Assembly (NCBI RefSeq): GCF_029867415.1
Contig: NC_081185.1
Span: 80,821,553 to 80,885,552, forward strand
DNA length: 64,000 bases
DNA from: Vicia villosa
Taxonomy: Eukaryota; Streptophyta; Magnoliopsida; Fabales; Fabaceae
Direction: 5' to 3'
The notes under the pieces were generated by a model that did not search any database, had not been told where the DNA came from, and saw nothing but the letters and a program-made list of their open reading frames with translations. Positions 1-64,000 of the stretch are shown here, piece after piece (position 1 is the first letter of the stretch; every line of letters starts with the position of its first letter). A program made the position numbers and the translations under genes.

Positions 1-588
1 CAACAGGTAGCTGTGCAGGGAGTTAGTCGCAACGCACTGTTGTGCAGGTTACTAGATTGGTGAATGCTATATCCAGATGGGATCACTGAACGGTTCAGTC
101 ATCTAGGGGTTAGTCACTCGCGAGTAGTTTTGCAGGGTTAGTCACAGCAGTTGGCTGTGCAGGATTGTTAGTCACGACGGAGGATCGTGCAGTTGTAATC
201 ATGATTTGGTTATAGTGAATTAAGACATTTGGACAGAGGCAAATCACCTGAAGAAGGTGGAATGGAGGTAGCCTTATTTAGAAGGTGAACCAGGATAAAA
301 ATGAATGTGTCTTTTACTTTCTGTATTCTTCGTTTTAACTTAGAACATTCAAGCAAAAGTTCTTTAGAATTGTACTGAGACCAGTCAGAAGTTCTGATGA
401 CACACAGAAGTTAAAATGAACATCTCATTGGATATGTAGTTTTACTTCCACATGCTTCCGCAACACCAAACGCATAATCCAATAGATGATAAAATGAAAG
501 AAAGAAAAGACGTTAAAAAGAAAGGGAATTTTAATTTGATAAAGCACACAATTCAATCCCCCCTTTCTTGTGTTTTTCTCCACCTTCA
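1..588 (+). mobile_element. SIRE-like copia LTR (5' copy, start outside window)
   Basis: This segment matches 2445-2790 over its 3' half and ends in ...ccaccttca, directly before a TGGTATCAGAGC primer-binding site, so it is the 3' part of a 5' LTR in plus orientation. The repeated blocks begin gttagtcac near 130 and 165 and include the stretch around 384-470. The LTR start lies left of the window. Compared with the second copy it keeps about 90 bases (roughly 281-383) that the second copy lacks. Confidence 0.8.
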
Positions 589-590
589 AT

Positions 591-602
591 TGGTATCAGA
601 GC
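591..602 (+). other. Primer-binding site, tRNA-Met type (copia)
   Basis: TGGTATCAGAGC lies 2 nt after the LTR terminus CA. It is complementary to the 3' end of initiator tRNA-Met, as is usual for Ty1/copia elements. Confidence 0.85.
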
Positions 603-1086
603 ATGGCTCTGTATTGATCTCAAGATCAAACACTTAACAGTGTAGAGAGATCCAGAAGGAGAAAAACATCACTGAGTTGAAGATCAATGTTATATTCCCA
701 CACTCAGTATAATCAGGAGATGCCAAGGCAAATATCTCAATACTGTGTGCACACCATCTACATACTTAAAGGAGTTTTGTGGATCAACATCAATCCTCTC
801 AAATAGCTCAAGACATCAGAAAGAAGAATGTGTACTGAATGGAAATATTTGAAGATATTCAAGATCAAGGATTAGCAAACATAGCTGATCAGTGCCAAGA
901 CTGTCAACTTCAACTCATCAGAATCTAATCTAAAGAAGAAGACATTGTTAGAACAAGACAGTTGAAGCATTACACCAGAAGATAATCTCTTCCTCAGAAG
1001 AAAAGATGAAAGGAAATGTAAATTTCACAATCCAAAAAGAGTATCGGTCTGAAGACAAGCAAATATAGAACCTCTAAAAATGCTCT

Positions 1087-1145
<59 letters not shown>

Positions 1146-2104
1146 GTGAAAGACATGAGGAACAGTTATCTCTAATTCGGTCAGATCTTTCTAAAAGCCT
1201 CTCTTTTTTACATTTCTGTTATCCTTAAAATAAGTTACTTATGATATTCATAAATTTCTCTTGCATGTATAATAGTAGCTATCACTTAATCTACTATCTG
1301 TCATATTATCCATGCATGTGCAGCATCTCTGCTTTAACATTAATTACTGCATTAATTTCATATTTATTAGCTGTCTCTAAAAATCTATCTCTGTGCTCTA
1401 AGCGTATGTCTCTACCACTTGTCTGCTCCTACATGCTCACAAACGTATCATGAGAAACAGTCTCATCATAATTGGCTAACACCTCATTATTATCTTCCTC
1501 TTACTCCAATGCTTGATCTAAGTTTGTTCTCATCAAAAAATTTCTTTCATATAGAAAAGTAAGTTAAGTAGATATGCTTTTTGCTAAAACTCATAAATGT
1601 TATAAACAAGATTGAGAAAGTTGAAGGTCTCTCAACTTCCCCAGAAGTTTTGATAGACCTCACATAGTTTTAGAAGACAAGGCATAAAAGGAATTGTCTG
1701 AATTTTAAAAGTGATTAAAGCTTTCAGTATTTATGCGTTCTTAAAACCTCTGGCGTTCAAATTCTATCCTTTAGTGTTTCATACACGCAAAACCCTTGGA
1801 TCCGGAACACGATTTCAAATGTTTTTGGAAAACGTCGCAGTCGGCTTAGATCTAAGTATTAAGTCCTAGGTATCTGTTCCAAATCCCTTCGTATCACGCT
1901 ATCTCCTCCCAACCGTCAGGATTATCAAATACGAATAATAATTAGGTTTAACTAGGGGTTCCCTTTTCAAAACTTTCTCTGTCGTTATTTATACTCCCTA
2001 ATCTATTCCTTAGTCTTCATCTCTTCATTATTTATTCTTAATCCAAAATACATTCTTCTCCCAACCCATCTCCTGCTCCTCTTCAACTGTCTCCCTTCTT
2101 CCAA
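603..2104 (+). mobile_element. Non-coding interior of the SIRE-like remnant; gag-pol missing
   Basis: About 1.5 kb between the primer site and an env-like reading frame. I find no gag, protease, integrase or RT motifs in any frame. It is AT-rich and contains one CT microsatellite. The element therefore looks like an internal deletion derivative that keeps LTR, primer site, some leader and the region downstream of pol. Confidence 0.55.
1087..1143. repeat. (CT)n microsatellite
   Basis: About 28 CT dinucleotides, interrupted once by an A near the 3' end, inside the SIRE-like remnant. Element A has a comparable GA tract at 12477-12540 on the plus strand. With A on the minus strand, both tracts read CT on the sense strand of their elements, which may reflect a shared ancestral tract. 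Confidence 0.95.
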
Positions 2105-2440
2105 ATGGATGTCCAACCCAGTCTCACTGTTCTAAAATAAAAGTTCATAGGCTTGGCATCAATTAATCAACATCTTGCAGAACTTCTAGTAGCTCAAGGA
2201 TGTTACAAGTATGTTGTTCTTCTCCGCGGACCCGTGTTTACAAATCTAGTAAAGACCTTTAGGGTAAATGCGTCCATTAGTGATGACCACCTCAGTATAT
2301 CTGCCAACATTCATGGCATCCGTTTTATCATCACAGAAGAAGTCATAGCTGAATTAATCGGTTTTGAGCCATATCCCTCTTCCCTGGACTTAGAAGAGTT
2401 TGATCGTTGGAATACTTCAAACTATCTAACAGAGAGGTGA
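2105..2440 (+). pseudogene. Env-like / plant-transposon-domain ORF remnant of SIRE-like element
   Basis: Reading starts at the ATG at 2105 (MDVQPSLTVLK), hits an in-frame TAA near 2135, then stays open for 95 residues from 2153 to 2440. The open part contains a block ending EVIAELIGFEPYP. It resembles the 'putative plant transposon protein' domain found in extra ORFs downstream of pol in SIRE-type copia elements, where a strand-helix motif precedes an I-x-x-L-I/L-G-hydrophobic-P turn. This is motif recognition only. The frame runs straight into a truncated LTR copy, so the C-terminus and polypurine tract are lost. Function, if any, is unknown. Confidence 0.5.
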
Positions 2441-2444
2441 CTCG

Positions 2445-2790
2445 GATTAGTCACAGCAGTTGGCTGTGCAGGATTGTTAGTCACGACGGAGGATCGTGCA
2501 GTTGTAATCATGATTTGGTTATAGTGGATTAAGACCACTGAAGAGAGGCAAATCACCTGAAGAAGGTGGACTGGAGGTAGCCTTATTCAGAAGTTCTGAT
2601 GACACACAGAAGTTAAAATGAACATCTCATTGGTTATGTAGTTCTACTTCCACATGCTTCCATAACACCAAACGCATAATCCAATAGATGATAAAATGAA
2701 AGAAAGAAAAGACGTTAAAAAGAAAGAGAATTTTAATCTAATAAAGAACACAATTCAATCCCCCCTTTCTTGTGTTTTTCTCCACCTTCA
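2445..2790 (+). mobile_element. SIRE-like LTR, second (truncated) copy
   Basis: Starts at ttagtcacagcagttggctg and ends in ccaccttca like the first copy. It lacks the 5' part of the LTR and has an internal deletion of about 90 bases after ccttattca. No primer site follows. It is the 3' LTR remnant of the element at 1-2790. Confidence 0.75.
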
Positions 2791-3273
2791 TCCAATGTTA
2801 TTTTACGGTGATTGTGATGTAATGTATATGATGTTGTTGATGAATGAATCTCTGAAAATCTGAATATGTTATAATTGGGTGATTAATATGCTTATGAAAT
2901 GTTATTGTTTATGAGTTCATAACATTTGTTAATTGTGATGAGACTCACCCTTACTGTTGATGTTTTTCAGATTGAAGAGTAGATGCTTTTGCTTTGGTGA
3001 GGATTGCTTTGAGAGTTGTTTGATAACTCTTAATTTTATTTTGGTTGAATAATTTATTGAGTTTTTGGAGATGATGAACGTTTGTTTAATGTTATTCAAC
3101 TTACAAACCTTTTTCTGCTGTGTTAACATGTTTCAGTGAATGTTATTTATTGAGTTCCTCGTGATAGCTGACATGTGTTTTAAAAAATATGGTTATGTAG
3201 AATTATAGCATCCTTTTTACATGTTACTCTGAATTAATTAATATGTTCCGTGGGGGTTTAGAAGGGTGTTACA
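2791..3273 (-). mobile_element. LTR end of a Tekay-like chromovirus (partial)
   Basis: On the minus strand the segment starts TGTAACACCCTTCTAAACCC, the typical 5' start of Tekay-type Ty3/gypsy LTRs. It is AT-rich and carries no reading frame. The left side stops abruptly at the SIRE-like LTR and the right side abuts the Athila gag fragment. The sequence on the far side of 3273 continues an Athila gag frame, so this LTR probably inserted into that gag. Confidence 0.5.
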
Positions 3274-3693
3274 ATTTGCTTCTCCAAATTTTTTATGGAT
3301 GCATCATGGTTTCATGTTGTTTGCTTACATGTTCAAAGCTTCTTTGAGTTGCTTGAATGAACTTCTGCAGAGTATCTTCTAGAGGTGACGATTTCCTCTG
3401 AGCTGGAGCTTCTTGAGTGTTATGGTTTGTAGTTGGTGTTTGATTATTGCTCCACTTGAAATTTGGGTGATCTTTCCAACCTAGATTATTTGTGTTGGAA
3501 TATGGATTATTCCTCTAAAAATTTGCAAATTGCGCTTCTTCACTAGAGTCCTTTGTGGTACACATTCCGTTTGCATGTCCTTCCCCACATAAATCACATT
3601 TTAGTGCGTGTACCTGACCCACGTTAGCTTGATTCATACTGCTTTTCAGCTAGCCTTTTATTTAATAAGTCAGTTTGAGCTAATAAAGCAGTA
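3274..3693 (-). pseudogene. Athila-type gag nucleocapsid fragment
   Basis: On the minus strand one frame reads CDLCGEGHANGMC, a CCHC zinc knuckle. It is followed by NNPYSNTNN, GWKDHPNFKWSNN and a glutamine/threonine-rich stretch ending KQHETMMH, the usual order in Athila/Tat gag C-termini. There is one TAG stop (between QFANF and RNNPYS) and frame shifts at both ends. The piece is truncated at 3273 by the Tekay-like LTR and at about 3693 by another LTR-like terminus. Confidence 0.7.
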
Positions 3694-3790
3694 TGATAAT
3701 GCGTCCGCAAGTGCACGAATATATCGAAGTAATATAAAAGAGTGTCGAACCCATATAGACTAACAGTCAACCTAGCGTTATCTAAAAGTA
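3694..3790. mobile_element. LTR-terminus-like sequence
   Basis: Begins TGATAATGCGTCCGCAAGTG and contains gtgtcgaacccata. This resembles the LTR edge of the Athila-type element at 59798 (TGATCCGC...), and it sits next to an Athila gag fragment. No second LTR end or TSD is visible, so the boundaries are guesses. Confidence 0.35.
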
Positions 3791-5740
3791 GACTCGTTCT
3801 CTCACCTTTCTAATTCAAAATAAATTTTTTATGTCAATATTTAAATTTATTAAAATAAACATTTTAAATTGGTTTTCTTCTTATGTCTAATTTTAAATTT
3901 ATTATCAATAATTATATTTTTTTATAATATAATATTTTGAGTTTTAATGGTTATTTTCTCATTTCTTTAAAGTAATAATTTTTTTTTGTTAAAGAGTAAT
4001 GATAAAAATGTTTTAGAATGTGGAAGATGAGAATATGGAGGAATAACTGTTTGTGAAAAAAAAATAACTCTTATAGTATCTCAGAACCATTTTTGATCGG
4101 AAAGATAAATATAATAAATTAGAAAAATAGAAAAATGAAATATTTAAAAAATAAATGGGGGAGATTGGTTAGGAAAGCTACCTGGTTGGATAAAAAAAGG
4201 GTCTTCTTTTGTTATATTATAGATAGATATCAAAATTATATTTAATATATTTAGTAGTCTCAAAATAAAAGTTATATTAGGTAAATTATTATTTTAAGTA
4301 AACTATTTTTGATTCATATAAAATATATGGATAATTATGGCATTATATAAAAATCTGTCTAAAAAAAAAATATGGATAATTATAGGGAAACATGACAGCA
4401 ATCGCGTGGTCACGGTGTTGGTGTTGCAGAATATAGACTCCAACCAACCGGTAGAACGCATGAAATAAGAGCATCATATATGCATAGATTAGTCACGTAA
4501 ATAACAAATACATGATTAAACCAACCAAAACATTAAAAATATAAATCATCTTTTACCGATAGCTGATTTCATAATCAAGTCCTCCAACAAATATGTGTAA
4601 CTCTGTTTCGTTACTGAGATATCAAAACAGTCAATCATGTAAAGAAAAATATACAAAAACAAACTCACAGTTGTGTTGTTAGAATCTCTTTCAGATTGGA
4701 ACTTAGAAATATTAAGAGTAATGATAAAACCGTTTTACAATGTGGAAGATGGAGATTAGCATATAAAATCATATTATTTTTTAAAATTTTTTAAAAATAT
4801 CAAAGAGTTTTTTCCTCCAAAATCCTTAAAAAAAGTTAATTCAAATTGACCATAAAAATACATGCAATGGAACACACTAATATAGTGCGGTAAGGTTCGG
4901 ACTTAAGACCTTGAACTTGAGAAAAGTACTTACCACTATGACATTTTGTTTCTAGAATAAAAGTGAAACAAATTTTACTCATGTGTATATTTTTTTTAGT
5001 GTAAAGCTATCTTTCAAAAGTAAAAAAGTTTTGGAACGTTAGTATAGCTCCGCCCTTGGCTACAAGATTTATACAAGTGACAACCACCAACGTCTGTCTC
5101 ACAAAGGAAGTGCATAATCACATTAGTGTTTTCGTGCTTCATAGTATTTTCGTGCTGTCATTATTACCTAAATTATAATACATGTTCACAAAAATTATAA
5201 CCAGTTGAAAAGATTACCACTTAGTTTGTGTTTCACTAAAAATATAATTTGTTGAAAAGATAACCATATCCCTCGATCTCCTATTAACATAATAACCTCT
5301 CTCTTTTTTCTGTTCATATTTAATTACAGATTATAAGCTTCTGAATTGAAGGGTTAAAGAAGTCGTCATTATTGTCATCCAAGGTTCAAGCTAATTTACA
5401 GCATAAAGATGGCAAAAAGTCATTAGTGAGATATTCAACAGGTATTATACATTCAACCAACAAGTCTAATTCATATCTAAAAAGAAAGTTTTGAGCAAAT
5501 GACAAAAATAAATTGAAAAATAAAAATTAACTCAGACTATTTTTTCCATGCATTATGTTGAAAACTAACTCATAATAGTAATAAATAGAAAATTAAAATA
5601 TCTTCATCCAATCCATACACTTTGATCTAATAAGTAGCAATGGAATCACCCAATAAAATAGTGCAACTAGATAAGGAAAACACTTAGATAAGGAAACCAT
5701 CAGTAGCTATGAAAAATTTAACAGTTTCCTACATAGAAGC
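3791..5740. other. AT-rich intergenic DNA with a dispersed direct repeat
   Basis: No coding sequence seen. A block of about 40 bp starting agagtaatgataaaa occurs near 3994 and again near 4714, followed in both by gtggaagatg. Near 4890-4945 the minus strand has a weak tRNA-like stretch (ATAGTGGTAAG ... AGTCCGAACC). The 3' flank of the F-box gene is at the right end. Confidence 0.5.
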
Positions 5741-7262
5741 TTAGTGTGGATGAGGATGAGGACAAGGCAAAACCAAGCTCTTTATATGTTCATAGGCATA
5801 CCAAATTTGGTTGTAAGGAAATTCAATATGTTGAACCCTCCCATCTTTTTGATTATACATAATAACATCATCCCAAGATTGTGTGCTGGCCAGCACCAGG
5901 ACATCTCTATTTTCCGACAGACACACTGGCAACAGCAGCCACTCAGGCTCAAAATCATTCAATTGAAGATGCACATAACTAATATTCACCAACCGAGTCC
6001 AAGACTCTTGAACTCCAAATTCTCTCATTTCCCACAAAACAAAATGGGTCTTCATGTGGGTATAATATAGGCACAGGCAACCCCTTAAAACAGCCAGTTC
6101 TGGTTCATCTTGGGGCTTTTCACCAAAACCGTCAGGTAGCAACATATACCTACATGTTTCCTTCCGTAGATCAAGTGAAAAAATCACTAACTGTTCCATG
6201 GTAACATTTTCCCATTCATACCCATGACAGTTTAAGTTTTTAAGTGATAACCAGTTAACACTACCTTTAACGAATTGTCCGATGAGAGTTCTTAGTAACG
6301 TTGGAAAATCATGGCAAGCGAGAGTGTTTCTCCAGCAACTATCGCCCATGCAATGAACTTTCCCCTCCCATTTCTGCACTGTATGATCCCAAAACACAGC
6401 CACCACCTTGCATGGAGTAAATAACAAAATTAATCAAAAGAAATTAAATGTATGTGGTTAAACTAAAGAACGGTATCACTTTTTTAAACATCAATGTGCA
6501 ACAATGTGGTTAAATAAGAGTACAAGAGAAGTCCAAAATCAGAAGGTAGCATAACAGTAAGACAACATATATTTGACGGAGCCTTTAATCATTGGGGATG
6601 AAATTGACAACTTCATCATGTTAGGTCTGAACTCTTGCAATTGTGCAACTAAGTACTCTTGCAATGCTCATTTTGGTGTATCAAAGTAACACAAATCTAA
6701 ATTAAAATATAATAATGCACAGACAAAAAATTGAAATTTGACTAACCTTGTATTTGTCTCCTAAATCATCATAGCCAAATCCAAGGTGTACCGAATACAA
6801 ATTAAAATCAGAAGACGTGTTACACAAAGTTGGTGACTTTTTGGATCTTAATCGTAAAGTCGGGTTCCAGAACCGGATAAAAATTTCTTCTCTGTTTCCA
6901 TCATCATCTGACTTATCACCGATCAAACAGACCAAGCCGTTGGTAGAGCCTATAGCATGATAAGATTGATTTTTAAAACGGCAAGACACATCTTCGTTGA
7001 CATTGGAGGAAGGGTGTTCGAGTAAACGACGCACTGAGTGTATAAGACTTACGACCCAAGTTCCGTTTACATTATCGAGTATGGTAAGTAGGGTGTGTGT
7101 GTGTTTGGGTGATCTTTCAAGATGAAGTTTAGCGAATCTTGGATCAAAGATGAGCGATTTCCATTGTTTGCAAACGCATCTCGATCTCACCAGAACCTTC
7201 ACCGGAAGCCATGAAAGGATTTCCGTTATGAGATCGGGAGAAAGAACTGGAAGAGACATCAT
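5741..7262 (-). CDS. F-box protein with F-box-associated (kelch-like) domain, two exons
   Basis: Exon 1 is 7262-6747 (172 codons) and exon 2 is 6406-5741 (221 codons plus stop). The boundaries AAG|GTTAGT and ATGCAAG|GTG restore one frame, so the predicted protein is about 393 residues, normal for plant F-box/FBA proteins. The F-box is at about residues 6-45 (SPDLITEILSWLPVKVLVRS, then CVCKQWKSLI). GSTNGLVCLIG and IRFWNPTLR mark the start of the associated domain, and exon 2 supplies the rest (GSVNWLS, VIFSLDLRKE, PVCLSENRDVL). Such proteins join SKP1-cullin1 ubiquitin ligases and choose substrates; the substrate cannot be predicted. The frame is intact. The start could be either of two adjacent Met codons. 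It is the only host-type gene in the window. Confidence 0.85.
6407..6746 (-). other. Intron of the F-box gene
   Basis: 340 nt, donor GTTAGT at 6746 and acceptor TGCAAG ending at 6407. Removing it joins exon 1 (ending ...GDKYK) to exon 2 (starting VVAVFWD) in phase. The position, just after a G-D-K-Y-K block, is a common intron site in FBA-type genes. Confidence 0.8.
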
Positions 7263-7934
7263 CCGAGATCGGGAGAGAAAAGCATAAAATATAATGTTTT
7301 AATTTTTAATATTAATATTTTTATCTAAAAATATTAATGTTAAAATTTAATTGATATATGTCGTCAACGGAATATCAGTTAATTATAATCACTAAAATTT
7401 TTTGATAGTTTTACTGTTAATTGATTTAAAATTTTAATTATTTTAACAATAAAATAATATTATAAAATGTTGTGGCATTGATCTGTTCACTTTAATAGCA
7501 CTTAAAATCACTTAAACTACCACTTTAAAATACCACTCTGATGCAACTAAGTTCAAAGGGATCAGAGTGTTCATTTTTAATAGCATTTAAAATATCACTT
7601 TAAATGTTTGTGATGCGTGATTTTTACACTAAGCATATTAATTAATCTGATTTCATTATAGATTTGTTTAAGGAGAAATTTCTGCATGAAAACAACCATA
7701 AATCCACATTCTTAGGAACAACCAATAAGAATCGAGAAAAAAATTTAATTTGTTTAAATTTTAATTTCTTTTTTATTTTGATTCATGGGTGGTTGTGATT
7801 ATTAGGGAGAGATAAAATCTTATATTTGTTTTTTAATTAATTAAAATTTTGTGGTTGGTTGTGTGTAAGAGAATTGCATATGTCTGTGTCTACCTAAGAA
7901 TTTTCCTTGTTTAAAAAAGTCTATTTGCACCCGT
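7263..7934. other. AT-rich 5' flank of the F-box gene
   Basis: No coding sequence. Immediately upstream of the start the minus strand carries a CT-rich leader and a TA-rich stretch (attatattttatgc) that could hold the core promoter. An imperfect inverted repeat of aaaaatattaat lies around 7308-7340. No reliable TATA assignment is possible. Confidence 0.4.
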
Positions 7935-8863
7935 ATATGCTAAAATTACTTGGGTCGACCTGTAAAGTCGGACGACGAGATTGGTTATCCATACAGGAGT
8001 TCTCAAGAGTCCGGTCAGTATGTACATCTCGGATCCTAGTAGATACATGTCTTGGATTGTGGCCATTATGACAATGTTTGGTAAAAATAGCGGCCGGTTG
8101 ATAAGCTAGTTGATAGCTTATAGCTTATGGCTGATGACTGATGATTGATAGCTTATACCTTACAGCTGATGGTTGATGACTTATAGCTTATAAGCTAATT
8201 GAATTGTTTGATAAAATTAGTGGTTCAATTAGTTGATAAATTAAAATGACCTAAAAAAATTTAATGTAGAATTATTTTATTTTAAATTAAATTAAATTAT
8301 AAAGGATAATAGTGAGTTTTATTAAATATAATAAGGACAAAATAGGAAGAAAAACATATAAGCTATAAGCTAAAATGCTATTTGAAATAGCGTATGAAAA
8401 ATAAGTCATAAGTCAGTAAGATAAGCTATTAGCTCGTGATAAAAAAAACAATTACCAAACAAATATTTTATTATCATATGAGCTTATAAGCTATAAGACA
8501 TAAGCTATAAGCTCAAAAATTGTCTTACCAAACAGAGCCTACAACACTTAATGATTGGCTACGAACGTTAAGACACTTAATGATCGGTTATGAATGTTAC
8601 GACAGTTACTGAATTTATGAATGACGGTAACAAGTGTTACAAGTAGTTAATGAACAGTTACGTTATAATGGCCATCAACCGCAGTCATTCATAAGGGTTA
8701 AGGCTAACACTATAAAAGGGACTCCCATCCGAGTGAGAAGCAAAACATTCTTATTCAATTCACGCATTCCATAATTCTCCGTAAGGAAGGAAGGTACCCT
8801 AAACAGTTGCGACCTCACCGGATTTGCTTTCGGGAGGTATTTCAAACGTATTTTCCAAGAACA
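7935..8863 (+). mobile_element. Old Ty3/gypsy-type LTR (left end uncertain), split by a MITE
   Basis: The segment ends ccaagaaca directly before TTTGGCGCCCAACATGAGG, a primer-site-like sequence. It contains a TATA box (actataaaaggg, about 8707-8718) about 150 nt before the end, so it reads as a plus-strand LTR with U3, R and U5. Its interior is interrupted at about 8075-8535 by a MITE. No internal domain follows; sequence after 8975 belongs to a copia element. Confidence 0.5.
8075..8535. mobile_element. hAT-like MITE
   Basis: About 460 bp, non-coding, bounded by gtttggtaa at 8076 and its complement ttaccaaac at 8525. It is full of aagctataagct-type near-palindromes, all typical of abundant plant hAT-derived MITEs. 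I could not identify a clean 8-bp target-site duplication, so the exact ends are approximate. Confidence 0.55.
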
Positions 8864-8865
8864 TT

Positions 8866-8883
8866 TGGCGCCCAACATGAGGC
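8866..8883 (+). other. Primer-binding-site-like sequence of the gypsy remnant
   Basis: TGGCGCCCAACATGAGGC begins 2 nt after an LTR-like ...aaca end. The TGGCGCC start is typical of plant Ty3/gypsy primer sites; the rest suggests a diverged copy. Confidence 0.55.
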
Positions 8884-8975
8884 CCAATAAAACCAACCCA
8901 GGCCTCAAGTCCAATAAAAATTCCATGATCATCCCTGCAATCCGATATCCAAACACCGGCACTTGTTTTGGATCA

Positions 8976-9137
8976 AGGAGGATTAGCATACTGATGCCAA
9001 AATAGATGTTTCACTTAGAAATATTGCAAATGAATTGAAACCGTGCATGTAGCATGGTAGGAAAGTCGGTTCCAATGTTAAAAATCCTCTACCAAGAAAA
9101 GAAACTAAAGTTAAAGATGACCCAAGTGAGGATATAA
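8976..9137 (+). pseudogene. Element E: degenerate copia pol, left part
   Basis: From about 8976 one frame reads DAKIDVSLRNIANELKPCM, a stop, HGRKVGSNVKNPLPRKE and KVKDDPSEDI. This is the linker between integrase and reverse transcriptase in many Ty1/copia polyproteins. It stops at 9137 where element A is inserted and resumes at 57562. E is thus the oldest layer of the nest. No intact frame remains. Confidence 0.6.
9133..9137. other. Target-site duplication of element A (left copy)
   Basis: tataa directly precedes the LTR terminus at 9138 and is repeated at 57557-57561 directly after the other LTR. Confidence 0.9.
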
Positions 9138-10339
9138 TGAAGGATAGAAAAACACTTAGAAAGGGGGGGTTTGAATAAGTGTAGTCTAAAAACTTGAACG
9201 ATAAAAACAATTTGCACAGTTATTTTTATCCTGGTTCGTTGTTAACTAAATTACTCTAGTCCACCCCCACGGAGTGATTTACCTCACCTGAGGATTTAAT
9301 CCACTAATCTCAACAGATTACAATGGTTTTCCACTTAGCCCACGACTAAGTCTTCTAGAGTATCCTGATCACTCTAGGAACAAATGCTTAGACACAAGCT
9401 AAGACTTTCTTAGAGTATCCTGACCACCACGTGATCACTCTAATTACAACTGCTTATACACAAGCTAAGACTTCCTAGAGTATCCTGATCAACACTTGAA
9501 CACTCTAGTTACTTACAAATTAATGTAATCAAATAAGAGTATTACAATTGCTTCTGAAAAGCTATAATCACAACAGTGATATTTCTCTTAAAGTTTAAGC
9601 TTAATCTCACTAATATATTACAGCAGCAATGTAGTGAGCTTTGATGAAGATGAAGTTTCTGAGCTTAGAGTTGAACAGCGTTTCAACAAGTTTTTCAGAA
9701 TAAGTTCGTTCAGAATTGGTAACCTTGCTTCTCATCAGAACTTCATATTTATAGGCGCTTGAGAAGACGACCGTTGGGAGCATTTAATGCTTTGCGTATT
9801 CTGTACAGCATTGCATTTAATGTTTCACGCTTTTGTCAACTACCTCGAGCCTTGTTCACGCTGTGTCTACTGACGTTGCCTTTAATAGCTTCTAGCGTTC
9901 CTTTTGTCAGTCAGCGTAGCCTGCCATCTTGTACTTGCTTCTGATCTAATGTTTGTGTTTACAACGTTTGAATATCATCAGAGTCAAACAGCTTGGTGCA
10001 GAGCATCTTCTTGTCTTCTGACCTTGAAGTGCTTCTGAGCGTGATACCATGAGGACCTCAGTGCTTCTGCTTCTGAACTCAAGTTCTTCTGATGCTTCCA
10101 TAGACCCATGTTCTGATTCTGCCTTGACCATCTTCTGATGTCTTGCCAGACCATGTTCTGATGTTGCATGCTGAACCTTCTGAGTCAAAGCTTCTGAGCG
10201 CTGATTTGTGCATACTCTTTATATATTTCCCGAAAGGGAAATTTCAGTGTATTAGAGTACCACATTATCTCACACAAAATTCATATCCTTGTTATCATCA
10301 AAACTAAGAATATTGATCAGAACAAATCTTGTTCTAACA
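9138..10339 (-). mobile_element. Element A 3' LTR
   Basis: 1202 bp, starts tgaaggatag and ends gttctaaca on the plus strand. It differs from the 5' LTR at roughly two dozen positions by eye, including the length of a G tract near 9160. A TATA box lies on the minus strand at 9744-9754 (CTATAAATATG). A block of about 68 bp containing tagagtatcctgatcac and acacaagctaagact is repeated about 2.5 times at 9355-9515. Confidence 0.9.
9744..9754 (-). promoter_or_regulatory. TATA box in element A LTR
   Basis: CTATAAATATG on the minus strand, about 590 nt from the LTR 5' end. It is conserved in the other LTR at 56961-56971, so it is the likely core promoter and U3/R border. Confidence 0.65.
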
Positions 10340-10353
10340 ATCTCTCCCTTTTT
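10340..10353 (-). other. Polypurine tract of element A
   Basis: AAAAAGGGAGAGAT on the minus strand directly abuts the 5' end of the 3' LTR, where second-strand DNA synthesis is primed in copia elements. Confidence 0.8.
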
Positions 10354-10529
10354 GATGATGACAAAAACATATATAAATGATATGAATTTGCGATCAGAAA
10401 GAGCAGACGGCTAAAGACAAATACACAGCTATAGCATACGCATGTGAATATGTCTCCCCCTGAGATTAACAATCTCCCCCTGAGATGAATAATCTCCCCC
10501 TGAAATTAATACTAGAAGAATTTTATAAA

Positions 10530-10823
10530 GGGTTAATGAACTTTTTGGTCCCTCTAAATATTGCATATTTCGTTTTTAGTCCCTCCAAAAAATTTCTTTA
10601 AGAAATCGTCCCTTCAAATTTTTTTGTCTAAACTATTGGTCCCTAACGTCAAATTTTCTAAAGATTAGCTACGACTTTAGCCACTGATTAGCTACGAAAT
10701 TTGACGTTAGGGACCAATAGTTCGAAAGAAAAATTTTGAAGGGACGATTTCTTGAAGGAAAATTTTGGAGGGACTGAAAACGAAATCTGCAATATTTAGA
10801 GGGACCAAAAAGTTCATTAACCC
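10530..10823. mobile_element. Mutator-like MITE with 9-bp TSD
   Basis: 294 bp with long terminal inverted repeats. gggttaatgaactttttggt at 10530 is matched by its complement ending at 10823, and complementarity continues for well over 100 bp, so almost the whole element folds back. ttttataaa is duplicated at 10521-10529 and 10824-10832; nine base pairs is the Mutator superfamily signature. No coding capacity. Confidence 0.88.
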
Positions 10824-10878
10824 TTTTATAAATAAAAGACTTCCCTGAGTATTTCAGTAGAGACGTTCACATATGCTT

Positions 10879-11155
10879 GATCTTCAGAACATTCATGACT
10901 TCTGATTCCTGCTTCCATAGGACAGCTTCAGAACGTTGAATTTCTTTAGATCCTCAGAACATTCACAGCTTCTGATTCCTGCTTCCATCGGACAGCTTCA
11001 GAACTTGAATTTCTTTGATCTTCAGAACATTCACAGCTTCTGACTTCTGCTTCCATCGGACAGCTTCAGAACTTGAATTTCTTTGATCTTCAGAATATTC
11101 ACAGCTTCTGATTTCTGCTTCCATTAGGACAGCTTCAGAGCTTGAATTTCTTCTT
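10879..11155. repeat. Four tandem repeats of about 70 bp in element A
   Basis: Each unit reads approximately gatcttcagaacattcacag, then cttctgattcctgcttccat, then a ggacagcttcagaacttgaa block. Units diverge by a few substitutions and indels. They lie in the untranslated region before the 3' LTR. Confidence 0.8.
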
Positions 11156-11996
11156 ACATCACTTCATGCTAGATTGTACCAGAATATTGTTGAATGTACC
11201 AGAGCATCATCAGAGCATCTCTACATCCTGAAATGTTACAGAATAAAACTAAACGACAAAAGTCAGCATGAATGGGTCAGAACATAGAATATGTTTTAGA
11301 ACACATAAAATGTATCAGAGCCACATAATATGTATCAGAACACATATGCATAATGTTTCAGAGCATATTCTATCATCAGAATATCTGAACATTCTTCCTT
11401 CTTGCTTCTTGCTTTTGATTCTGAAGCTTCATAGCACTCAGCTTGCTTCAAGAATCCAAGAGCTTGATTCTCTATAGAATTGCTTTTCCTCATCTTGTTG
11501 CTTCTTATTTTGATCTCTTAAAGAGGATCTTCAATCCCTGCAACAACACAACTTAAAGCATAGAACTTTGCAAGTTCTGTTAGTAATGTGGGGCCTTTTT
11601 ACCCGGTGACTGATAATATTAATCAGATCATTTATCATATATTTTCTCCCCCTTTTTGACATAACATCAAAAAGAATATAAAAGATTCAGATGCAGAAAA
11701 CGACAAAGGAAAGAAACAGAATAACTTTTCATTGATTAAACAAACAGAATTACAAAAGATGTATGCAGAATAAGCAGATGCTACAAGGAAAGAAAACTAC
11801 AAGGACTCAAAGACTACAACCCTAGCTTAGACATAATCTTAGCTAACATATCATGAATCCCTGCGTTGTTCTCAGTTTGTCTAGCCATGAAAGCTTGAAA
11901 CTCTGCATGCCTGTCCAGACGAGAAGCTCTACGGGAAGAGAATACATGAATCCAAGGAGGAAGTGAGAGACAGTTCATAGGAGGAGAGCTAATGTC

Positions 11997-12422
11997 TCAA
12001 ACGGGGATTTCCCTTAACATAGAAGTCAAGAACATGAAGCTTAACTTCACCCAATATATCAAGAAAGTCTTCTTCCTTTGGATAAATGTTGATAACAGCA
12101 TCACAGAAGAGATCTGACTTGAGACTTCTTGGAATCTTGAGTCTCTTGAGAGATTCGTCTTGAAATCAATGTCAGCGATCCCCGAGATTTGTTTCTCAAC
12201 CTGGAACCAATCAACCCTTCCAATCGTTCTATTCAAATAGATCGACCACCCTTGAGCCTTCGTCTTCGCATTTGGTTTGGAACCATAAGCACTCAAGTCA
12301 CCAGCGTCCATAGAATATTTACACAAAACTTCCATTTCTGATGGAGGAGTGGAGCAAGTTTTCAGTGGAGTAACCTCTTGTCTGTTGAATGCTAGTTGAG
12401 AGGAACTGGAAAACGGATTCAT
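11997..12422 (-). CDS. Extra (env-like) ORF downstream of pol in element A, possibly truncated
   Basis: 141 residues starting MNPFSSSSQLAFNRQEVTP. It lies between the pol stop and the 3' LTR, the position of the env-like or extra ORF of SIRE-type elements. It contains a GWSIYLNRTIGRVDWFQVE block; a hydrophobic segment near the end (LIYWVKLSFMFLTSML) could span a membrane but may be chance. No homologue is recognised with confidence. SIRE env-like ORFs are usually several hundred residues, so this is short and may be a broken remnant. Confidence 0.4.
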   Translation of the reverse strand: MNPFSSSSQLAFNRQEVTPLKTCSTPPSEMEVLCKYSMDAGDLSAYGSKPNAKTKAQGWSIYLNRTIGRVDWFQVEKQISGIADIDFKTNLSRDSRFQEVSSQISSVMLLSTFIQRKKTFLIYWVKLSFMFLTSMLREIPV

Positions 12423-12473
12423 GGTGAATGCTAGTTTAAAGATGAAATAAGCTAGGGTTTATGCAAGATGCAT

Positions 12474-12476
<3 letters not shown>

Positions 12477-12540
<64 letters not shown>
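12477..12540. repeat. (GA)n microsatellite
   Basis: An uninterrupted AG/GA tract of about 64 bp just upstream of the extra ORF of element A. It creates spurious LSLSLS-type frames on the minus strand. Confidence 0.97.
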
Positions 12541-12541
<1 letters not shown>

Positions 12542-12948
12542 AAACAGAGATGACAATGAATGCACAAAGATACAGAAATAAAAAGAGGGAAAAGAAACGT
12601 TTGAGAAAAATAAAACGAAAAAGAAATAAACTGAAATGATGGATAGCATTTAATGTTACGTGACGTGAGGAGAGATAATAATGACAAAAGAAGTGATTAG
12701 CACAGTTACCTAAGTAGGCGTCCCCTCAACTGCACGCACGCTTGTCTAGAAATAGTGAACACGTGTTTACCATCTGGAAAGGCAGTTACAGCTGTTTTAC
12801 TTTTAAAGAGATTCTGAATCAACTTAGACAATGAAACGTTAGTAATAACCGAATCACTACTTCTAATTGATTACAATCAGAACTTCTTATAAAAGACTAA
12901 TCTAATCACATTTCAGAAGATACTCATACATAAGATCTTCTCATCTTC

Positions 12949-15900
12949 TCATCCTGGGCATAAATCCATACTGATATTCTTCAGAATGAACTTAAACCTA
13001 TCTTCAGCAAGGGGTTTTGTAAAGATATCAGCCCATTGATGGTCTGTATCCACAAAGTTCAAAGATATAACACCCTTCTGAACATAGTCCCTTATGAAAT
13101 GATGTTTAATCTCAATATGTTTAGCTTTTGAATGTAAGATAGGATTCTTTGATAAACATATAGAAGAAGTATTATCACAGAAGATAGGAATGTTACTCTC
13201 ATATATCTGATAATCTTCTAGCTGACTTCTCATCCAAAGCATTTGTGTGCTACAACCAGCAGCAGCAACATATTTTGCTTCTGTTGTTGAGAGGGCAATT
13301 GTAGCTTGCTTCTTGCTGTACCATGAGATCAGATGACTTCCAAGAAATTGACAACTTCCAGAAGTGCTCTTCCTTTCAATTCTATCTCCAGCATAGTCAG
13401 CATCACAGAATCCTACTAAGTTGTATTCTTTGGATCTTCTGTAAACTAAACCAACATTAGTAGTACCTTTCAGATACCTCAGAATTCTCTTAACCGCAGT
13501 TAAATGAGATTCTCTCGGATCTGATTGGAATCTAGCACACAAACAAACACTGAAGAGAATGTCAGGTCTAGAAGCAGTTAGGTAAAGAAGAGATTCGATC
13601 ATACCTCTGTACAACTTCTGATCTACCTTCTTACATACCTCATCCTTACCTAGGACACATGTTGGATGCATAGGAGTTTTGGCTTCTTTGCTTTCAGAAA
13701 GATTAAACTTCTTCAGAAGTTCTTTCACATACTTCGTTTGATGAACATAGGTTCCATCAGAAGTTTGGTTGATTTGAATCCCAAGGAAATACTTGAGTTC
13801 TCCATTCATGCTCATTTCAAATTCAGCCTGCATAGACTCAGGAAACTCCTTTCCAAGTGTAGCATTAGATGTTCCAAAGATGATATCATCAACATATATT
13901 TGACAAATTAAAATATCATTTTTAAAGGTTTTACAAAAGAGAGTAGTGTCCACTTTTCCTCTAGTGAAACCATTTTCCAGAAGGAAAGAACTTAAACGTT
14001 CATACCAAGCTCTAGGAGCTTGCTTCAATTCGTATAATGATTTCTTTAACTTAAAAACATGATTTGGAGACTTGGAGTCTTCAAAACCAGGAGGTTGATG
14101 GACATAAACTTCTTCATCTATATAACCATTTAAGAAGGCACTCTTGACATCCATCTGATAAAGAGTGATGTTGTGTTGAGTGGCAAAAGAAATTAATAGA
14201 CGAATAGATTCTAACCTGGCCACTGGTGCAAAGGTTTCTGTATAATCGATCCCTTCTTGTTGACTATAGCCCTGAGCAACCAGTCTGGCTTTATTTCTTA
14301 CCACTTCTCCCTTCTCACTTAGCTTGTTTCTGAACACCCACTTAGTGCCGATGATGTTGAATCCTTTTGGTCTAGTAACCAAGTCCCATACATCATTCCT
14401 TGTAAACTGATTGAGTTCTTCTTGCATGGGAATTATCCAGTCTAGATCTTCTAGAGCTTGATCAACAGAAGTTGGCTCTATCAAAGAAACAAGACCTAAT
14501 TGACACTCTGCATTGTTCTTAAGGAATGCCCTTGTTCTGATGGGATCGTCTTTCTTTCCAAGGATCACATCTTCTGAATGAGCTGATGCAAGTCTAGGTG
14601 ATCTTCTGACTGTTGGTTCTTCAGAAATCCCGAGATTCTCTAAAGATGCAGCAACTTGATCTTCTAATCCATTGCTTCTGAGACTCCCAGCTTCTGCAGC
14701 TTTGCTTCTTGGTTCTACAGCTTCTGATATATCAATATCTATATCTGCAAAATTCTCAAGCTGCTTTGGTTTTTCAAGACCAAGCTTATCATCAAACCTG
14801 ATATTGATTGATTCTTCTACAATCATTGTTTCAGTATTGTATACTCTGTAGCCTTTAGAGCGTTCAGAATATCCAAGAAGAAAACACTTTTGTGCTTTGG
14901 AATCAAACTTACCAAGATGATCTTTAGTACTCAGAATGAAACACACACATCCAAAAGGATGAAAATATGAAATGTTGGGCTTTCTGTTCTTCCAAAATTC
15001 ATAAGGAGTCTTATTTAGAATAGGTCTTATAGAGATTCTATTCTGAATATAACATGCAGTGTTTATTGCTTCTGCCCATAAGTGCTTAGCCATATTGGTT
15101 TCATTGATCATGGTTCTGGCCATTTCTTGTAGAGTCCTATTCTTTCGCTCTACAACTCCATTTTGTTGTGGAGTTCTAGGGCAAGAGAAATCATGGGCAA
15201 TACCATTTTCTTTGAAGAACTCCTCAAAGAATCTGTTCTCAAATTCGCCACCATGATCACTTCTGACCTTTATGATCTTGCACTCCTTCTCAGATTGGAT
15301 CTGAGTGCAGAATTCAAAGAACACTGAATGAGACTCATCCTTGTGTTTCAAGAACTTTACCCATGTCCAGCGGCTATAATCATCTACGATGACTAATCCA
15401 TATTTCTTCCCTCTAACAGATGCTGTTTTGACTGGACCAAACAGATCAATGTGCAAGAGTTCTAACGGCCTTGAGGAAGAGACAACATTCTTAGACTTGA
15501 ATGCAGGTTTGGAGAACTTTCCCTTCTGACATGCTTCACAAAGAGCATCTGATTTGTATTTCAGATTAGGGAGTCCTCTGACCAGATTTAGTTTGTTAAT
15601 CTGAGAAATCTTTCTCAAACTAGCATGTCCTAATCTTCCGTGCCAGACCCATTGCTCTTCAGAAACAGACATAAGGCAAGTCACCTTCTGCTTCTCAAGA
15701 TCTGAAAGATCAATCTTATAAATGTTGTTCTTTCTCTTGCTTGTAAATAGGATTGAGTCATCCTTCTGACTTACAGCCTTGCAAAACTTTTGATTGAAGA
15801 TCATATCATAACCATTGTCACTTAATTGACTTATGGACAATAAGTTATGCGTTAATCCTTCTACAAGAAGAACATTAGTTATGGAAGGAGAGTTACCAAG

Positions 15901-15975
15901 ACTTATGGTTCCAGAGCCAATGATTTTGCCCTTTTGATCTCCTCCAAACTTGACTTCTCCACCTGGTTTAAGCAC
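12949..15975 (-). CDS. pol: Copia pol of element A: integrase, reverse transcriptase, RNase H
   Basis: 1008 open codons. Integrase has the zinc motif H112, H116, C146, C149 and the catalytic triad D177, D240, E276 (HIDLFGP, RSDHGGEF, GVVERKNR). Reverse transcriptase runs from about residue 545 (WVFRNK) with QMDV and YVDD (694-697). RNase H follows at about 880-1000 (ALSTTEAKYVAA, DNTSSICLSKNP, HIEIKHHFIRDYV, DIFTKPL). The usual SLYGLKQ is SLYELKQ here, a change that may impair RT. The listed Met is not a true start: the polyprotein enters from the protease at about 16105, with a frame change near 15985. Gag lies beyond the inserted element B. Confidence 0.92.
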   Translation of the reverse strand: MLKPGGEVKFGGDQKGKIIGSGTISLGNSPSITNVLLVEGLTHNLLSISQLSDNGYDMIFNQKFCKAVSQKDDSILFTSKRKNNIYKIDLSDLEKQKVTCLMSVSEEQWVWHGRLGHASLRKISQINKLNLVRGLPNLKYKSDALCEACQKGKFSKPAFKSKNVVSSSRPLELLHIDLFGPVKTASVRGKKYGLVIVDDYSRWTWVKFLKHKDESHSVFFEFCTQIQSEKECKIIKVRSDHGGEFENRFFEEFFKENGIAHDFSCPRTPQQNGVVERKNRTLQEMARTMINETNMAKHLWAEAINTACYIQNRISIRPILNKTPYEFWKNRKPNISYFHPFGCVCFILSTKDHLGKFDSKAQKCFLLGYSERSKGYRVYNTETMIVEESINIRFDDKLGLEKPKQLENFADIDIDISEAVEPRSKAAEAGSLRSNGLEDQVAASLENLGISEEPTVRRSPRLASAHSEDVILGKKDDPIRTRAFLKNNAECQLGLVSLIEPTSVDQALEDLDWIIPMQEELNQFTRNDVWDLVTRPKGFNIIGTKWVFRNKLSEKGEVVRNKARLVAQGYSQQEGIDYTETFAPVARLESIRLLISFATQHNITLYQMDVKSAFLNGYIDEEVYVHQPPGFEDSKSPNHVFKLKKSLYELKQAPRAWYERLSSFLLENGFTRGKVDTTLFCKTFKNDILICQIYVDDIIFGTSNATLGKEFPESMQAEFEMSMNGELKYFLGIQINQTSDGTYVHQTKYVKELLKKFNLSESKEAKTPMHPTCVLGKDEVCKKVDQKLYRGMIESLLYLTASRPDILFSVCLCARFQSDPRESHLTAVKRILRYLKGTTNVGLVYRRSKEYNLVGFCDADYAGDRIERKSTSGSCQFLGSHLISWYSKKQATIALSTTEAKYVAAAGCSTQMLWMRSQLEDYQIYESNIPIFCDNTSSICLSKNPILHSKAKHIEIKHHFIRDYVQKGVISLNFVDTDHQWADIFTKPLAEDRFKFILKNISMDLCPG

Positions 15976-16110
15976 CAGGTCTTGGAATGTAGACCTTCTT
16001 TGTCATGTGTCGCGAGCACCCAGAGTCCAGGTACCATGACATTTTGCTTTTTGTCCTCTTTGCAGCCAAGGATATCTGCAACAGAAATTATCTTCTCCTT
16101 AGGTACCCAT
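15976..16110 (-). pseudogene. Protease region of element A, frame-disrupted
   Basis: On the minus strand the frame WVPKEKIISVADILGC...VMVPGLWVLATHDK matches the sequence before the copia protease active site. The D-S/T-G triad expected right after W-x-L is not in any frame here. The downstream FQDLVLKPGGEVKFGG block is reached only in another frame, so a small frame-changing deletion has removed the active site. The segment ends at the cccat target site of element B and continues at 54487. Confidence 0.75.
16106..16110. other. Target-site duplication of element B (left copy)
   Basis: cccat precedes the LTR start at 16111 and recurs at 54482-54486 after the other LTR. It interrupts the element A frame in the same codon context on both sides. 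Confidence 0.92.
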
Positions 16111-19100
16111 TGTAGCAACCTACCTAAAAATTAAAACTTAGAGAGTCGCCACCTATTCTGAAGGGCGAATAGGAAACCCTACGCAGTATAGAGATCAGGG
16201 TAAGATACTATATTCAGGTCGAGGGAAGGTGTTAGGCACCCCCAACCCTTTCCTAAAGGCTAACATTTCAAAGATAAAGGTTTATGGCAAGGTTTATAGC
16301 TAAGGAATTGAATAGGAGAAAAATTAAGATTTTAGGGAGGGGGACTCGCCTTGTTGCCAAGTGCCTACGTATCTCCTTAGGGAGAATCAGAGTCAACGTA
16401 GTTCGGACACAGGATTGTACGCCTTAGAATTGAATTGAATGTGGTTTGAAGTTGTTTTGAAATTGTTTTTGAAATGCGAATGTTCGAAGGTATTTTGAGT
16501 TACCTTATCGTAGTTATGAACATCGCAGTGTTGAAGAGATGAAAATCTGTAGTATCGTGGTTTAGTGTTTTAAGATTCGGGCGTACAACCCTGATTTGAT
16601 ATGGCACTATTAACCGCAATGATCAATAGATTTGATCACCATAGTTAACAGATTAGTAAAGGATTGCTGGCAATTCTAATCGATTGATTCGATTATCACT
16701 TTTAGCAAATTAAAGTATTTTAATTATTAATTTATCGTTACCCCTCATAATCGATAGATTCGATTACAAATAATAACGAATTGATAAGGGGAAGTATGCT
16801 AATCATCATAACCAATAAGATGGTTAAAACCATTTAGCAAAATAATTATTATTTTAATTATTGGATTTGATTAAATAATTAATCGATTATTAACCATTGC
16901 GACCAATAGATTTAGTCGGAACGAATAATAAATTAAATCCTAATGTTTTGATACTTTAGCCCCAAATGGGAGGGAGCAAACCCTAATATATTAATATATT
17001 TCTCTAGGGTTGTTGTGATTTATATAATTGTTTAAACCGATTAAATAAATTAAATCGGATTAGTCGGATGATCAAGAAAATAATCCTAAGCCTAAATCTA
17101 ATTTAATTATATCAATCCTAATTTTATAAGTTAATTAAATTAAATATTAATATTAATCTAAATAAACAATAAAACAAATAAATAAATAGATGCATAGGAA
17201 CCTGGCACCAATCTTATGTGGTTAGCCCTTGAATGCCCATGGTAGAGGTGCAGATGCTGTACGTTAGATCAGGACTATGGGAAATCCTGTGGCTGACACT
17301 GAGGGTGCGTGATAGTCTTGTGCTGGCTGTGTGCACTGAATTTTGGATTGTGACCCTGCAAAATAAATCAACAAAATAATGTCTGGGCTATGAGTAGAAC
17401 CCATGCCCTTTGAGTTAAGCACGCCTTTGCTTACCACTAGGCCAAATCACGGATTGGTTAGTCATATGGAAACAATGATTCAAATAAGAAACAAACGCCA
17501 TGATGGCTTAGTCAAAGAATAGTCTTCGTGGGCCCTTCGTTAATGGTGCTGCAGCCAATAAGAGCAGAGAGAGAAGTCTGAAACTTCGACCAACCATTCA
17601 CACTGTCCCACGCGTGCTCCTTCTCCCTCGTACACTGTTCACCTCCTTCTTCCTCGTACCTGCGGATCCACCTTCGGGCTTTGCTGCTGAAATACCTGCG
17701 GATTCTTCAAGAATCCATGGCCAGCCATGGCAGCGTTCAGCACCTGCAAGAATCAAAAGAAGGCAACGCCAAATAAACCCAGATCCACCAAAACCTATGC
17801 TACGAATTCAATGGTCGCGTTAGTTTTGATTAACAAGGACTAGAACTATGAATATGAAGCAGGAGAATGCTTATGCCCTAACAATGGCATATCCTTACCC
17901 CTGCGCTAAACCTTCAAAGCAATGGTTCTAATTGACTCTAAACATTATTATGAATTCAAATATATGCACGGAATTCATTTAAACACCATGTATCACCAGT
18001 TTGAGATTCTAGAAAGATGCAAACCGATGGTGTTTGAGGGAGACGATTCTGTTATGCTTTTACCTTGGATGAATGATTGTATCGCCTCCTGGGAGTCTGG
18101 GGAGATTGAAGAGAAGTTCAGAATCGGCTGAGTGTGGCTCCTCCTCCTTGTTCACGTTTGCCCTAGACCATCCGTTTTTTATGAATTTGCTAGGGTTCTT
18201 TTAAGCCAGATTTTCGTCCCCCCCCCCCCCCCACATACTGCATGCTTTTGTAATATATATGGATCCAATTAGGGTTAAAACATGGGAAAGAATCATGGGA
18301 ATAATTGATACAAAATTGATTGGAAAATTTGCATAAAAACATTCTATTTTTGGTTCCACCATATCTCTTTCTCTCTCCACGAAATTTCCTTGATTTGATC
18401 TCAATATATTTCTCCAAATTTGATAGCAATGAGATCTTATTCCAATCTTTGGTTATTTTTATCATTTATTTAGCTTATATTGACTTTTTATGAATAAAAA
18501 TTCAATATAATAAAAATAAATGAGTAAAAAAGAGAGAATGGAATTATGGGCTTCTAATGCATTCATGATCATGTTTAGAAACTCAAACCTAGGCCCATTA
18601 GTCAAAATAAGTGGTTTTGCTCAAATTGACTTTTGTGTATTTCTCCAAAATCAACCATCTTCAAAGCCTTGTATCTCCTTCAGTTTTAATCATATGAAAG
18701 CATTCTAGAACTTTTTAGAAAGCTAAAAGAGTCATTTAAATGAACTTTTTGGTTTCATCTCGATTGAAGTTTCCAAACTCATGTTATGAGCTTTGACCCA
18801 AAAGGTGTTTCTTGTTGACTTTTGAAGGGACCTGTAATCTCTTTGACCATATCTTCCAAATGGTGCATTTCTTGATCTTGGGCCCAACATCAAAGTTGTA
18901 GAGGATGAAATTTCCTTGAGAATAGGCTTTGAGTGGGGAATTTCTGATACTCCATGTAGAAGTTATGGCCAGTCAAAGTTGAGTTGACTTTTCCTATAGA
19001 AAACCCTAATTTGAACCTTTGCATTTGTTCATCTCTGAGTTTTTATTAATGGATCATGATCAACCTTTGATCATATGATGGATATGGCCTCACATACTTG

Positions 19101-19414
19101 ATGTTGATCAAAAATCTTGAGGTTTGACTGTATTTTGACTATAGTTGACTTTTAGGTCAACACAGTCGATTATTGGTTATCTGAGCCATTGAGCGAGCAA
19201 TCCTTGGGATAGAAGCTTGACTTTTGATATGGAGATGCTTTAATACATGTGAGACACCTTGGGATCCATTTGAGACTTTAGACACTCAACTTCCTTTGAT
19301 AACCTGCAAGCCCTAGTTTTGAGACACCCTATTAGGAGAGAGTTGCTTGAGAAGAAACCCTGAGCCTTGAGTTATTGGAGATGAAAAGAGGAGGGCAAAT
19401 TTTGGGGTATGACA
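16111..19414 (-). mobile_element. Element B 3' LTR
   Basis: 3304 bp, plus-strand ends tgtagcaacc and ggggtatgaca. About twenty substitutions separate it from the 5' LTR, plus a difference in a C tract near 18217. It contains a tRNA-like A/B-box module (17392-17444, minus) and a possible TATA element (17018-17026, minus). A PBS-like agagtcgccacc lies close to its 3' end. Confidence 0.92.
17392..17444 (-). other. tRNA-like A-box/B-box module in element B LTR
   Basis: On the minus strand TGGCCTAGTGG (plus 17434-17444) fits the pol III A box. GGTTCTACTC (plus 17392-17401) approximates the B box, with tRNA-like spacing of about 32 nt. The second LTR has it at 52464-52516. It is in sense orientation within the element. 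It is not a functional tRNA gene. Confidence 0.5.
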
Positions 19415-19456
19415 GCTGCCCCTGTTCAATCTTCTTAAACCTGAAGAGTCAGATAG
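19415..19456 (-). mobile_element. Element B polypurine-tract side, cut off by element C
   Basis: 42 nt between the 3' LTR of B and the insertion of C. gctgcccctgttcaatcttc and cttaaacctgaagag are nearly identical to the sequence just inside the 3' LTR of C at 24151, showing close relationship of the two elements at the second-strand priming site. Confidence 0.8.
19452..19456. other. Target-site duplication of element C (left copy)
   Basis: gatag, repeated at 44765-44769 directly after the other end of C. Confidence 0.92.
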
Positions 19457-22400
19457 TGTGCACCTCCGTTTTTTTAATCCGGGCCATACCTCTGATCTGT
19501 AGAGATACGTGAACTGACTCTTTTTTATCGCTTAATGCTTTCGCATTTCTGAAAATATCACAGAGTCGCCACCGACCTTTTATTTTATCCAATTAAGGAA
19601 AGGTTTATAAAAGACACAGAAAAAAGACCTTTAAGAAATTCTGGGTAAGGGGTAGGTTATACAAAGGGAAGGTATTAGCACCCTTTGTATCCATGGTTAT
19701 CCATGGGCTCTTAAGTTTGCTTAGCTCACTTGTTTTTCGATCATTTTTCAATTGCTCTGAAATTGCTCATATGTGGTTCCCAAATACTTTTGTAAATTGA
19801 ATTTTGTAATGATCCGTGTGTGGATGTATACAAAATGCTTGTTTATCTTTCGAAAGATGTTTTGAAAAGAACGTTAACTTTGTAATAATCCGTGTTTGGA
19901 TGTATACAAAGTATTGTCTTTTTTGAAAGTTTTGTTTTGAAAAACAACAGTGTATGAGAATTTTGTTTGTGTTGATTTGAGCAAGCAAACTAGGAGGTCT
20001 ACCCTGAGTTATAAGGTCTTTATCCTATTTCCTTTAAAAATCTATCCTTTCACCGGATATAAAAGCAAGGTTCGATTTTGTACTCAAAACAGTAGAATTT
20101 GACTTTGATTTTGAAAGATTGTGAAAGGGATTTACCTTAAGAGGTGCAAATGTGATTGTGATTGGATTCAAATATTTATCTTTGAAGTTTAGTGATCTAA
20201 CGGTTCAATTTTATCTTTGACATACACGCAGTTTATATTTGCTGGAAATTAAAATGCGGAAATGTAAAGTGCGGAAAGTAAATCTACGCTATTACATCGA
20301 TTGTGCAGGAAATGTAAACTAGCCTATTTACATCAATTTGACATCCTATACATTTATCTAGGAATTTAAATTGCAAGAAAAATAAAAGGCATGTTTTTGG
20401 ATTTTTTTATGATTTATTTTAATTATAATTAATGCAAGATTAATTAAATTAAAATGAAGAAAAAAGATGAAAATTGATTTAAACCTAGAAATTAAGTTTA
20501 AAATATGTACAAAAATATTTGTCAATTAATTTTAAAACAAAACTAATTTTTTTGGAATTTTTGAAAATGATTTGAAATTGATTTAAGTTAATTAAAACAT
20601 AATTATGCAAATAATTATACAAATAATTAAAACTTAAAGATAAAATTATTCAAAATATTTACAAAATTATTTTATAATATATAAACAATATTTTATATAA
20701 AGAACAATTTTTTTTATGATTTTTTGATTGGTTAGAATAATTAAAAAGCAAATATATAAATATATACTAATTAATTATGCAAAATATTGAAATTTTGAAG
20801 AAAAATAAAATATTTTTATTTCAGAAAATAATATATTATTTTAGAAGTCTAAAAATATTTTTTGTGTATTTTTTGTATTTTTAAAACTATTTTTAATTAA
20901 TTTAACAAAGAAATTAAAATAAAATAGAAAATAAAATAGAAATAAAAGGATACTGATCCTGTGTGGTAGGCTGGAGAGTGCATGATAAGGATTGTTTGAT
21001 CTGGCGCGTTGGATGAGTCATAAATGAAATCAGATGGTCCAGAAATTGAGGGAACATCACTTATGACGCGCCTGCAAGACACAGAATTAGAGAAAATTTA
21101 AAAAGTACGCGCGCGCTTCTGAACCAATGAGGTGGAGACACCTCATCGTCTTCAACCTCTCGCCAGGGGTTTTTACAGCGCTTTTATGAAACAAGCGCTG
21201 TAGTTGATGAACCTCAAACCTGCAAAATAGCGAATAGGGGTAAACGTGAAAATAAATTTGGCGCGACCTGTCAGTTCAATTCGTTTGGTCCATGCGAATT
21301 CAATGGTGCTAATTAGAACCTCTAATTTTGCCTAATTTGGAAAGCCCTAATTTTGAAGCTATGAACCCTAAAATGGTGATTTCGTTTATACGTGTCCAAA
21401 CTTCAATTAAGTTTCCAGAAATGATCTACACCTCAAACCAAACTCAATAGTATGTCTACATCTTGTTAAACATGTGTGAATAACCAGATACGAATTGATT
21501 TTAGTTTGAACAATTTTTGACCTGTGTAGCTCGATTCAGTGAGCTTCAAGGCTTGTAATTGATTGAGATAGTTTCAGTGATGTTCAAGGAAGGTGTATGA
21601 ATGCTTAGTTTGTATTGAAATGGACTGAAATTACAAATTCGAATTTGAGTTTTCTTTGAATTTTTTCAAGTGATTACAAAGGTGTTATGTGCTATGTATG
21701 CTTCTGAACTCGCCTCTCCCTTGTTACTGAACTAAGATAGCTTATTTATAAGCTATGTGTGCTTAGAATTGAAGCTAATATGTGCCTTAGTTGCCTTTGT
21801 TGAAACTTTGGTTTTTTAATATTAAAAACCTTTGAAAAATTGACCAAGTCTTGCTCTCCTTCAATGCACCTGCCTTGCCCTTCAATTCTCTGCAGAAGAT
21901 GAAGATTCCTTAGGGGTGAGTCATGCTTGGAAGTTAAGCTACCATTATCCATGCATTTTCCTTTTAATTTTAATCTTAAAGTAAGATAAAATCATGCAAA
22001 AAATGGATAAAAAAGGTATGGGCTTAGTCTTGGTCGTGGGAGGCCCATAATAACATGGCAAAGATGTTTGAACCATAAAAACTTGGCCCCTTTTGGAAAA
22101 AATGCCATTTTGAACAATGTTGGTTTCATGCATTTTCCAAACTTTAGCCAACTTTAACAAGGTGTAAATCCCTCAATTTTTGTCATATGAAGGAGATCTT
22201 GCACTTTTTGGAAACCTCAAAGAGTCCTCTAACCAATGCCTTTGGTCTCATGTCAAAATGATTTTTGATGCTCCTTGTGTGTCCTTTTGAAAAACGTGTC
22301 TTTTTGTTGACTTTGAAAATGACCTGTAATGTCTTTGGTCATATTTTTCAAATGGTGAATGCAATGACCATGGGATCAATTGCATTTGAAAGATAATTGA

Positions 22401-24150
22401 ATTTCCTTCAAAATGAGCTTTGGTTTGAATTTTTTGGATGAAGGATGAGAGAGTTATGATCGGTCAAAGTTGAGTTGACTTTTCAGGCAAAAACCCTAAT
22501 TTTGAATCTTAGAGTTTTGTTGATTTTTGATCTTTCCTTGATGAATTATGATCATCCAATGATCAAATGATGAATCCTTTGACAAAATATGGACTTTGAC
22601 AAAAAATTTCATTTTTGACTGTCTGTTGACTTTTTTGGTCAAACGGGTCGTCTGTTGACTGTTTGAGCTGCTGACGGTGCGTCTGAATGAATTGAAGTTT
22701 GAAAATTTGTATGATGGTACTTTGAGATATATGGATGTGTATGAAATCCATTTGAGCTCTCAAAAACTTGTTGCTCCTGTAAAAACAAGAAAAACCCTGA
22801 TTAGGGACTGTTTGTGTAGGAGACAGTTAAGCGTACCTGATTTTTGTGCAGTGTTGAGTCTCTGCTAATCGCGTGATATTCAGAAGACTTATAGAACAAA
22901 AATCTTGGAATTTTGAATTGTGAAAGATTGATTTGATTGATGGTACAAAACACTGAGAATTGTACTGCCAGCAGTTTGGCTGTCGACTGACTGTCCAGGT
23001 ATTGATGTAGCAGTTAGAGTGAAAAATCAACAGTCAAAGTTAATTTTCTTTTTTTTTGTTTTTGTTTTTGTTTTATGTGAAAAATGAAAGTTTATTTACA
23101 TGACTTGTTAAAAAAACATAGACATAAAAAATAACTAATATTTACGGTATGCGGGCAAAATTACCGATAATAACCCTGAAAATCATTTAATGCACAGAAA
23201 TAGGAATATTTGACTGGCAGAAAACACAAAAAATATTATCTTAGTAATTAAGCAATATTATGACAAATAGTACAACATTTAATACTGACAGTACAAATAT
23301 TACATACTATATTGAATAGTACGACGAATAAACGGTACATTTAAGAAATAAGAAATACGGCAAATTTTAAGAATGACGATTGATAACCCATGCTATGAAC
23401 AATAACATGTAGATGATTGGGAGTGCAACCATTGCAGGTCCACACTCTTCAGGACTATGCAGGCAGAAGAAAGTCATGATCACCGTAGCAATGGTGATGA
23501 CTGTAAGAAATAGTGTCTCTATCCATTTTGCCATTCTTGTCAGAGAAGAAGAGAAAATAGATATGAGGTAGGAATTTGAGAGATGAATTAGAATTTGATG
23601 TGAGATTTTATGGAAGAAAATGAGAGGTATTTATAGAATGGAAAGAAGGATAGAGACGTTGGGGAATAGTGTGATTCCGTACAAAAGGAAAATTTGAGTG
23701 GAAATAAGATTTGAAAGAAAGTGGAGATAGTGTTGGGAAAAAGAGAGATTTGATTTTTGAAAAAGAGATTTGAAAAGATTTTTGAAAATAATGGAATATA
23801 GTACAAAAATTAGTGGGAAACAAAAGATAATAATAATCTACTTGTTACCAGTACAGTCTGAGTTTCCTGATTCTGCGCCTGCAAAAAGATTTAACTCTGT
23901 ACCAATTGTGTCAGTACTATTTATCTGTAAATAAATAAATAGCATGTGTGAAGTAATAAACAGCATTTGGCGTTTGCGTAAGAATAAATTCAACTGCAAG
24001 CCAAATTGCTGTACAAGAAAAATTCTAAAAACTAAGTATTTCATATGTCAGGATATTTATTGAAATAAAAATCCATGATTATATGAGACTCTTAATTTTC
24101 AGATTGGAGTTTTCTTGAAAAAAGATGCGGGCAAATTTTGGGGTATAACA
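19457..24150 (-). mobile_element. Element C 3' LTR
   Basis: 4694 bp, plus-strand ends tgtgcacctcc and ggggtataaca. Non-coding and strongly AT-rich around 20400-20940. A TATA box lies on the minus strand at 23628-23636 (CTATAAATA). A PBS-like agagtcgccacc occurs at 19563-19574, about 100 nt from the 3' end of the LTR. Confidence 0.93.
23628..23636 (-). promoter_or_regulatory. TATA box in element C 3' LTR
   Basis: CTATAAATA on the minus strand about 520 nt inside the LTR 5' end, followed by a leader-like CT-rich stretch. It is identical in the other LTR at 44242-44250. Confidence 0.55.
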
Positions 24151-24533
24151 GTTGCCCCTATTCAATCTTCTTAAACCTGAAGAGATTGTCTGAAATCTGA
24201 AGGTAGAAGATGATTGAATATTTAGATGCCCTGAAAATTTGCACTTACCTTGATCGGAAGAGATGTTGGAAGTTGCATTTGAATGTCGTCTGCGAAATGT
24301 TGTTGGCAGATTGAAACATTACCTGAGATGGGCTTTCAGATGCCACCTGGTAAATGTGTCGATGGTTTGTTCATCAGAATGAATTCATTGATTATATCTT
24401 GATGAAGGATTTGAAAGTCTTTGCGTTGACTGTTTCGGAACCGTCCAAGGTTACCGCTTTAAGTCTTGGAAGATGTTCGTTACGGAACTTGTCCAAAGTT
24501 TTTCCGATTTAGATGTTGGAAGTTGATCTTTGT

Positions 24534-24815
24534 GGAACCGTTTGAGGTATCGCTTTAGATCTGCAATATTAAATCGTTCTGGAACCGTCTGAGGTATCGC
24601 TTTAGATCTGTGATGCTAGATCGTTTTGGAACCGTCTGAGGTATCACTTTAGATCTGTGATGTTAGATCGTTCTGGAACCGTCTGAGGTATCGCTTTAGA
24701 TCTGTGATGCTAGATCGTTTTGGAACCGTCTGAGGTATCGCTTTAGATCTGTGATGCTAGATCGTTTTGGAACCGTCTGAGGTATCGCTTTAGATCTGTG
24801 ATGTCTGTTTTTGAG
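24534..24815. repeat. Six tandem 47-bp repeats in element C
   Basis: ggaaccgtctgaggtatcgc begins units at 24581, 24628, 24675, 24722 and 24769, with a diverged first unit at 24534; the spacing is exactly 47. Each unit also contains gatct...agatc, a 5-bp stem with an 8-nt loop, which in the first unit has one pair changed. Confidence 0.93.
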
Positions 24816-25910
24816 TTGGTAAGTGATCAGAATGAATCTTCGGCTTGATTATATCTGAGAGAACTGTTCAAGGAATTCAGGTGAACACTGCATGTGATTG
24901 AGAACATCTTTGTTGAAGATATCCGTCTACCTGAAAGATCAAGTTAGTGATATGCAATGTTTATGATGCATGTTAATGTGAGATATCCCCGGAGGAATAT
25001 GCATGTGATGTTGTGTATGAATATGCGTATGAATATGCATGATGTATGATGTATGATGTATGAATGTGATGTATGAATGTGATGCGTGTCAAGCTTCTAG
25101 TTGGAAAAATAAATTCCCACTAGTCAGCTGGACATGAATGTATTGTGATCGTTGATGATCTTTTGTCTTGTTTGAATACCCTTGGCTGGGGAATTTCTTT
25201 GAGAACCCTGGGTATCCTGTTGAAGGATCTTTGACTACTGCTTGGGGGATCAAAGGTAACTGGAAGTTCTGATGTTCTTTCAAATGGGAATGAGGAAGAT
25301 GCATAATCCTCCGATGCATTATCTGACCAAGTCCGGGTGCGGGGATCACACCTTCTGAAGATAGTAATCTGGAACAACCCTGCTGGGGGATAAGACTTCT
25401 TTTGAAGAGAAAATCTTTTTGAGGAATTTGCTGAGAAATGCGCTTCTCTTGGGGATTTTCTTCTGATGGGATAATGTCCAGATAATTAGGACATTTCCTG
25501 AATGCCATTCCTGTTTTTCCTGGTAAACATCAATCATATTCAAATGCACATGTTCATTCAAAGTTATCATTGGGATGCTTACGTATTTAAACAGAAAAAG
25601 TGAAAATAGTGATTTTTGAAAAAGCTGCATTGAAAAGAGCCATGATAGGTGGGTTAGCACAGGGAGACAACAATCCTAGAAGTAGGAAACTGTCAGAAAG
25701 TTTTGAAAAATATTTATGAAGATAAATAGCTATGTGAAAACGATCCAGTCAAGTTTCAACTCTGCTATTGCCAATCTGTCTTCGAGTATCTCATCCCTCA
25801 CTTGTTGGAAGAAAGTGATTGGACTGATCGGTGTCTTTGAGGTGTTGAATCTTGATGGTGAGTAGGCAGCTGAACGGAACACAGTTGTATGCTTCATTCC
25901 CTAACTTTTG

Positions 25911-26053
25911 CCTAGGCTGCCCTTTCAGGTTTTCAGCCTACCGGGATAGTATTTGTTTAGTCTCTAATTTTTGCCTGGACCGCCCTTTCGGGTTTTCAAT
26001 CCACCGAGACGCTCATTTTTGCCTAAGTTGCCCTTTCAGGTTTTCAACTTAGC
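25911..26053 (-). repeat. Three covarying hairpin repeats downstream of integrase in element C
   Basis: Each unit is tgcc, a 7-nt arm, a 14-nt loop cccttt(c)(a/g)ggtttt, then the second arm. Arms are taggctg/cagccta, tggaccg/caatcca and taagttg/caactta. The first and third are perfect; the second pairs fully on the minus strand using two G-U pairs. Arm sequence changes while the loop is conserved. Confidence 0.8.
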
Positions 26054-26071
26054 GAGCTGTTTTTTTTCTTT

Positions 26072-29000
26072 TTAAGCGTAGTATTTTTTGACTATGTCAG
26101 CATTCACAGGATGTGGGAAATCCTCGCCATCCATGGTGGTAAGCAACATGGCGCCGCCGGAGAATATTTTCTTGATTATGAATGGTCCCTCGTAGGTGGG
26201 AGTCCATTTGCCTCTGGGATCACCTTGTGGTAAGATGATGCGTTTGACAACCAAGCTACCAGTTTGGTATGCTTGACTTTTGACTTTTTTGTTGAAGGCT
26301 TTGATCATACGCTTTTGGTATAGCTGACCATGACAAATAGCTGCGAGCCTTTTCTCATCAATCAAGTTTATCTGGTCCAACCGTGTTTGAATCCAATCGT
26401 ATTCGTCTAGATTGGCTTCTTTCATAATCCTTAGGGAAGGAATCTGAATTTCAATTGGAAGAACTGCCTCCATACCATAGACTAAGGAGAATGGAGTTGC
26501 CCCTGTTGAAGTACGCGCAGATGTGCGATAACCATGAAGAGCAAAAGGCAACATCTCATGCCAGTCTTTGTAGGTTACTGTCATTTTTTGTATGATTTTC
26601 TTGATATTCTTGTTGGCAGCTTCCACCGCGCCGTTCATCTTTGGTCGATATGGAGAGGAATTATGATGCTTGATCTTGAACTGTGTGCAAAGTTCAGTAA
26701 TCATTCTGTTGTTTAGATTTGTGCCATTGTCCGTGATAATCCGTTCAGGGATACCGTATCGACAAATGAGATTGCATTTGATGAACCGGGCTACCACATT
26801 CTTGGTAACAGAAGCAAATGAAGCTGCTTCTACCCACTTTGTGAAGTAGTCAATAGCGACCAGGATAAAGCGATGTCCGTTGGAGGCAGTAGGTTTGATT
26901 TCTCCAATCATATCAATACCCCACATTGCAAAAGGCCAAGGAGCCGTCAGGACGCTTAATGGAACTGGAGGTACATGTACTTTGTCAGCGTATATCTGGC
27001 ATTTGTGACATGTTCGGGAGTGATGATGGCAGTCTGTTTCCATGGTAGACCAGTAATAACCTGCTCTCAGGATCTTTTTAGCCATTGTATGTCCACTGGA
27101 ATGAGTACCGAAGGCACCATTGTGTATTTCTTCCATGATCTGTTCTGCTTCCTTCTTGTTTACACAGCGAAGTAAAGTCGAGTCATGGTTGCGTTTGTAT
27201 AGGGTTCCATTGCTTAGAAAGAATTTGGCAGCAAATCTCCTTAGAAACTTTCTGTCGTTAATGGATGCCCCTTCAGGGTACTCCTGAGCTTCGAGATATC
27301 TTTTTACTTCATAGAACCATGGTTTTTCCTCGGTTCCTTCAGTATTGATCTCATTGCAATAAGATGGTTCATCTTGCCTGTAAATGATGATCATAGGCGC
27401 CTCGTTGTCCCACCTGACTTTGAACATGGATGACATGGTAGCTAAAGCATCAGCTAGTTGATTTTCCTCGCGTGGGATGTGTTCGAAAGTGATTTCTTCG
27501 AAGTAAAGAATCAAACTCAACACATATTCTTTGTAAGGAATTAGATTCGGGTGCTTCGTGTCCCATTCCCCTTTAACTTGGTAGATTACCAAGGCCGAGT
27601 CTCCGTAGACTTCCAGGAATTTGATTCTTAGATCGATTGCAGCTTTGAGACCCAGAATACATGCTTCGTATTCGGCTATATTGTTAGTGCAATTGAAGCA
27701 TAACCTGGCAGTGAATGGTGTGTAACTTCCTGCGGGGGAAATGATCACAGCTCCGATGCCATTGCCAAGTGCATTAGAAGCTCCGTCAAAAACCATAGTC
27801 CACCGGGATCCTGGCTCGGGTCCCTCTTCTGGTCCTGATTGTTTGTAGTCATTGACTAGCATAATGTCTTCGTCTGGGAAGTCAAAGTTCAATGCTTGAT
27901 AATCATCCACTACTTGATGAGCCAGATGATCAGCTACCACACTTCCTTTGATTGCTTTTTGTGAAGTGTATTGAATGTCATATTCTGTTAAGATCATTTG
28001 CCATCTTGCTATTCTTCTAGAGAGAGCAGGTTTTTCGAACACGTATTTGATGGGATCCATCTTGGAGATTAGGAAAGTGGTGTGATTTAGCATGTACTGT
28101 CTTAGTCGGCGAGCTGCCCAAGCTAAGGCACAACAAGTTTTTTCGAGTAGTGAGTATCTTGTTTCACAATCGGCAAACTTTTTGCTAAGATAGTAGATTG
28201 CGTGCTCCTTTCGGCCGGATTCGTCATGTTGCCCTAGCACACACCCCATTGAGTCTTCTAACACAATTAGGTACATTATCAGAGGCCTGCCTTCCACAGG
28301 TGGCAACAAGATTGGAGGTTTTTGAAGATATTCTTTGATTTTGTCAAAGGCTAACTGGCATTTGTCATTCCACCTTTCCACTTGATCTTTCTTCAGCAGT
28401 TTGAAGATCGGCACACAAGTAGTAGTCATGTGGGCAATAAATCGGGCGATGTAATTTAGACGTCCCAAGAATCCTCTGACTTGTTTCTCGGTACGAGGTA
28501 TAGGCATTTCTTGAATGGCTTTAACCTTGGCGGGATCAACCTCAATACCTTTGCTGCTGACGATGAAACCTAAGAGTTTGCCGGATCTTACTCCAAAGGT
28601 ACACTTATTAGGGTTCAGTCGCAACTTGTATTTCTTGAGTCTGTCAAACAACTTGTGTAAATGACCCAGATGTTCCTCCTCGGTGTTGGATTTTGCAATC
28701 ATGTCATCGACATACACCTCTATTTCTTGATGAATCATATCATGAAATAGCGCTACCATTGCACGTTGATAGGTCGCTCCTGCGCTTTTCAGACCAAAGG
28801 GCATTACTTTGTAACAAAAGGTTCCCCAGGGTGCTGTGAAGGTTGTTTTTTTTCCATGTCTTCGGGTGCCATCTTGATTTGATTGTACCCTGAGAATCCG
28901 TCCATAAAGGAGAATACCTTGCATTGTGCGGTATTGTCAACCAGTACATCGATGTGTGGTAAAGGGAAATCATCTTTGGGGCTTGCCCGGTTCAGATCTC

Positions 29001-29545
29001 TGTAGCCCACGCACATTCTGACTTTCCCGTCTTTTTTAGGTACAGGGACGATGTTAGCTATCCAAGGAGGATAACTTACAACTTTTAGGAATCCGGCATT
29101 GAACTGTTTTTCAACCTCGTCTTTGATCTTTTTTGACATATCAGGCCTACTCCTTCGTAGTTTCTGTTTGACTGGAGTGCTACCTTCTTTGATTGGCAGG
29201 CGATGAACTACGATGTCCGTGTCAAGGCCTGGCATATCCTCATAGGACCAGGCGAATATCTCGACGTAGTCTCGCAGCATTTGAATCAGTCTTTGCTTGA
29301 CGCTGTGTTCTAAATCAGCCCCTATTTTGACTTCTTTCATTTCTTCGTTGCTGCCTAAGTTGATGACCTCAATTGGCTCCTCATGAGGCTGTATGGCCTT
29401 GTTTTCTTGTTCTAGCAGCCTTGCAAGTTCTCTTGGCACTTCACAATCTTCCTCACTTTCGTCCTCAGTTTGGTAGATCGGATTTTCAAAGTCATGACGG
29501 GCAATAGCAGAATCGTTGTTGACTGGATCCAGAGTGTATGTGAAT
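26072..29545 (-). CDS. pol: Ogre RT-RNase H-integrase (exon 2), broken by one frameshift
   Basis: The frame opens just after a TTTGCAG acceptor (29546) and runs through PRELARLLEQ and the RT fingers (VPVPKKDGKVRMCVGYRDLN, FSFMDGFSGYNQI). At an 8-A tract (28846-28853) it shifts. The next frame carries PFGLKSAGATYQ, the RT active site YVDD, RNase H (FDGASNALGNG, NIAEYEACILGL, GDSALVIYQV, QLADALA) and integrase. Integrase has a zinc region with H-H and CHKC, then GIDMIGEI, ITDNGTNLN and a catalytic E in AVEAANKN. The stop is at 26072, without a chromodomain. Total is about 1,150 codons, typical for Ogre. The frameshift makes this copy non-functional unless the tract length is a sequencing error. 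Confidence 0.92.
28846..28853 (-). other. Frameshift at an A8 tract in element C RT
   Basis: On the minus strand an 8-A run follows ATGG. Upstream the frame reads MAPEDMEKKQ and soon leaves the RT consensus. Downstream RT sequence (TTFTAPWGTFCYKV) is in the -1 frame. The two open frames overlap across the run (28804-28924). Confidence 0.88.
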
Positions 29546-29803
29546 CTGCAAATTAATTATGTGAGTATGTGTGAAGAAAAAACATAGCTATTTGAAAGCG
29601 AAGAAAGAAGGAAAAAGGATCACAAAGTTTAAATATGCAAGCGTCCCATGATTTTATTGAATGCACATGATCATGATATGATAAGCCCTTATAGAAGGAC
29701 CAGTGTACTAAGGCACACGGCTTTCAAGCTCATGGTTCGATTGTTCAGGAACCACTTTTATCTTTGCACATTATACACAAAGAAAACAGGAAATGGCATT
29801 TAC
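29546..29803 (-). other. Putative Ogre intron between protease and RT
   Basis: 258 nt with donor GA|GTAAAT at 29803 and acceptor TTTGCAG|A ending at 29546. Splicing would remove the stop at 29800 and join gag-protease to RT in phase. Published Ogre elements have an intron at this position. Confidence 0.75.
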
Positions 29804-32800
29804 TCCTGGTCAAAGGAGATCACATCCTCAGCTTTCCAGTTGTTCAATCCACTGTTGTGAGCAGGGGGTACCCAGCTGTTCCAGTTGCAGTTGTCTTTTT
29901 CATCTTCCACAGCATTGATTTCATTAGTGGGAAAATGAGCCGGTGTTCCTTCGGGATAAGTGATATACTCTGCTGGATACGAGAGCCCAGGCTGAGATAT
30001 CTCTGTTGGCTGAGCGAGGTGCTCGATAAGGCCGTCCCATGAAGTCGGGATGATGTTTTGAATAGAGACTTGTGCATCTTGATGAGGAGTGTATGCTGAC
30101 AGAAAGCAACCCTCGTTATTTGGTGTTTCCCTGGCTTCTTCGAAAGCGAAATTGTCATCGTAATGTTCATCCCATCCAGTTGGGACAATGTCCTCCATAG
30201 CAATATGTGAGCTTGGAGGAGCGGAATATTTCACCATATAGTCATATTTGCCGCTGGGTTCTCCTAGCGTGTCCCATACTTCTTTGGGTGGATTTTGATA
30301 TTGCTCAGTGACGGAACTTGTGAAACTTTCGTCATTTCCAATTTGATCACCCCATCCAGTCGGGGTAAGGTCCTCCATAGCAATATAAGAATTTTGAGGT
30401 GTGGCATACTGATAATTATACCCGCCGTTTGGTTCTTGAACAGCATCCCACATTCCCATGGAAATGGGTGGAATATCATCCGGATATGGCTGAATGATAT
30501 GGTTCATGAACACTCCTTCATCTTCAATAGCGTTTACTTCTTGGCTGACGAAGTGTGACATCAATCCTTCAGAACGAGGACTTTGATCATTCTTTTGATT
30601 TTTGCTATCATAGCCCAGGCCTAGCTTGTCAAATTTGTAGGGTATATCGGGAAGCTGTCCCCATACTGTGCAATCACCCTGTTCAATCATGGCTTTGGCA
30701 TCTTTGAGAGAAGCCATAGCTGTAGTTGGAGTAGCAGGAATATGCTTGGTGGTAGAGACATCTGGGGAGACCACCTCAAATGATTGGCATGGAGTTTCGA
30801 TGAATTCGTCCTCCAACTCAACATATTTGGAATTGCTTAGGTGACTAACCACATATTCCTCTTCGCCATAGACTGTGACAATCTTTCCTTTTACTGGATA
30901 TTTTAACTTCTGATGCAGGGTAGAAGTTACAGCGTTTGCCCCATGTATCCAAGGGCGTCCAAGTAAACAGGAGTAGGCTGGGTGAATTTCCATTACGTAA
31001 AAGATAGAATCAAAGATTTGAGAACCCACTCTGATTGGGAGATTCACTTTTCCGTATACCGTTCTGGTTGAACCGTCAAAGGCTCTTACCACAACATCAC
31101 TTGGTTGTAACACAATTCCTTCGAAGTCAAGCTTTTCTAGTACTGTTTTTGGTAACACGTTCAGAGAAGAACCGTTATCTACTAGCACATGAGATAGAGT
31201 GGTGCCATTACATTCAATGGAGATATGTAAGGCTTTGTTGTGATTTTTTCCAGCAGGGGTTAGATCCACATCGGAGAAACCGAGACCATTGCTCACGGTT
31301 AGATTGGCAACACAATTCTCAAATTGGTCGACTGAGATCTCTTGAGGCACATGCGCAGCTTTCAGGAACTTCATCAGGGCTTTGGCATGAGCTTCTGAAT
31401 ATTTTAGCAGAGATAGCATTGAGATTTTTGAAGCGGTGTGCCCCAGTTGCTCAACAATATTGTAATCACTCTTGCAGATGATTTTCAATATTTCCTCCAT
31501 TTCTTGCTTTGATGGATCCTCAGCAGTGATCTCCACCGGGGTTTGAACTTGTTCAACTTGTGGCTCTTTGCCTCGAGCGTTGACATTTTGATTAGGAACT
31601 GGAACTCGGACTGGACCAGCAGCAACATTTGGAGAAATTTCTGGTGAAAAGATTCTTCCACTTCTCGTGATCTTGCTGGTACCCACAATATTACCCACAG
31701 TTGGAGTAGTTAACTTTGCGGTCTCTTCAGTCGAGGTACTCTGCTTAACTCCATGAACATAAACATTAGCGTCATATCCCCATGGGACAGCTTTGTCTGA
31801 GGAGTATGGAAATGGAGTTAGACTAGCAATGACTACTGATGCCACTTTGAGTGTAGCAAAAATTTTGAATGGAACCTTGGCAGAGATTTTGAATGGTAAG
31901 CTGGAGATCACTGAGGCATCCTCTATTTTTACCCCGTTTGCAAAGACTTCGCACAGCACGTCCATAGAAGGGAGCCTCTCAAACATAATGATACGGCGAT
32001 CCATCCATTTTTGAATTCCCATCCTCAGATTTTCACAACCATTGGGCAGGCATGAGCAATAAAAGCAGTCGGGGTCACATCCTGGGAAGTAACCAGCTCG
32101 GATTAGCTTTCCTTTGACTTCGCAGAGTGGAGTTGATAATTCGTTCACATCATAGATGTAAACAGTGTCCAGGATAGCATTAACAGTTTTGTCATGCTTT
32201 GGCATAGGTGCAGTGATGACATTTGGAGTTTCTGGAGGATCGAACTCAATTTCACCAGCATCTATCATATCTTGTATTTTATTTTTCAGGGCCCAGCAGT
32301 GATCTGCGTCATGTCCTGGACAGTTTGAGTGATAGGCACATGTCGCATCAGGGCGATAATTCGGAGAGGAAGTGTTGACATTCTTTTGAGGACCTCTTAA
32401 GGTGATCAGATCTGCTTTTAGCAAGTGTTGCAATGCCTGAGAGATTGGCATGTTGATTTTGGTGAAATTTCTTCTTGGTGCATCTGGTCGATGCGTATAT
32501 TTTGGCTGTTGATCTTTTTGAGGTGCAGATGCGGAGATCAGAACTGCCCCTACAGATTGATGCTGCTCACTTTTGTGACTTTTCTGAATTTGTGTTGCAT
32601 TGACCTCATTTCTCCCGCTGATGGGCCTTTTTGTAGTACCAGAGGAGGTACCTATTTGAATTTTTCCATTTTGAATGCCACTTTCGACACGTTCTCCGGT
32701 CAGTATCAGGTCAGTGAAACCTGATGATGAGCTTCCCAGCAAATGGCTATAGAAAGGGCCAGTTAAAGTGCCCATGAACATGTCAACTAGTTCGCGATCA

Positions 32801-33621
32801 GATAAGGGTGGTTGAACCCTTCCAGCCATATCTCTCCACTTTTGTGCATATCCTTTGAAACTTTCTTTTGGTCCCATAGACATGCCCCTTAGTTGAGTAC
32901 AGGTTGGCGCAAGATCAGCATTGTACTGGTACTGTTTGTAAAAAGCAGCAGCTAATTCTTCCCAAGTATGAACCTTGGTATTTTCCAGCTGGTAATACCA
33001 CTCGAGTTGTGTACCCGACAGACTTTCTTGGAAGAAGTGAATCCACAATTTGTTATCTGTTGTATGAGGTTGTATCTTCCTCACATAGGATCTCAGATGT
33101 AGTTTCGGGCAAGAAACTCCATCATATTTTGCAAAGACTGGAACTTTGAATTTTGGAGGGATAACAACATCCGAGATGAGCCCTAGATCATTGAAATCTA
33201 AGCCAGGTATTTTTTGTATCTCCATAGCTTTCATACGGTCTTCCAGCTGTTGGTATTTTTCATCATCCGGTTCGTCCCCAGAATGATCATTTTCTTCATT
33301 TGAAGAGAGAGAGGGTTTAGCAGAACCCTGGTTGCTTTGATTGTCTTCTTGTTCATCATCACCGACTATCTCAAGGATCGGTGGCTTTTTGAACTTTTTG
33401 ACTGGAATTTTGATCTTTCTTCTCAGGTGACTCACGCCTACAGATCCTTTGGGCTTCTTTTTCTTCTTGATTATCAGGGCTTTCAGTTCTTCTTGCCCCT
33501 TTGCCAGTTCCAGAATTGCCACTTGGACTTGGGCATTCTGTGCTTCGAGATTCTTGATACTCATTTCAGATTCCATCTCTTCTGACTGAAATAAACAGCG
33601 AGAAGATGAGAAATCCGTCAT
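29800..33621 (-). CDS. gag-pro: Ogre gag-protease polyprotein (exon 1)
   Basis: 1273 codons. The N-terminus is acidic/basic with coiled-coil character (residues 16-130), followed by the gag retrotransposon domain at about 180-300 (SGTQLEWYYQL, WEELAAAFYKQYQYN, ESFKGYAQKWRDMAGRV). A zinc-knuckle-like CAYHSNCPGHDADHC lies at about residue 427. The aspartic protease D-N-G (LVDNGSSLNV) is at about residue 814. The last 250 or so residues are acidic and contain a repeated segment of 45-60 residues with a PT(G/S)W core. Reading is intact to a stop at 29800, but the spliced message would leave this frame at 29804 and continue into RT. It lies 255 nt downstream of ORF1. Confidence 0.92.
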   Translation of the reverse strand: MTDFSSSRCLFQSEEMESEMSIKNLEAQNAQVQVAILELAKGQEELKALIIKKKKKPKGSVGVSHLRRKIKIPVKKFKKPPILEIVGDDEQEDNQSNQGSAKPSLSSNEENDHSGDEPDDEKYQQLEDRMKAMEIQKIPGLDFNDLGLISDVVIPPKFKVPVFAKYDGVSCPKLHLRSYVRKIQPHTTDNKLWIHFFQESLSGTQLEWYYQLENTKVHTWEELAAAFYKQYQYNADLAPTCTQLRGMSMGPKESFKGYAQKWRDMAGRVQPPLSDRELVDMFMGTLTGPFYSHLLGSSSSGFTDLILTGERVESGIQNGKIQIGTSSGTTKRPISGRNEVNATQIQKSHKSEQHQSVGAVLISASAPQKDQQPKYTHRPDAPRRNFTKINMPISQALQHLLKADLITLRGPQKNVNTSSPNYRPDATCAYHSNCPGHDADHCWALKNKIQDMIDAGEIEFDPPETPNVITAPMPKHDKTVNAILDTVYIYDVNELSTPLCEVKGKLIRAGYFPGCDPDCFYCSCLPNGCENLRMGIQKWMDRRIIMFERLPSMDVLCEVFANGVKIEDASVISSLPFKISAKVPFKIFATLKVASVVIASLTPFPYSSDKAVPWGYDANVYVHGVKQSTSTEETAKLTTPTVGNIVGTSKITRSGRIFSPEISPNVAAGPVRVPVPNQNVNARGKEPQVEQVQTPVEITAEDPSKQEMEEILKIICKSDYNIVEQLGHTASKISMLSLLKYSEAHAKALMKFLKAAHVPQEISVDQFENCVANLTVSNGLGFSDVDLTPAGKNHNKALHISIECNGTTLSHVLVDNGSSLNVLPKTVLEKLDFEGIVLQPSDVVVRAFDGSTRTVYGKVNLPIRVGSQIFDSIFYVMEIHPAYSCLLGRPWIHGANAVTSTLHQKLKYPVKGKIVTVYGEEEYVVSHLSNSKYVELEDEFIETPCQSFEVVSPDVSTTKHIPATPTTAMASLKDAKAMIEQGDCTVWGQLPDIPYKFDKLGLGYDSKNQKNDQSPRSEGLMSHFVSQEVNAIEDEGVFMNHIIQPYPDDIPPISMGMWDAVQEPNGGYNYQYATPQNSYIAMEDLTPTGWGDQIGNDESFTSSVTEQYQNPPKEVWDTLGEPSGKYDYMVKYSAPPSSHIAMEDIVPTGWDEHYDDNFAFEEARETPNNEGCFLSAYTPHQDAQVSIQNIIPTSWDGLIEHLAQPTEISQPGLSYPAEYITYPEGTPAHFPTNEINAVEDEKDNCNWNSWVPPAHNSGLNNWKAEDVISFDQE

Positions 33622-33876
33622 GTGAACCTGTTATGAAATGTGTATGACTGGATGCCATGCAATGTATGAAATGCAAATGCAATGTATATGAATGCAATGT
33701 ATGAAATGTATATGCAATGCATGAAGTGAAATGTGTGTGCAATGTTTCAAGGATCTTAGAGTTTAGATTTGTTAAAGAAGAAACAAACGTTAGTTAATCA
33801 ATTTATTTCTCTTTTTTTTTGCTTCTTTTTTTCTTTGCCTCATTTGGGCTTACAAGACAGAAAAATAAATGATCCT
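33622..33876 (-). mobile_element. Spacer between Ogre ORF1 and gag
   Basis: 255 nt, rich in short reiterations of atgcaatgtatgaaatg (33655-33740) and a pyrimidine/purine-biased stretch. No gene. Confidence 0.6.
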
Positions 33877-35196
33877 TCAGGTCTCCCGTGGACGCTTTCT
33901 CTTTGCCCCCAGGAATGTGTTGATCTGTTGTTCTTCTTGAAGCTGTCCGGTGAGCTCCAATATCCTTCTCTCATAGTCTTGACAGTATGATTTGAAGGTG
34001 TCTCTTTCCTCTTTGAGTTGAACCCAAGATTTTTGCAACTCTTCTAGGTCAGTTGGCATATCCGGGTGTAGAATAACTTGAGGTTCATATCCTTCGACCT
34101 CTGGTTCAATAGTCACAGGTAGAACAGCAGGATATGGCATAAGGAGTTTCTGAGCATGAGTGCGGACCCATCTGAGGTAGGGTTCCATAGGAATAGAATT
34201 CCATTGCCCCAGAGTTTTGCTTTCTATTCTATAGACACTGCCCCATGCATGTATGAACCTTCGTCGGTGTCTATGAGAATCATTCTCGTAATCAAACACA
34301 ATGCCATGGATAATCATGTCATGAGGACCGTTGCTCCTTGCATATCCGAATTGGCGTAGAGCTAAAGAGGGATTGTAAGTGATGCCTCCTTTGATGCCAA
34401 GGAGTGGCACATTAGGGTATTCTCCACAATGATCAATGATAGTAATGTCTCTTTGAAAGAAGTTGTTCCACCGGATATCTGAATGAGACAAAGACATAAT
34501 CCTGTGAGACCATTGAATTCTTTGTTCATTTCTCAACACTGATCGGGGAAGATGAAATGTAAACCATCTAGCCAATAGTGGTATACAGCACATGAGAGTT
34601 CCTCGTTTCTTCATGGTACGAGTGTATAGAGAATGTAGAATGTCTCCCAGCAATGTTGGTACCGGGTTACGGATTAGGAAAAGGTTGATGATGTGTACAC
34701 TTATGAACTGGTCGGGATTAGGGAATAAAACCAACCCATAGATCAAAAGTGCCATAACTTCCTCAAAAGCTGGATAACTTTTGTTTTCTAGCAGTAGTCG
34801 AGCCTTTTCCAATAAGAACTTGGCAAGCAAACCCTCGACTCCACTCTTTGTTTCCCAATTGGACTTGATTTCTGATTTCCGCAGATGTAAAGCAGCGGCA
34901 ATGACTTCAGGTTTTGGAATCCTTTCTAAACCATTGAAAGGTAATTGATTTCGAACAGGCAATCCCATTAGTTCAGAGAATTCTTCCAAAGTGGGTACCA
35001 ACTGGTAATCAGGAAAGGTAAAGCAATGATGTTCAGGGTCAAAGAACTGGAACAAGACCCGTATCATATCTTCTTCAAATTTTGAGGTAACCAAATGGAG
35101 TAGGTGACCATGCCTTTCAGTGAATTGAACATTCCTGGGGAATTCTGGTACCGTTGAGATGTTGATTCGGATGTAATCTTTGGTGGCGGGAGCCAT
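33877..35196 (-). CDS. Ogre ORF1 (plant-mobile-domain-like protein upstream of gag)
   Basis: 439 residues from MAPATKDYIRIN. The frame is open 33 codons further upstream, but that part is leader-like, and an ATG context directly follows TTTGCAGGTA. It contains HGHLLHLVTSKFEEDM, a block DYQLVPTLEEFSELMGLPV typical of plant mobile domains, conserved RWFTFHLPRSV and HDMIIHGIVFDYE. The C-terminal coiled coil (about 385-430) ends in a basic KRKRPR patch that may act as a nuclear signal. Ogre elements characteristically carry such an ORF of unknown function before gag. The frame is intact. Confidence 0.85.
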   Translation of the reverse strand: MAPATKDYIRINISTVPEFPRNVQFTERHGHLLHLVTSKFEEDMIRVLFQFFDPEHHCFTFPDYQLVPTLEEFSELMGLPVRNQLPFNGLERIPKPEVIAAALHLRKSEIKSNWETKSGVEGLLAKFLLEKARLLLENKSYPAFEEVMALLIYGLVLFPNPDQFISVHIINLFLIRNPVPTLLGDILHSLYTRTMKKRGTLMCCIPLLARWFTFHLPRSVLRNEQRIQWSHRIMSLSHSDIRWNNFFQRDITIIDHCGEYPNVPLLGIKGGITYNPSLALRQFGYARSNGPHDMIIHGIVFDYENDSHRHRRRFIHAWGSVYRIESKTLGQWNSIPMEPYLRWVRTHAQKLLMPYPAVLPVTIEPEVEGYEPQVILHPDMPTDLEELQKSWVQLKEERDTFKSYCQDYERRILELTGQLQEEQQINTFLGAKRKRPRET

Positions 35197-35846
35197 TACC
35201 TGCAAAAACAAAGGTAAACTCTTTGATCCTTGAAGTGTTTGGTGCAAAAATGATATGCTTATGATGCAAACATGTGGCACACAAAAACAAATCAAACAAT
35301 AGCCTTAGGTTTAAAGGCTTGCATGGAGCTGATAGGTGATACCCTCCCCACTGAAGTTGAGTTGGTTAAAACCTGTCCTAGAATAGTATTCGGGTTCTAT
35401 GATCCTTGGAAGTAACATCTCAATACGGTGCTCGAGCGGCCGATCAAAATATTCCTCGAGGATAACTAACTTCGATCAATTTCAAAGCTAGCCACTTAAT
35501 AGGCCACAAGTCAAGTTCAACTAAAAAGGTTCTAAGACAAATTAGTGTTTAATGACATTTCGGAAGCCTAATATACTCCTTGATCGTTTTCAAGGGACAT
35601 CAGTATAAACCAAAGTATCACACTAATGATGACTACCAGATCAACCGTATCGGTACATGCCGTACAGTTTCCTTGGTCTATTGTCATATACTTAAGGTAT
35701 CTCGAGATTCGGGTTAGAATCTTTCACACAAGCAAAATACCCAAGCAAACCTTTGAAAGATAAAGCAATCAAATCAACCAATTGAAAACATCGACCTATT
35801 CTCTTAAGGTAACCCCTTTTGAAAACATTGTGTTTTTGAAAGTAAA
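35197..35846 (-). mobile_element. 5' leader of element C
   Basis: 650 nt between the primer site and ORF1, non-coding and without clear repeats. It may be partly intronic, since TTTTTGCAG directly precedes ORF1. Confidence 0.55.
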
Positions 35847-35864
35847 TCCCCAGCAGAGTCGCCA
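35847..35864 (-). other. Primer-binding site of element C
   Basis: TGGCGACTCTGCTGGGGA on the minus strand, 4 nt from the LTR 3' end. The Ogre primer is reported as tRNA-Arg; an identical site serves element B. Confidence 0.88.
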
Positions 35865-38355
35865 GTTCTGTGGACCTCCGTTTTTTTAATCCGGGCCATA
35901 CCTCTGATCTGTAGAGATACGTGAACTGACTCTTTTTTATCGCTTAATGCTTTCGCATTTCTGAAAATATCACAGAGTCGCCACCGACCTTTTATTTTAT
36001 CCAATTAAGGAAAGGTTTATAAAAGACACAAAAAAGACCTTTAAGAAATTCTGGGTAAGGGGGTAGGTTATACAAAGGGAAGGTATTAGCACCCTTTGTA
36101 TCCATGGTTATCCATGGGCTCTTAAGTTTGCTTAGCTCACTTGTTTTTCGATCATTTTTTCAATTGCTCTGAAATTGCTCATATGTGGTTCCCAAATACT
36201 TTTGTAAATTGAATTTTGTAATGATTCGTGTGTGGATGTATACAAAATGCTTGTTTATCTTTCGAAAGATGTTTTGAAAAGAACGTTAACTTTGTAATAA
36301 TCCGTGTTTGGATGTATACAAAGTATTGTCTTTTTCGAAAGTTTTGTTTTGAAAAACAACAGTGTATGAGAATTTTGTTTGTGTTGATTTGAGCAAGCAA
36401 ACTAGGAGGTCTACCCTGAGTTATAAGGTCTTTATCTTATTTCCTTTAAAAATCTATCCTTTCACCGGATATAAAAGCAAGGTTCGATTTTGTACTCAAA
36501 ACAGTAGAATTTGACTTTGATTTTGAAAGATTGTGAAAGGGATTTACCTTAAGAGGTGCAAATGTGATTGTGATTGGATTCAGATATTTATCTTTGAACT
36601 TTAGTGATCTAACGGTTCAATTTTATCTTTGACATACACGCAGTTTATATTTGCTGGAAATTAAAATGCGGAAATGTAAAGTGCGGAAAGTAAATCTACG
36701 CTATTACATCGATTGTGCAGAAATGTAAACTAGCCTATTTACATCAATTTGACATCCTATACATTTATCTAGGAATTTAAATTGCAAGAAAAATAAAAGG
36801 CATGTTTTTGGATTTTTTTATGATTTATTTTAATTATAATTAATGCAAGATTAATTAAATTAAAATGAAGAAAAAAGATGAAAATTGATTTAAACCTAGA
36901 AATTAAGTTTAAAATATGTACAAAAATATTTGTCAATTAATTTTAAAACAAAACTAATTTTTTTGGAATTTTTGAAAATGATTTGAAATTGATTTAAGTT
37001 AATTAAAACATAATTATGCAAATAATTATACAAATAATTAAAACTTAAAGATAAAATTATTCAAAATATTTACAAAATTAGTTTATAATATATAAACAAT
37101 ATTTTATATAAAGAACAATTTTTTTTATGATTTTTTGATTGGTTAGAATAATTAAAAAGCAAATATATAAATATATACTAATTAATTATGCAAAATATTG
37201 AAATTTTGAAGAAAAATAAAATATTTTTATTTCAGAAAATAATATATTATTTTAGAAGTCTAAAAATATTTTTTGTGTATTTTTTGGATTTTTAAAACTA
37301 TTTTTAATTAATTTAACAAAGAAATTAAAATAAAATAGAAAATAAAATAGAAATAAAAGGATACTGATCCTGTGTGGTAGGCTGGAGAGTGCATGATAAG
37401 GATTGTTTGATCTGGCGCGTTGGATGAGTCATAAATGAAATCAGATGGTCCAGAAATTGAGGGAACATCACTTATGACGCGCCTGCAAGACACAGAATTA
37501 GAGAAAATTTAAAAAGTACGCGCGCGCTTCTGAACCAATGAGGTGGAGACACCTCATCGTCTTCAACCTCTCGCCAGGGGTTTTTACAGCGCTTTTATGA
37601 AACAAGCGCTGTAGTTGATGAACCTCAAACCTGCAAAATAGCGAATAGGGGTAAACGTGAAAATAAATTTGGCGCGACCTGTCAGTTCAATTCGTTTGGT
37701 CCATGCGAATTCAATGGTGCTAATTAGAACCTCTAATTTTGCCTAATTTGGAAAGCCCTAATTTTGAAGCTATGAACCCTAAAATGGTGATTTCGTTTAT
37801 ACGTGTCCAAACTTCAATTAAGTTTCCAGAAATGATCTACACCTCAAACCAAACTCAATAGTATGTCTACATCTTGTTAAACATGTGTGAATAACCAGAT
37901 ACGAATTGATTTTAGTTTGAACAATTTTTGACCTGTGTAGCTCGATTCAGTGAGCTTCAAGGCTTGTAATTGATTGAGATAGTTTCAGTGATGTTCAAGG
38001 AAGGTGTATGAATGCTTAGTTTGTATTGAAATGGACTGAAATTACAAATTCGAATTTGAGTTTTCTTTGAATTTTTTCAAGTGATTACAAAGGTGTTATG
38101 TGCTATGTATGCTTCTGAACTCGCCTCTCCCTTGTTACTGAACTAAGATAGCTTATTCATAATCTATGTGTGCTTAGAATTGAAGCTAATATGTGCCTTA
38201 GTTGCCTTTGTTGAAACTTTGGTTTTTTAATATTAAAAACCTTTGAAAAATTGACCAAGTCTTGCTCTCCTTCAATGCACCTGCCTTGCCCTTCAATTCT
38301 CTGCAGAAGATGAAGATTCCTTAGGGGTGAGTCATGCTTGGAAGTTAAGCTACCA

Positions 38356-38360
38356 TTATC
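38356..38360. other. Target-site duplication of solo LTR D (left copy)
   Basis: ttatc at 38356-38360 and 42559-42563; the intact 3' LTR of C has a single copy at about 21945. Confidence 0.93.
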
Positions 38361-38854
38361 TGTCGCACGCTCGCGAAAATGAACAACAGAGTCGCCACCA
38401 ATATATTTATCCCAAAGAGGGAAAGGAATATCAGAAAACCTAGAATAAGGATAAGAAAAGGTCTTGCGACCAAAGATAGGGTACGGAAGTCGGTTACGCG
38501 AGGGGAAGGTGCTAGCACCCCTCACGCCCATCGTACTCGATGGTATCCACCTATGTTTGTTGCTATCTAAAGGGTGTATAAATCTAAAGCTTAGTTACTA
38601 AGGGAATGCATGCAAATGAATGAAAAAGAAACACGGGGAAAATAAGGTTTATAAATAGTTGTGCTCGCTTAGGCCCCGCGACCCAATGCCTATGTATCCT
38701 TTTCAGGAATCAGAGCGCCGTAGTTCGGCTCTTTAGTTTTTGTTTGTTTTTGTGTTTTTTAGTGGACGAAGTTACATTCGCACTCCGCTGCTCGACCTCT
38801 GGAGTCTTAAGCTGGGAATGGAGCGGAAATAACGTGTCCGATTAGGAGAAAGAA

Positions 38855-39052
38855 TGCCCTGAAGGCAAGAGAAAGAATGCCTCGGGGGCAAGAGAGAGAA
38901 GAAAGATTTTGAGCGTTTCGAGGAAATCCCTTAAGCAAGGGAAACTCGAGTTACTCTTTGGTTTGTGTTTTTTAGAGGTTGGGAACTTACGCATGAATGG
39001 AACCCTTAAGCAAGGGAGCCCCAAGCACTCGAACATCCCTTAAGCAAGGGAA
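38855..39052 (-). repeat. Short hairpin repeats in solo LTR D
   Basis: Two TGCC/GGCA stems (near 38855 and 38878) and three cccttaagcaaggg units (near 38929, 39003 and 39027). The unit near 38929 is embedded in a longer foldback with an outer tcgag/ctcga stem. They lie in the LTR portion close to its 3' end. Confidence 0.65.
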
Positions 39053-40908
39053 GTTACAAACTTCCATTCCCTTTTTATTAGTCAAAGTATTTATTAGTCA
39101 TTTTTTATGAGTTTTCTTGGTATTTTTTATGGGAAATTTATTCAATTATTTTTAGATGTTTTAAGTGTTGTAAAAGAAAAGAAACTAGCCTAAGTGAAAA
39201 TTAGCCTAAGTATGAAGGGAATTTCTACCTAATGTTATCATGGTTTCTACCTAAGGTTAGGAATAAAAGAAACATGAAAATAAAGTCACAATTAGAAGTC
39301 AATAGTGAGTAACACAATGGTACAAAAATTGGCATGCAAGCATATAGTAACAAGTCAAAAATATAGTACAAAATGAACCAAAAATACTACTATTTTTTAT
39401 ATTGATTTTTATGGGAGAAATTGAATTACAAGTCAAGTAAAAAGACTAAAACAAAATAGCCTAAAACTACTATTTCTTAGTGATTATTCTTTTTGTCAAA
39501 AAATTGGATTAAAGTCTCAAAATGATAGTGGAAAAATTAGCAATTAATCACTAAAAGAAATAGCAAAAAAAAAAACTAATTAAAATTAAAAATTAAAATG
39601 TGATCAGGGGTGAAAATTGAAGATAGTGGGGTGAATAGCAATTCAGGCGCAGGCCCAGGGAATTGGCCCACAGCACTGTTTTTGTTATCAGATTTTTCTT
39701 GTGTACCAAAAAAATGACAGTGACGGGCCACGGGGGGTATGAACAGTAAAACGGCCCAAGATCTCTAATTATTATTGTTTTCAGACTTTTTATTATGATC
39801 CATTAATTCAATTAAGACTAAATTAATACTAATTAAACCAATTAAACACAATTAATCATAAAATTAATTAAAAGAAAAGAAAAGAGGAATAGGGAAAAGG
39901 GATTGTGTCGTTTCAGATTCTTTCGTTCACTCATTCTCGTTCTCACCTCTCTCAGACCCAAACAACTTCGCCGGAAATCGCCTCCCGGCGGCGACCACGG
40001 CGGAGACGCCTTGAAACACCACAAACCTAGCATAGCCTTGTTCATCTCCTTCGGCTAATTTCGAATCCGCCCTCATTTTCCCTCAATTTCCACTCGTTTC
40101 ATCCTGAATCTAAAACCCTAAGTTAAACTGAAAGCTCAATCAAACGGCAATGGAGGCGAATTGAAGAGCGAAACCATGGGGGAAATGCTCATAAACCCTT
40201 ACTCTTCACAACAGTATCGAGAACGAGTAAAGAAGGCGAAGAATGAGTGTTCGTAGAACTCACCTGAAGCGAAGGTCACGGTTATGTCACTATTGGCGAA
40301 ATAAACGCGAGGAAGACTTCACGTTAGGTATGCTTGCTTACTCTGCTCCTTCTTGCGCTATCTTCTTCTTCGATTTCTTCTTTTTGCCTTTTGATTTACG
40401 ATTCTGAATTGAGCTTCGTCGGTTGCGTAATGTCGTTGTTGCCGATGAAGATATGAAGGCGATGCGAGGGTGATGAGGATTGATGAAGAGAGTGTAGCGG
40501 AGGGAGTTCAGGGATGAAGATCGAATAGAGTGTGCGAAGGTTATGGTGATTGAAGGTGATGAGTTTGTTCGTCCCGATTCTGCTACAAGGTGAATTCTTT
40601 TCCTCTTTTGATTCTCTGTTGTTGAGTTTTCATCGATTTTCTGCAGGATTCGTGGCTTTTTTGGTGAATCTTTTTTTGAGTTTTTGGTTTATGGTGAGTT
40701 GTTGAAGGTGATGGATTTTCAGAATGTGAGAGAAGGTTAAAGATGATGAATTCAGAGAAGGGTGAAGTGAAGAAGATGATGAAGATGGAAGAGTTGTGGT
40801 AGAGAGGAGAAGAAGAATGGTGGAGAAGTGGTGGATGGTGCGTGAAGAATGGTTGAGAAGTGAATTGTGGAGAAAATGGTGGAGAGCTTGAATGAAGGAG
40901 GAGTTGAG

Positions 40909-40919
40909 TTTATATAGAG
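40909..40919 (-). promoter_or_regulatory. TATA box in solo LTR D
   Basis: CTCTATATAAA on the minus strand, about 1.64 kb inside the LTR 5' end, followed by a CT-rich leader-like sequence. It may remain a promoter in the solo LTR. Confidence 0.5.
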
Positions 40920-43900
40920 ATTTCTCAAGGTTAGTTCCTCTGAATTTTTCTGTTATCTTCTGTTATAGATGGTTAGGGTTGGTTAAAAGTTGGTTAGAGG
41001 TTTGTTATAATTCTGTTAGAAGTTTCTGTTGGTTAGGTTAGTTATGAATTCAGTTAGGAGGTTAAGAGGTAGTTATTGGTTAGTTAGGAAACTGTTATGA
41101 TGGTTAGAGGGTAGTTACAAAGCTGTTATGAGTGAATGATTCTGTTAGACTCTTCTAATTGGTAGTTAGTGAAACTGAATTCTGTTTGATGTGCTGAACC
41201 GATTTTTGAACTTATGTTGAACCTGTTGTTATTTTCCTTTATGACTTCCTTATTCAATACTCCGATTTTCCCTTGATTCAGATTTCTCCTTTTGAACAAA
41301 TGAAAAGCTGCTAGTAACTTCTTTAACATGACTGGATATGAGTGTTGTAATGGACTTGAAATATCTGTAGAATTTTTGTGGTGATGACAATATCATGGTT
41401 CATTTGTAAAGCTGATCATGTATGCTGTTTTCTTTTGTTAAGCAGGGAGTTTGAATTTATTTCAAATGGAAACCTGTGTGACATAGCCAATGTGTAATGG
41501 TAAGTGTATGAAGCTGTTATCAGAAATGTTAGGAATGTTTGGTATGGCTTTGAATGTTGTGGTTTATCTTTTTTGTACAGGGGTGATTAGAGTGAATATG
41601 AGACAAGATGGTGCAATGTCTTCATGGATGGGGCAATGGTTGTTTGGACAAGAAGACGTTCGAAGTCGGAGGATGTTCAACTGTGCATTCGAAGATGACA
41701 GCCGAGGACCGACTGCAGCTTTTCTTTTTTTATGTAGTCTCAATTTTCTATTTCTCTTTTCAATGTACCTGGATGAATTCTGAATGTAATTTGGCATTGA
41801 GGATGTGTTAGAATTAAAACATGTAAAAGGAATTGAACTTGGAGCTTGAAAGATGTAGCGAGACTTTTCTTCAAAAGGAATTTGACTTCTGTGCCATTTA
41901 CTTATTTCAATGCGTGAACACAAAAAGGATTTGCATCTTAATCTTCCAATTAACTGTTGTCTCAATACCTTACAATAGAATAAGCAAGTTTTGACCAATG
42001 GTTTTTTTTTTTATACCAATATTCCTACTTCAATTGGTGGTGAGACTCACATGACTCAAACTTCACATGATAATAAGAGCCTTACTCCATGGTCAAACCT
42101 AAACATAGCAGGTGGTTCTCAACCCATGATTCATGCTATCTTGATTAGTGAACCAGCTCCTGTAGATAAGAAAAAACCAAATTGAGCCTTGAAGTTGGAA
42201 TGTACCACTCCAAGGTCACATAGCCCCCTTGACTATTACAAGATTAGGGAAATAAACCCAAGATCAAGAAACCCATATACATGGAAACCATCTGATTGAA
42301 CGCCTTTCAAAAGACCTGTACCAATCGCATTCTCGATTAAGTGCCAAACACCCTTCCTCTCTTTTTTTTGAAGAAATGAATGACTTTTTGCCAAGATCTA
42401 TGTGGAACTCCAATTTGTTTCATGACCCTTAATCCTTTGGCAGTTTATTAATTAATGAATGCATGGGTTATGTTAATACCCTAATGGAAAGATGCAGATG
42501 AAGTGAGAAACTTTAAGCCAGTTATAAATAAATATAGGGCAAATTTTGGGGTGCAACATTATCCATGCATTTTCCTTTTAATTTTAATCTTAAAGTAAGA
42601 TAAAATCATGCAAAAAATGGATAAAAAAGGTATGGGCTTAGTCTTGGTCGTGGGAGGCCCATAATAACATGGCAAAGATGTTTGAACCATAAAAACTTGG
42701 CCCCTTTTGGAAAAAATGCCATTTTGAACAATGTTGGTTTCATGCATTTTCCAAAATTTAGCCAACTTTAACAAGGTGTAAATCCCTCAATTTTTGTCAT
42801 ATGAAGGAGATCTTGCACTTTTTGGAAACCTCAAAGAGTCCTCTAACCAATGCCTTTGGTCTCATGTCAAAATGATTTTTGATGCTCCTTGTGTGTCCTT
42901 TTGAAAAAAGTGTCTTTTTGTTGACTTTGAAAATGACCTGTAATGTCTTTGGTCATATTTTTCAAATGGTGAATGCAATGACTATGGGATCAATTGCATT
43001 TGAAATATAATTGAATTTACTTCAAAATGAGCTTTGGTTTGAATTTTTTGGATGAAGGATGAGAGAGTTATGATCAGTCAAAGTTGAGTTGACTTTTCAG
43101 GCAAAAACCCTAATTTTGAATCTTAGAGTTTTGTTGATTTTTGATCTTTCCTTGATGAATTATGATCATCCAATGATCAAATGATGAATCCTTTGACAAA
43201 ATATGGACTTTGACAAAAAATTTCATTTTTGACTGTCTGTTGACTTTTTTGGTCAAACGGGTCGTCTGTTGACTGTTTGAGCTGCTGACGGTGCGTCTGA
43301 ATGAATTGAAGTTTGAAAATTTGTATGATGGTACTTTGAGATATATGGATGTGTATGAAATCCATTTGAGCTCTCAAAAACTTGTTGCTCCTGTAAAAAC
43401 AAGAAAAACCCTGATTAGGGACTGTTTGTGTAGGAGACAGTTAAGCGTACCTGATTTTTGTGCAGTGTTGAGTCTCTGCTAATCGCGTGATATTCAGAAG
43501 ACTTATAGAACAAAAATCTTGGAATTTTGAATTGTGAAAGATTGATTTGATTGATGGTACAAAACACTGAGAATTGTACTGCCAGCAGTTTGGCTGTCGA
43601 CTGACTGTCCAGGTATTGATGTAGCAGTTAGAGTGAAAAATCAACAGTCAAAGTTAATTTTCTTTTTTTTTGTTTTTGTTTTTGTTTTATGTGAAAAATG
43701 AAAGTTTATTTACATGACTTGTTAAAAAAACATAGACATAATAAATAACTAATATTTACGGTATGCGGGCAAAATTACCGATAATAACCCTGAAAATCAT
43801 TTAATGCACAGAAATAGGAATATTTGACTGGCAGAAAACACACAAAATATTATCTTAGTAATTAAGCAATATTATGACAAATAGTACAACATTTAATACT

Positions 43901-45319
43901 GACAGTACAAATATTACATACTATATTGAACAGTACGACGAATAAACGGTACATTTAAGAAATAAGAAATACGGCAAATTTTAAGAATGACGATTGATAA
44001 CCCATGCTATGAACAATAACATGTAGATGATTGGGAGTGCAACCATTGCAGGTCCACACTCTTCAGGACTATGCAGGCAGAAGAAAGTCATGATCACCGT
44101 AGCAATGGTGATGACTGTAAGAAATAATGTCTCTATCCATTTTGCCATTCTTGTCAGAGAAGAAGAGAAAATAGATATGAGGTAGGAATTTGAGAGATGA
44201 ATTAGAATTTGATGTGAGATTTTATGGAAGAAAATGAGAGGTATTTATAGAATGGAAAGAAGGATAGAGACGTTGGGGAATAGTGTGATTCCGTACAAAA
44301 GGAAAATTTGAGTGGAAATAAGATTTGAAAGAAAGTGGAGATAGTGTTGGGAAAAAGAGAGATTTGATTTTTGAAAAAGAGATTTGAAAAGATTTTTGAA
44401 AATAATGGAATATAGTACAAAAATTAGTGGGAAACAAAAGATAATAATAATCTACTTGTTACCAGTACAGTCTGAGTTTCCTGATTCTGCGCCTGCAAAA
44501 AGATTTAACTCTGTACCAATTGTGTCAGTACTATTTATCTGTAAATAAATAAATAGCATGTGTGAAGTAATAAACAGCATTTGGCGTTTGCGTAAGAATA
44601 AATTCAACTGCAAGCCAAATTGCTGTATAAGAAAAATTCTAAAAACTAAGTATTTCATATGTCAGGATATTTATTGAAATAAAAATCCATGATTATATGA
44701 GACTCTTAATTTTCAGATTGGAGTTTTCTTGAAAAAAGATGCGGGCAAATTTTGGGGTATAACAGATAGGCACGTCTGCCTATCGTGATCTAAAGGTAGA
44801 AGATGATTGGACACTGAAATGCCCTGAAATTTGCATGGGAAGAAGTTCCGTAGGAGATGGGCTTATAGATGCCATCCGAGGTGAATACCATTTTTTCAGA
44901 GTGAAGCAAAAATGCCTTTTTTTTTTGAACCAGGTGCTTCGATTGTAGCATAGCCTAAAAAGGCAACCTTGTCTTTATGCAGTGTTTATGATGCATGAGA
45001 TGCATGATGCAGCGAGCTTCTCAAAATAAATGAGAGCGGTGTATGTATATGCAATATGTATGAATGAAGTATGTTAGTTGTATGATGCATGATTGTTAGT
45101 TATGTTAGTAATTCTGAAAAGAAAGATAAAAACTTTGTTTGTTGTTGAAGTTTTGGAGAAGATCACTGCCGAGGGACTAACGTGATAAACCCAATTGAGG
45201 GATCGTTTGAAAAGCCTTGTTGTATAATCCTTTGTATAACCTTGCGCTCAAGTGTGAGAGAAGAGAACCGTCTTGCTAAAGCCTGAGTCTTACATAGCGA
45301 GGATTTGTAAGAGGGATCA

Positions 45320-45762
45320 CTTGTTATGATTCTAACAAGCTCACCTGCACCAATAGGATCATTTGCGAGGGTTATCGCAAACTCACCTGCACCATTAGGA
45401 TCCTTCGCGAGGGTTATCGCGAGTTCGCCTGCACCATTAGGGTCATTTACGAGGGTTATCGCAAATTCACCTGCACCATTAGGATCCTTCGCGAGGGTTA
45501 TCGCGAATTCACCTGCACCATTAGGGTCCTTCGCGAGGGTTATCGCGAATTCGCCTGCACCATTTAGGATAATTTGCTATGCTCATAGCAACTTCGCCTG
45601 CACCATATAGGATCATTTACTATGTTTGTAGTAAACTCACCTGCACCATTTGGATCATTTGCCCTGGTTCAGACAAATTTCACCTGCACCAAAGGAATTA
45701 CCTGCCATGGCTCTGACAAGCGTACCTGCATAAGAGTAATCATTTGCTATAGTTCTAGCAAA
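45320..45762 (-). repeat. Hairpin array 1 of element B (eleven 42-43-bp units)
   Basis: Units start at 45320, 45362, 45404, 45446, 45488, 45530, 45573, 45616, 45658, 45701 and 45743. Each has a 7-nt arm, a 6-nt loop and a complementary arm, separated by a conserved (a/t)cacctgcaccattaggatc-type linker. Arms include cttgtta, tttgcga, ttcgcga, tttacga, tttgcta and tttacta with matching partners. Confidence 0.93.
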
Positions 45763-46106
45763 CTTACCTGCATGAAAAAGATTCACCTATTTGGAGACTC
45801 ACGACTCGAAGGTCGGAGAAAATACACCTTTCACAACACGAGGGTTGGAAACTCACGACACGTGGGTTGGAAAATACACCTATCACAACACGAGGGTTGG
45901 AGACTAGGCTTTTGTAGTGTGATTTGAATTTTGATGTAACAGTTAGACGGGAATTGACTACCAAACGAGAATTGGATTTTGTGATGATTTTGCCAGGACG
46001 AGTGCTGGACTTTATAATATGTAGTATGTGAATGCCCCCAGATGATATGCGTATGCTAATGCGTATGTATATATGTTGATTGATGTAATGAGTGAAACGA
46101 AATAAT

Positions 46107-46699
46107 GTCTTCTGTAAGACCACCTGAAAAGGGTTTTGGAATGGATATGAAAATTTGTCTTGAAGAAGACTACCTGAAGAGGTTCTTAGAATGGATAGAA
46201 ATTTGTCTTGAATAAGACTACCTGAAGAGGTTCTTAGAACAAGAATGTCTCGAAGAAGATTACCTGAAAAGGTACTCAGAAAATGAATGTCTTGAAGAAG
46301 ACTGCCTGAAAAGGTGCTTAGAACAAGAATGTCTCGAAGGAGACTACCTGAAAAGGTGCTTAGAAGAGGAATGTCTTGAAGAAGACTACCTGAAAAGGTA
46401 CTCAGAAAATGAATGTCTTGAAGAAGACTGCCTGAAAAGGTTCTTAGAATAGGAATGCCTTGAAGAAGACTACCTCAAAAGGTACTTAGAAAAAGAACGT
46501 CCTGAAGAGGACTACCTAAAAAGGTTTTTTGGGAATGACGATGATTGTCTTAAAGAAGACTACCTAGAAAGGTTTTTAGAAAAGAATGTCTTGAAAAAAA
46601 CTACCTAAAGAGGTTCTTGGAAATGGTGATCATTCGTCTTGAATAAGACTGTTTGAGGAGGCTCCTAGAAAGGACCGTGAGATTTGTCTTAAAGAAGAC
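46107..46699 (-). repeat. Hairpin array 2 of element B (fourteen units of about 44 bp)
   Basis: Each unit carries gtctt-(gaag)-aagac followed in most units by acct-(gaaa)-aggt. Variant stems gtctc/gagac (near 46330) and gtcct/aggac (near 46499) keep pairing through changes on both sides. The last two units have lost the second stem. Confidence 0.92.
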
Positions 46700-46995
46700 C
46701 ACATAAAAAGTCACGGTGTTATGTATCAACCAATGTATGTAATGCATGATTTATCTATATTTGCATGATGCTCCAATGATAGGCTGTTGATAACCAAAGC
46801 GTATATAGCTTGCTGGAGTTGTAGGTTTGTTTGATAGAGTGTGATGCTAGCGCGGCTTCCCAATCCCTGTTTTTGAGTTTTGAAGATCGTAGTTAGGAGA
46901 AAGATTTCTCGGATGTTTGTAAAGAGTGAGAACGCCCTTCCCTTTCGTTGTGTGTCTTGCCCCGGTTTGATCCTTTTGAATTACTCCACGCCTTT

Positions 46996-47086
46996 AACCT
47001 TTGAGGTTCTCCGCGCCTTTAACCTTTCGCGGTTCTACACGCCTTTAACCTTTCGAGGTTCTCCACACCTTTAACCTTTTGAGGCT
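46996..47086 (-). repeat. Hairpin array 3 of element B (four units of about 26 bp)
   Basis: Unit core aacct-(tt(c)g)-aggtt at 46996, 47021, 47047 and 47073, separated by ct(c/a)cac(g/a)cctttaa-type linkers. The second has aacc/ggtt and the fourth pairs fully only on the minus strand. Confidence 0.8.
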
Positions 47087-49744
47087 CTCCACACCTTTAA
47101 CCTTTGAATTGTTTTCCTTATGGATTTGATATCCAATGCCCCAATGTTTAGCGAAGAAAAGATGCCTGTGATCTCCAAGATGTGGAGGAAGTGCCCCAAG
47201 AAGTAACATTGTCATACAAATGTGATTCAAATGTTTCAGTGTTTGCATTGAAGGGTATGCCCTTGATCTCCAGGATATGGAGGACTATCCATAGTGTTCT
47301 ATCCTTTGAATTTGAATTCTTCCTATGTTTGACATGCCCCAGTTCGTGATTGCTTCGAGGTGTGCCCCAAATCGATTGAACCTTTAGGAAAATTGCCCCT
47401 AGTTAATAGGATGTTTGCTTGTATGCCCCTGTAACCCTTGAAATTTTGCCCCTGTTTAGGAGAACCCTCTAAATGTGGTTTCCCCATTCAAGAGTCTTTA
47501 TCAGAAATGATCGCCTTTGTGCTAAGTGTATATTCATAGATGGTGTTGCACCCTTTGAGAAGTAACTTCAATGCAATGCAAATGCAAGTTTTGAAATCGA
47601 GGTTCGTTATGAATTAGGACTGGATGTTTTAGAAATGAATGCTTGAAGAAGCGTAGTGTTTAGAAATAGTTTTAACAAACATAGGAGTCAGTATAACAGA
47701 AGCCTGCTTAATATGCTTTCGTGGTTAACCTTGCCTCAATTAGGACTTTTAAATGTTGTAACTTGGCCTGGTTCATGTTTTAAAAAACAATGGATATAAG
47801 GCTCAAAATTTTATTTAACCCATCCCTTTCTCCTTGATGTTCTCCAGATCCTAAAGTTCGCCTAATCCAATGGATATGCTTTGTTTGTAAGAGAATCGTT
47901 TCAGTTCTAATGTTGGGCAGAAGCCTTAGTAGAGATCCAAGCATTGATGGTAAAAGTGTTGTAAAGCTCTAAGCATAGATGAGAAGCTTCGTTGATTTAG
48001 CAGTCACAAGATTGTACTTTGTGTTTTGCTTTGCTTTGTTTTTATCCCTTATTTTTGCATGAACTAATTCCTTTGAGTTTGATCCATCGGGATGCCCTAA
48101 TTTTTGCCTAAGTCATCTTTGTTTTTTTTTCTGAAATTCTCCATTTTGACTTAGCAGGCGTTTTTCTTTTGAAAGCTCCTTTTGAAATTTGATCCTTGGA
48201 TATTGAATGTTGTGACTGCCATGTCGATTTTGATTTGTAAGCTTCACCTTTGACACTTCCTCGATCTTGAATGACGTAATGAGGAAGAAGTTGTTGTGAA
48301 TGTTATCTCCGTTGTTTCCTCCTTCTTAGATGAATGCGAGGAAGAAGATATGCTTGAACCTTTGCTCGATCCTTATGCTTGAACCCTTGCTTGGCTTGAC
48401 TGATTCTCTTGACAATCAAAGTACACCATTGAATTAATTGAAATCTACCCTGCCCCTGGTTGAAATCAAGGTTTTCTTTTGAAAAGTAGAAACAAACTCC
48501 AACTCCTGGTTCGAGGGGGTAACGAGGGATTAACATCCTTATATCTCCACTGTTTGGGAATGGAAACAATGCCTGTACATCCTCGGCTCGGTCTTACCTT
48601 GAAAGCATATATTTAGCTGGACTTAGTTATTTTTATTCGTCATTCTCCCTCAAGTTTGTTAATGATTGGGAGTGATAATTTGAAAGATAATTTGAAATGG
48701 AAAGTCTTAGTAATGCAAAAGCGGAGCGAAAGAATTGATTTCAAAACATGCATGATTATTTTATTGAATTACTATTCGAAAGGTACAACGTTTTGCATCA
48801 AATAGCATTTTGTGATCGTAGGAATTACAATTTGAAAGATACACCTATTAATCCTAAGGGCAATCTCCTTTGTGAATCCATTGACCTTGTTTTACTCCTT
48901 GGTTCATGGACTTGTAGAAGTAAGGGCAACCTCGAATTCTCCTTGGGCACGTCGAATTGTCGGGAATAAATTGTTAGCGATGGGTTTTCGTCGTATCGGA
49001 ACTTCACGAGTCTCCTTTAACTGAACCTTTTTTGCTTTTTCTCAGGATAGTATCACACCGTCTGCAATCTTCAGCGTTTGTAAATTGATAAAGAAAATAT
49101 ACGACCTTTTTTGCCCCTTGGTATGGAGTTAACATATGTCGACTTCCCTCTATCGTAGTTACGCATCTTTGTTCAGGATTTTGCCCCAGTTGGACCAATC
49201 CTTGCCCCCCAGGTTATCGTAGAGCGTCCTCGAAAGTTTGATATGTTCTAAGATGAACCCCTTTATGACTAGATACATCTTGAGTGTATCTATGAGGGAA
49301 CTCTTTGTTGAACTGGTCCTTGCTCGATGAAAACCTTTATTGTATTTATAATCCTGTTAAGCCGAGGCATGGACACGTGGCTGGCACGGTAAAAGACGTC
49401 CCTTTTTTTAGCAAGACCAAGATCTTTTATTCTCCTTTCTCCATAGTTTTTTTTTATCCATTGATTTTTTGGCGAGTTTCGGGAAACCGGCTAGCACGGT
49501 TGGTATGGATGCGGGCGAAGATAGAAATGCAAATGTGAATGTATGAATGCATGAAAATGCAAATGCACGCGTAAGCGAGAGACTCCTTATATTGTAACTC
49601 CGTGTATGCAATGCAGACGTGTAACCTATGATCCTAGGGATAGCCTTAGAGGCGACATTAGACCCTCTTGGCATCTTTGCAGGGTAAATGTTATGACACG
49701 CTAAGGGAAATCCCTTGGATTCGAGAGTATGCAGAAGATAGCGG

Positions 49745-50335
49745 CTAGTCACCGTTCAAGACAGTCACTAAATCTCATGGTCATCGAGAGGCCAATCAAT
49801 GTGTACCAATGACTTTGGCCCTCGTGGGAAGGTTCTCTATGCGGAACACAACCTATCTAAGGACGATATGGACGAAGAGAAATCCCTACAGGCTAGGGAT
49901 GTGATGTGTAAATGGAGATCCAAACCCTACAAGTTAGAGGGTGCGCGGGAATAAGCATGGAGTGACCGTTCAGGACAGTCACTAGATTTCATAGCCATCG
50001 AGAGGCCAATCGAACGCATGCTAGTGAAGTTTTCCTTCGGGGAAGGACGCATCGTTGTGAAAACACACGGGTGTGAAAGAAAATCCCTATAGGCTAGGGA
50101 GTGCGTAGGTGTAGGCAAGAGGTGACCGTTCGAGACAGTCACTAGATCGCATGGCCATCGAGAGGCCAATTGACGTGCGTTAATGGAAATGTCCTTCGTG
50201 GGAAGGACGCGTAGTTGTAAGAATACAAGGATATAAAAATAAAATCCCCACAGGCTAGGGGATGCATAGATGGTGATGTCCTTCATGGGAAAGACATGGT
50301 CTTTAGAAATTAAAGTCCCTACAGGCTAGGGACCA
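49745..50335 (-). repeat. Leader repeats and hairpins of element B
   Basis: A block gt(c/g)accgttc...gacagtcacta, then catcgagaggccaat, recurs at 49748, 49962 and 50122. Between copies lie hairpins of two kinds: tcccta-caggc-taggga (49882, 50084, 50244, 50315) and tccttc-gtgg-gaagga (50033, 50191, 50276). They lie 0.8-1.4 kb downstream of the primer site in sense direction, in the position of a leader/packaging region. Confidence 0.85.
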
Positions 50336-51162
50336 CGTGGGGATACCTGCAAAATCGAAACGCATAGATATTCAAAGTATATAAATTGCAAACATATAAA
50401 GAGCACAGCAGCACAAAAGTCCTAGGTTCATATGTTCGACGTAGCGGCTCTTGGGAGCCAACCTTTTTATAGGGGGGTTCTAGAAGGTCTCATGGGGTCG
50501 TTCGTAGCCTCCGAGACTTTTTGTCTCTTCGGATTTTAGAACAACTCATTTTATCCATGAGGTTCGAATTTTTGGGGTAGGTTCTCGGAGAGATCAGCCA
50601 AGTATCCAGTCCTGCCCTCAACAAAGTCAAGCCTCGTTTTGGACATTTCCGAATACTCAACCCACTCCGAGTGGAGTTATCAGTGAGACTCGTAGGCGAT
50701 TCATGTCCCCTTTTGATCTCAAAGTTAACTCCCACACTTAGGTTTAACAACGATCTTATATATCCCAGAAGATGCAATAGAAATAAAAATATTCACTTAA
50801 ATAAATATTAAATTGCAGTGATGAAATTGCAGAGGAAAATAAATAAATAAATAAAATTTCAATATTTGAACTAACCTCGAAATCCGGCTGCTTACGGTTT
50901 ACAAAATGCAATGCACATCCAATATTTAAATAAACATTCATTATTTAAATAAACAGGTATTTATTAATTGATGTAAAAGGTGAAATTTTAAATAAATAAA
51001 TAAAATAAAATTTTTAAATATTTACATATAAAGAAAAATAAACCCTAATTTTGGCTAATTAGCCAAACCCTGAAAATTTCGCCAAAAACCTAAACCGTTT
51101 GCCACAAACCTAAACCTAAACCCTCTCAAGCCTTAGGAGCATAGTAATTCACTGTTAAGTTA

Positions 51163-51180
51163 TCCCCAGCAGAGTCGCCA
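51163..51180 (-). other. Primer-binding site of element B
   Basis: TGGCGACTCTGCTGGGGA on the minus strand, 2 nt from the LTR 3' end at 51183; identical to that of Ogre C. Confidence 0.88.
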
Positions 51181-51182
51181 GC

Positions 51183-54100
51183 TGTAGCAACCTGCCTAAA
51201 AATTAAAACTTAGAGAGTCGCCACCTATTCTGAAGGGCGAATAGGAAACCCTACGCAGTATAGAGATCAGGGTAAGATACTATATTCAGGTCGAGGGAAG
51301 GTGTTAGGCACCCCCAACCCTTTCCTAAAGGCTAACATTTCAAAGATAAAGGTTTATGGCAAGGTTTATAGCTAAGGAATTGAATAGGAGAAAAATTGAG
51401 ATTTTAGGGAGGGGGACTCGCCTTGTTGCCAAGTGCCTACGTATCTCCTTAGGGAGAATTAGAGTCAACGTAGTTCGGGCACAAGATTGTACGCCTTAGA
51501 ATTGAATTGAATGTGGTTTGAAGTTGTTTTGAAATTGTTTTTGAAATGCGAATGTTCGAAGGTATTTTGAGTTACCTTATCGTAGTTATGAACATCGCAG
51601 TGTTGAAGAGATGAAAATCTGTAGTATCGTGGTTTAGTGTTTTAAGATTCGGGCGTACAAACCTGATTTGATATGGCACTATTAACCGCAATGATCAATA
51701 GATTCGATCACCATAGTTAACAGATTAGTAAAGTATTGCTGGCAATTCTAATCGATTGATTCGATTATCACTTTTAGCAAATTAAAGTATTTTAATTATT
51801 AATTTATCGTTACCCCTCATAATCGATAGATTCGATTACAAATAATAACGAATTGATAAGGGGAAATATGCTAATCATCATAACCAATAAGATGGTTAAA
51901 ACCATTTAGCAAAATAATTATTATTTTAATTATTGGATTTGATTAAATAATTAATCGATTATTAACCATTGCGACCAATAGATTTAGTCGGAACGAATAA
52001 TAAATTAAATCCTAATGTTTTGATACTTTAGCCCCAAATGGGAGGGAGCAAACCCTAATATATTAATATATTTCTCTAGGGTTGTTGTGATTTATATAAT
52101 TGTTTAAACCGATTAAATAAATTAAATCGGATTAGTCGGATGATCAAGAAAATAATCCTAAGCCTAAATCTAATTTAATTATATCAATCCTAATTTTATA
52201 AGTTAATTAAATTAAATATTAATATTAATCTAAATAAACAATAAAACAAATAAATAAATAGATGCATAGGAACCTGGCACCAATCTTATGTGGTTAGCCC
52301 TTGAATGCCCATGGTAAAGGTGCGGATGCTGTACGTTAGATCAGGACTATGGGAAATCCTGTGGCTGACACTGAGGGTGCGTGATAGTCTTGTGCTGGCT
52401 GTGTGCACTGAATTTTGGATTGTGACCCTGCAAAATAAATCCACAAAATAATGTCGGGGCTATGAGTAGAACCCATGCCCTTTGAGTTAAACACGCCTTT
52501 GCTTACCACTAGGCCAAATCATGGATTGGTTAGTCATATGGAAACAATGATTCAAATAAGAAACAAACGCCATGATGGCTTAGTCAAAGAATAGTCTTCG
52601 TGGGCCCTTCGTTAATGGTGCTGCAGCCAATAAAAGCAGAGAGAGAAGTCTGAAACTTCGACCAACCATTCACACTGTCCCACGCGTGCTCCTTCTCCCT
52701 CGTACACTGTTCACCTCCTTCTTCCTCGTACCTGCGGATCCACCTTCGGGCTTTGCTGCTGAAATACCTGCGGATTCTTCAAGAATCCATGGCCAGCCAT
52801 GGCAGCGTTCAGCACCTGCAAGAATCAAAAGAAGGCAACGCCAAATAAACCCAGATCCACCAAAACCTATGCTACGAATTCAATGGTCGCGTTAGTTTTG
52901 ATTAACAAGGACTAGAACTATGAATATGAAGCAGGAGAATGCTTATGCCCTAACAATGGCATATCCTTACCCCTGCGCTAAACCTTCAAAGCAATGGTTC
53001 TAATTGACTCTAAACATTATTATGAATTCAAATATATGCACGGAATTCATTTAAACACCATGTATCACCAGTTTGAGATTCTAGAAAGATGCAAACCGAT
53101 GGTGTTTGAGGGAGACGATTCTGTTATGCTTTTACCTTGGATGAATGATTGTATCGCCTCCTGGGAGTCTGGGGAGATTGAAGAGAAGTTCAGAATCGGC
53201 TGAGTGTGGCTCCTCCTCCTTGTTCACGTTTGCCCTAGACCATCCGTTTTTTATGAATTTGCTAGGGTTCTTTTAAGCCAGATTTTCGTCCCCCCCCCCA
53301 CATACTGCATGCTTTTGTAATATATATGGATCCAATTAGGGTTAAAACATGGGAAAGAATCATGGGAATAATTGATACAAAATTGATTGGAAAATTTGCA
53401 TAAAAACATTCTATTTTTGGTTCCACCATATCTCTTTCTCTCTCCACGAAATTTCCTTGATTTGATCTCAATATATTTCTCCAAATTTGATAGCAATGAG
53501 ATCTTATTCCAATCTTTGGTTATTTTTATCATTTATTTAGCTTATATTGACTTTTTATGAATAAAAATTCAATATAATAAAAATAAATGAGTAAAAAAGA
53601 GAGAATGGAATTATGGGCTTCTAATGCATTCATGATCATGTTTAGAAACTCAAACCTAGGCCCATTAGTCAAAATAAGTGGTTTTGCTCAAATTGACTTT
53701 TGTGTATTTCTCCAAAATCAACCATCTTCAAAGCCTTGTATCTCCTTCAGTTTTAATCATATGAAAGCATTCTAGAACTTTTTAGAAAGCTAAAAGAGTC
53801 ATTTAAATGAACTTTTTGGTTTCATCTCGATTGAAGTTTCCAAACTCATGTTATGAGCTTTGACCCAAAAGGTGTTTCTTGTTGACTTTTGAAGGGACCT
53901 GTAATCTCTTTGACCATATCTTCCAAATGGTGCATTTCTTGATCTTGGGCCCAACATCAAAGTTGTAGAGGATGAAATTTCCTTGAGAATAGGCTTTGAG
54001 TGGGGAATTTCTGATACTCCATGTAGAAGTTATGGCCAGTCAAAGTTGAGTTGACTTTTCCTATAGAAAACCCTAATTTGAACCTTTGCATTTGTTCATC

Positions 54101-54481
54101 TCTGAGTTTTTATTAATGGATCATGATCAACCTTTGATCATATGATGGATATGGCCTCACATACTTGATGTTGATCAAAAATCTTGAAGTTTGACTGTAT
54201 TTTGACTATAGTTGACTTTTAGGTCAACACAGTCGATTATTGGTTATCTGAGCCATTGAGCGAGCAATCCTTGGGATAGAAGCTTTACTTTTGATATGGA
54301 GATGCTTTAATACATGTGAGACACCTTGGGATCCATTTGAGACTTTAGACACTCAACTTCCTTTGATAACCTGCAAACCCTAGTTTTGAGACACCCTATT
54401 AGGAGAGAGTTGCTTGAGAAGAAACCCTGAACCTTGAGTTATTGGAGATGAAAAGAGGAGGGCAAATTTTGGGGTATGACA
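51183..54481 (-). mobile_element. Element B 5' LTR
   Basis: 3299 bp, nearly identical to 16111-19414. The C tract near 53290 is 10 long versus about 18 in the other copy. It contains the second copy of the tRNA-like module (52464-52516, minus) and the same possible TATA element at 52090-52098. Reading frames seen in it are duplicated in the other LTR and match nothing recognised. Confidence 0.93.
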
Positions 54482-54486
54482 CCCAT

Positions 54487-56267
54487 AATTTCTTGGGTCC
54501 TTTCTTGTTAGTTCTCCTCAAGTTCTGATTGAACTTGGGTTTAGCAAAATATTTAACAGGAGGAACAACATGATATTCTTTAGGTTTGTCAGCATGATAT
54601 TTCTTAGGATGTGTCACATGCTTCTTGGTGTGAACAGTGTTAAACTTCTGTGCATGTGAAGTGAGCCTAATATCATGTGCATGGCCATATTTGAACTGAT
54701 CATACAATGGCTTGTATGTGATCTTCAGATCATCAACAGGTTCAAATTTATGTGAGGTATCGCCCTCATAGCCAAAACCAAACCTTCTGTTTCCAGAAAC
54801 ACCATATATCATAGAAGCAAGATGACTTCTGCCAATACTTCTAGATAAGAACTTTCTGAAGCTCGAGTCATATTCTTTCAGAATATAATTCATGCTAGGA
54901 ATGGATTTTTCTGTTTCAGGAGGAGATCCACTATCTTTGGATAGATTTAAAACTTTTTCCTTCAGTTCAGAATTTTCCAATTCCAGCTTCTTAGTTTCAA
55001 ATTCAAACTGCTTCTTCAGCTTTTTGTATTTGATACTAAGATGAGCTTTGAGTTCCAGAAGTTCTGTTAAACTGGAAACTAACTCTTCTCTAGATAGTTC
55101 AGAAAATACCTCTTCAGAATCTGATTCTGATGTAGATTCTGATCCATCATCTTTTGTAGCCATCAGCGCGAAGTTGGATTGTTCTCCTTCAGAGTCTTAT
55201 TCTGATTCTGATTCAGAATCATCCCATGTTGCCATAAGACCTTTCTTCTTATGAAACTTCTTCTTGGGATTCTCCTTCTGAAGTTTTGGACACTCGTTCT
55301 TGTAATGTCCAGGCTAATTGCACTCATAGCAGACGGCCTTCTTCTTGTCAGATCTTCTGTCACCAGAAGATTCTCCATGTTCAAATCTCTTTGAACTTCT
55401 GAAGCCTCTGAACTTCCTTTGCTTGCTCTTCTAGAGTTGGTTTACCCTTCTGGAGATCATGGATAGTTCATCTTCTTCTTCAGATTCTGATTCTTCAGGA
55501 TCTTCTTCTCTAGCCTGAAAAGCGTTAGTGCATTTTTTAACATTAGATTTTAATGCAATAGACTTACCTTTCTTTTGAGGCTCGTTTGCGTCCAGCTCTA
55601 TTTCATGGCTTCTCAAGGCACTGATAAGCTCTTCCAAAGAAACTTCATTCAGATTCTTTGCAATCTTGAATGCAGTCACCATTGGACCCCATCTTCTGGG
55701 TAAGCTTCTGATGATCTTCTTTACATGATCAGCCTTGGTGTAACCTTTATCCAGAACTCTCAATCCAGCAGTTAGAGTTTGAAATCTTGAGAACATCTTC
55801 TCAATATCTTCATCATTCTCCATCTTGAAGGCTTCATATTTCTGGATTAGAGCAAGAGCTTTAGTCTCTTTGACTTGAGCATTTCCCTCATGGGTCATTT
55901 TCAATGACTCATATATGTCATAGGCAGTTTCCCTATTAGATATCTTCTCATACTCAGCATGAGAGATAGCATTCAGCAAAACAGTCCTACATTTATGATG
56001 ATTTCTGAAAAGCTTCTTCTAATCATCATCCATCTCTTGTCTGGTAAGCCTTACGCCACTGGCTTTCACAGGATGTTTGTAACCATCCATTAGAAGATCC
56101 CATAGTTCACCATCTAGACCAAGAAAGTAACTTTCCCGTTTATCTTTCCAGTATTCAAAGTTTTCACCATCAAATACTGGTGGTCTAGTATAACCATTGT
56201 TACAATTATATTGCTCAGCAGAGCAAGATGTAGATGCAGATGGATTTGTTGGAATTTCACCAGCCAT
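54487..56267 (-). pseudogene. gag: Copia gag of element A, with in-frame stops
   Basis: From MAGEIPTNPSAS at 56267 one frame runs to the B insertion at 54487 without a frameshift but with four stops: at 56019, 55431, within the zinc knuckle near 55312 (CYECN*PGHYKNEC), and near 55197. Recognisable parts are the N-terminal PPVFDGENFEYWKDK, the gag core (IYESLKMTHEGN, FSRFQTLTAGLRVLDKGYT, IIRSLPRRWGPMVTAFK), an acidic serine-rich segment and a coiled coil (LELKAHLSIKYKKLKKQFEF). It ends in NKKGPKKLW, which continues as VPKEK at 16105 on the far side of B. Confidence 0.9.
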
Positions 56268-56339
56268 CTTATACTGAAGCGTTTTTCTCTTCCTGAATCT
56301 TTTCTAAACACGGTTAAGTGCTTGCACCTTAGAACCGGC

Positions 56340-56351
56340 GCTCTGATGCCA
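56340..56351 (-). other. Primer-binding site of element A
   Basis: TGGCATCAGAGC on the minus strand, 2 nt from the LTR end at 56354. It is one base from the standard TGGTATCAGAGC initiator-tRNA-Met site. Confidence 0.85.
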
Positions 56352-56353
56352 AT

Positions 56354-57556
56354 TGAAGGATAGAAAAACACTTAGAAAGGGGGGGGGGTGAATAAGTGTA
56401 GTCTAAAAACTTGAACGATAAAAACAATTTGCACAGTTATTTTTATCCTGGTTCGTTGTTAACTAAACTACTCCAGTCCACCCCTACGGAGTGATTTACC
56501 TCACCTGAGGATTTAATCCACTAATCTCAACAGATTACAATGGTTTTCCACTTAACCCACGACTAAGTCTTCTAGAGTATCCTGATCACTCTAGGAACAA
56601 ATGCTTAGACACAAGCTAAGACTTTCTTAGAGTATCCTGACCACCACGTGATCACTCTGATTACAACTGCTTAGACACAAGCTAAGACTTCCTAGAGTAT
56701 CCTGATCAACACTTGATCACTCTAGTTACTTACAAATTAATGTAATCAAATAAGAGTATTACAATTGCTTCTGAAAAGCTATAATCACAACAGTGATATT
56801 TCTCTTAAAGTTTAAGCTTAATCTCACTAATATATTACAGCAGCAATGTAGTGAGCTTTGATGAAGATGAAGTTTCTGAGCTTTGAGTTGAACAGCGTTT
56901 CAACAAGTTTTTCAGGATAAGTTCGTTCATAATTGGTAACCTTGCTTCTCATCAGAACTTCATATTTATAGGCGCTTGAGAAGATGACCGTTGGAAGCAT
57001 TTAATGCTTTGCGTAATCCGTACAGCATTGCATTTAATGTTTCACGCTTTTGTCAACTACCTCGAGCCTTGTTCACGCTGTGTCTACTGACGTTGCCTTT
57101 AATAGCTTCTAACGTTCCTTTTGTTAGTCAGCGTAGCCTGCCATCTTGTACTTGCTTCTAATCTGATGTTTGTGTTTACAACGTTTGAATATCATCAGAG
57201 TCAAACAGCTTGGTGCAGAGCATCTTCTTGTCTTCTGACCTTGAAGTGCTTCTGAGCGTGATACCATGAGGACCTCAGTGCTTCTGCTTCTGAACTCAAG
57301 TTCTTCTGATACTTCCATAGACCCATGTTCTGATTCTGCCTTGACCATCTTCTGATGTCTTGCCAGACCATGTTCTGATGTTGCATGCTGAACCTTCTGA
57401 GTCAAAGCTTCTGAGCGCTGATTTGTGCATACTCTTTATATATTTCCTGAAAGGGAAATTGCATTGTATTAGAGTACCACATTATCTCACACAAAATTCA
57501 TATCCTTGTTATCATCAAAACTAAGAATATTGATCAGAACAAATCTTGTTCTAACA
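56354..57556 (-). mobile_element. Element A 5' LTR
   Basis: 1203 bp from tgaaggatag to gttctaaca, matching 9138-10339. The minus-strand TATA box is at 56961-56971. It is followed by the second tataa duplication at 57557-57561. Confidence 0.92.
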
Positions 57557-57561
57557 TATAA

Positions 57562-58316
57562 AAATTCTAATAGCACTTTGAACTAATTTAATTTTTAGTT
57601 CCAGAAGAAAAAAATCAAGTACATGAAATATGAAATAAAGAGATCTCGATAAATTATGTCATGGAAGAAATGAAATGGAACCAAAATTAAGATAACCAAA
57701 TAAAGTCAATACTGACAATGTCTTTGTATACAATATAACGCTAAAAGTGATTTATGATAACGAGGATCATGAGTCAAAGTCTATTAAAGATTGTAGACTA
57801 AGAGAGAATTGGCTAAAATGAATATATTCAATTGAAGAAGAATTAAACTCACTTTATAAGTGACTCAATTTTGGACCTGTAGTCTGAATACCTCAAGGTT
57901 TGAAACCAATTGGATGTAAATGAGTTTTTATGAAATAAACAAAATAAGAATGGTATAAAGTTTTATTTATTGCTCAACAGTTTTCAAAAATACCTAAGAT
58001 TGATTTTGATAATACATATCCACCTGTACTGGATTCAATCAATTTTTGATATTTAATTAGCCTTGTAGTACATGAAGGGCTTAATTTGAACATGATGAAT
58101 GTTATGACATATTATTTATATGGTTCACTTAATAGTGACATTTACATGAAACTTTTGGAAGGGTTCAATATACCAGAGACATATAATTTTGAATCTCGAG
58201 AAAACTACTCCATCAAATTGAACAAATTTCTCTATGGGTTGAAACAATATGGACTCAGGTGATATAATCAATGAATATTTACTAAATGATGGATTGTCTA
58301 GAAGTACTATATCTCA
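57562..58316 (+). pseudogene. Element E: degenerate copia pol (RT), right part
   Basis: Continues the frame interrupted at 9137: VPEEKNQVHE, ISINYVM, then a decayed RT with LNSLYK, FGPVV, PQGLKPIGCK, PVLDSINF, YLYGSLNSDIYMKLLEGF and FLYGLKQYGLR. Many stops and small shifts. This is the plus-strand RT N-terminal half of a Ty1/copia element, much older than A. Confidence 0.75.
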
Positions 58317-58836
58317 GTGCAATTGAAGCACTAATTATTAGCTCGTTTACCACTCGAGCCCAATTGCTTGATTTCTCTCTTCCTCTCTTTGATCTTGTGA
58401 GATATTGGATCGAACTCTAGTATGGTCGAAGGGTAGCCTCTTGGTTCGACAGGATTAAGCATGAAGTCAAAGGTTGTTCACATGCTTGTGTCGAAGATGC
58501 TAGGGTTGTTAGCATGTTAAATTATGTTTAGTGTTTAAACCCTAAATTGTTAAGTTAGCTTGTTTATTAAGTTGACTTGTGTAATGGGCCTTGTGGAAAA
58601 AGGCCATTAGTTAGTATATTAGGTTTTATTATAAATAGCATACTAGTCTCTCATCATTGCGCAAGAGCAAATCCTAATTTAGGGTGAGAGAGGTTATTTG
58701 TTATTCTTGTAAACTTGTAATCTTATTTTCAAAGAGAAAGTAGAAGAATAGCAGTTATAACAAATTCTTGTGGTCTTCTTCCTTGTCCTTTATTCTTCCC
58801 TTGTTTTATACTTTGTTCTTGGCATTGAATTCACAA
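58317..58836 (+). mobile_element. Copia LTR (second copia element, left edge uncertain)
   Basis: Contains a plus-strand TATA box (attataaataga-like, about 58629-58640) and a leader ending attcacaaca, followed by a gag start at 58849. A TG start at 58515 (tgttaaattatg) is one possible 5' end. No partner LTR is in the window. Confidence 0.5.
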
Positions 58837-58848
58837 CAAGTTGGTGCG

Positions 58849-59117
58849 ATGAGCGTGGAGAATATGCCTTCAACAAAGTATAAGATTGAAAAGTTCACCG
58901 GAGTGAATAATTTCGGTCTGTGGCGCTTAAAGATGAAATCCCTATTGGTTCAACAGGATTGCTTGGAAGAGTCTAAGGGAAAGGCATCCATGAATGCTGA
59001 ATTAACGGCAGCGGAGAAGACGACTATGGTCGAAAAAGCGCACAATGCAATTTTGTTGAGCCTTGGTGATAAGATTCTCCAGAAAGTATCAAAGGAGACT
59101 GATCAGTGCATTTTGAA
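58849..59117 (+). pseudogene. Copia gag N-terminus, truncated
   Basis: Starts MSVENMPSTKYKIEKF and continues GVNNFGLWRLKMKSLLVQQD, KTTMVEKAHNAILLSLGDKI and LQKVSKETD, the usual beginning of a Ty1/copia gag (UBN2 domain). After about 90 codons the sequence changes to antisense Athila gag. The formal ORF runs to 59163 and starts further upstream at 58768, but both extensions are probably artefacts. Confidence 0.7.
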
Positions 59118-59371
59118 ACAATCTGGAATTCCTTTAGATGCTTATGTGGATCCTCACCTGTAAGACCACTAAACCTTGGCAACAAGTGTATTAAACCAGA
59201 TTTCGATTCAAAGGGAACAAAAACATCAGCATATTCAATACATAAACCATTATAATTAACATCAAGCGCAACTAGCTGCCTTAGTGTTCTATGATCAACC
59301 ATATTATCAAAATCAAGTTCAGAATCAAAATCAATTAAGCAATGCAACAACAAATGTGAAACTGCCAACAA
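59118..59371 (-). pseudogene. Athila-type gag N-terminal fragment
   Basis: On the minus strand MVDHRTLRQLVALDVNYNGL (about 59302) leads into FESKSGLIHLLPRFSGLTGE and DPHKHLKEFQIV, a strongly conserved Athila/Tat gag block. It ends at about 59118, where copia gag in the opposite orientation begins. Upstream in sense direction lie its leader, primer site and LTR. Confidence 0.75.
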
Positions 59372-59776
59372 TGTCCTATAACAACCATAAACAAATAGAA
59401 TGAAGGAACACTATCAAAATAAGTTCATAAAAATATAAAAACACAAAATTTAATCTAATTAGATGAAATAAGAATTTTGAGAATTTTTTGGATTTTTTCG
59501 ACTCTATGAAAACAGTAAAAAATTCATTAAAAATAGAAAAACGATGAATTTGGAGATTTGGGGTCGAATCCCCTTACTCTTCTAGAGTAAAGGAGTATTG
59601 ATTGCACGATTTTGCTCCTCCTAGTAGGAAAAAACAGATTATCGATCAGACTCAATTTCCAAAAAAAATGTTTTTTCGACTCAAAATGGCGTTATGGCCT
59701 AAACCGCGAGGAACCTATGGCCTAAACGCACAAACACTAAACCTATGACTCTAATATCAGTTAATAACGACAAGAA
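59372..59776 (-). mobile_element. Athila-type leader
   Basis: About 400 nt between gag and the primer site, non-coding. Two adjacent hairpins are visible: ggggtcgaatcccc near 59560 and ttactct-tct-agagtaa near 59574. Confidence 0.6.
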
Positions 59777-59794
59777 TCCCCGGCAACGGCACCA
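59777..59794 (-). other. Primer-binding site of Athila-type element
   Basis: TGGTGCCGTTGCCGGGGA on the minus strand, 3 nt from the LTR terminus. Athila-type elements typically use such a site (reported as tRNA-Asp). Confidence 0.75.
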
Positions 59795-59797
59795 ATT

Positions 59798-60704
59798 TGA
59801 TCCGCTGTCGCACGCGGATCAAAACGAGTAGTTTTTCAAAAACGTAGTACAGCGACAAATTAACTTGGATTATCTTTCTCACAAGGATTCTTGTATCTTA
59901 TTAACTAACAATAACGATTAATGGGGATTTTGGTTCAGGATCGATTTAATAAAGAAATTGCTATTAAGTGATTAACAAAAGTGATTATAAAATAAGCTGC
60001 TCTACTGATTCGGATTCCTACTCATCATCAATTATTATATGTTCAATTCCCTGACGGATTCTCAATCCCATTTGATTACAACACCAATCAAACAAGCGTG
60101 AAAAATATTGTTTCAATTATATTCCTGTTTGCCAAATTAAGCATTCGGTTAGAGATTACGCGAATTAACAATTAAGCAAAGTTAAAATGCGATTATAAAT
60201 TAAGGAACACAATAGATCGTATTTAACAATCTCTATCCTATAACAACAATCGAATTAAGCAAACGATTGTATACGAATTAAGCAAACGATTTATAGGAAG
60301 AACTTGAAAGGAAATTGAAATTCAATTGAACATTATAATAATCTCAAAGATTGGAACCTGAATACAGTAGATCAGCTCCGCGGAATTAGCTCTCCATTAC
60401 GAAATTCGTGAATGGTGTAAAAATGACAGCATGAAAAGTACGGCCAGACCTAGGTACTAGAGAGAATCAAACGGTTTACAGCCCAATTGGGTCAAATACA
60501 TAACCCAGACCCAATACAAATGACCCAAAACGAAAATAAAACAAATGCTGCAACTTCAAATGAAATTCGCGACTGCGAATCAAATTGGCGTCGTTGTCGG
60601 GGATTCTTGTTGTTATTAACTAATATAAGGCATAGTGTTATTGCTAGGATTTTTTTTGTGTTGTGTTTGTTGATTTTTAGGGTTGCAATTCCGGTTGGTG
60701 TACA
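59798..60704 (-). mobile_element. Athila-type LTR
   Basis: About 907 bp between TGATCCGC (59798) and ...ggtgtaca (60704). The 3' end of the LTR forms a perfect 8-bp inverted repeat, tgatccgc/gcggatca with an 8-nt loop. No coding content; the outer boundary is inferred from the TG/CA rule only. Confidence 0.6.
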
Positions 60705-62263
60705 GTGATAAGTGTCATACCCTAATTTTTGACCCCCCTGAGATGACATATCTTCAAGATTTTCATCAGGTCAAAACAAGTACCCAGAGCAGTCATTTCT
60801 TCATCTGGCATTCAATCAAGGGTGTTCAAAGACAAGAAAACTCAGGCAAAGGATCAATCAATAGTAGGATTAGTCTCTAATACAATCATAAGACTCAAGA
60901 GCTTCATTTTTTCACCTATGATTGATTAGACACCCAGTCATCTGAGTACAGGTTTACTCAGGTCACCAGACTAGGGTTTTTGAGCCTATCAAGGACTAAA
61001 ATCAGGGATCACCTTTGGGAAACCCTAAAAAGCCCCAGGAGATCATTCAAAGACATCAATCATCTTCAAATAGCTCATATGACAAGATCCACTGGACATC
61101 ACACCTCAATTAAAAGTCTACAGTCATCATTTTCATCTGGTCGACAATTAGGGTTTTTGACCTAATTCACCAGGATAGTTGACTTTTAATTAGGGCATGG
61201 ATCCAAAACTCCAGACATGATTCAATAACCTCTACTACCTCAATATAACCCATTTACATCACTCATTTGAGGAGAATATCTTGGTTCTACACAAAAGTCC
61301 AAAATTCCACTTTATCAGGAAAAAGTCAACTGTATGGGTTCACCTTTGACTTTTAAGATTTTTGGTCAAACCATGACTTTCAAGGATCAATATCATCAAT
61401 ATATGAATATTAAAGTCATTTGACCAAAGAAATTCAAAGAGATTCACCAAGGAGCAAAAAGTCGGGAATTAGGGTTTTTAAGGGCATTGTGGGAACTCAA
61501 AATTTCACCTACACAACTCAAAAAACATCCAACATGAAAGTTGTAGATCTTGCAAAATAAAACAACATCTTACATAGGAACTTTTTTCAAAAGATCAACC
61601 ATTTAAGAGTTTTGGAATTTTGAAGCTTTAGGTTATAAAAACTTAGAAATTTTTCTAAGTGTTTTTAACCTAGTTTTCATCCAACTTTGGGCTCATTTTT
61701 CACAAATTTCCCAAATGATTCTGAAGGAACCATAAACTAATGATTTGAAGTATATGTTTAGGGCTTTCCAAATTGTGTTCAACCTTCTCCAAATTCATTT
61801 TGAGCTAAGAGTTATGCTTGTTCAAAGTTGGCCTCATGAAGTGAAATTATAGGTCATGCCTCATTTTTGAACTTTGAAATTTTGTGCACATGACCTCACT
61901 TATGGATGCTACACGACCCATACCACATCTGAAAACATGCCATGCATTCATTTTCACCATAGCATAAGAATTGAGGAAGATTCCCAAAACAAGAACATGT
62001 GATTATGTAATGATTACATTTGGGAATTTATGGCAAATTGATGAATCACCCAAGGAATCTTCTCACCAACCAATTAGAGCTCATTTCTGTCTCAGAATTG
62101 TCCCCTAAGATCAAGCAAAATCTAGGGCTAGGGGATTGATCAAATGGAATCAAAATTCTCATCATTGCATAAGAGATATTTGCAAACTTCCTTCATGGCC
62201 AAGAAAACCAAATCAACCTCACTAAGCAAGCTCACTCCTCTGCAACTATACTGAACCATTTGC

Positions 62264-62273
62264 CTATAAATAG
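62264..62273 (+). promoter_or_regulatory. TATA box in element G LTR
   Basis: CTATAAATAG about 1.55 kb inside the LTR, followed by a cttgctttctattttctttc leader-like run. This is the likely core promoter. Confidence 0.65.
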
Positions 62274-63223
62274 GAGAGCATACCTCAGTAGAAAAACACA
62301 CCAAAGCAACAGAATTCTTGCTTTCTATTTTCTTTCTTCATACTTAGTTTTTTCAAAGGTCCTTTGGCAAGAAGACTCGGATTCTTCAAACCAAAGCTCT
62401 CTCTTTGAAAATAAGTATTCAAACACATTGAGGGAGGCATTTAGAGGTGATCCAAACCTCTGGAACACTTCTGGGCGTGGAGAATCATCATCTCCACCTC
62501 TCATTTGGAGCACTTGCAGTTGGAGGGCCACAGAACAATTCAGGAGGTTCCAAGCAAGGTTAGGCATCCAGGCACGTTCCTCAGATCATAGTGAAGCTGT
62601 TCAGATGGCTGTAGCTCATCTGTAACTCCAGATTCATCATCCTCCATGCTCACTTGAAGCTCAAATCGAAGGAGTCGAGTAGAGCAATTCAGAAGGTTTG
62701 AGGTCACAACAAGCATCCAGTTAGCATCACTGAGTCCCAAGGAAGCTTTTAGGATCATTCATACAAGCCCAGGTGCTCTCCATCATCCTCACGACCTTCA
62801 GTTTCAGAGTTAAGTTTCTGAACTCCACCTCTTTAATTTAAGCACTCTTTGTGATAAAGCTCGATTCTATCTTGTTCAGCATCATCAGAGGATTGAAAAC
62901 CCTCTATCATCATTCATTTATCTTTCAGTATAGTCATTTAATTTGATTTTCAAATTTTAGGGTTCTTCACGTTTTCTAGTAAATTAGTTAGATGTAGTTA
63001 ATATAAATTTATGTTAGTTACATATTCAGAATCGTGAGTGAATTTAGAACAAGTTTCATGTTTACATCTTTGCAAATGGTTGAGATTTGAGAGAGTTCAG
63101 AATTTCAAAATATATAAGCTTGAGGTTGAAGATGACTATGGTGGTGGCGCGCAAAATTAAAATTCAAGGCTAGAGTTTATTTTATTTTGAGTGGTAGTTG
63201 TTTCATAAACGACTAAAACGTGA

Positions 63224-63298
63224 TAGCCCAGTGGTAAAGAGTGTTTGTGTGTTGCGCGTGCCCAAGGTCTGGGGTTCGAATCCCCCTCGCCCCAGACC
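63224..63298 (+). other. tRNA-like module 1 in element G LTR
   Basis: A box TAGCCCAGTGG (63224-63234) and a perfect B box GGTTCGAATCC (63273-63283), 38 nt apart. A 9-bp palindrome ggtctgggg/ccccagacc (63266-63274, 63290-63298) encloses the B box. No matching acceptor stem, so it is not a tRNA gene; it could be a tRNA-derived or pol III-promoter-like element. Confidence 0.6.
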
Positions 63299-63387
63299 TT
63301 TTGATTTTATTTTCTTTATTTTGCTTCTATACACTTGAACACTATATGACTTGCATTGAAACCATCTTACTATCACCACACGCGCGT

Positions 63388-63442
63388 TGGCTCAGTGGTG
63401 TTTGTTTTGAGTGTGTGACCTAGAGGGCGTGGGTTCAAATCC
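63388..63442 (+). other. tRNA-like module 2 in element G LTR
   Basis: A box TGGCTCAGTGG (63388-63398) and B box GGTTCAAATCC (63432-63442), 33 nt apart and about 160 nt after module 1. No clover-leaf acceptor stem is evident. Confidence 0.55.
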
Positions 63443-64000
63443 TCCAAGGGCCAAAACTATTTTTTAACACTCATTTTCTTTCATTTTTCTCACAAACTTC
63501 ACACAATTAATTCACCTATCAAATTAAGTCATTTTCACTTCATTTTTCACACACTTGTTATTTAGCATATCTATTTTGTGAATAATAAAAAAAAATCATA
63601 AAAATATTATTTATTTCTTATATTTTTATTAGGTTTAAAATAGTATGTTTCAGGTGTTTTTTTAAATACTTTAAATGCATATATTCATTTTGTTTTAACC
63701 TAATTATTTTTGTGAATAATTTTATGATAAAACCCTAATTGTTTAGGTCTTAATTAGGTAAAGATCTTTATCTTTACCTTAATTAAGTTGACTTTTGTCA
63801 ATTCTCAAAACTGTTTTCAATCTCCGATTAAATCAAATGATTAAGGTTTTCAAACAACAAAAACTTACATCATTCCAAATCATTTTCAACTGCTTTTATA
63901 GCCAGTATTGTAAAGTACTGGGCCTCTAATAGAGTGTAAGACCCAACACCTTCTTTCTTTTCATAGTTTGTTTTCAAAAACTCTATTTTCAAAATCTCCT

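What the first reader, a model, noticed from the sequence alone, without database searches (positions are those of the whole stretch)
45320..45762. Tandem hairpin array with covarying stems in a gene-less Ogre-like element
Eleven 42-43-bp units each form a 6-7 bp stem with a 6-nt loop. Arms differ between units (cttgtta/taacaag, tttgcga/tcgcaaa, ttcgcga/tcgcgaa, tttacta/tagtaaa, tttgcta/tagcaaa), so pairing is kept through paired changes while the linker stays constant. Units at 45446, 45658 and 45701 have five A-C mismatches on the plus strand, all of which become G-U wobbles on the minus strand, the sense strand of element B. The unit at 45404 is the one case that favours the plus strand, and the unit at 45573 has one outer mismatch on both strands. 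This points to selection on an RNA structure, for example packaging, dimerisation or stability of a non-autonomous genomic RNA.
Basis: partly seen in the sequence, partly recalled or inferred. Interest (0 to 1): 0.93.

Follow-up and report, generated by a model that had tools for sequence, protein, structure and literature searches.

The report
Covarying hairpin array in Ogre RNA
A row of small RNA hairpins near the 3' end of a gene-less plant retrotransposon keeps its pairing through compensating mutations, and is also found in gene-bearing relatives, so it looks like a working RNA signal of the mobile element and not junk.

Summary
In detail: eleven hairpins at 45320-45762, with five G-U and one A-C on element B's sense (minus) strand. 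In 567 distinct units from 100 locus records, hairpin columns rank 1st, 2nd and 4th of 861 column pairs by mutual information. In 51 divergent hairpins all seven pairs have two-sided changes; covariation score 0.562, shuffled 0.233. A context-symmetric test gives G-U over A-C 64:32; other counts are weaker (26:19; 66:41), the terminal hairpin shows none (5:8), and controls are mostly but not wholly clean. B is gene-less. Of 46 distinct array loci with long flanks, 43 have B-like flanks and 3 have Ogre integrase upstream; their terminal hairpin differs from B's at two compensated pairs. In the pieces fetched, coding relatives share with B only the LTR, PBS and leader (to 50414) and the array. 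The leader holds a second covarying structure (50584-50732). Best reading: a cis-acting 3'UTR RNA element kept by coding and gene-less partners, most likely for packaging or other recognition in trans. RNA-level selection is supported; function is inferred.

The parts
51183..54481 (-). 5' LTR of gene-less element B
   Evidence: LTR pair, 99.2% identity with 16111-19414; TSD CCCAT
51163..51180 (-). primer binding site TGGCGACTCTGCTGGGGA (tRNA-Arg type, recalled)
   Evidence: identical in L155, two mismatches in L154
50414..50938 (-). leader segment shared with coding Ogre relatives (82% in L154; 85% in L155 from 50867 on)
50584..50732 (-). leader RNA structure: 52 pairs, 6 with two-sided changes in 17 copies (16 distinct); RNAalifold z -12.7 sense, -2.8 antisense in its best 150-column window of three copies
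45320..45762 (-). hairpin array: 10 units of 42-43 nt plus a terminal hairpin
45320..45339 (-). terminal hairpin CTTGTTA-gaatca-TAACAAG; CTTACTA-gaacta-TAGTAAG in coding relatives, CTTGCTA-gaacta-TAGCAAG in L014 and L068
46110..46710 (-). second tandem array with short hairpins (GTCTT-nnnn-AAGAC, ACCT-nnnn-AGGT); little covariation, no overall strand bias; used as internal control
19415..19427 (-). polypurine tract of B, next to the 3' LTR
16111..19414 (-). 3' LTR of B
19458..44835 (-). coding Ogre (element C) inserted in B between the array and the 3' LTR; without it 527 nt of B lie between them. No match to the array inside C

Best explanation
The array is a cis-acting element of the sense RNA of an Ogre (Ty3/gypsy, Tat) family. 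Each unit presents a short hairpin with a conserved AACC-type loop, next to a UGGUGCAGGUG linker; the stem sequence can change as long as it pairs. Gene-less copies (B) and coding copies carry the same array in the 3'UTR and the same structured leader. A trans-acting factor probably reads these modules, so that B is mobilised by proteins of its coding relatives. I think Gag/nucleocapsid recognition for packaging is the most likely use. SHOWN by sequence: hairpins, covariation, a moderate sense-strand bias, sharing with coding relatives, a second structure in the leader. INFERRED: that the RNA is bound, by which protein, and for packaging.
For: Covariation: ranks 1, 2 and 4 of 861 column pairs in 567 distinct units. 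In 51 divergent hairpins 93.5% of cells pair (shuffled 76.6%, slid 30-46%), 7 of 7 pairs have two-sided changes, score 0.562 against 0.233 shuffled. Strand: G-U against A-C 295:72 over distinct units and 30:8 over 58 representatives; context-symmetric single changes 100:45 units, 88:41 change-by-locus, 64:32 change-by-context. Controls: C>T and G>A rates are alike in the downstream flank (0.047, 0.049; 44 rows) and the leader (0.0232, 0.0229; 14 rows); array 2 overall gives 56:48 and 55:40 contexts. Predicted hairpin pairing 0.63 sense, 0.35 antisense, sense higher in 40 of the first 40 arrays folded. Loop AACC 90-97% conserved while the most variable stem pair has 42-44% major bases. Coding relatives: 4 loci (3 distinct) with integrase upstream of the array. 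Their fetched pieces share with B only leader and array besides the LTR. Their terminal hairpin differs from B's at two pairs, both compensated.
Against: No RNA or protein data. Single-step changes are nearly balanced (26:19, 23 other mismatches; shared 9:5); tree counts 66:41; the terminal hairpin has G-U 5, A-C 8, and of its 47 distinct segments 25 pair fully, 2 with G-U, 14 have one mismatch and 6 more. The array bias lies mainly in C>T over G>A (78:30) and less in A>G over T>C (22:15); the short upstream flank (12 rows) has C>T above G>A too (0.0287, 0.0178). Array 2 has A>G above T>C (40:20 and 46:28 units) though not C>T above G>A (19:29, 11:14). Units are related by descent, so p values are optimistic. 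Pairs (6,17) and (3,20) rank 616 and 462 of 861. The linker's conservation is partly built in, since units were cut at it. Sense RNA may fold better partly through base composition. Ogre C in the window has no such array. All copies are from one genome; the middle of the coding relatives was not read.
Confidence: 0.55

Rival explanations
1. Mutational upkeep without function: imperfect hairpins are corrected by template switching during reverse transcription or DNA replication (one arm copied from the other), and hairpins promote slippage that makes tandem arrays.
For: Explains double transversions such as G-C to T-A without intermediates (11 internal branches on the tree of non-stem columns), and why more than one array in B consists of hairpins. 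Ogre 3'UTR repeats are thought to arise from abnormal strand transfers (PMC7004042, passages).
Against: Predicts no strand bias; array 1 has one overall, though modest. Array 2, in the same RNA, shows little covariation. Loop conservation is unexplained.
Confidence: 0.22
2. The hairpins protect or route the RNA (3' end stability, nuclear export, escape from small-RNA silencing), with no role in packaging.
For: 3'UTR position, variable copy number (8-25 units in the first 40 loci), sense-strand bias. A structured RNA would do this in coding and gene-less elements alike.
Against: Leader and array are the internal modules found shared with coding relatives in the pieces fetched, which fits replication signals at least as well; a conserved loop suggests a specific binder.
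Confidence: 0.15
3. Repeated U1-binding or decoy splice donor sites: unit junctions read CAG|GTGAGT, and the stem modulates their access.
For: 489 of 901 unit junctions read CAGGTGAGTT, a full match to the 5' splice-site consensus (recalled).
Against: Noticed afterwards, untested; does not by itself explain covarying stems; other junction variants are common.
Confidence: 0.04
4. A palindromic DNA-binding site or cruciform, acting in DNA.
For: Palindromes form in both strands.
Against: Arm sequences change while pairing is kept, unlike a sequence-specific site; G-U is more frequent than A-C on one strand.
Confidence: 0.04

Closest known systems
Hypervariable 3'UTR tandem repeats of Ogre and other Tat elements (Macas et al. 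2009, cited in PMC7004042; source of FabTR satellites)
   Same: Position downstream of gag-pol, tandem units, variable length.
   Different: In the main text of PMC7004042 the words hairpin, secondary structure and palindrom- do not occur; only passages were read. Here each unit is a covarying hairpin. Macas 2009 itself was not held.
Retroelement packaging and dimerisation signals (Ty3, Ty1, retroviruses)
   Same: Structured leader; Ty3 packaging needs both UTRs and POL (PMC11381356, passages).
   Different: Signals there are placed in the structured 5' end (same passages); here many copies of one hairpin lie in the 3'UTR. No packaging was measured.
Non-autonomous LTR elements mobilised by coding partners (general knowledge)
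   Same: B keeps LTRs, PBS and PPT without genes.
   Different: B also keeps two covarying RNA modules in common with coding relatives.

Membership tests
Ogre/Tat LTR retrotransposon (element B) | LTR pair with TSD, TG..CA ends, tRNA-Arg-type PBS, PPT | tested here: met
   (tRNA-Arg assignment recalled)
Ogre/Tat LTR retrotransposon (element B) | Tat-lineage reverse transcriptase | tested here: not met
   tblastn of C gag-pro, pol and ORF1 against B internal: no match; lineage rests on LTR and leader similarity to coding relatives, so B is filed as a gene-less relative
Ogre/Tat LTR retrotransposon (element C) | ORF1, gag-protease, RT-RNaseH-aRH-integrase | tested here: met
   Pfam hits DUF7745, Retrotrans_gag, Asp_protease_2, RVT_1, RT_RNaseH, RVT_3, rve
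Hypervariable 3'UTR tandem repeat of Tat elements | tandem array between coding region and 3' LTR | tested here: met
   L061, L067, L069, L070: integrase, then array, then LTR
Evolutionarily conserved RNA structure | compensatory changes beyond shuffled and slid controls | tested here: met
   array; leader
Known Rfam family | match at gathering score | tested here: not met
   44000-54500: only a sub-threshold XIST_A_REPEAT hit at 48080-48105
Packaging signal | needed for RNA entry into particles | not testable with these tools
   no expression or particle data

The most novel reading that the evidence does not exclude
The leader structure and the 3'UTR hairpin array form a two-part, multivalent packaging code of a plant Ty3/gypsy lineage: Gag counts hairpins, gene-less elements raise their share of particles by expanding the array, and stem sequences diverge while the loop stays fixed.
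Probability: 0.27. Interest if true: 0.88.

Novelty: new variant of a known kind. Interest (0 to 1): 0.75.

Why it matters
Ogre elements make up a large part of some legume genomes (45% of Lathyrus sativus, PMC7004042 passage), and their 3'UTR repeats seed satellite DNA (same paper). If such repeats can be functional RNA hairpins, their spread has a selective cause and not only a mutational one. It also gives a concrete candidate for how gene-less plant retrotransposons are recognised by coding partners.

Tried and rejected
Array 2 as second support: it has hairpins, but its stem columns rank 21-242 of 378, distinct cores give GU:AC 65:81 and 88:67, and the symmetric test is not significant overall; kept as a control. 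Loop-linker pseudoknot: no loop-linker column pair is among the 20 best by mutual information; dropped. A wider version of the strand test with extra parents gave 109:33 contexts; set aside because one old lineage inflates it. The four-parent test (69:35) counted some units twice; one search assigns each unit to one parent. tRNA genes in 44000-54500: none. Two leader fetches (L152, L153) landed in other elements and gave nothing. Literature: (listings only); PMC7004042 and PMC11381356 seen as passages; Macas 2009 not held. No report of covarying hairpins in Ogre 3'UTRs was found in those eight searches. On re-checking, the flank, terminal-hairpin and array 2 details weaken the strand argument a little; I lowered the best explanation from 0.58 to 0.55 and the novel case from 0.28 to 0.27, and raised mutational upkeep from 0.20 to 0.22 and the DNA-site rival from 0.03 to 0.04.

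Full report
Setting. The window lies in an unnamed 2.03-Gb genome. Element B has LTRs 51183-54481 (5') and 16111-19414 (3'), 99.2% identical over 3304 aligned positions, with a CCCAT target duplication, PBS and PPT; it is minus-sense. A coding Ogre, C (19458-44835; ORF1, gag-protease, RT-RNaseH-integrase), sits inside it. B's internal region has no match to C's proteins.

Observation. The eleven hairpins are there as described, with five sense-strand G-U, one A-C and one outer mismatch. Perfect stems of 6 bp or more: 8 seen, 0.62 expected from shuffles.

Copies. Searches of the genome (only the 40 best of 1515-2769 candidates are scored per search) and tight fetches gave 139 loci, of which 100 contributed units. 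1061 units were kept, 439 with identical context and 8 of odd length were dropped, leaving 567 distinct units. Units were cut at the linker with up to three substitutions allowed, so linker conservation is partly built in.

Covariation. The seven inner pairs rank 1, 2, 4, 25, 97, 462 and 616 of 861 column pairs. The two lowest vary mainly by G-U. In 51 divergent hairpins all seven pairs show two-sided changes; 65 cells against 18.5 in shuffles; score 0.562 against 0.233, and 0.08-0.13 when slid. Among unit pairs two changes apart, 37 of 1794 have both changes on one stem pair where 15.6 are expected.

Strand. Over distinct units G-U 295, A-C 72; over 58 representatives 30 and 8. Each arm of a perfect palindrome gives the same sequence context on opposite strands, so a transition giving G-U has an exact mirror giving A-C. 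With each unit assigned to one parent: 100:45 units, 88:41 change-by-locus, 64:32 change-by-context, p 0.0014. It lies mainly in C>T over G>A (78:30) and less in A>G over T>C (22:15). Controls: C>T and G>A are alike in the downstream flank and the leader, but in the short upstream flank (12 rows) C>T is higher (0.0287, 0.0178). Array 2 gives 56:48 and 55:40 contexts overall, with C>T not above G>A (19:29, 11:14) but A>G above T>C (40:20, 46:28). Other counts: parent-child single steps 26:19, shared 9:5; all-column tree 22:13 internal and 44:28 terminal; non-stem tree 7:2 and 103:65; terminal hairpin 5:8. The bias is moderate, and non-independence makes p values optimistic.

Anatomy of the unit. 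Loop positions 2-5 (AACC) are 90-97% conserved; stem columns run from 42-44% (one pair) to 99%. Predicted pairing is 0.63 sense and 0.35 antisense, higher in sense in 40 of the first 40 arrays folded; base composition of the linker may add to this.

Coding relatives. Of 70 array loci with long flanks, 66 have a B-like upstream flank; collapsing repeat fetches and identical copies, 43 of 46. The other four (L061, L067, L069, L070; the last two identical) have the end of an Ogre pol gene, 60-78% identical to C's, upstream of the array and an LTR 73-79% like B's after it. Pieces about 10 kb upstream of two of them hold LTR, a PBS, a leader and part of ORF1. Between these pieces and B's internal region, sensitive BLAST lists only 51182-50414 and 45783-45252 (matches of 40 nt or more). 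The middle of these elements was not read; that each pair of pieces is one element is inferred from order, strand and spacing. The terminal hairpin is CTTGTTA/TAACAAG in B, CTTACTA/TAGTAAG in the coding loci and CTTGCTA/TAGCAAG in L014 and L068, all fully paired. Of all 47 distinct terminal segments 25 pair fully, 2 with G-U, 14 have one mismatch and 6 more, some of these not being this hairpin.

Leader. Within the shared leader, 50584-50732 folds into a long branched structure: alifold z -12.7 sense and -2.8 antisense in its best window (three copies, 30 shuffles). In 17 copies (12 of the 40 listed, plus B, L138, L139, and L154 and L155 from beside coding loci), 52 pairs, 99.3% of cells paired, 6 pairs with two-sided changes against 2.0 shuffled. 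Rfam has no match.

Reading. A coding and a gene-less element that share little else in the parts read keep the same leader structure and the same 3'UTR hairpin array. That is what cis-acting replication signals should look like. In Ty3, packaging needs both UTRs and POL (PMC11381356, passages). I therefore favour recognition in trans, packaging first, at moderate confidence, with mutational palindrome upkeep as the main rival. Ogre 3'UTR repeats are known to be hypervariable (PMC7004042, passages); covarying hairpins in them were not found in eight literature searches (listings only).

Noticed in passing
window 49700-50400 (minus): Leader repeats of about 80 and 160 nt with several hairpins (for example TCCCTA-gccta-TAGGGA, GTCCTTC-ccac-GAAGGAC); 7 stems of 6 bp or more where 0.53 are expected. 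No match in the coding relatives' fetched pieces.
   Followed up: partly
window 45341-45691 (minus), unit junctions: 489 of 901 unit junctions over the copies read CAGGTGAGTT, a full 5' splice-site consensus (recalled).
   Followed up: partly
window 46984-47105 (minus): 26-nt tandem units carrying AACCT-cgaa-AGGTT hairpins.
   Followed up: no
window 24525-24803: Element C has its own array at its 3' side (47-nt unit, 5.9 copies); its region (24244-26071) shows no clear hairpin excess.
   Followed up: partly
window 38361-42556: A 4.2-kb insertion splits the right LTR of element C, with an ATTATC repeat at its ends.
   Followed up: no
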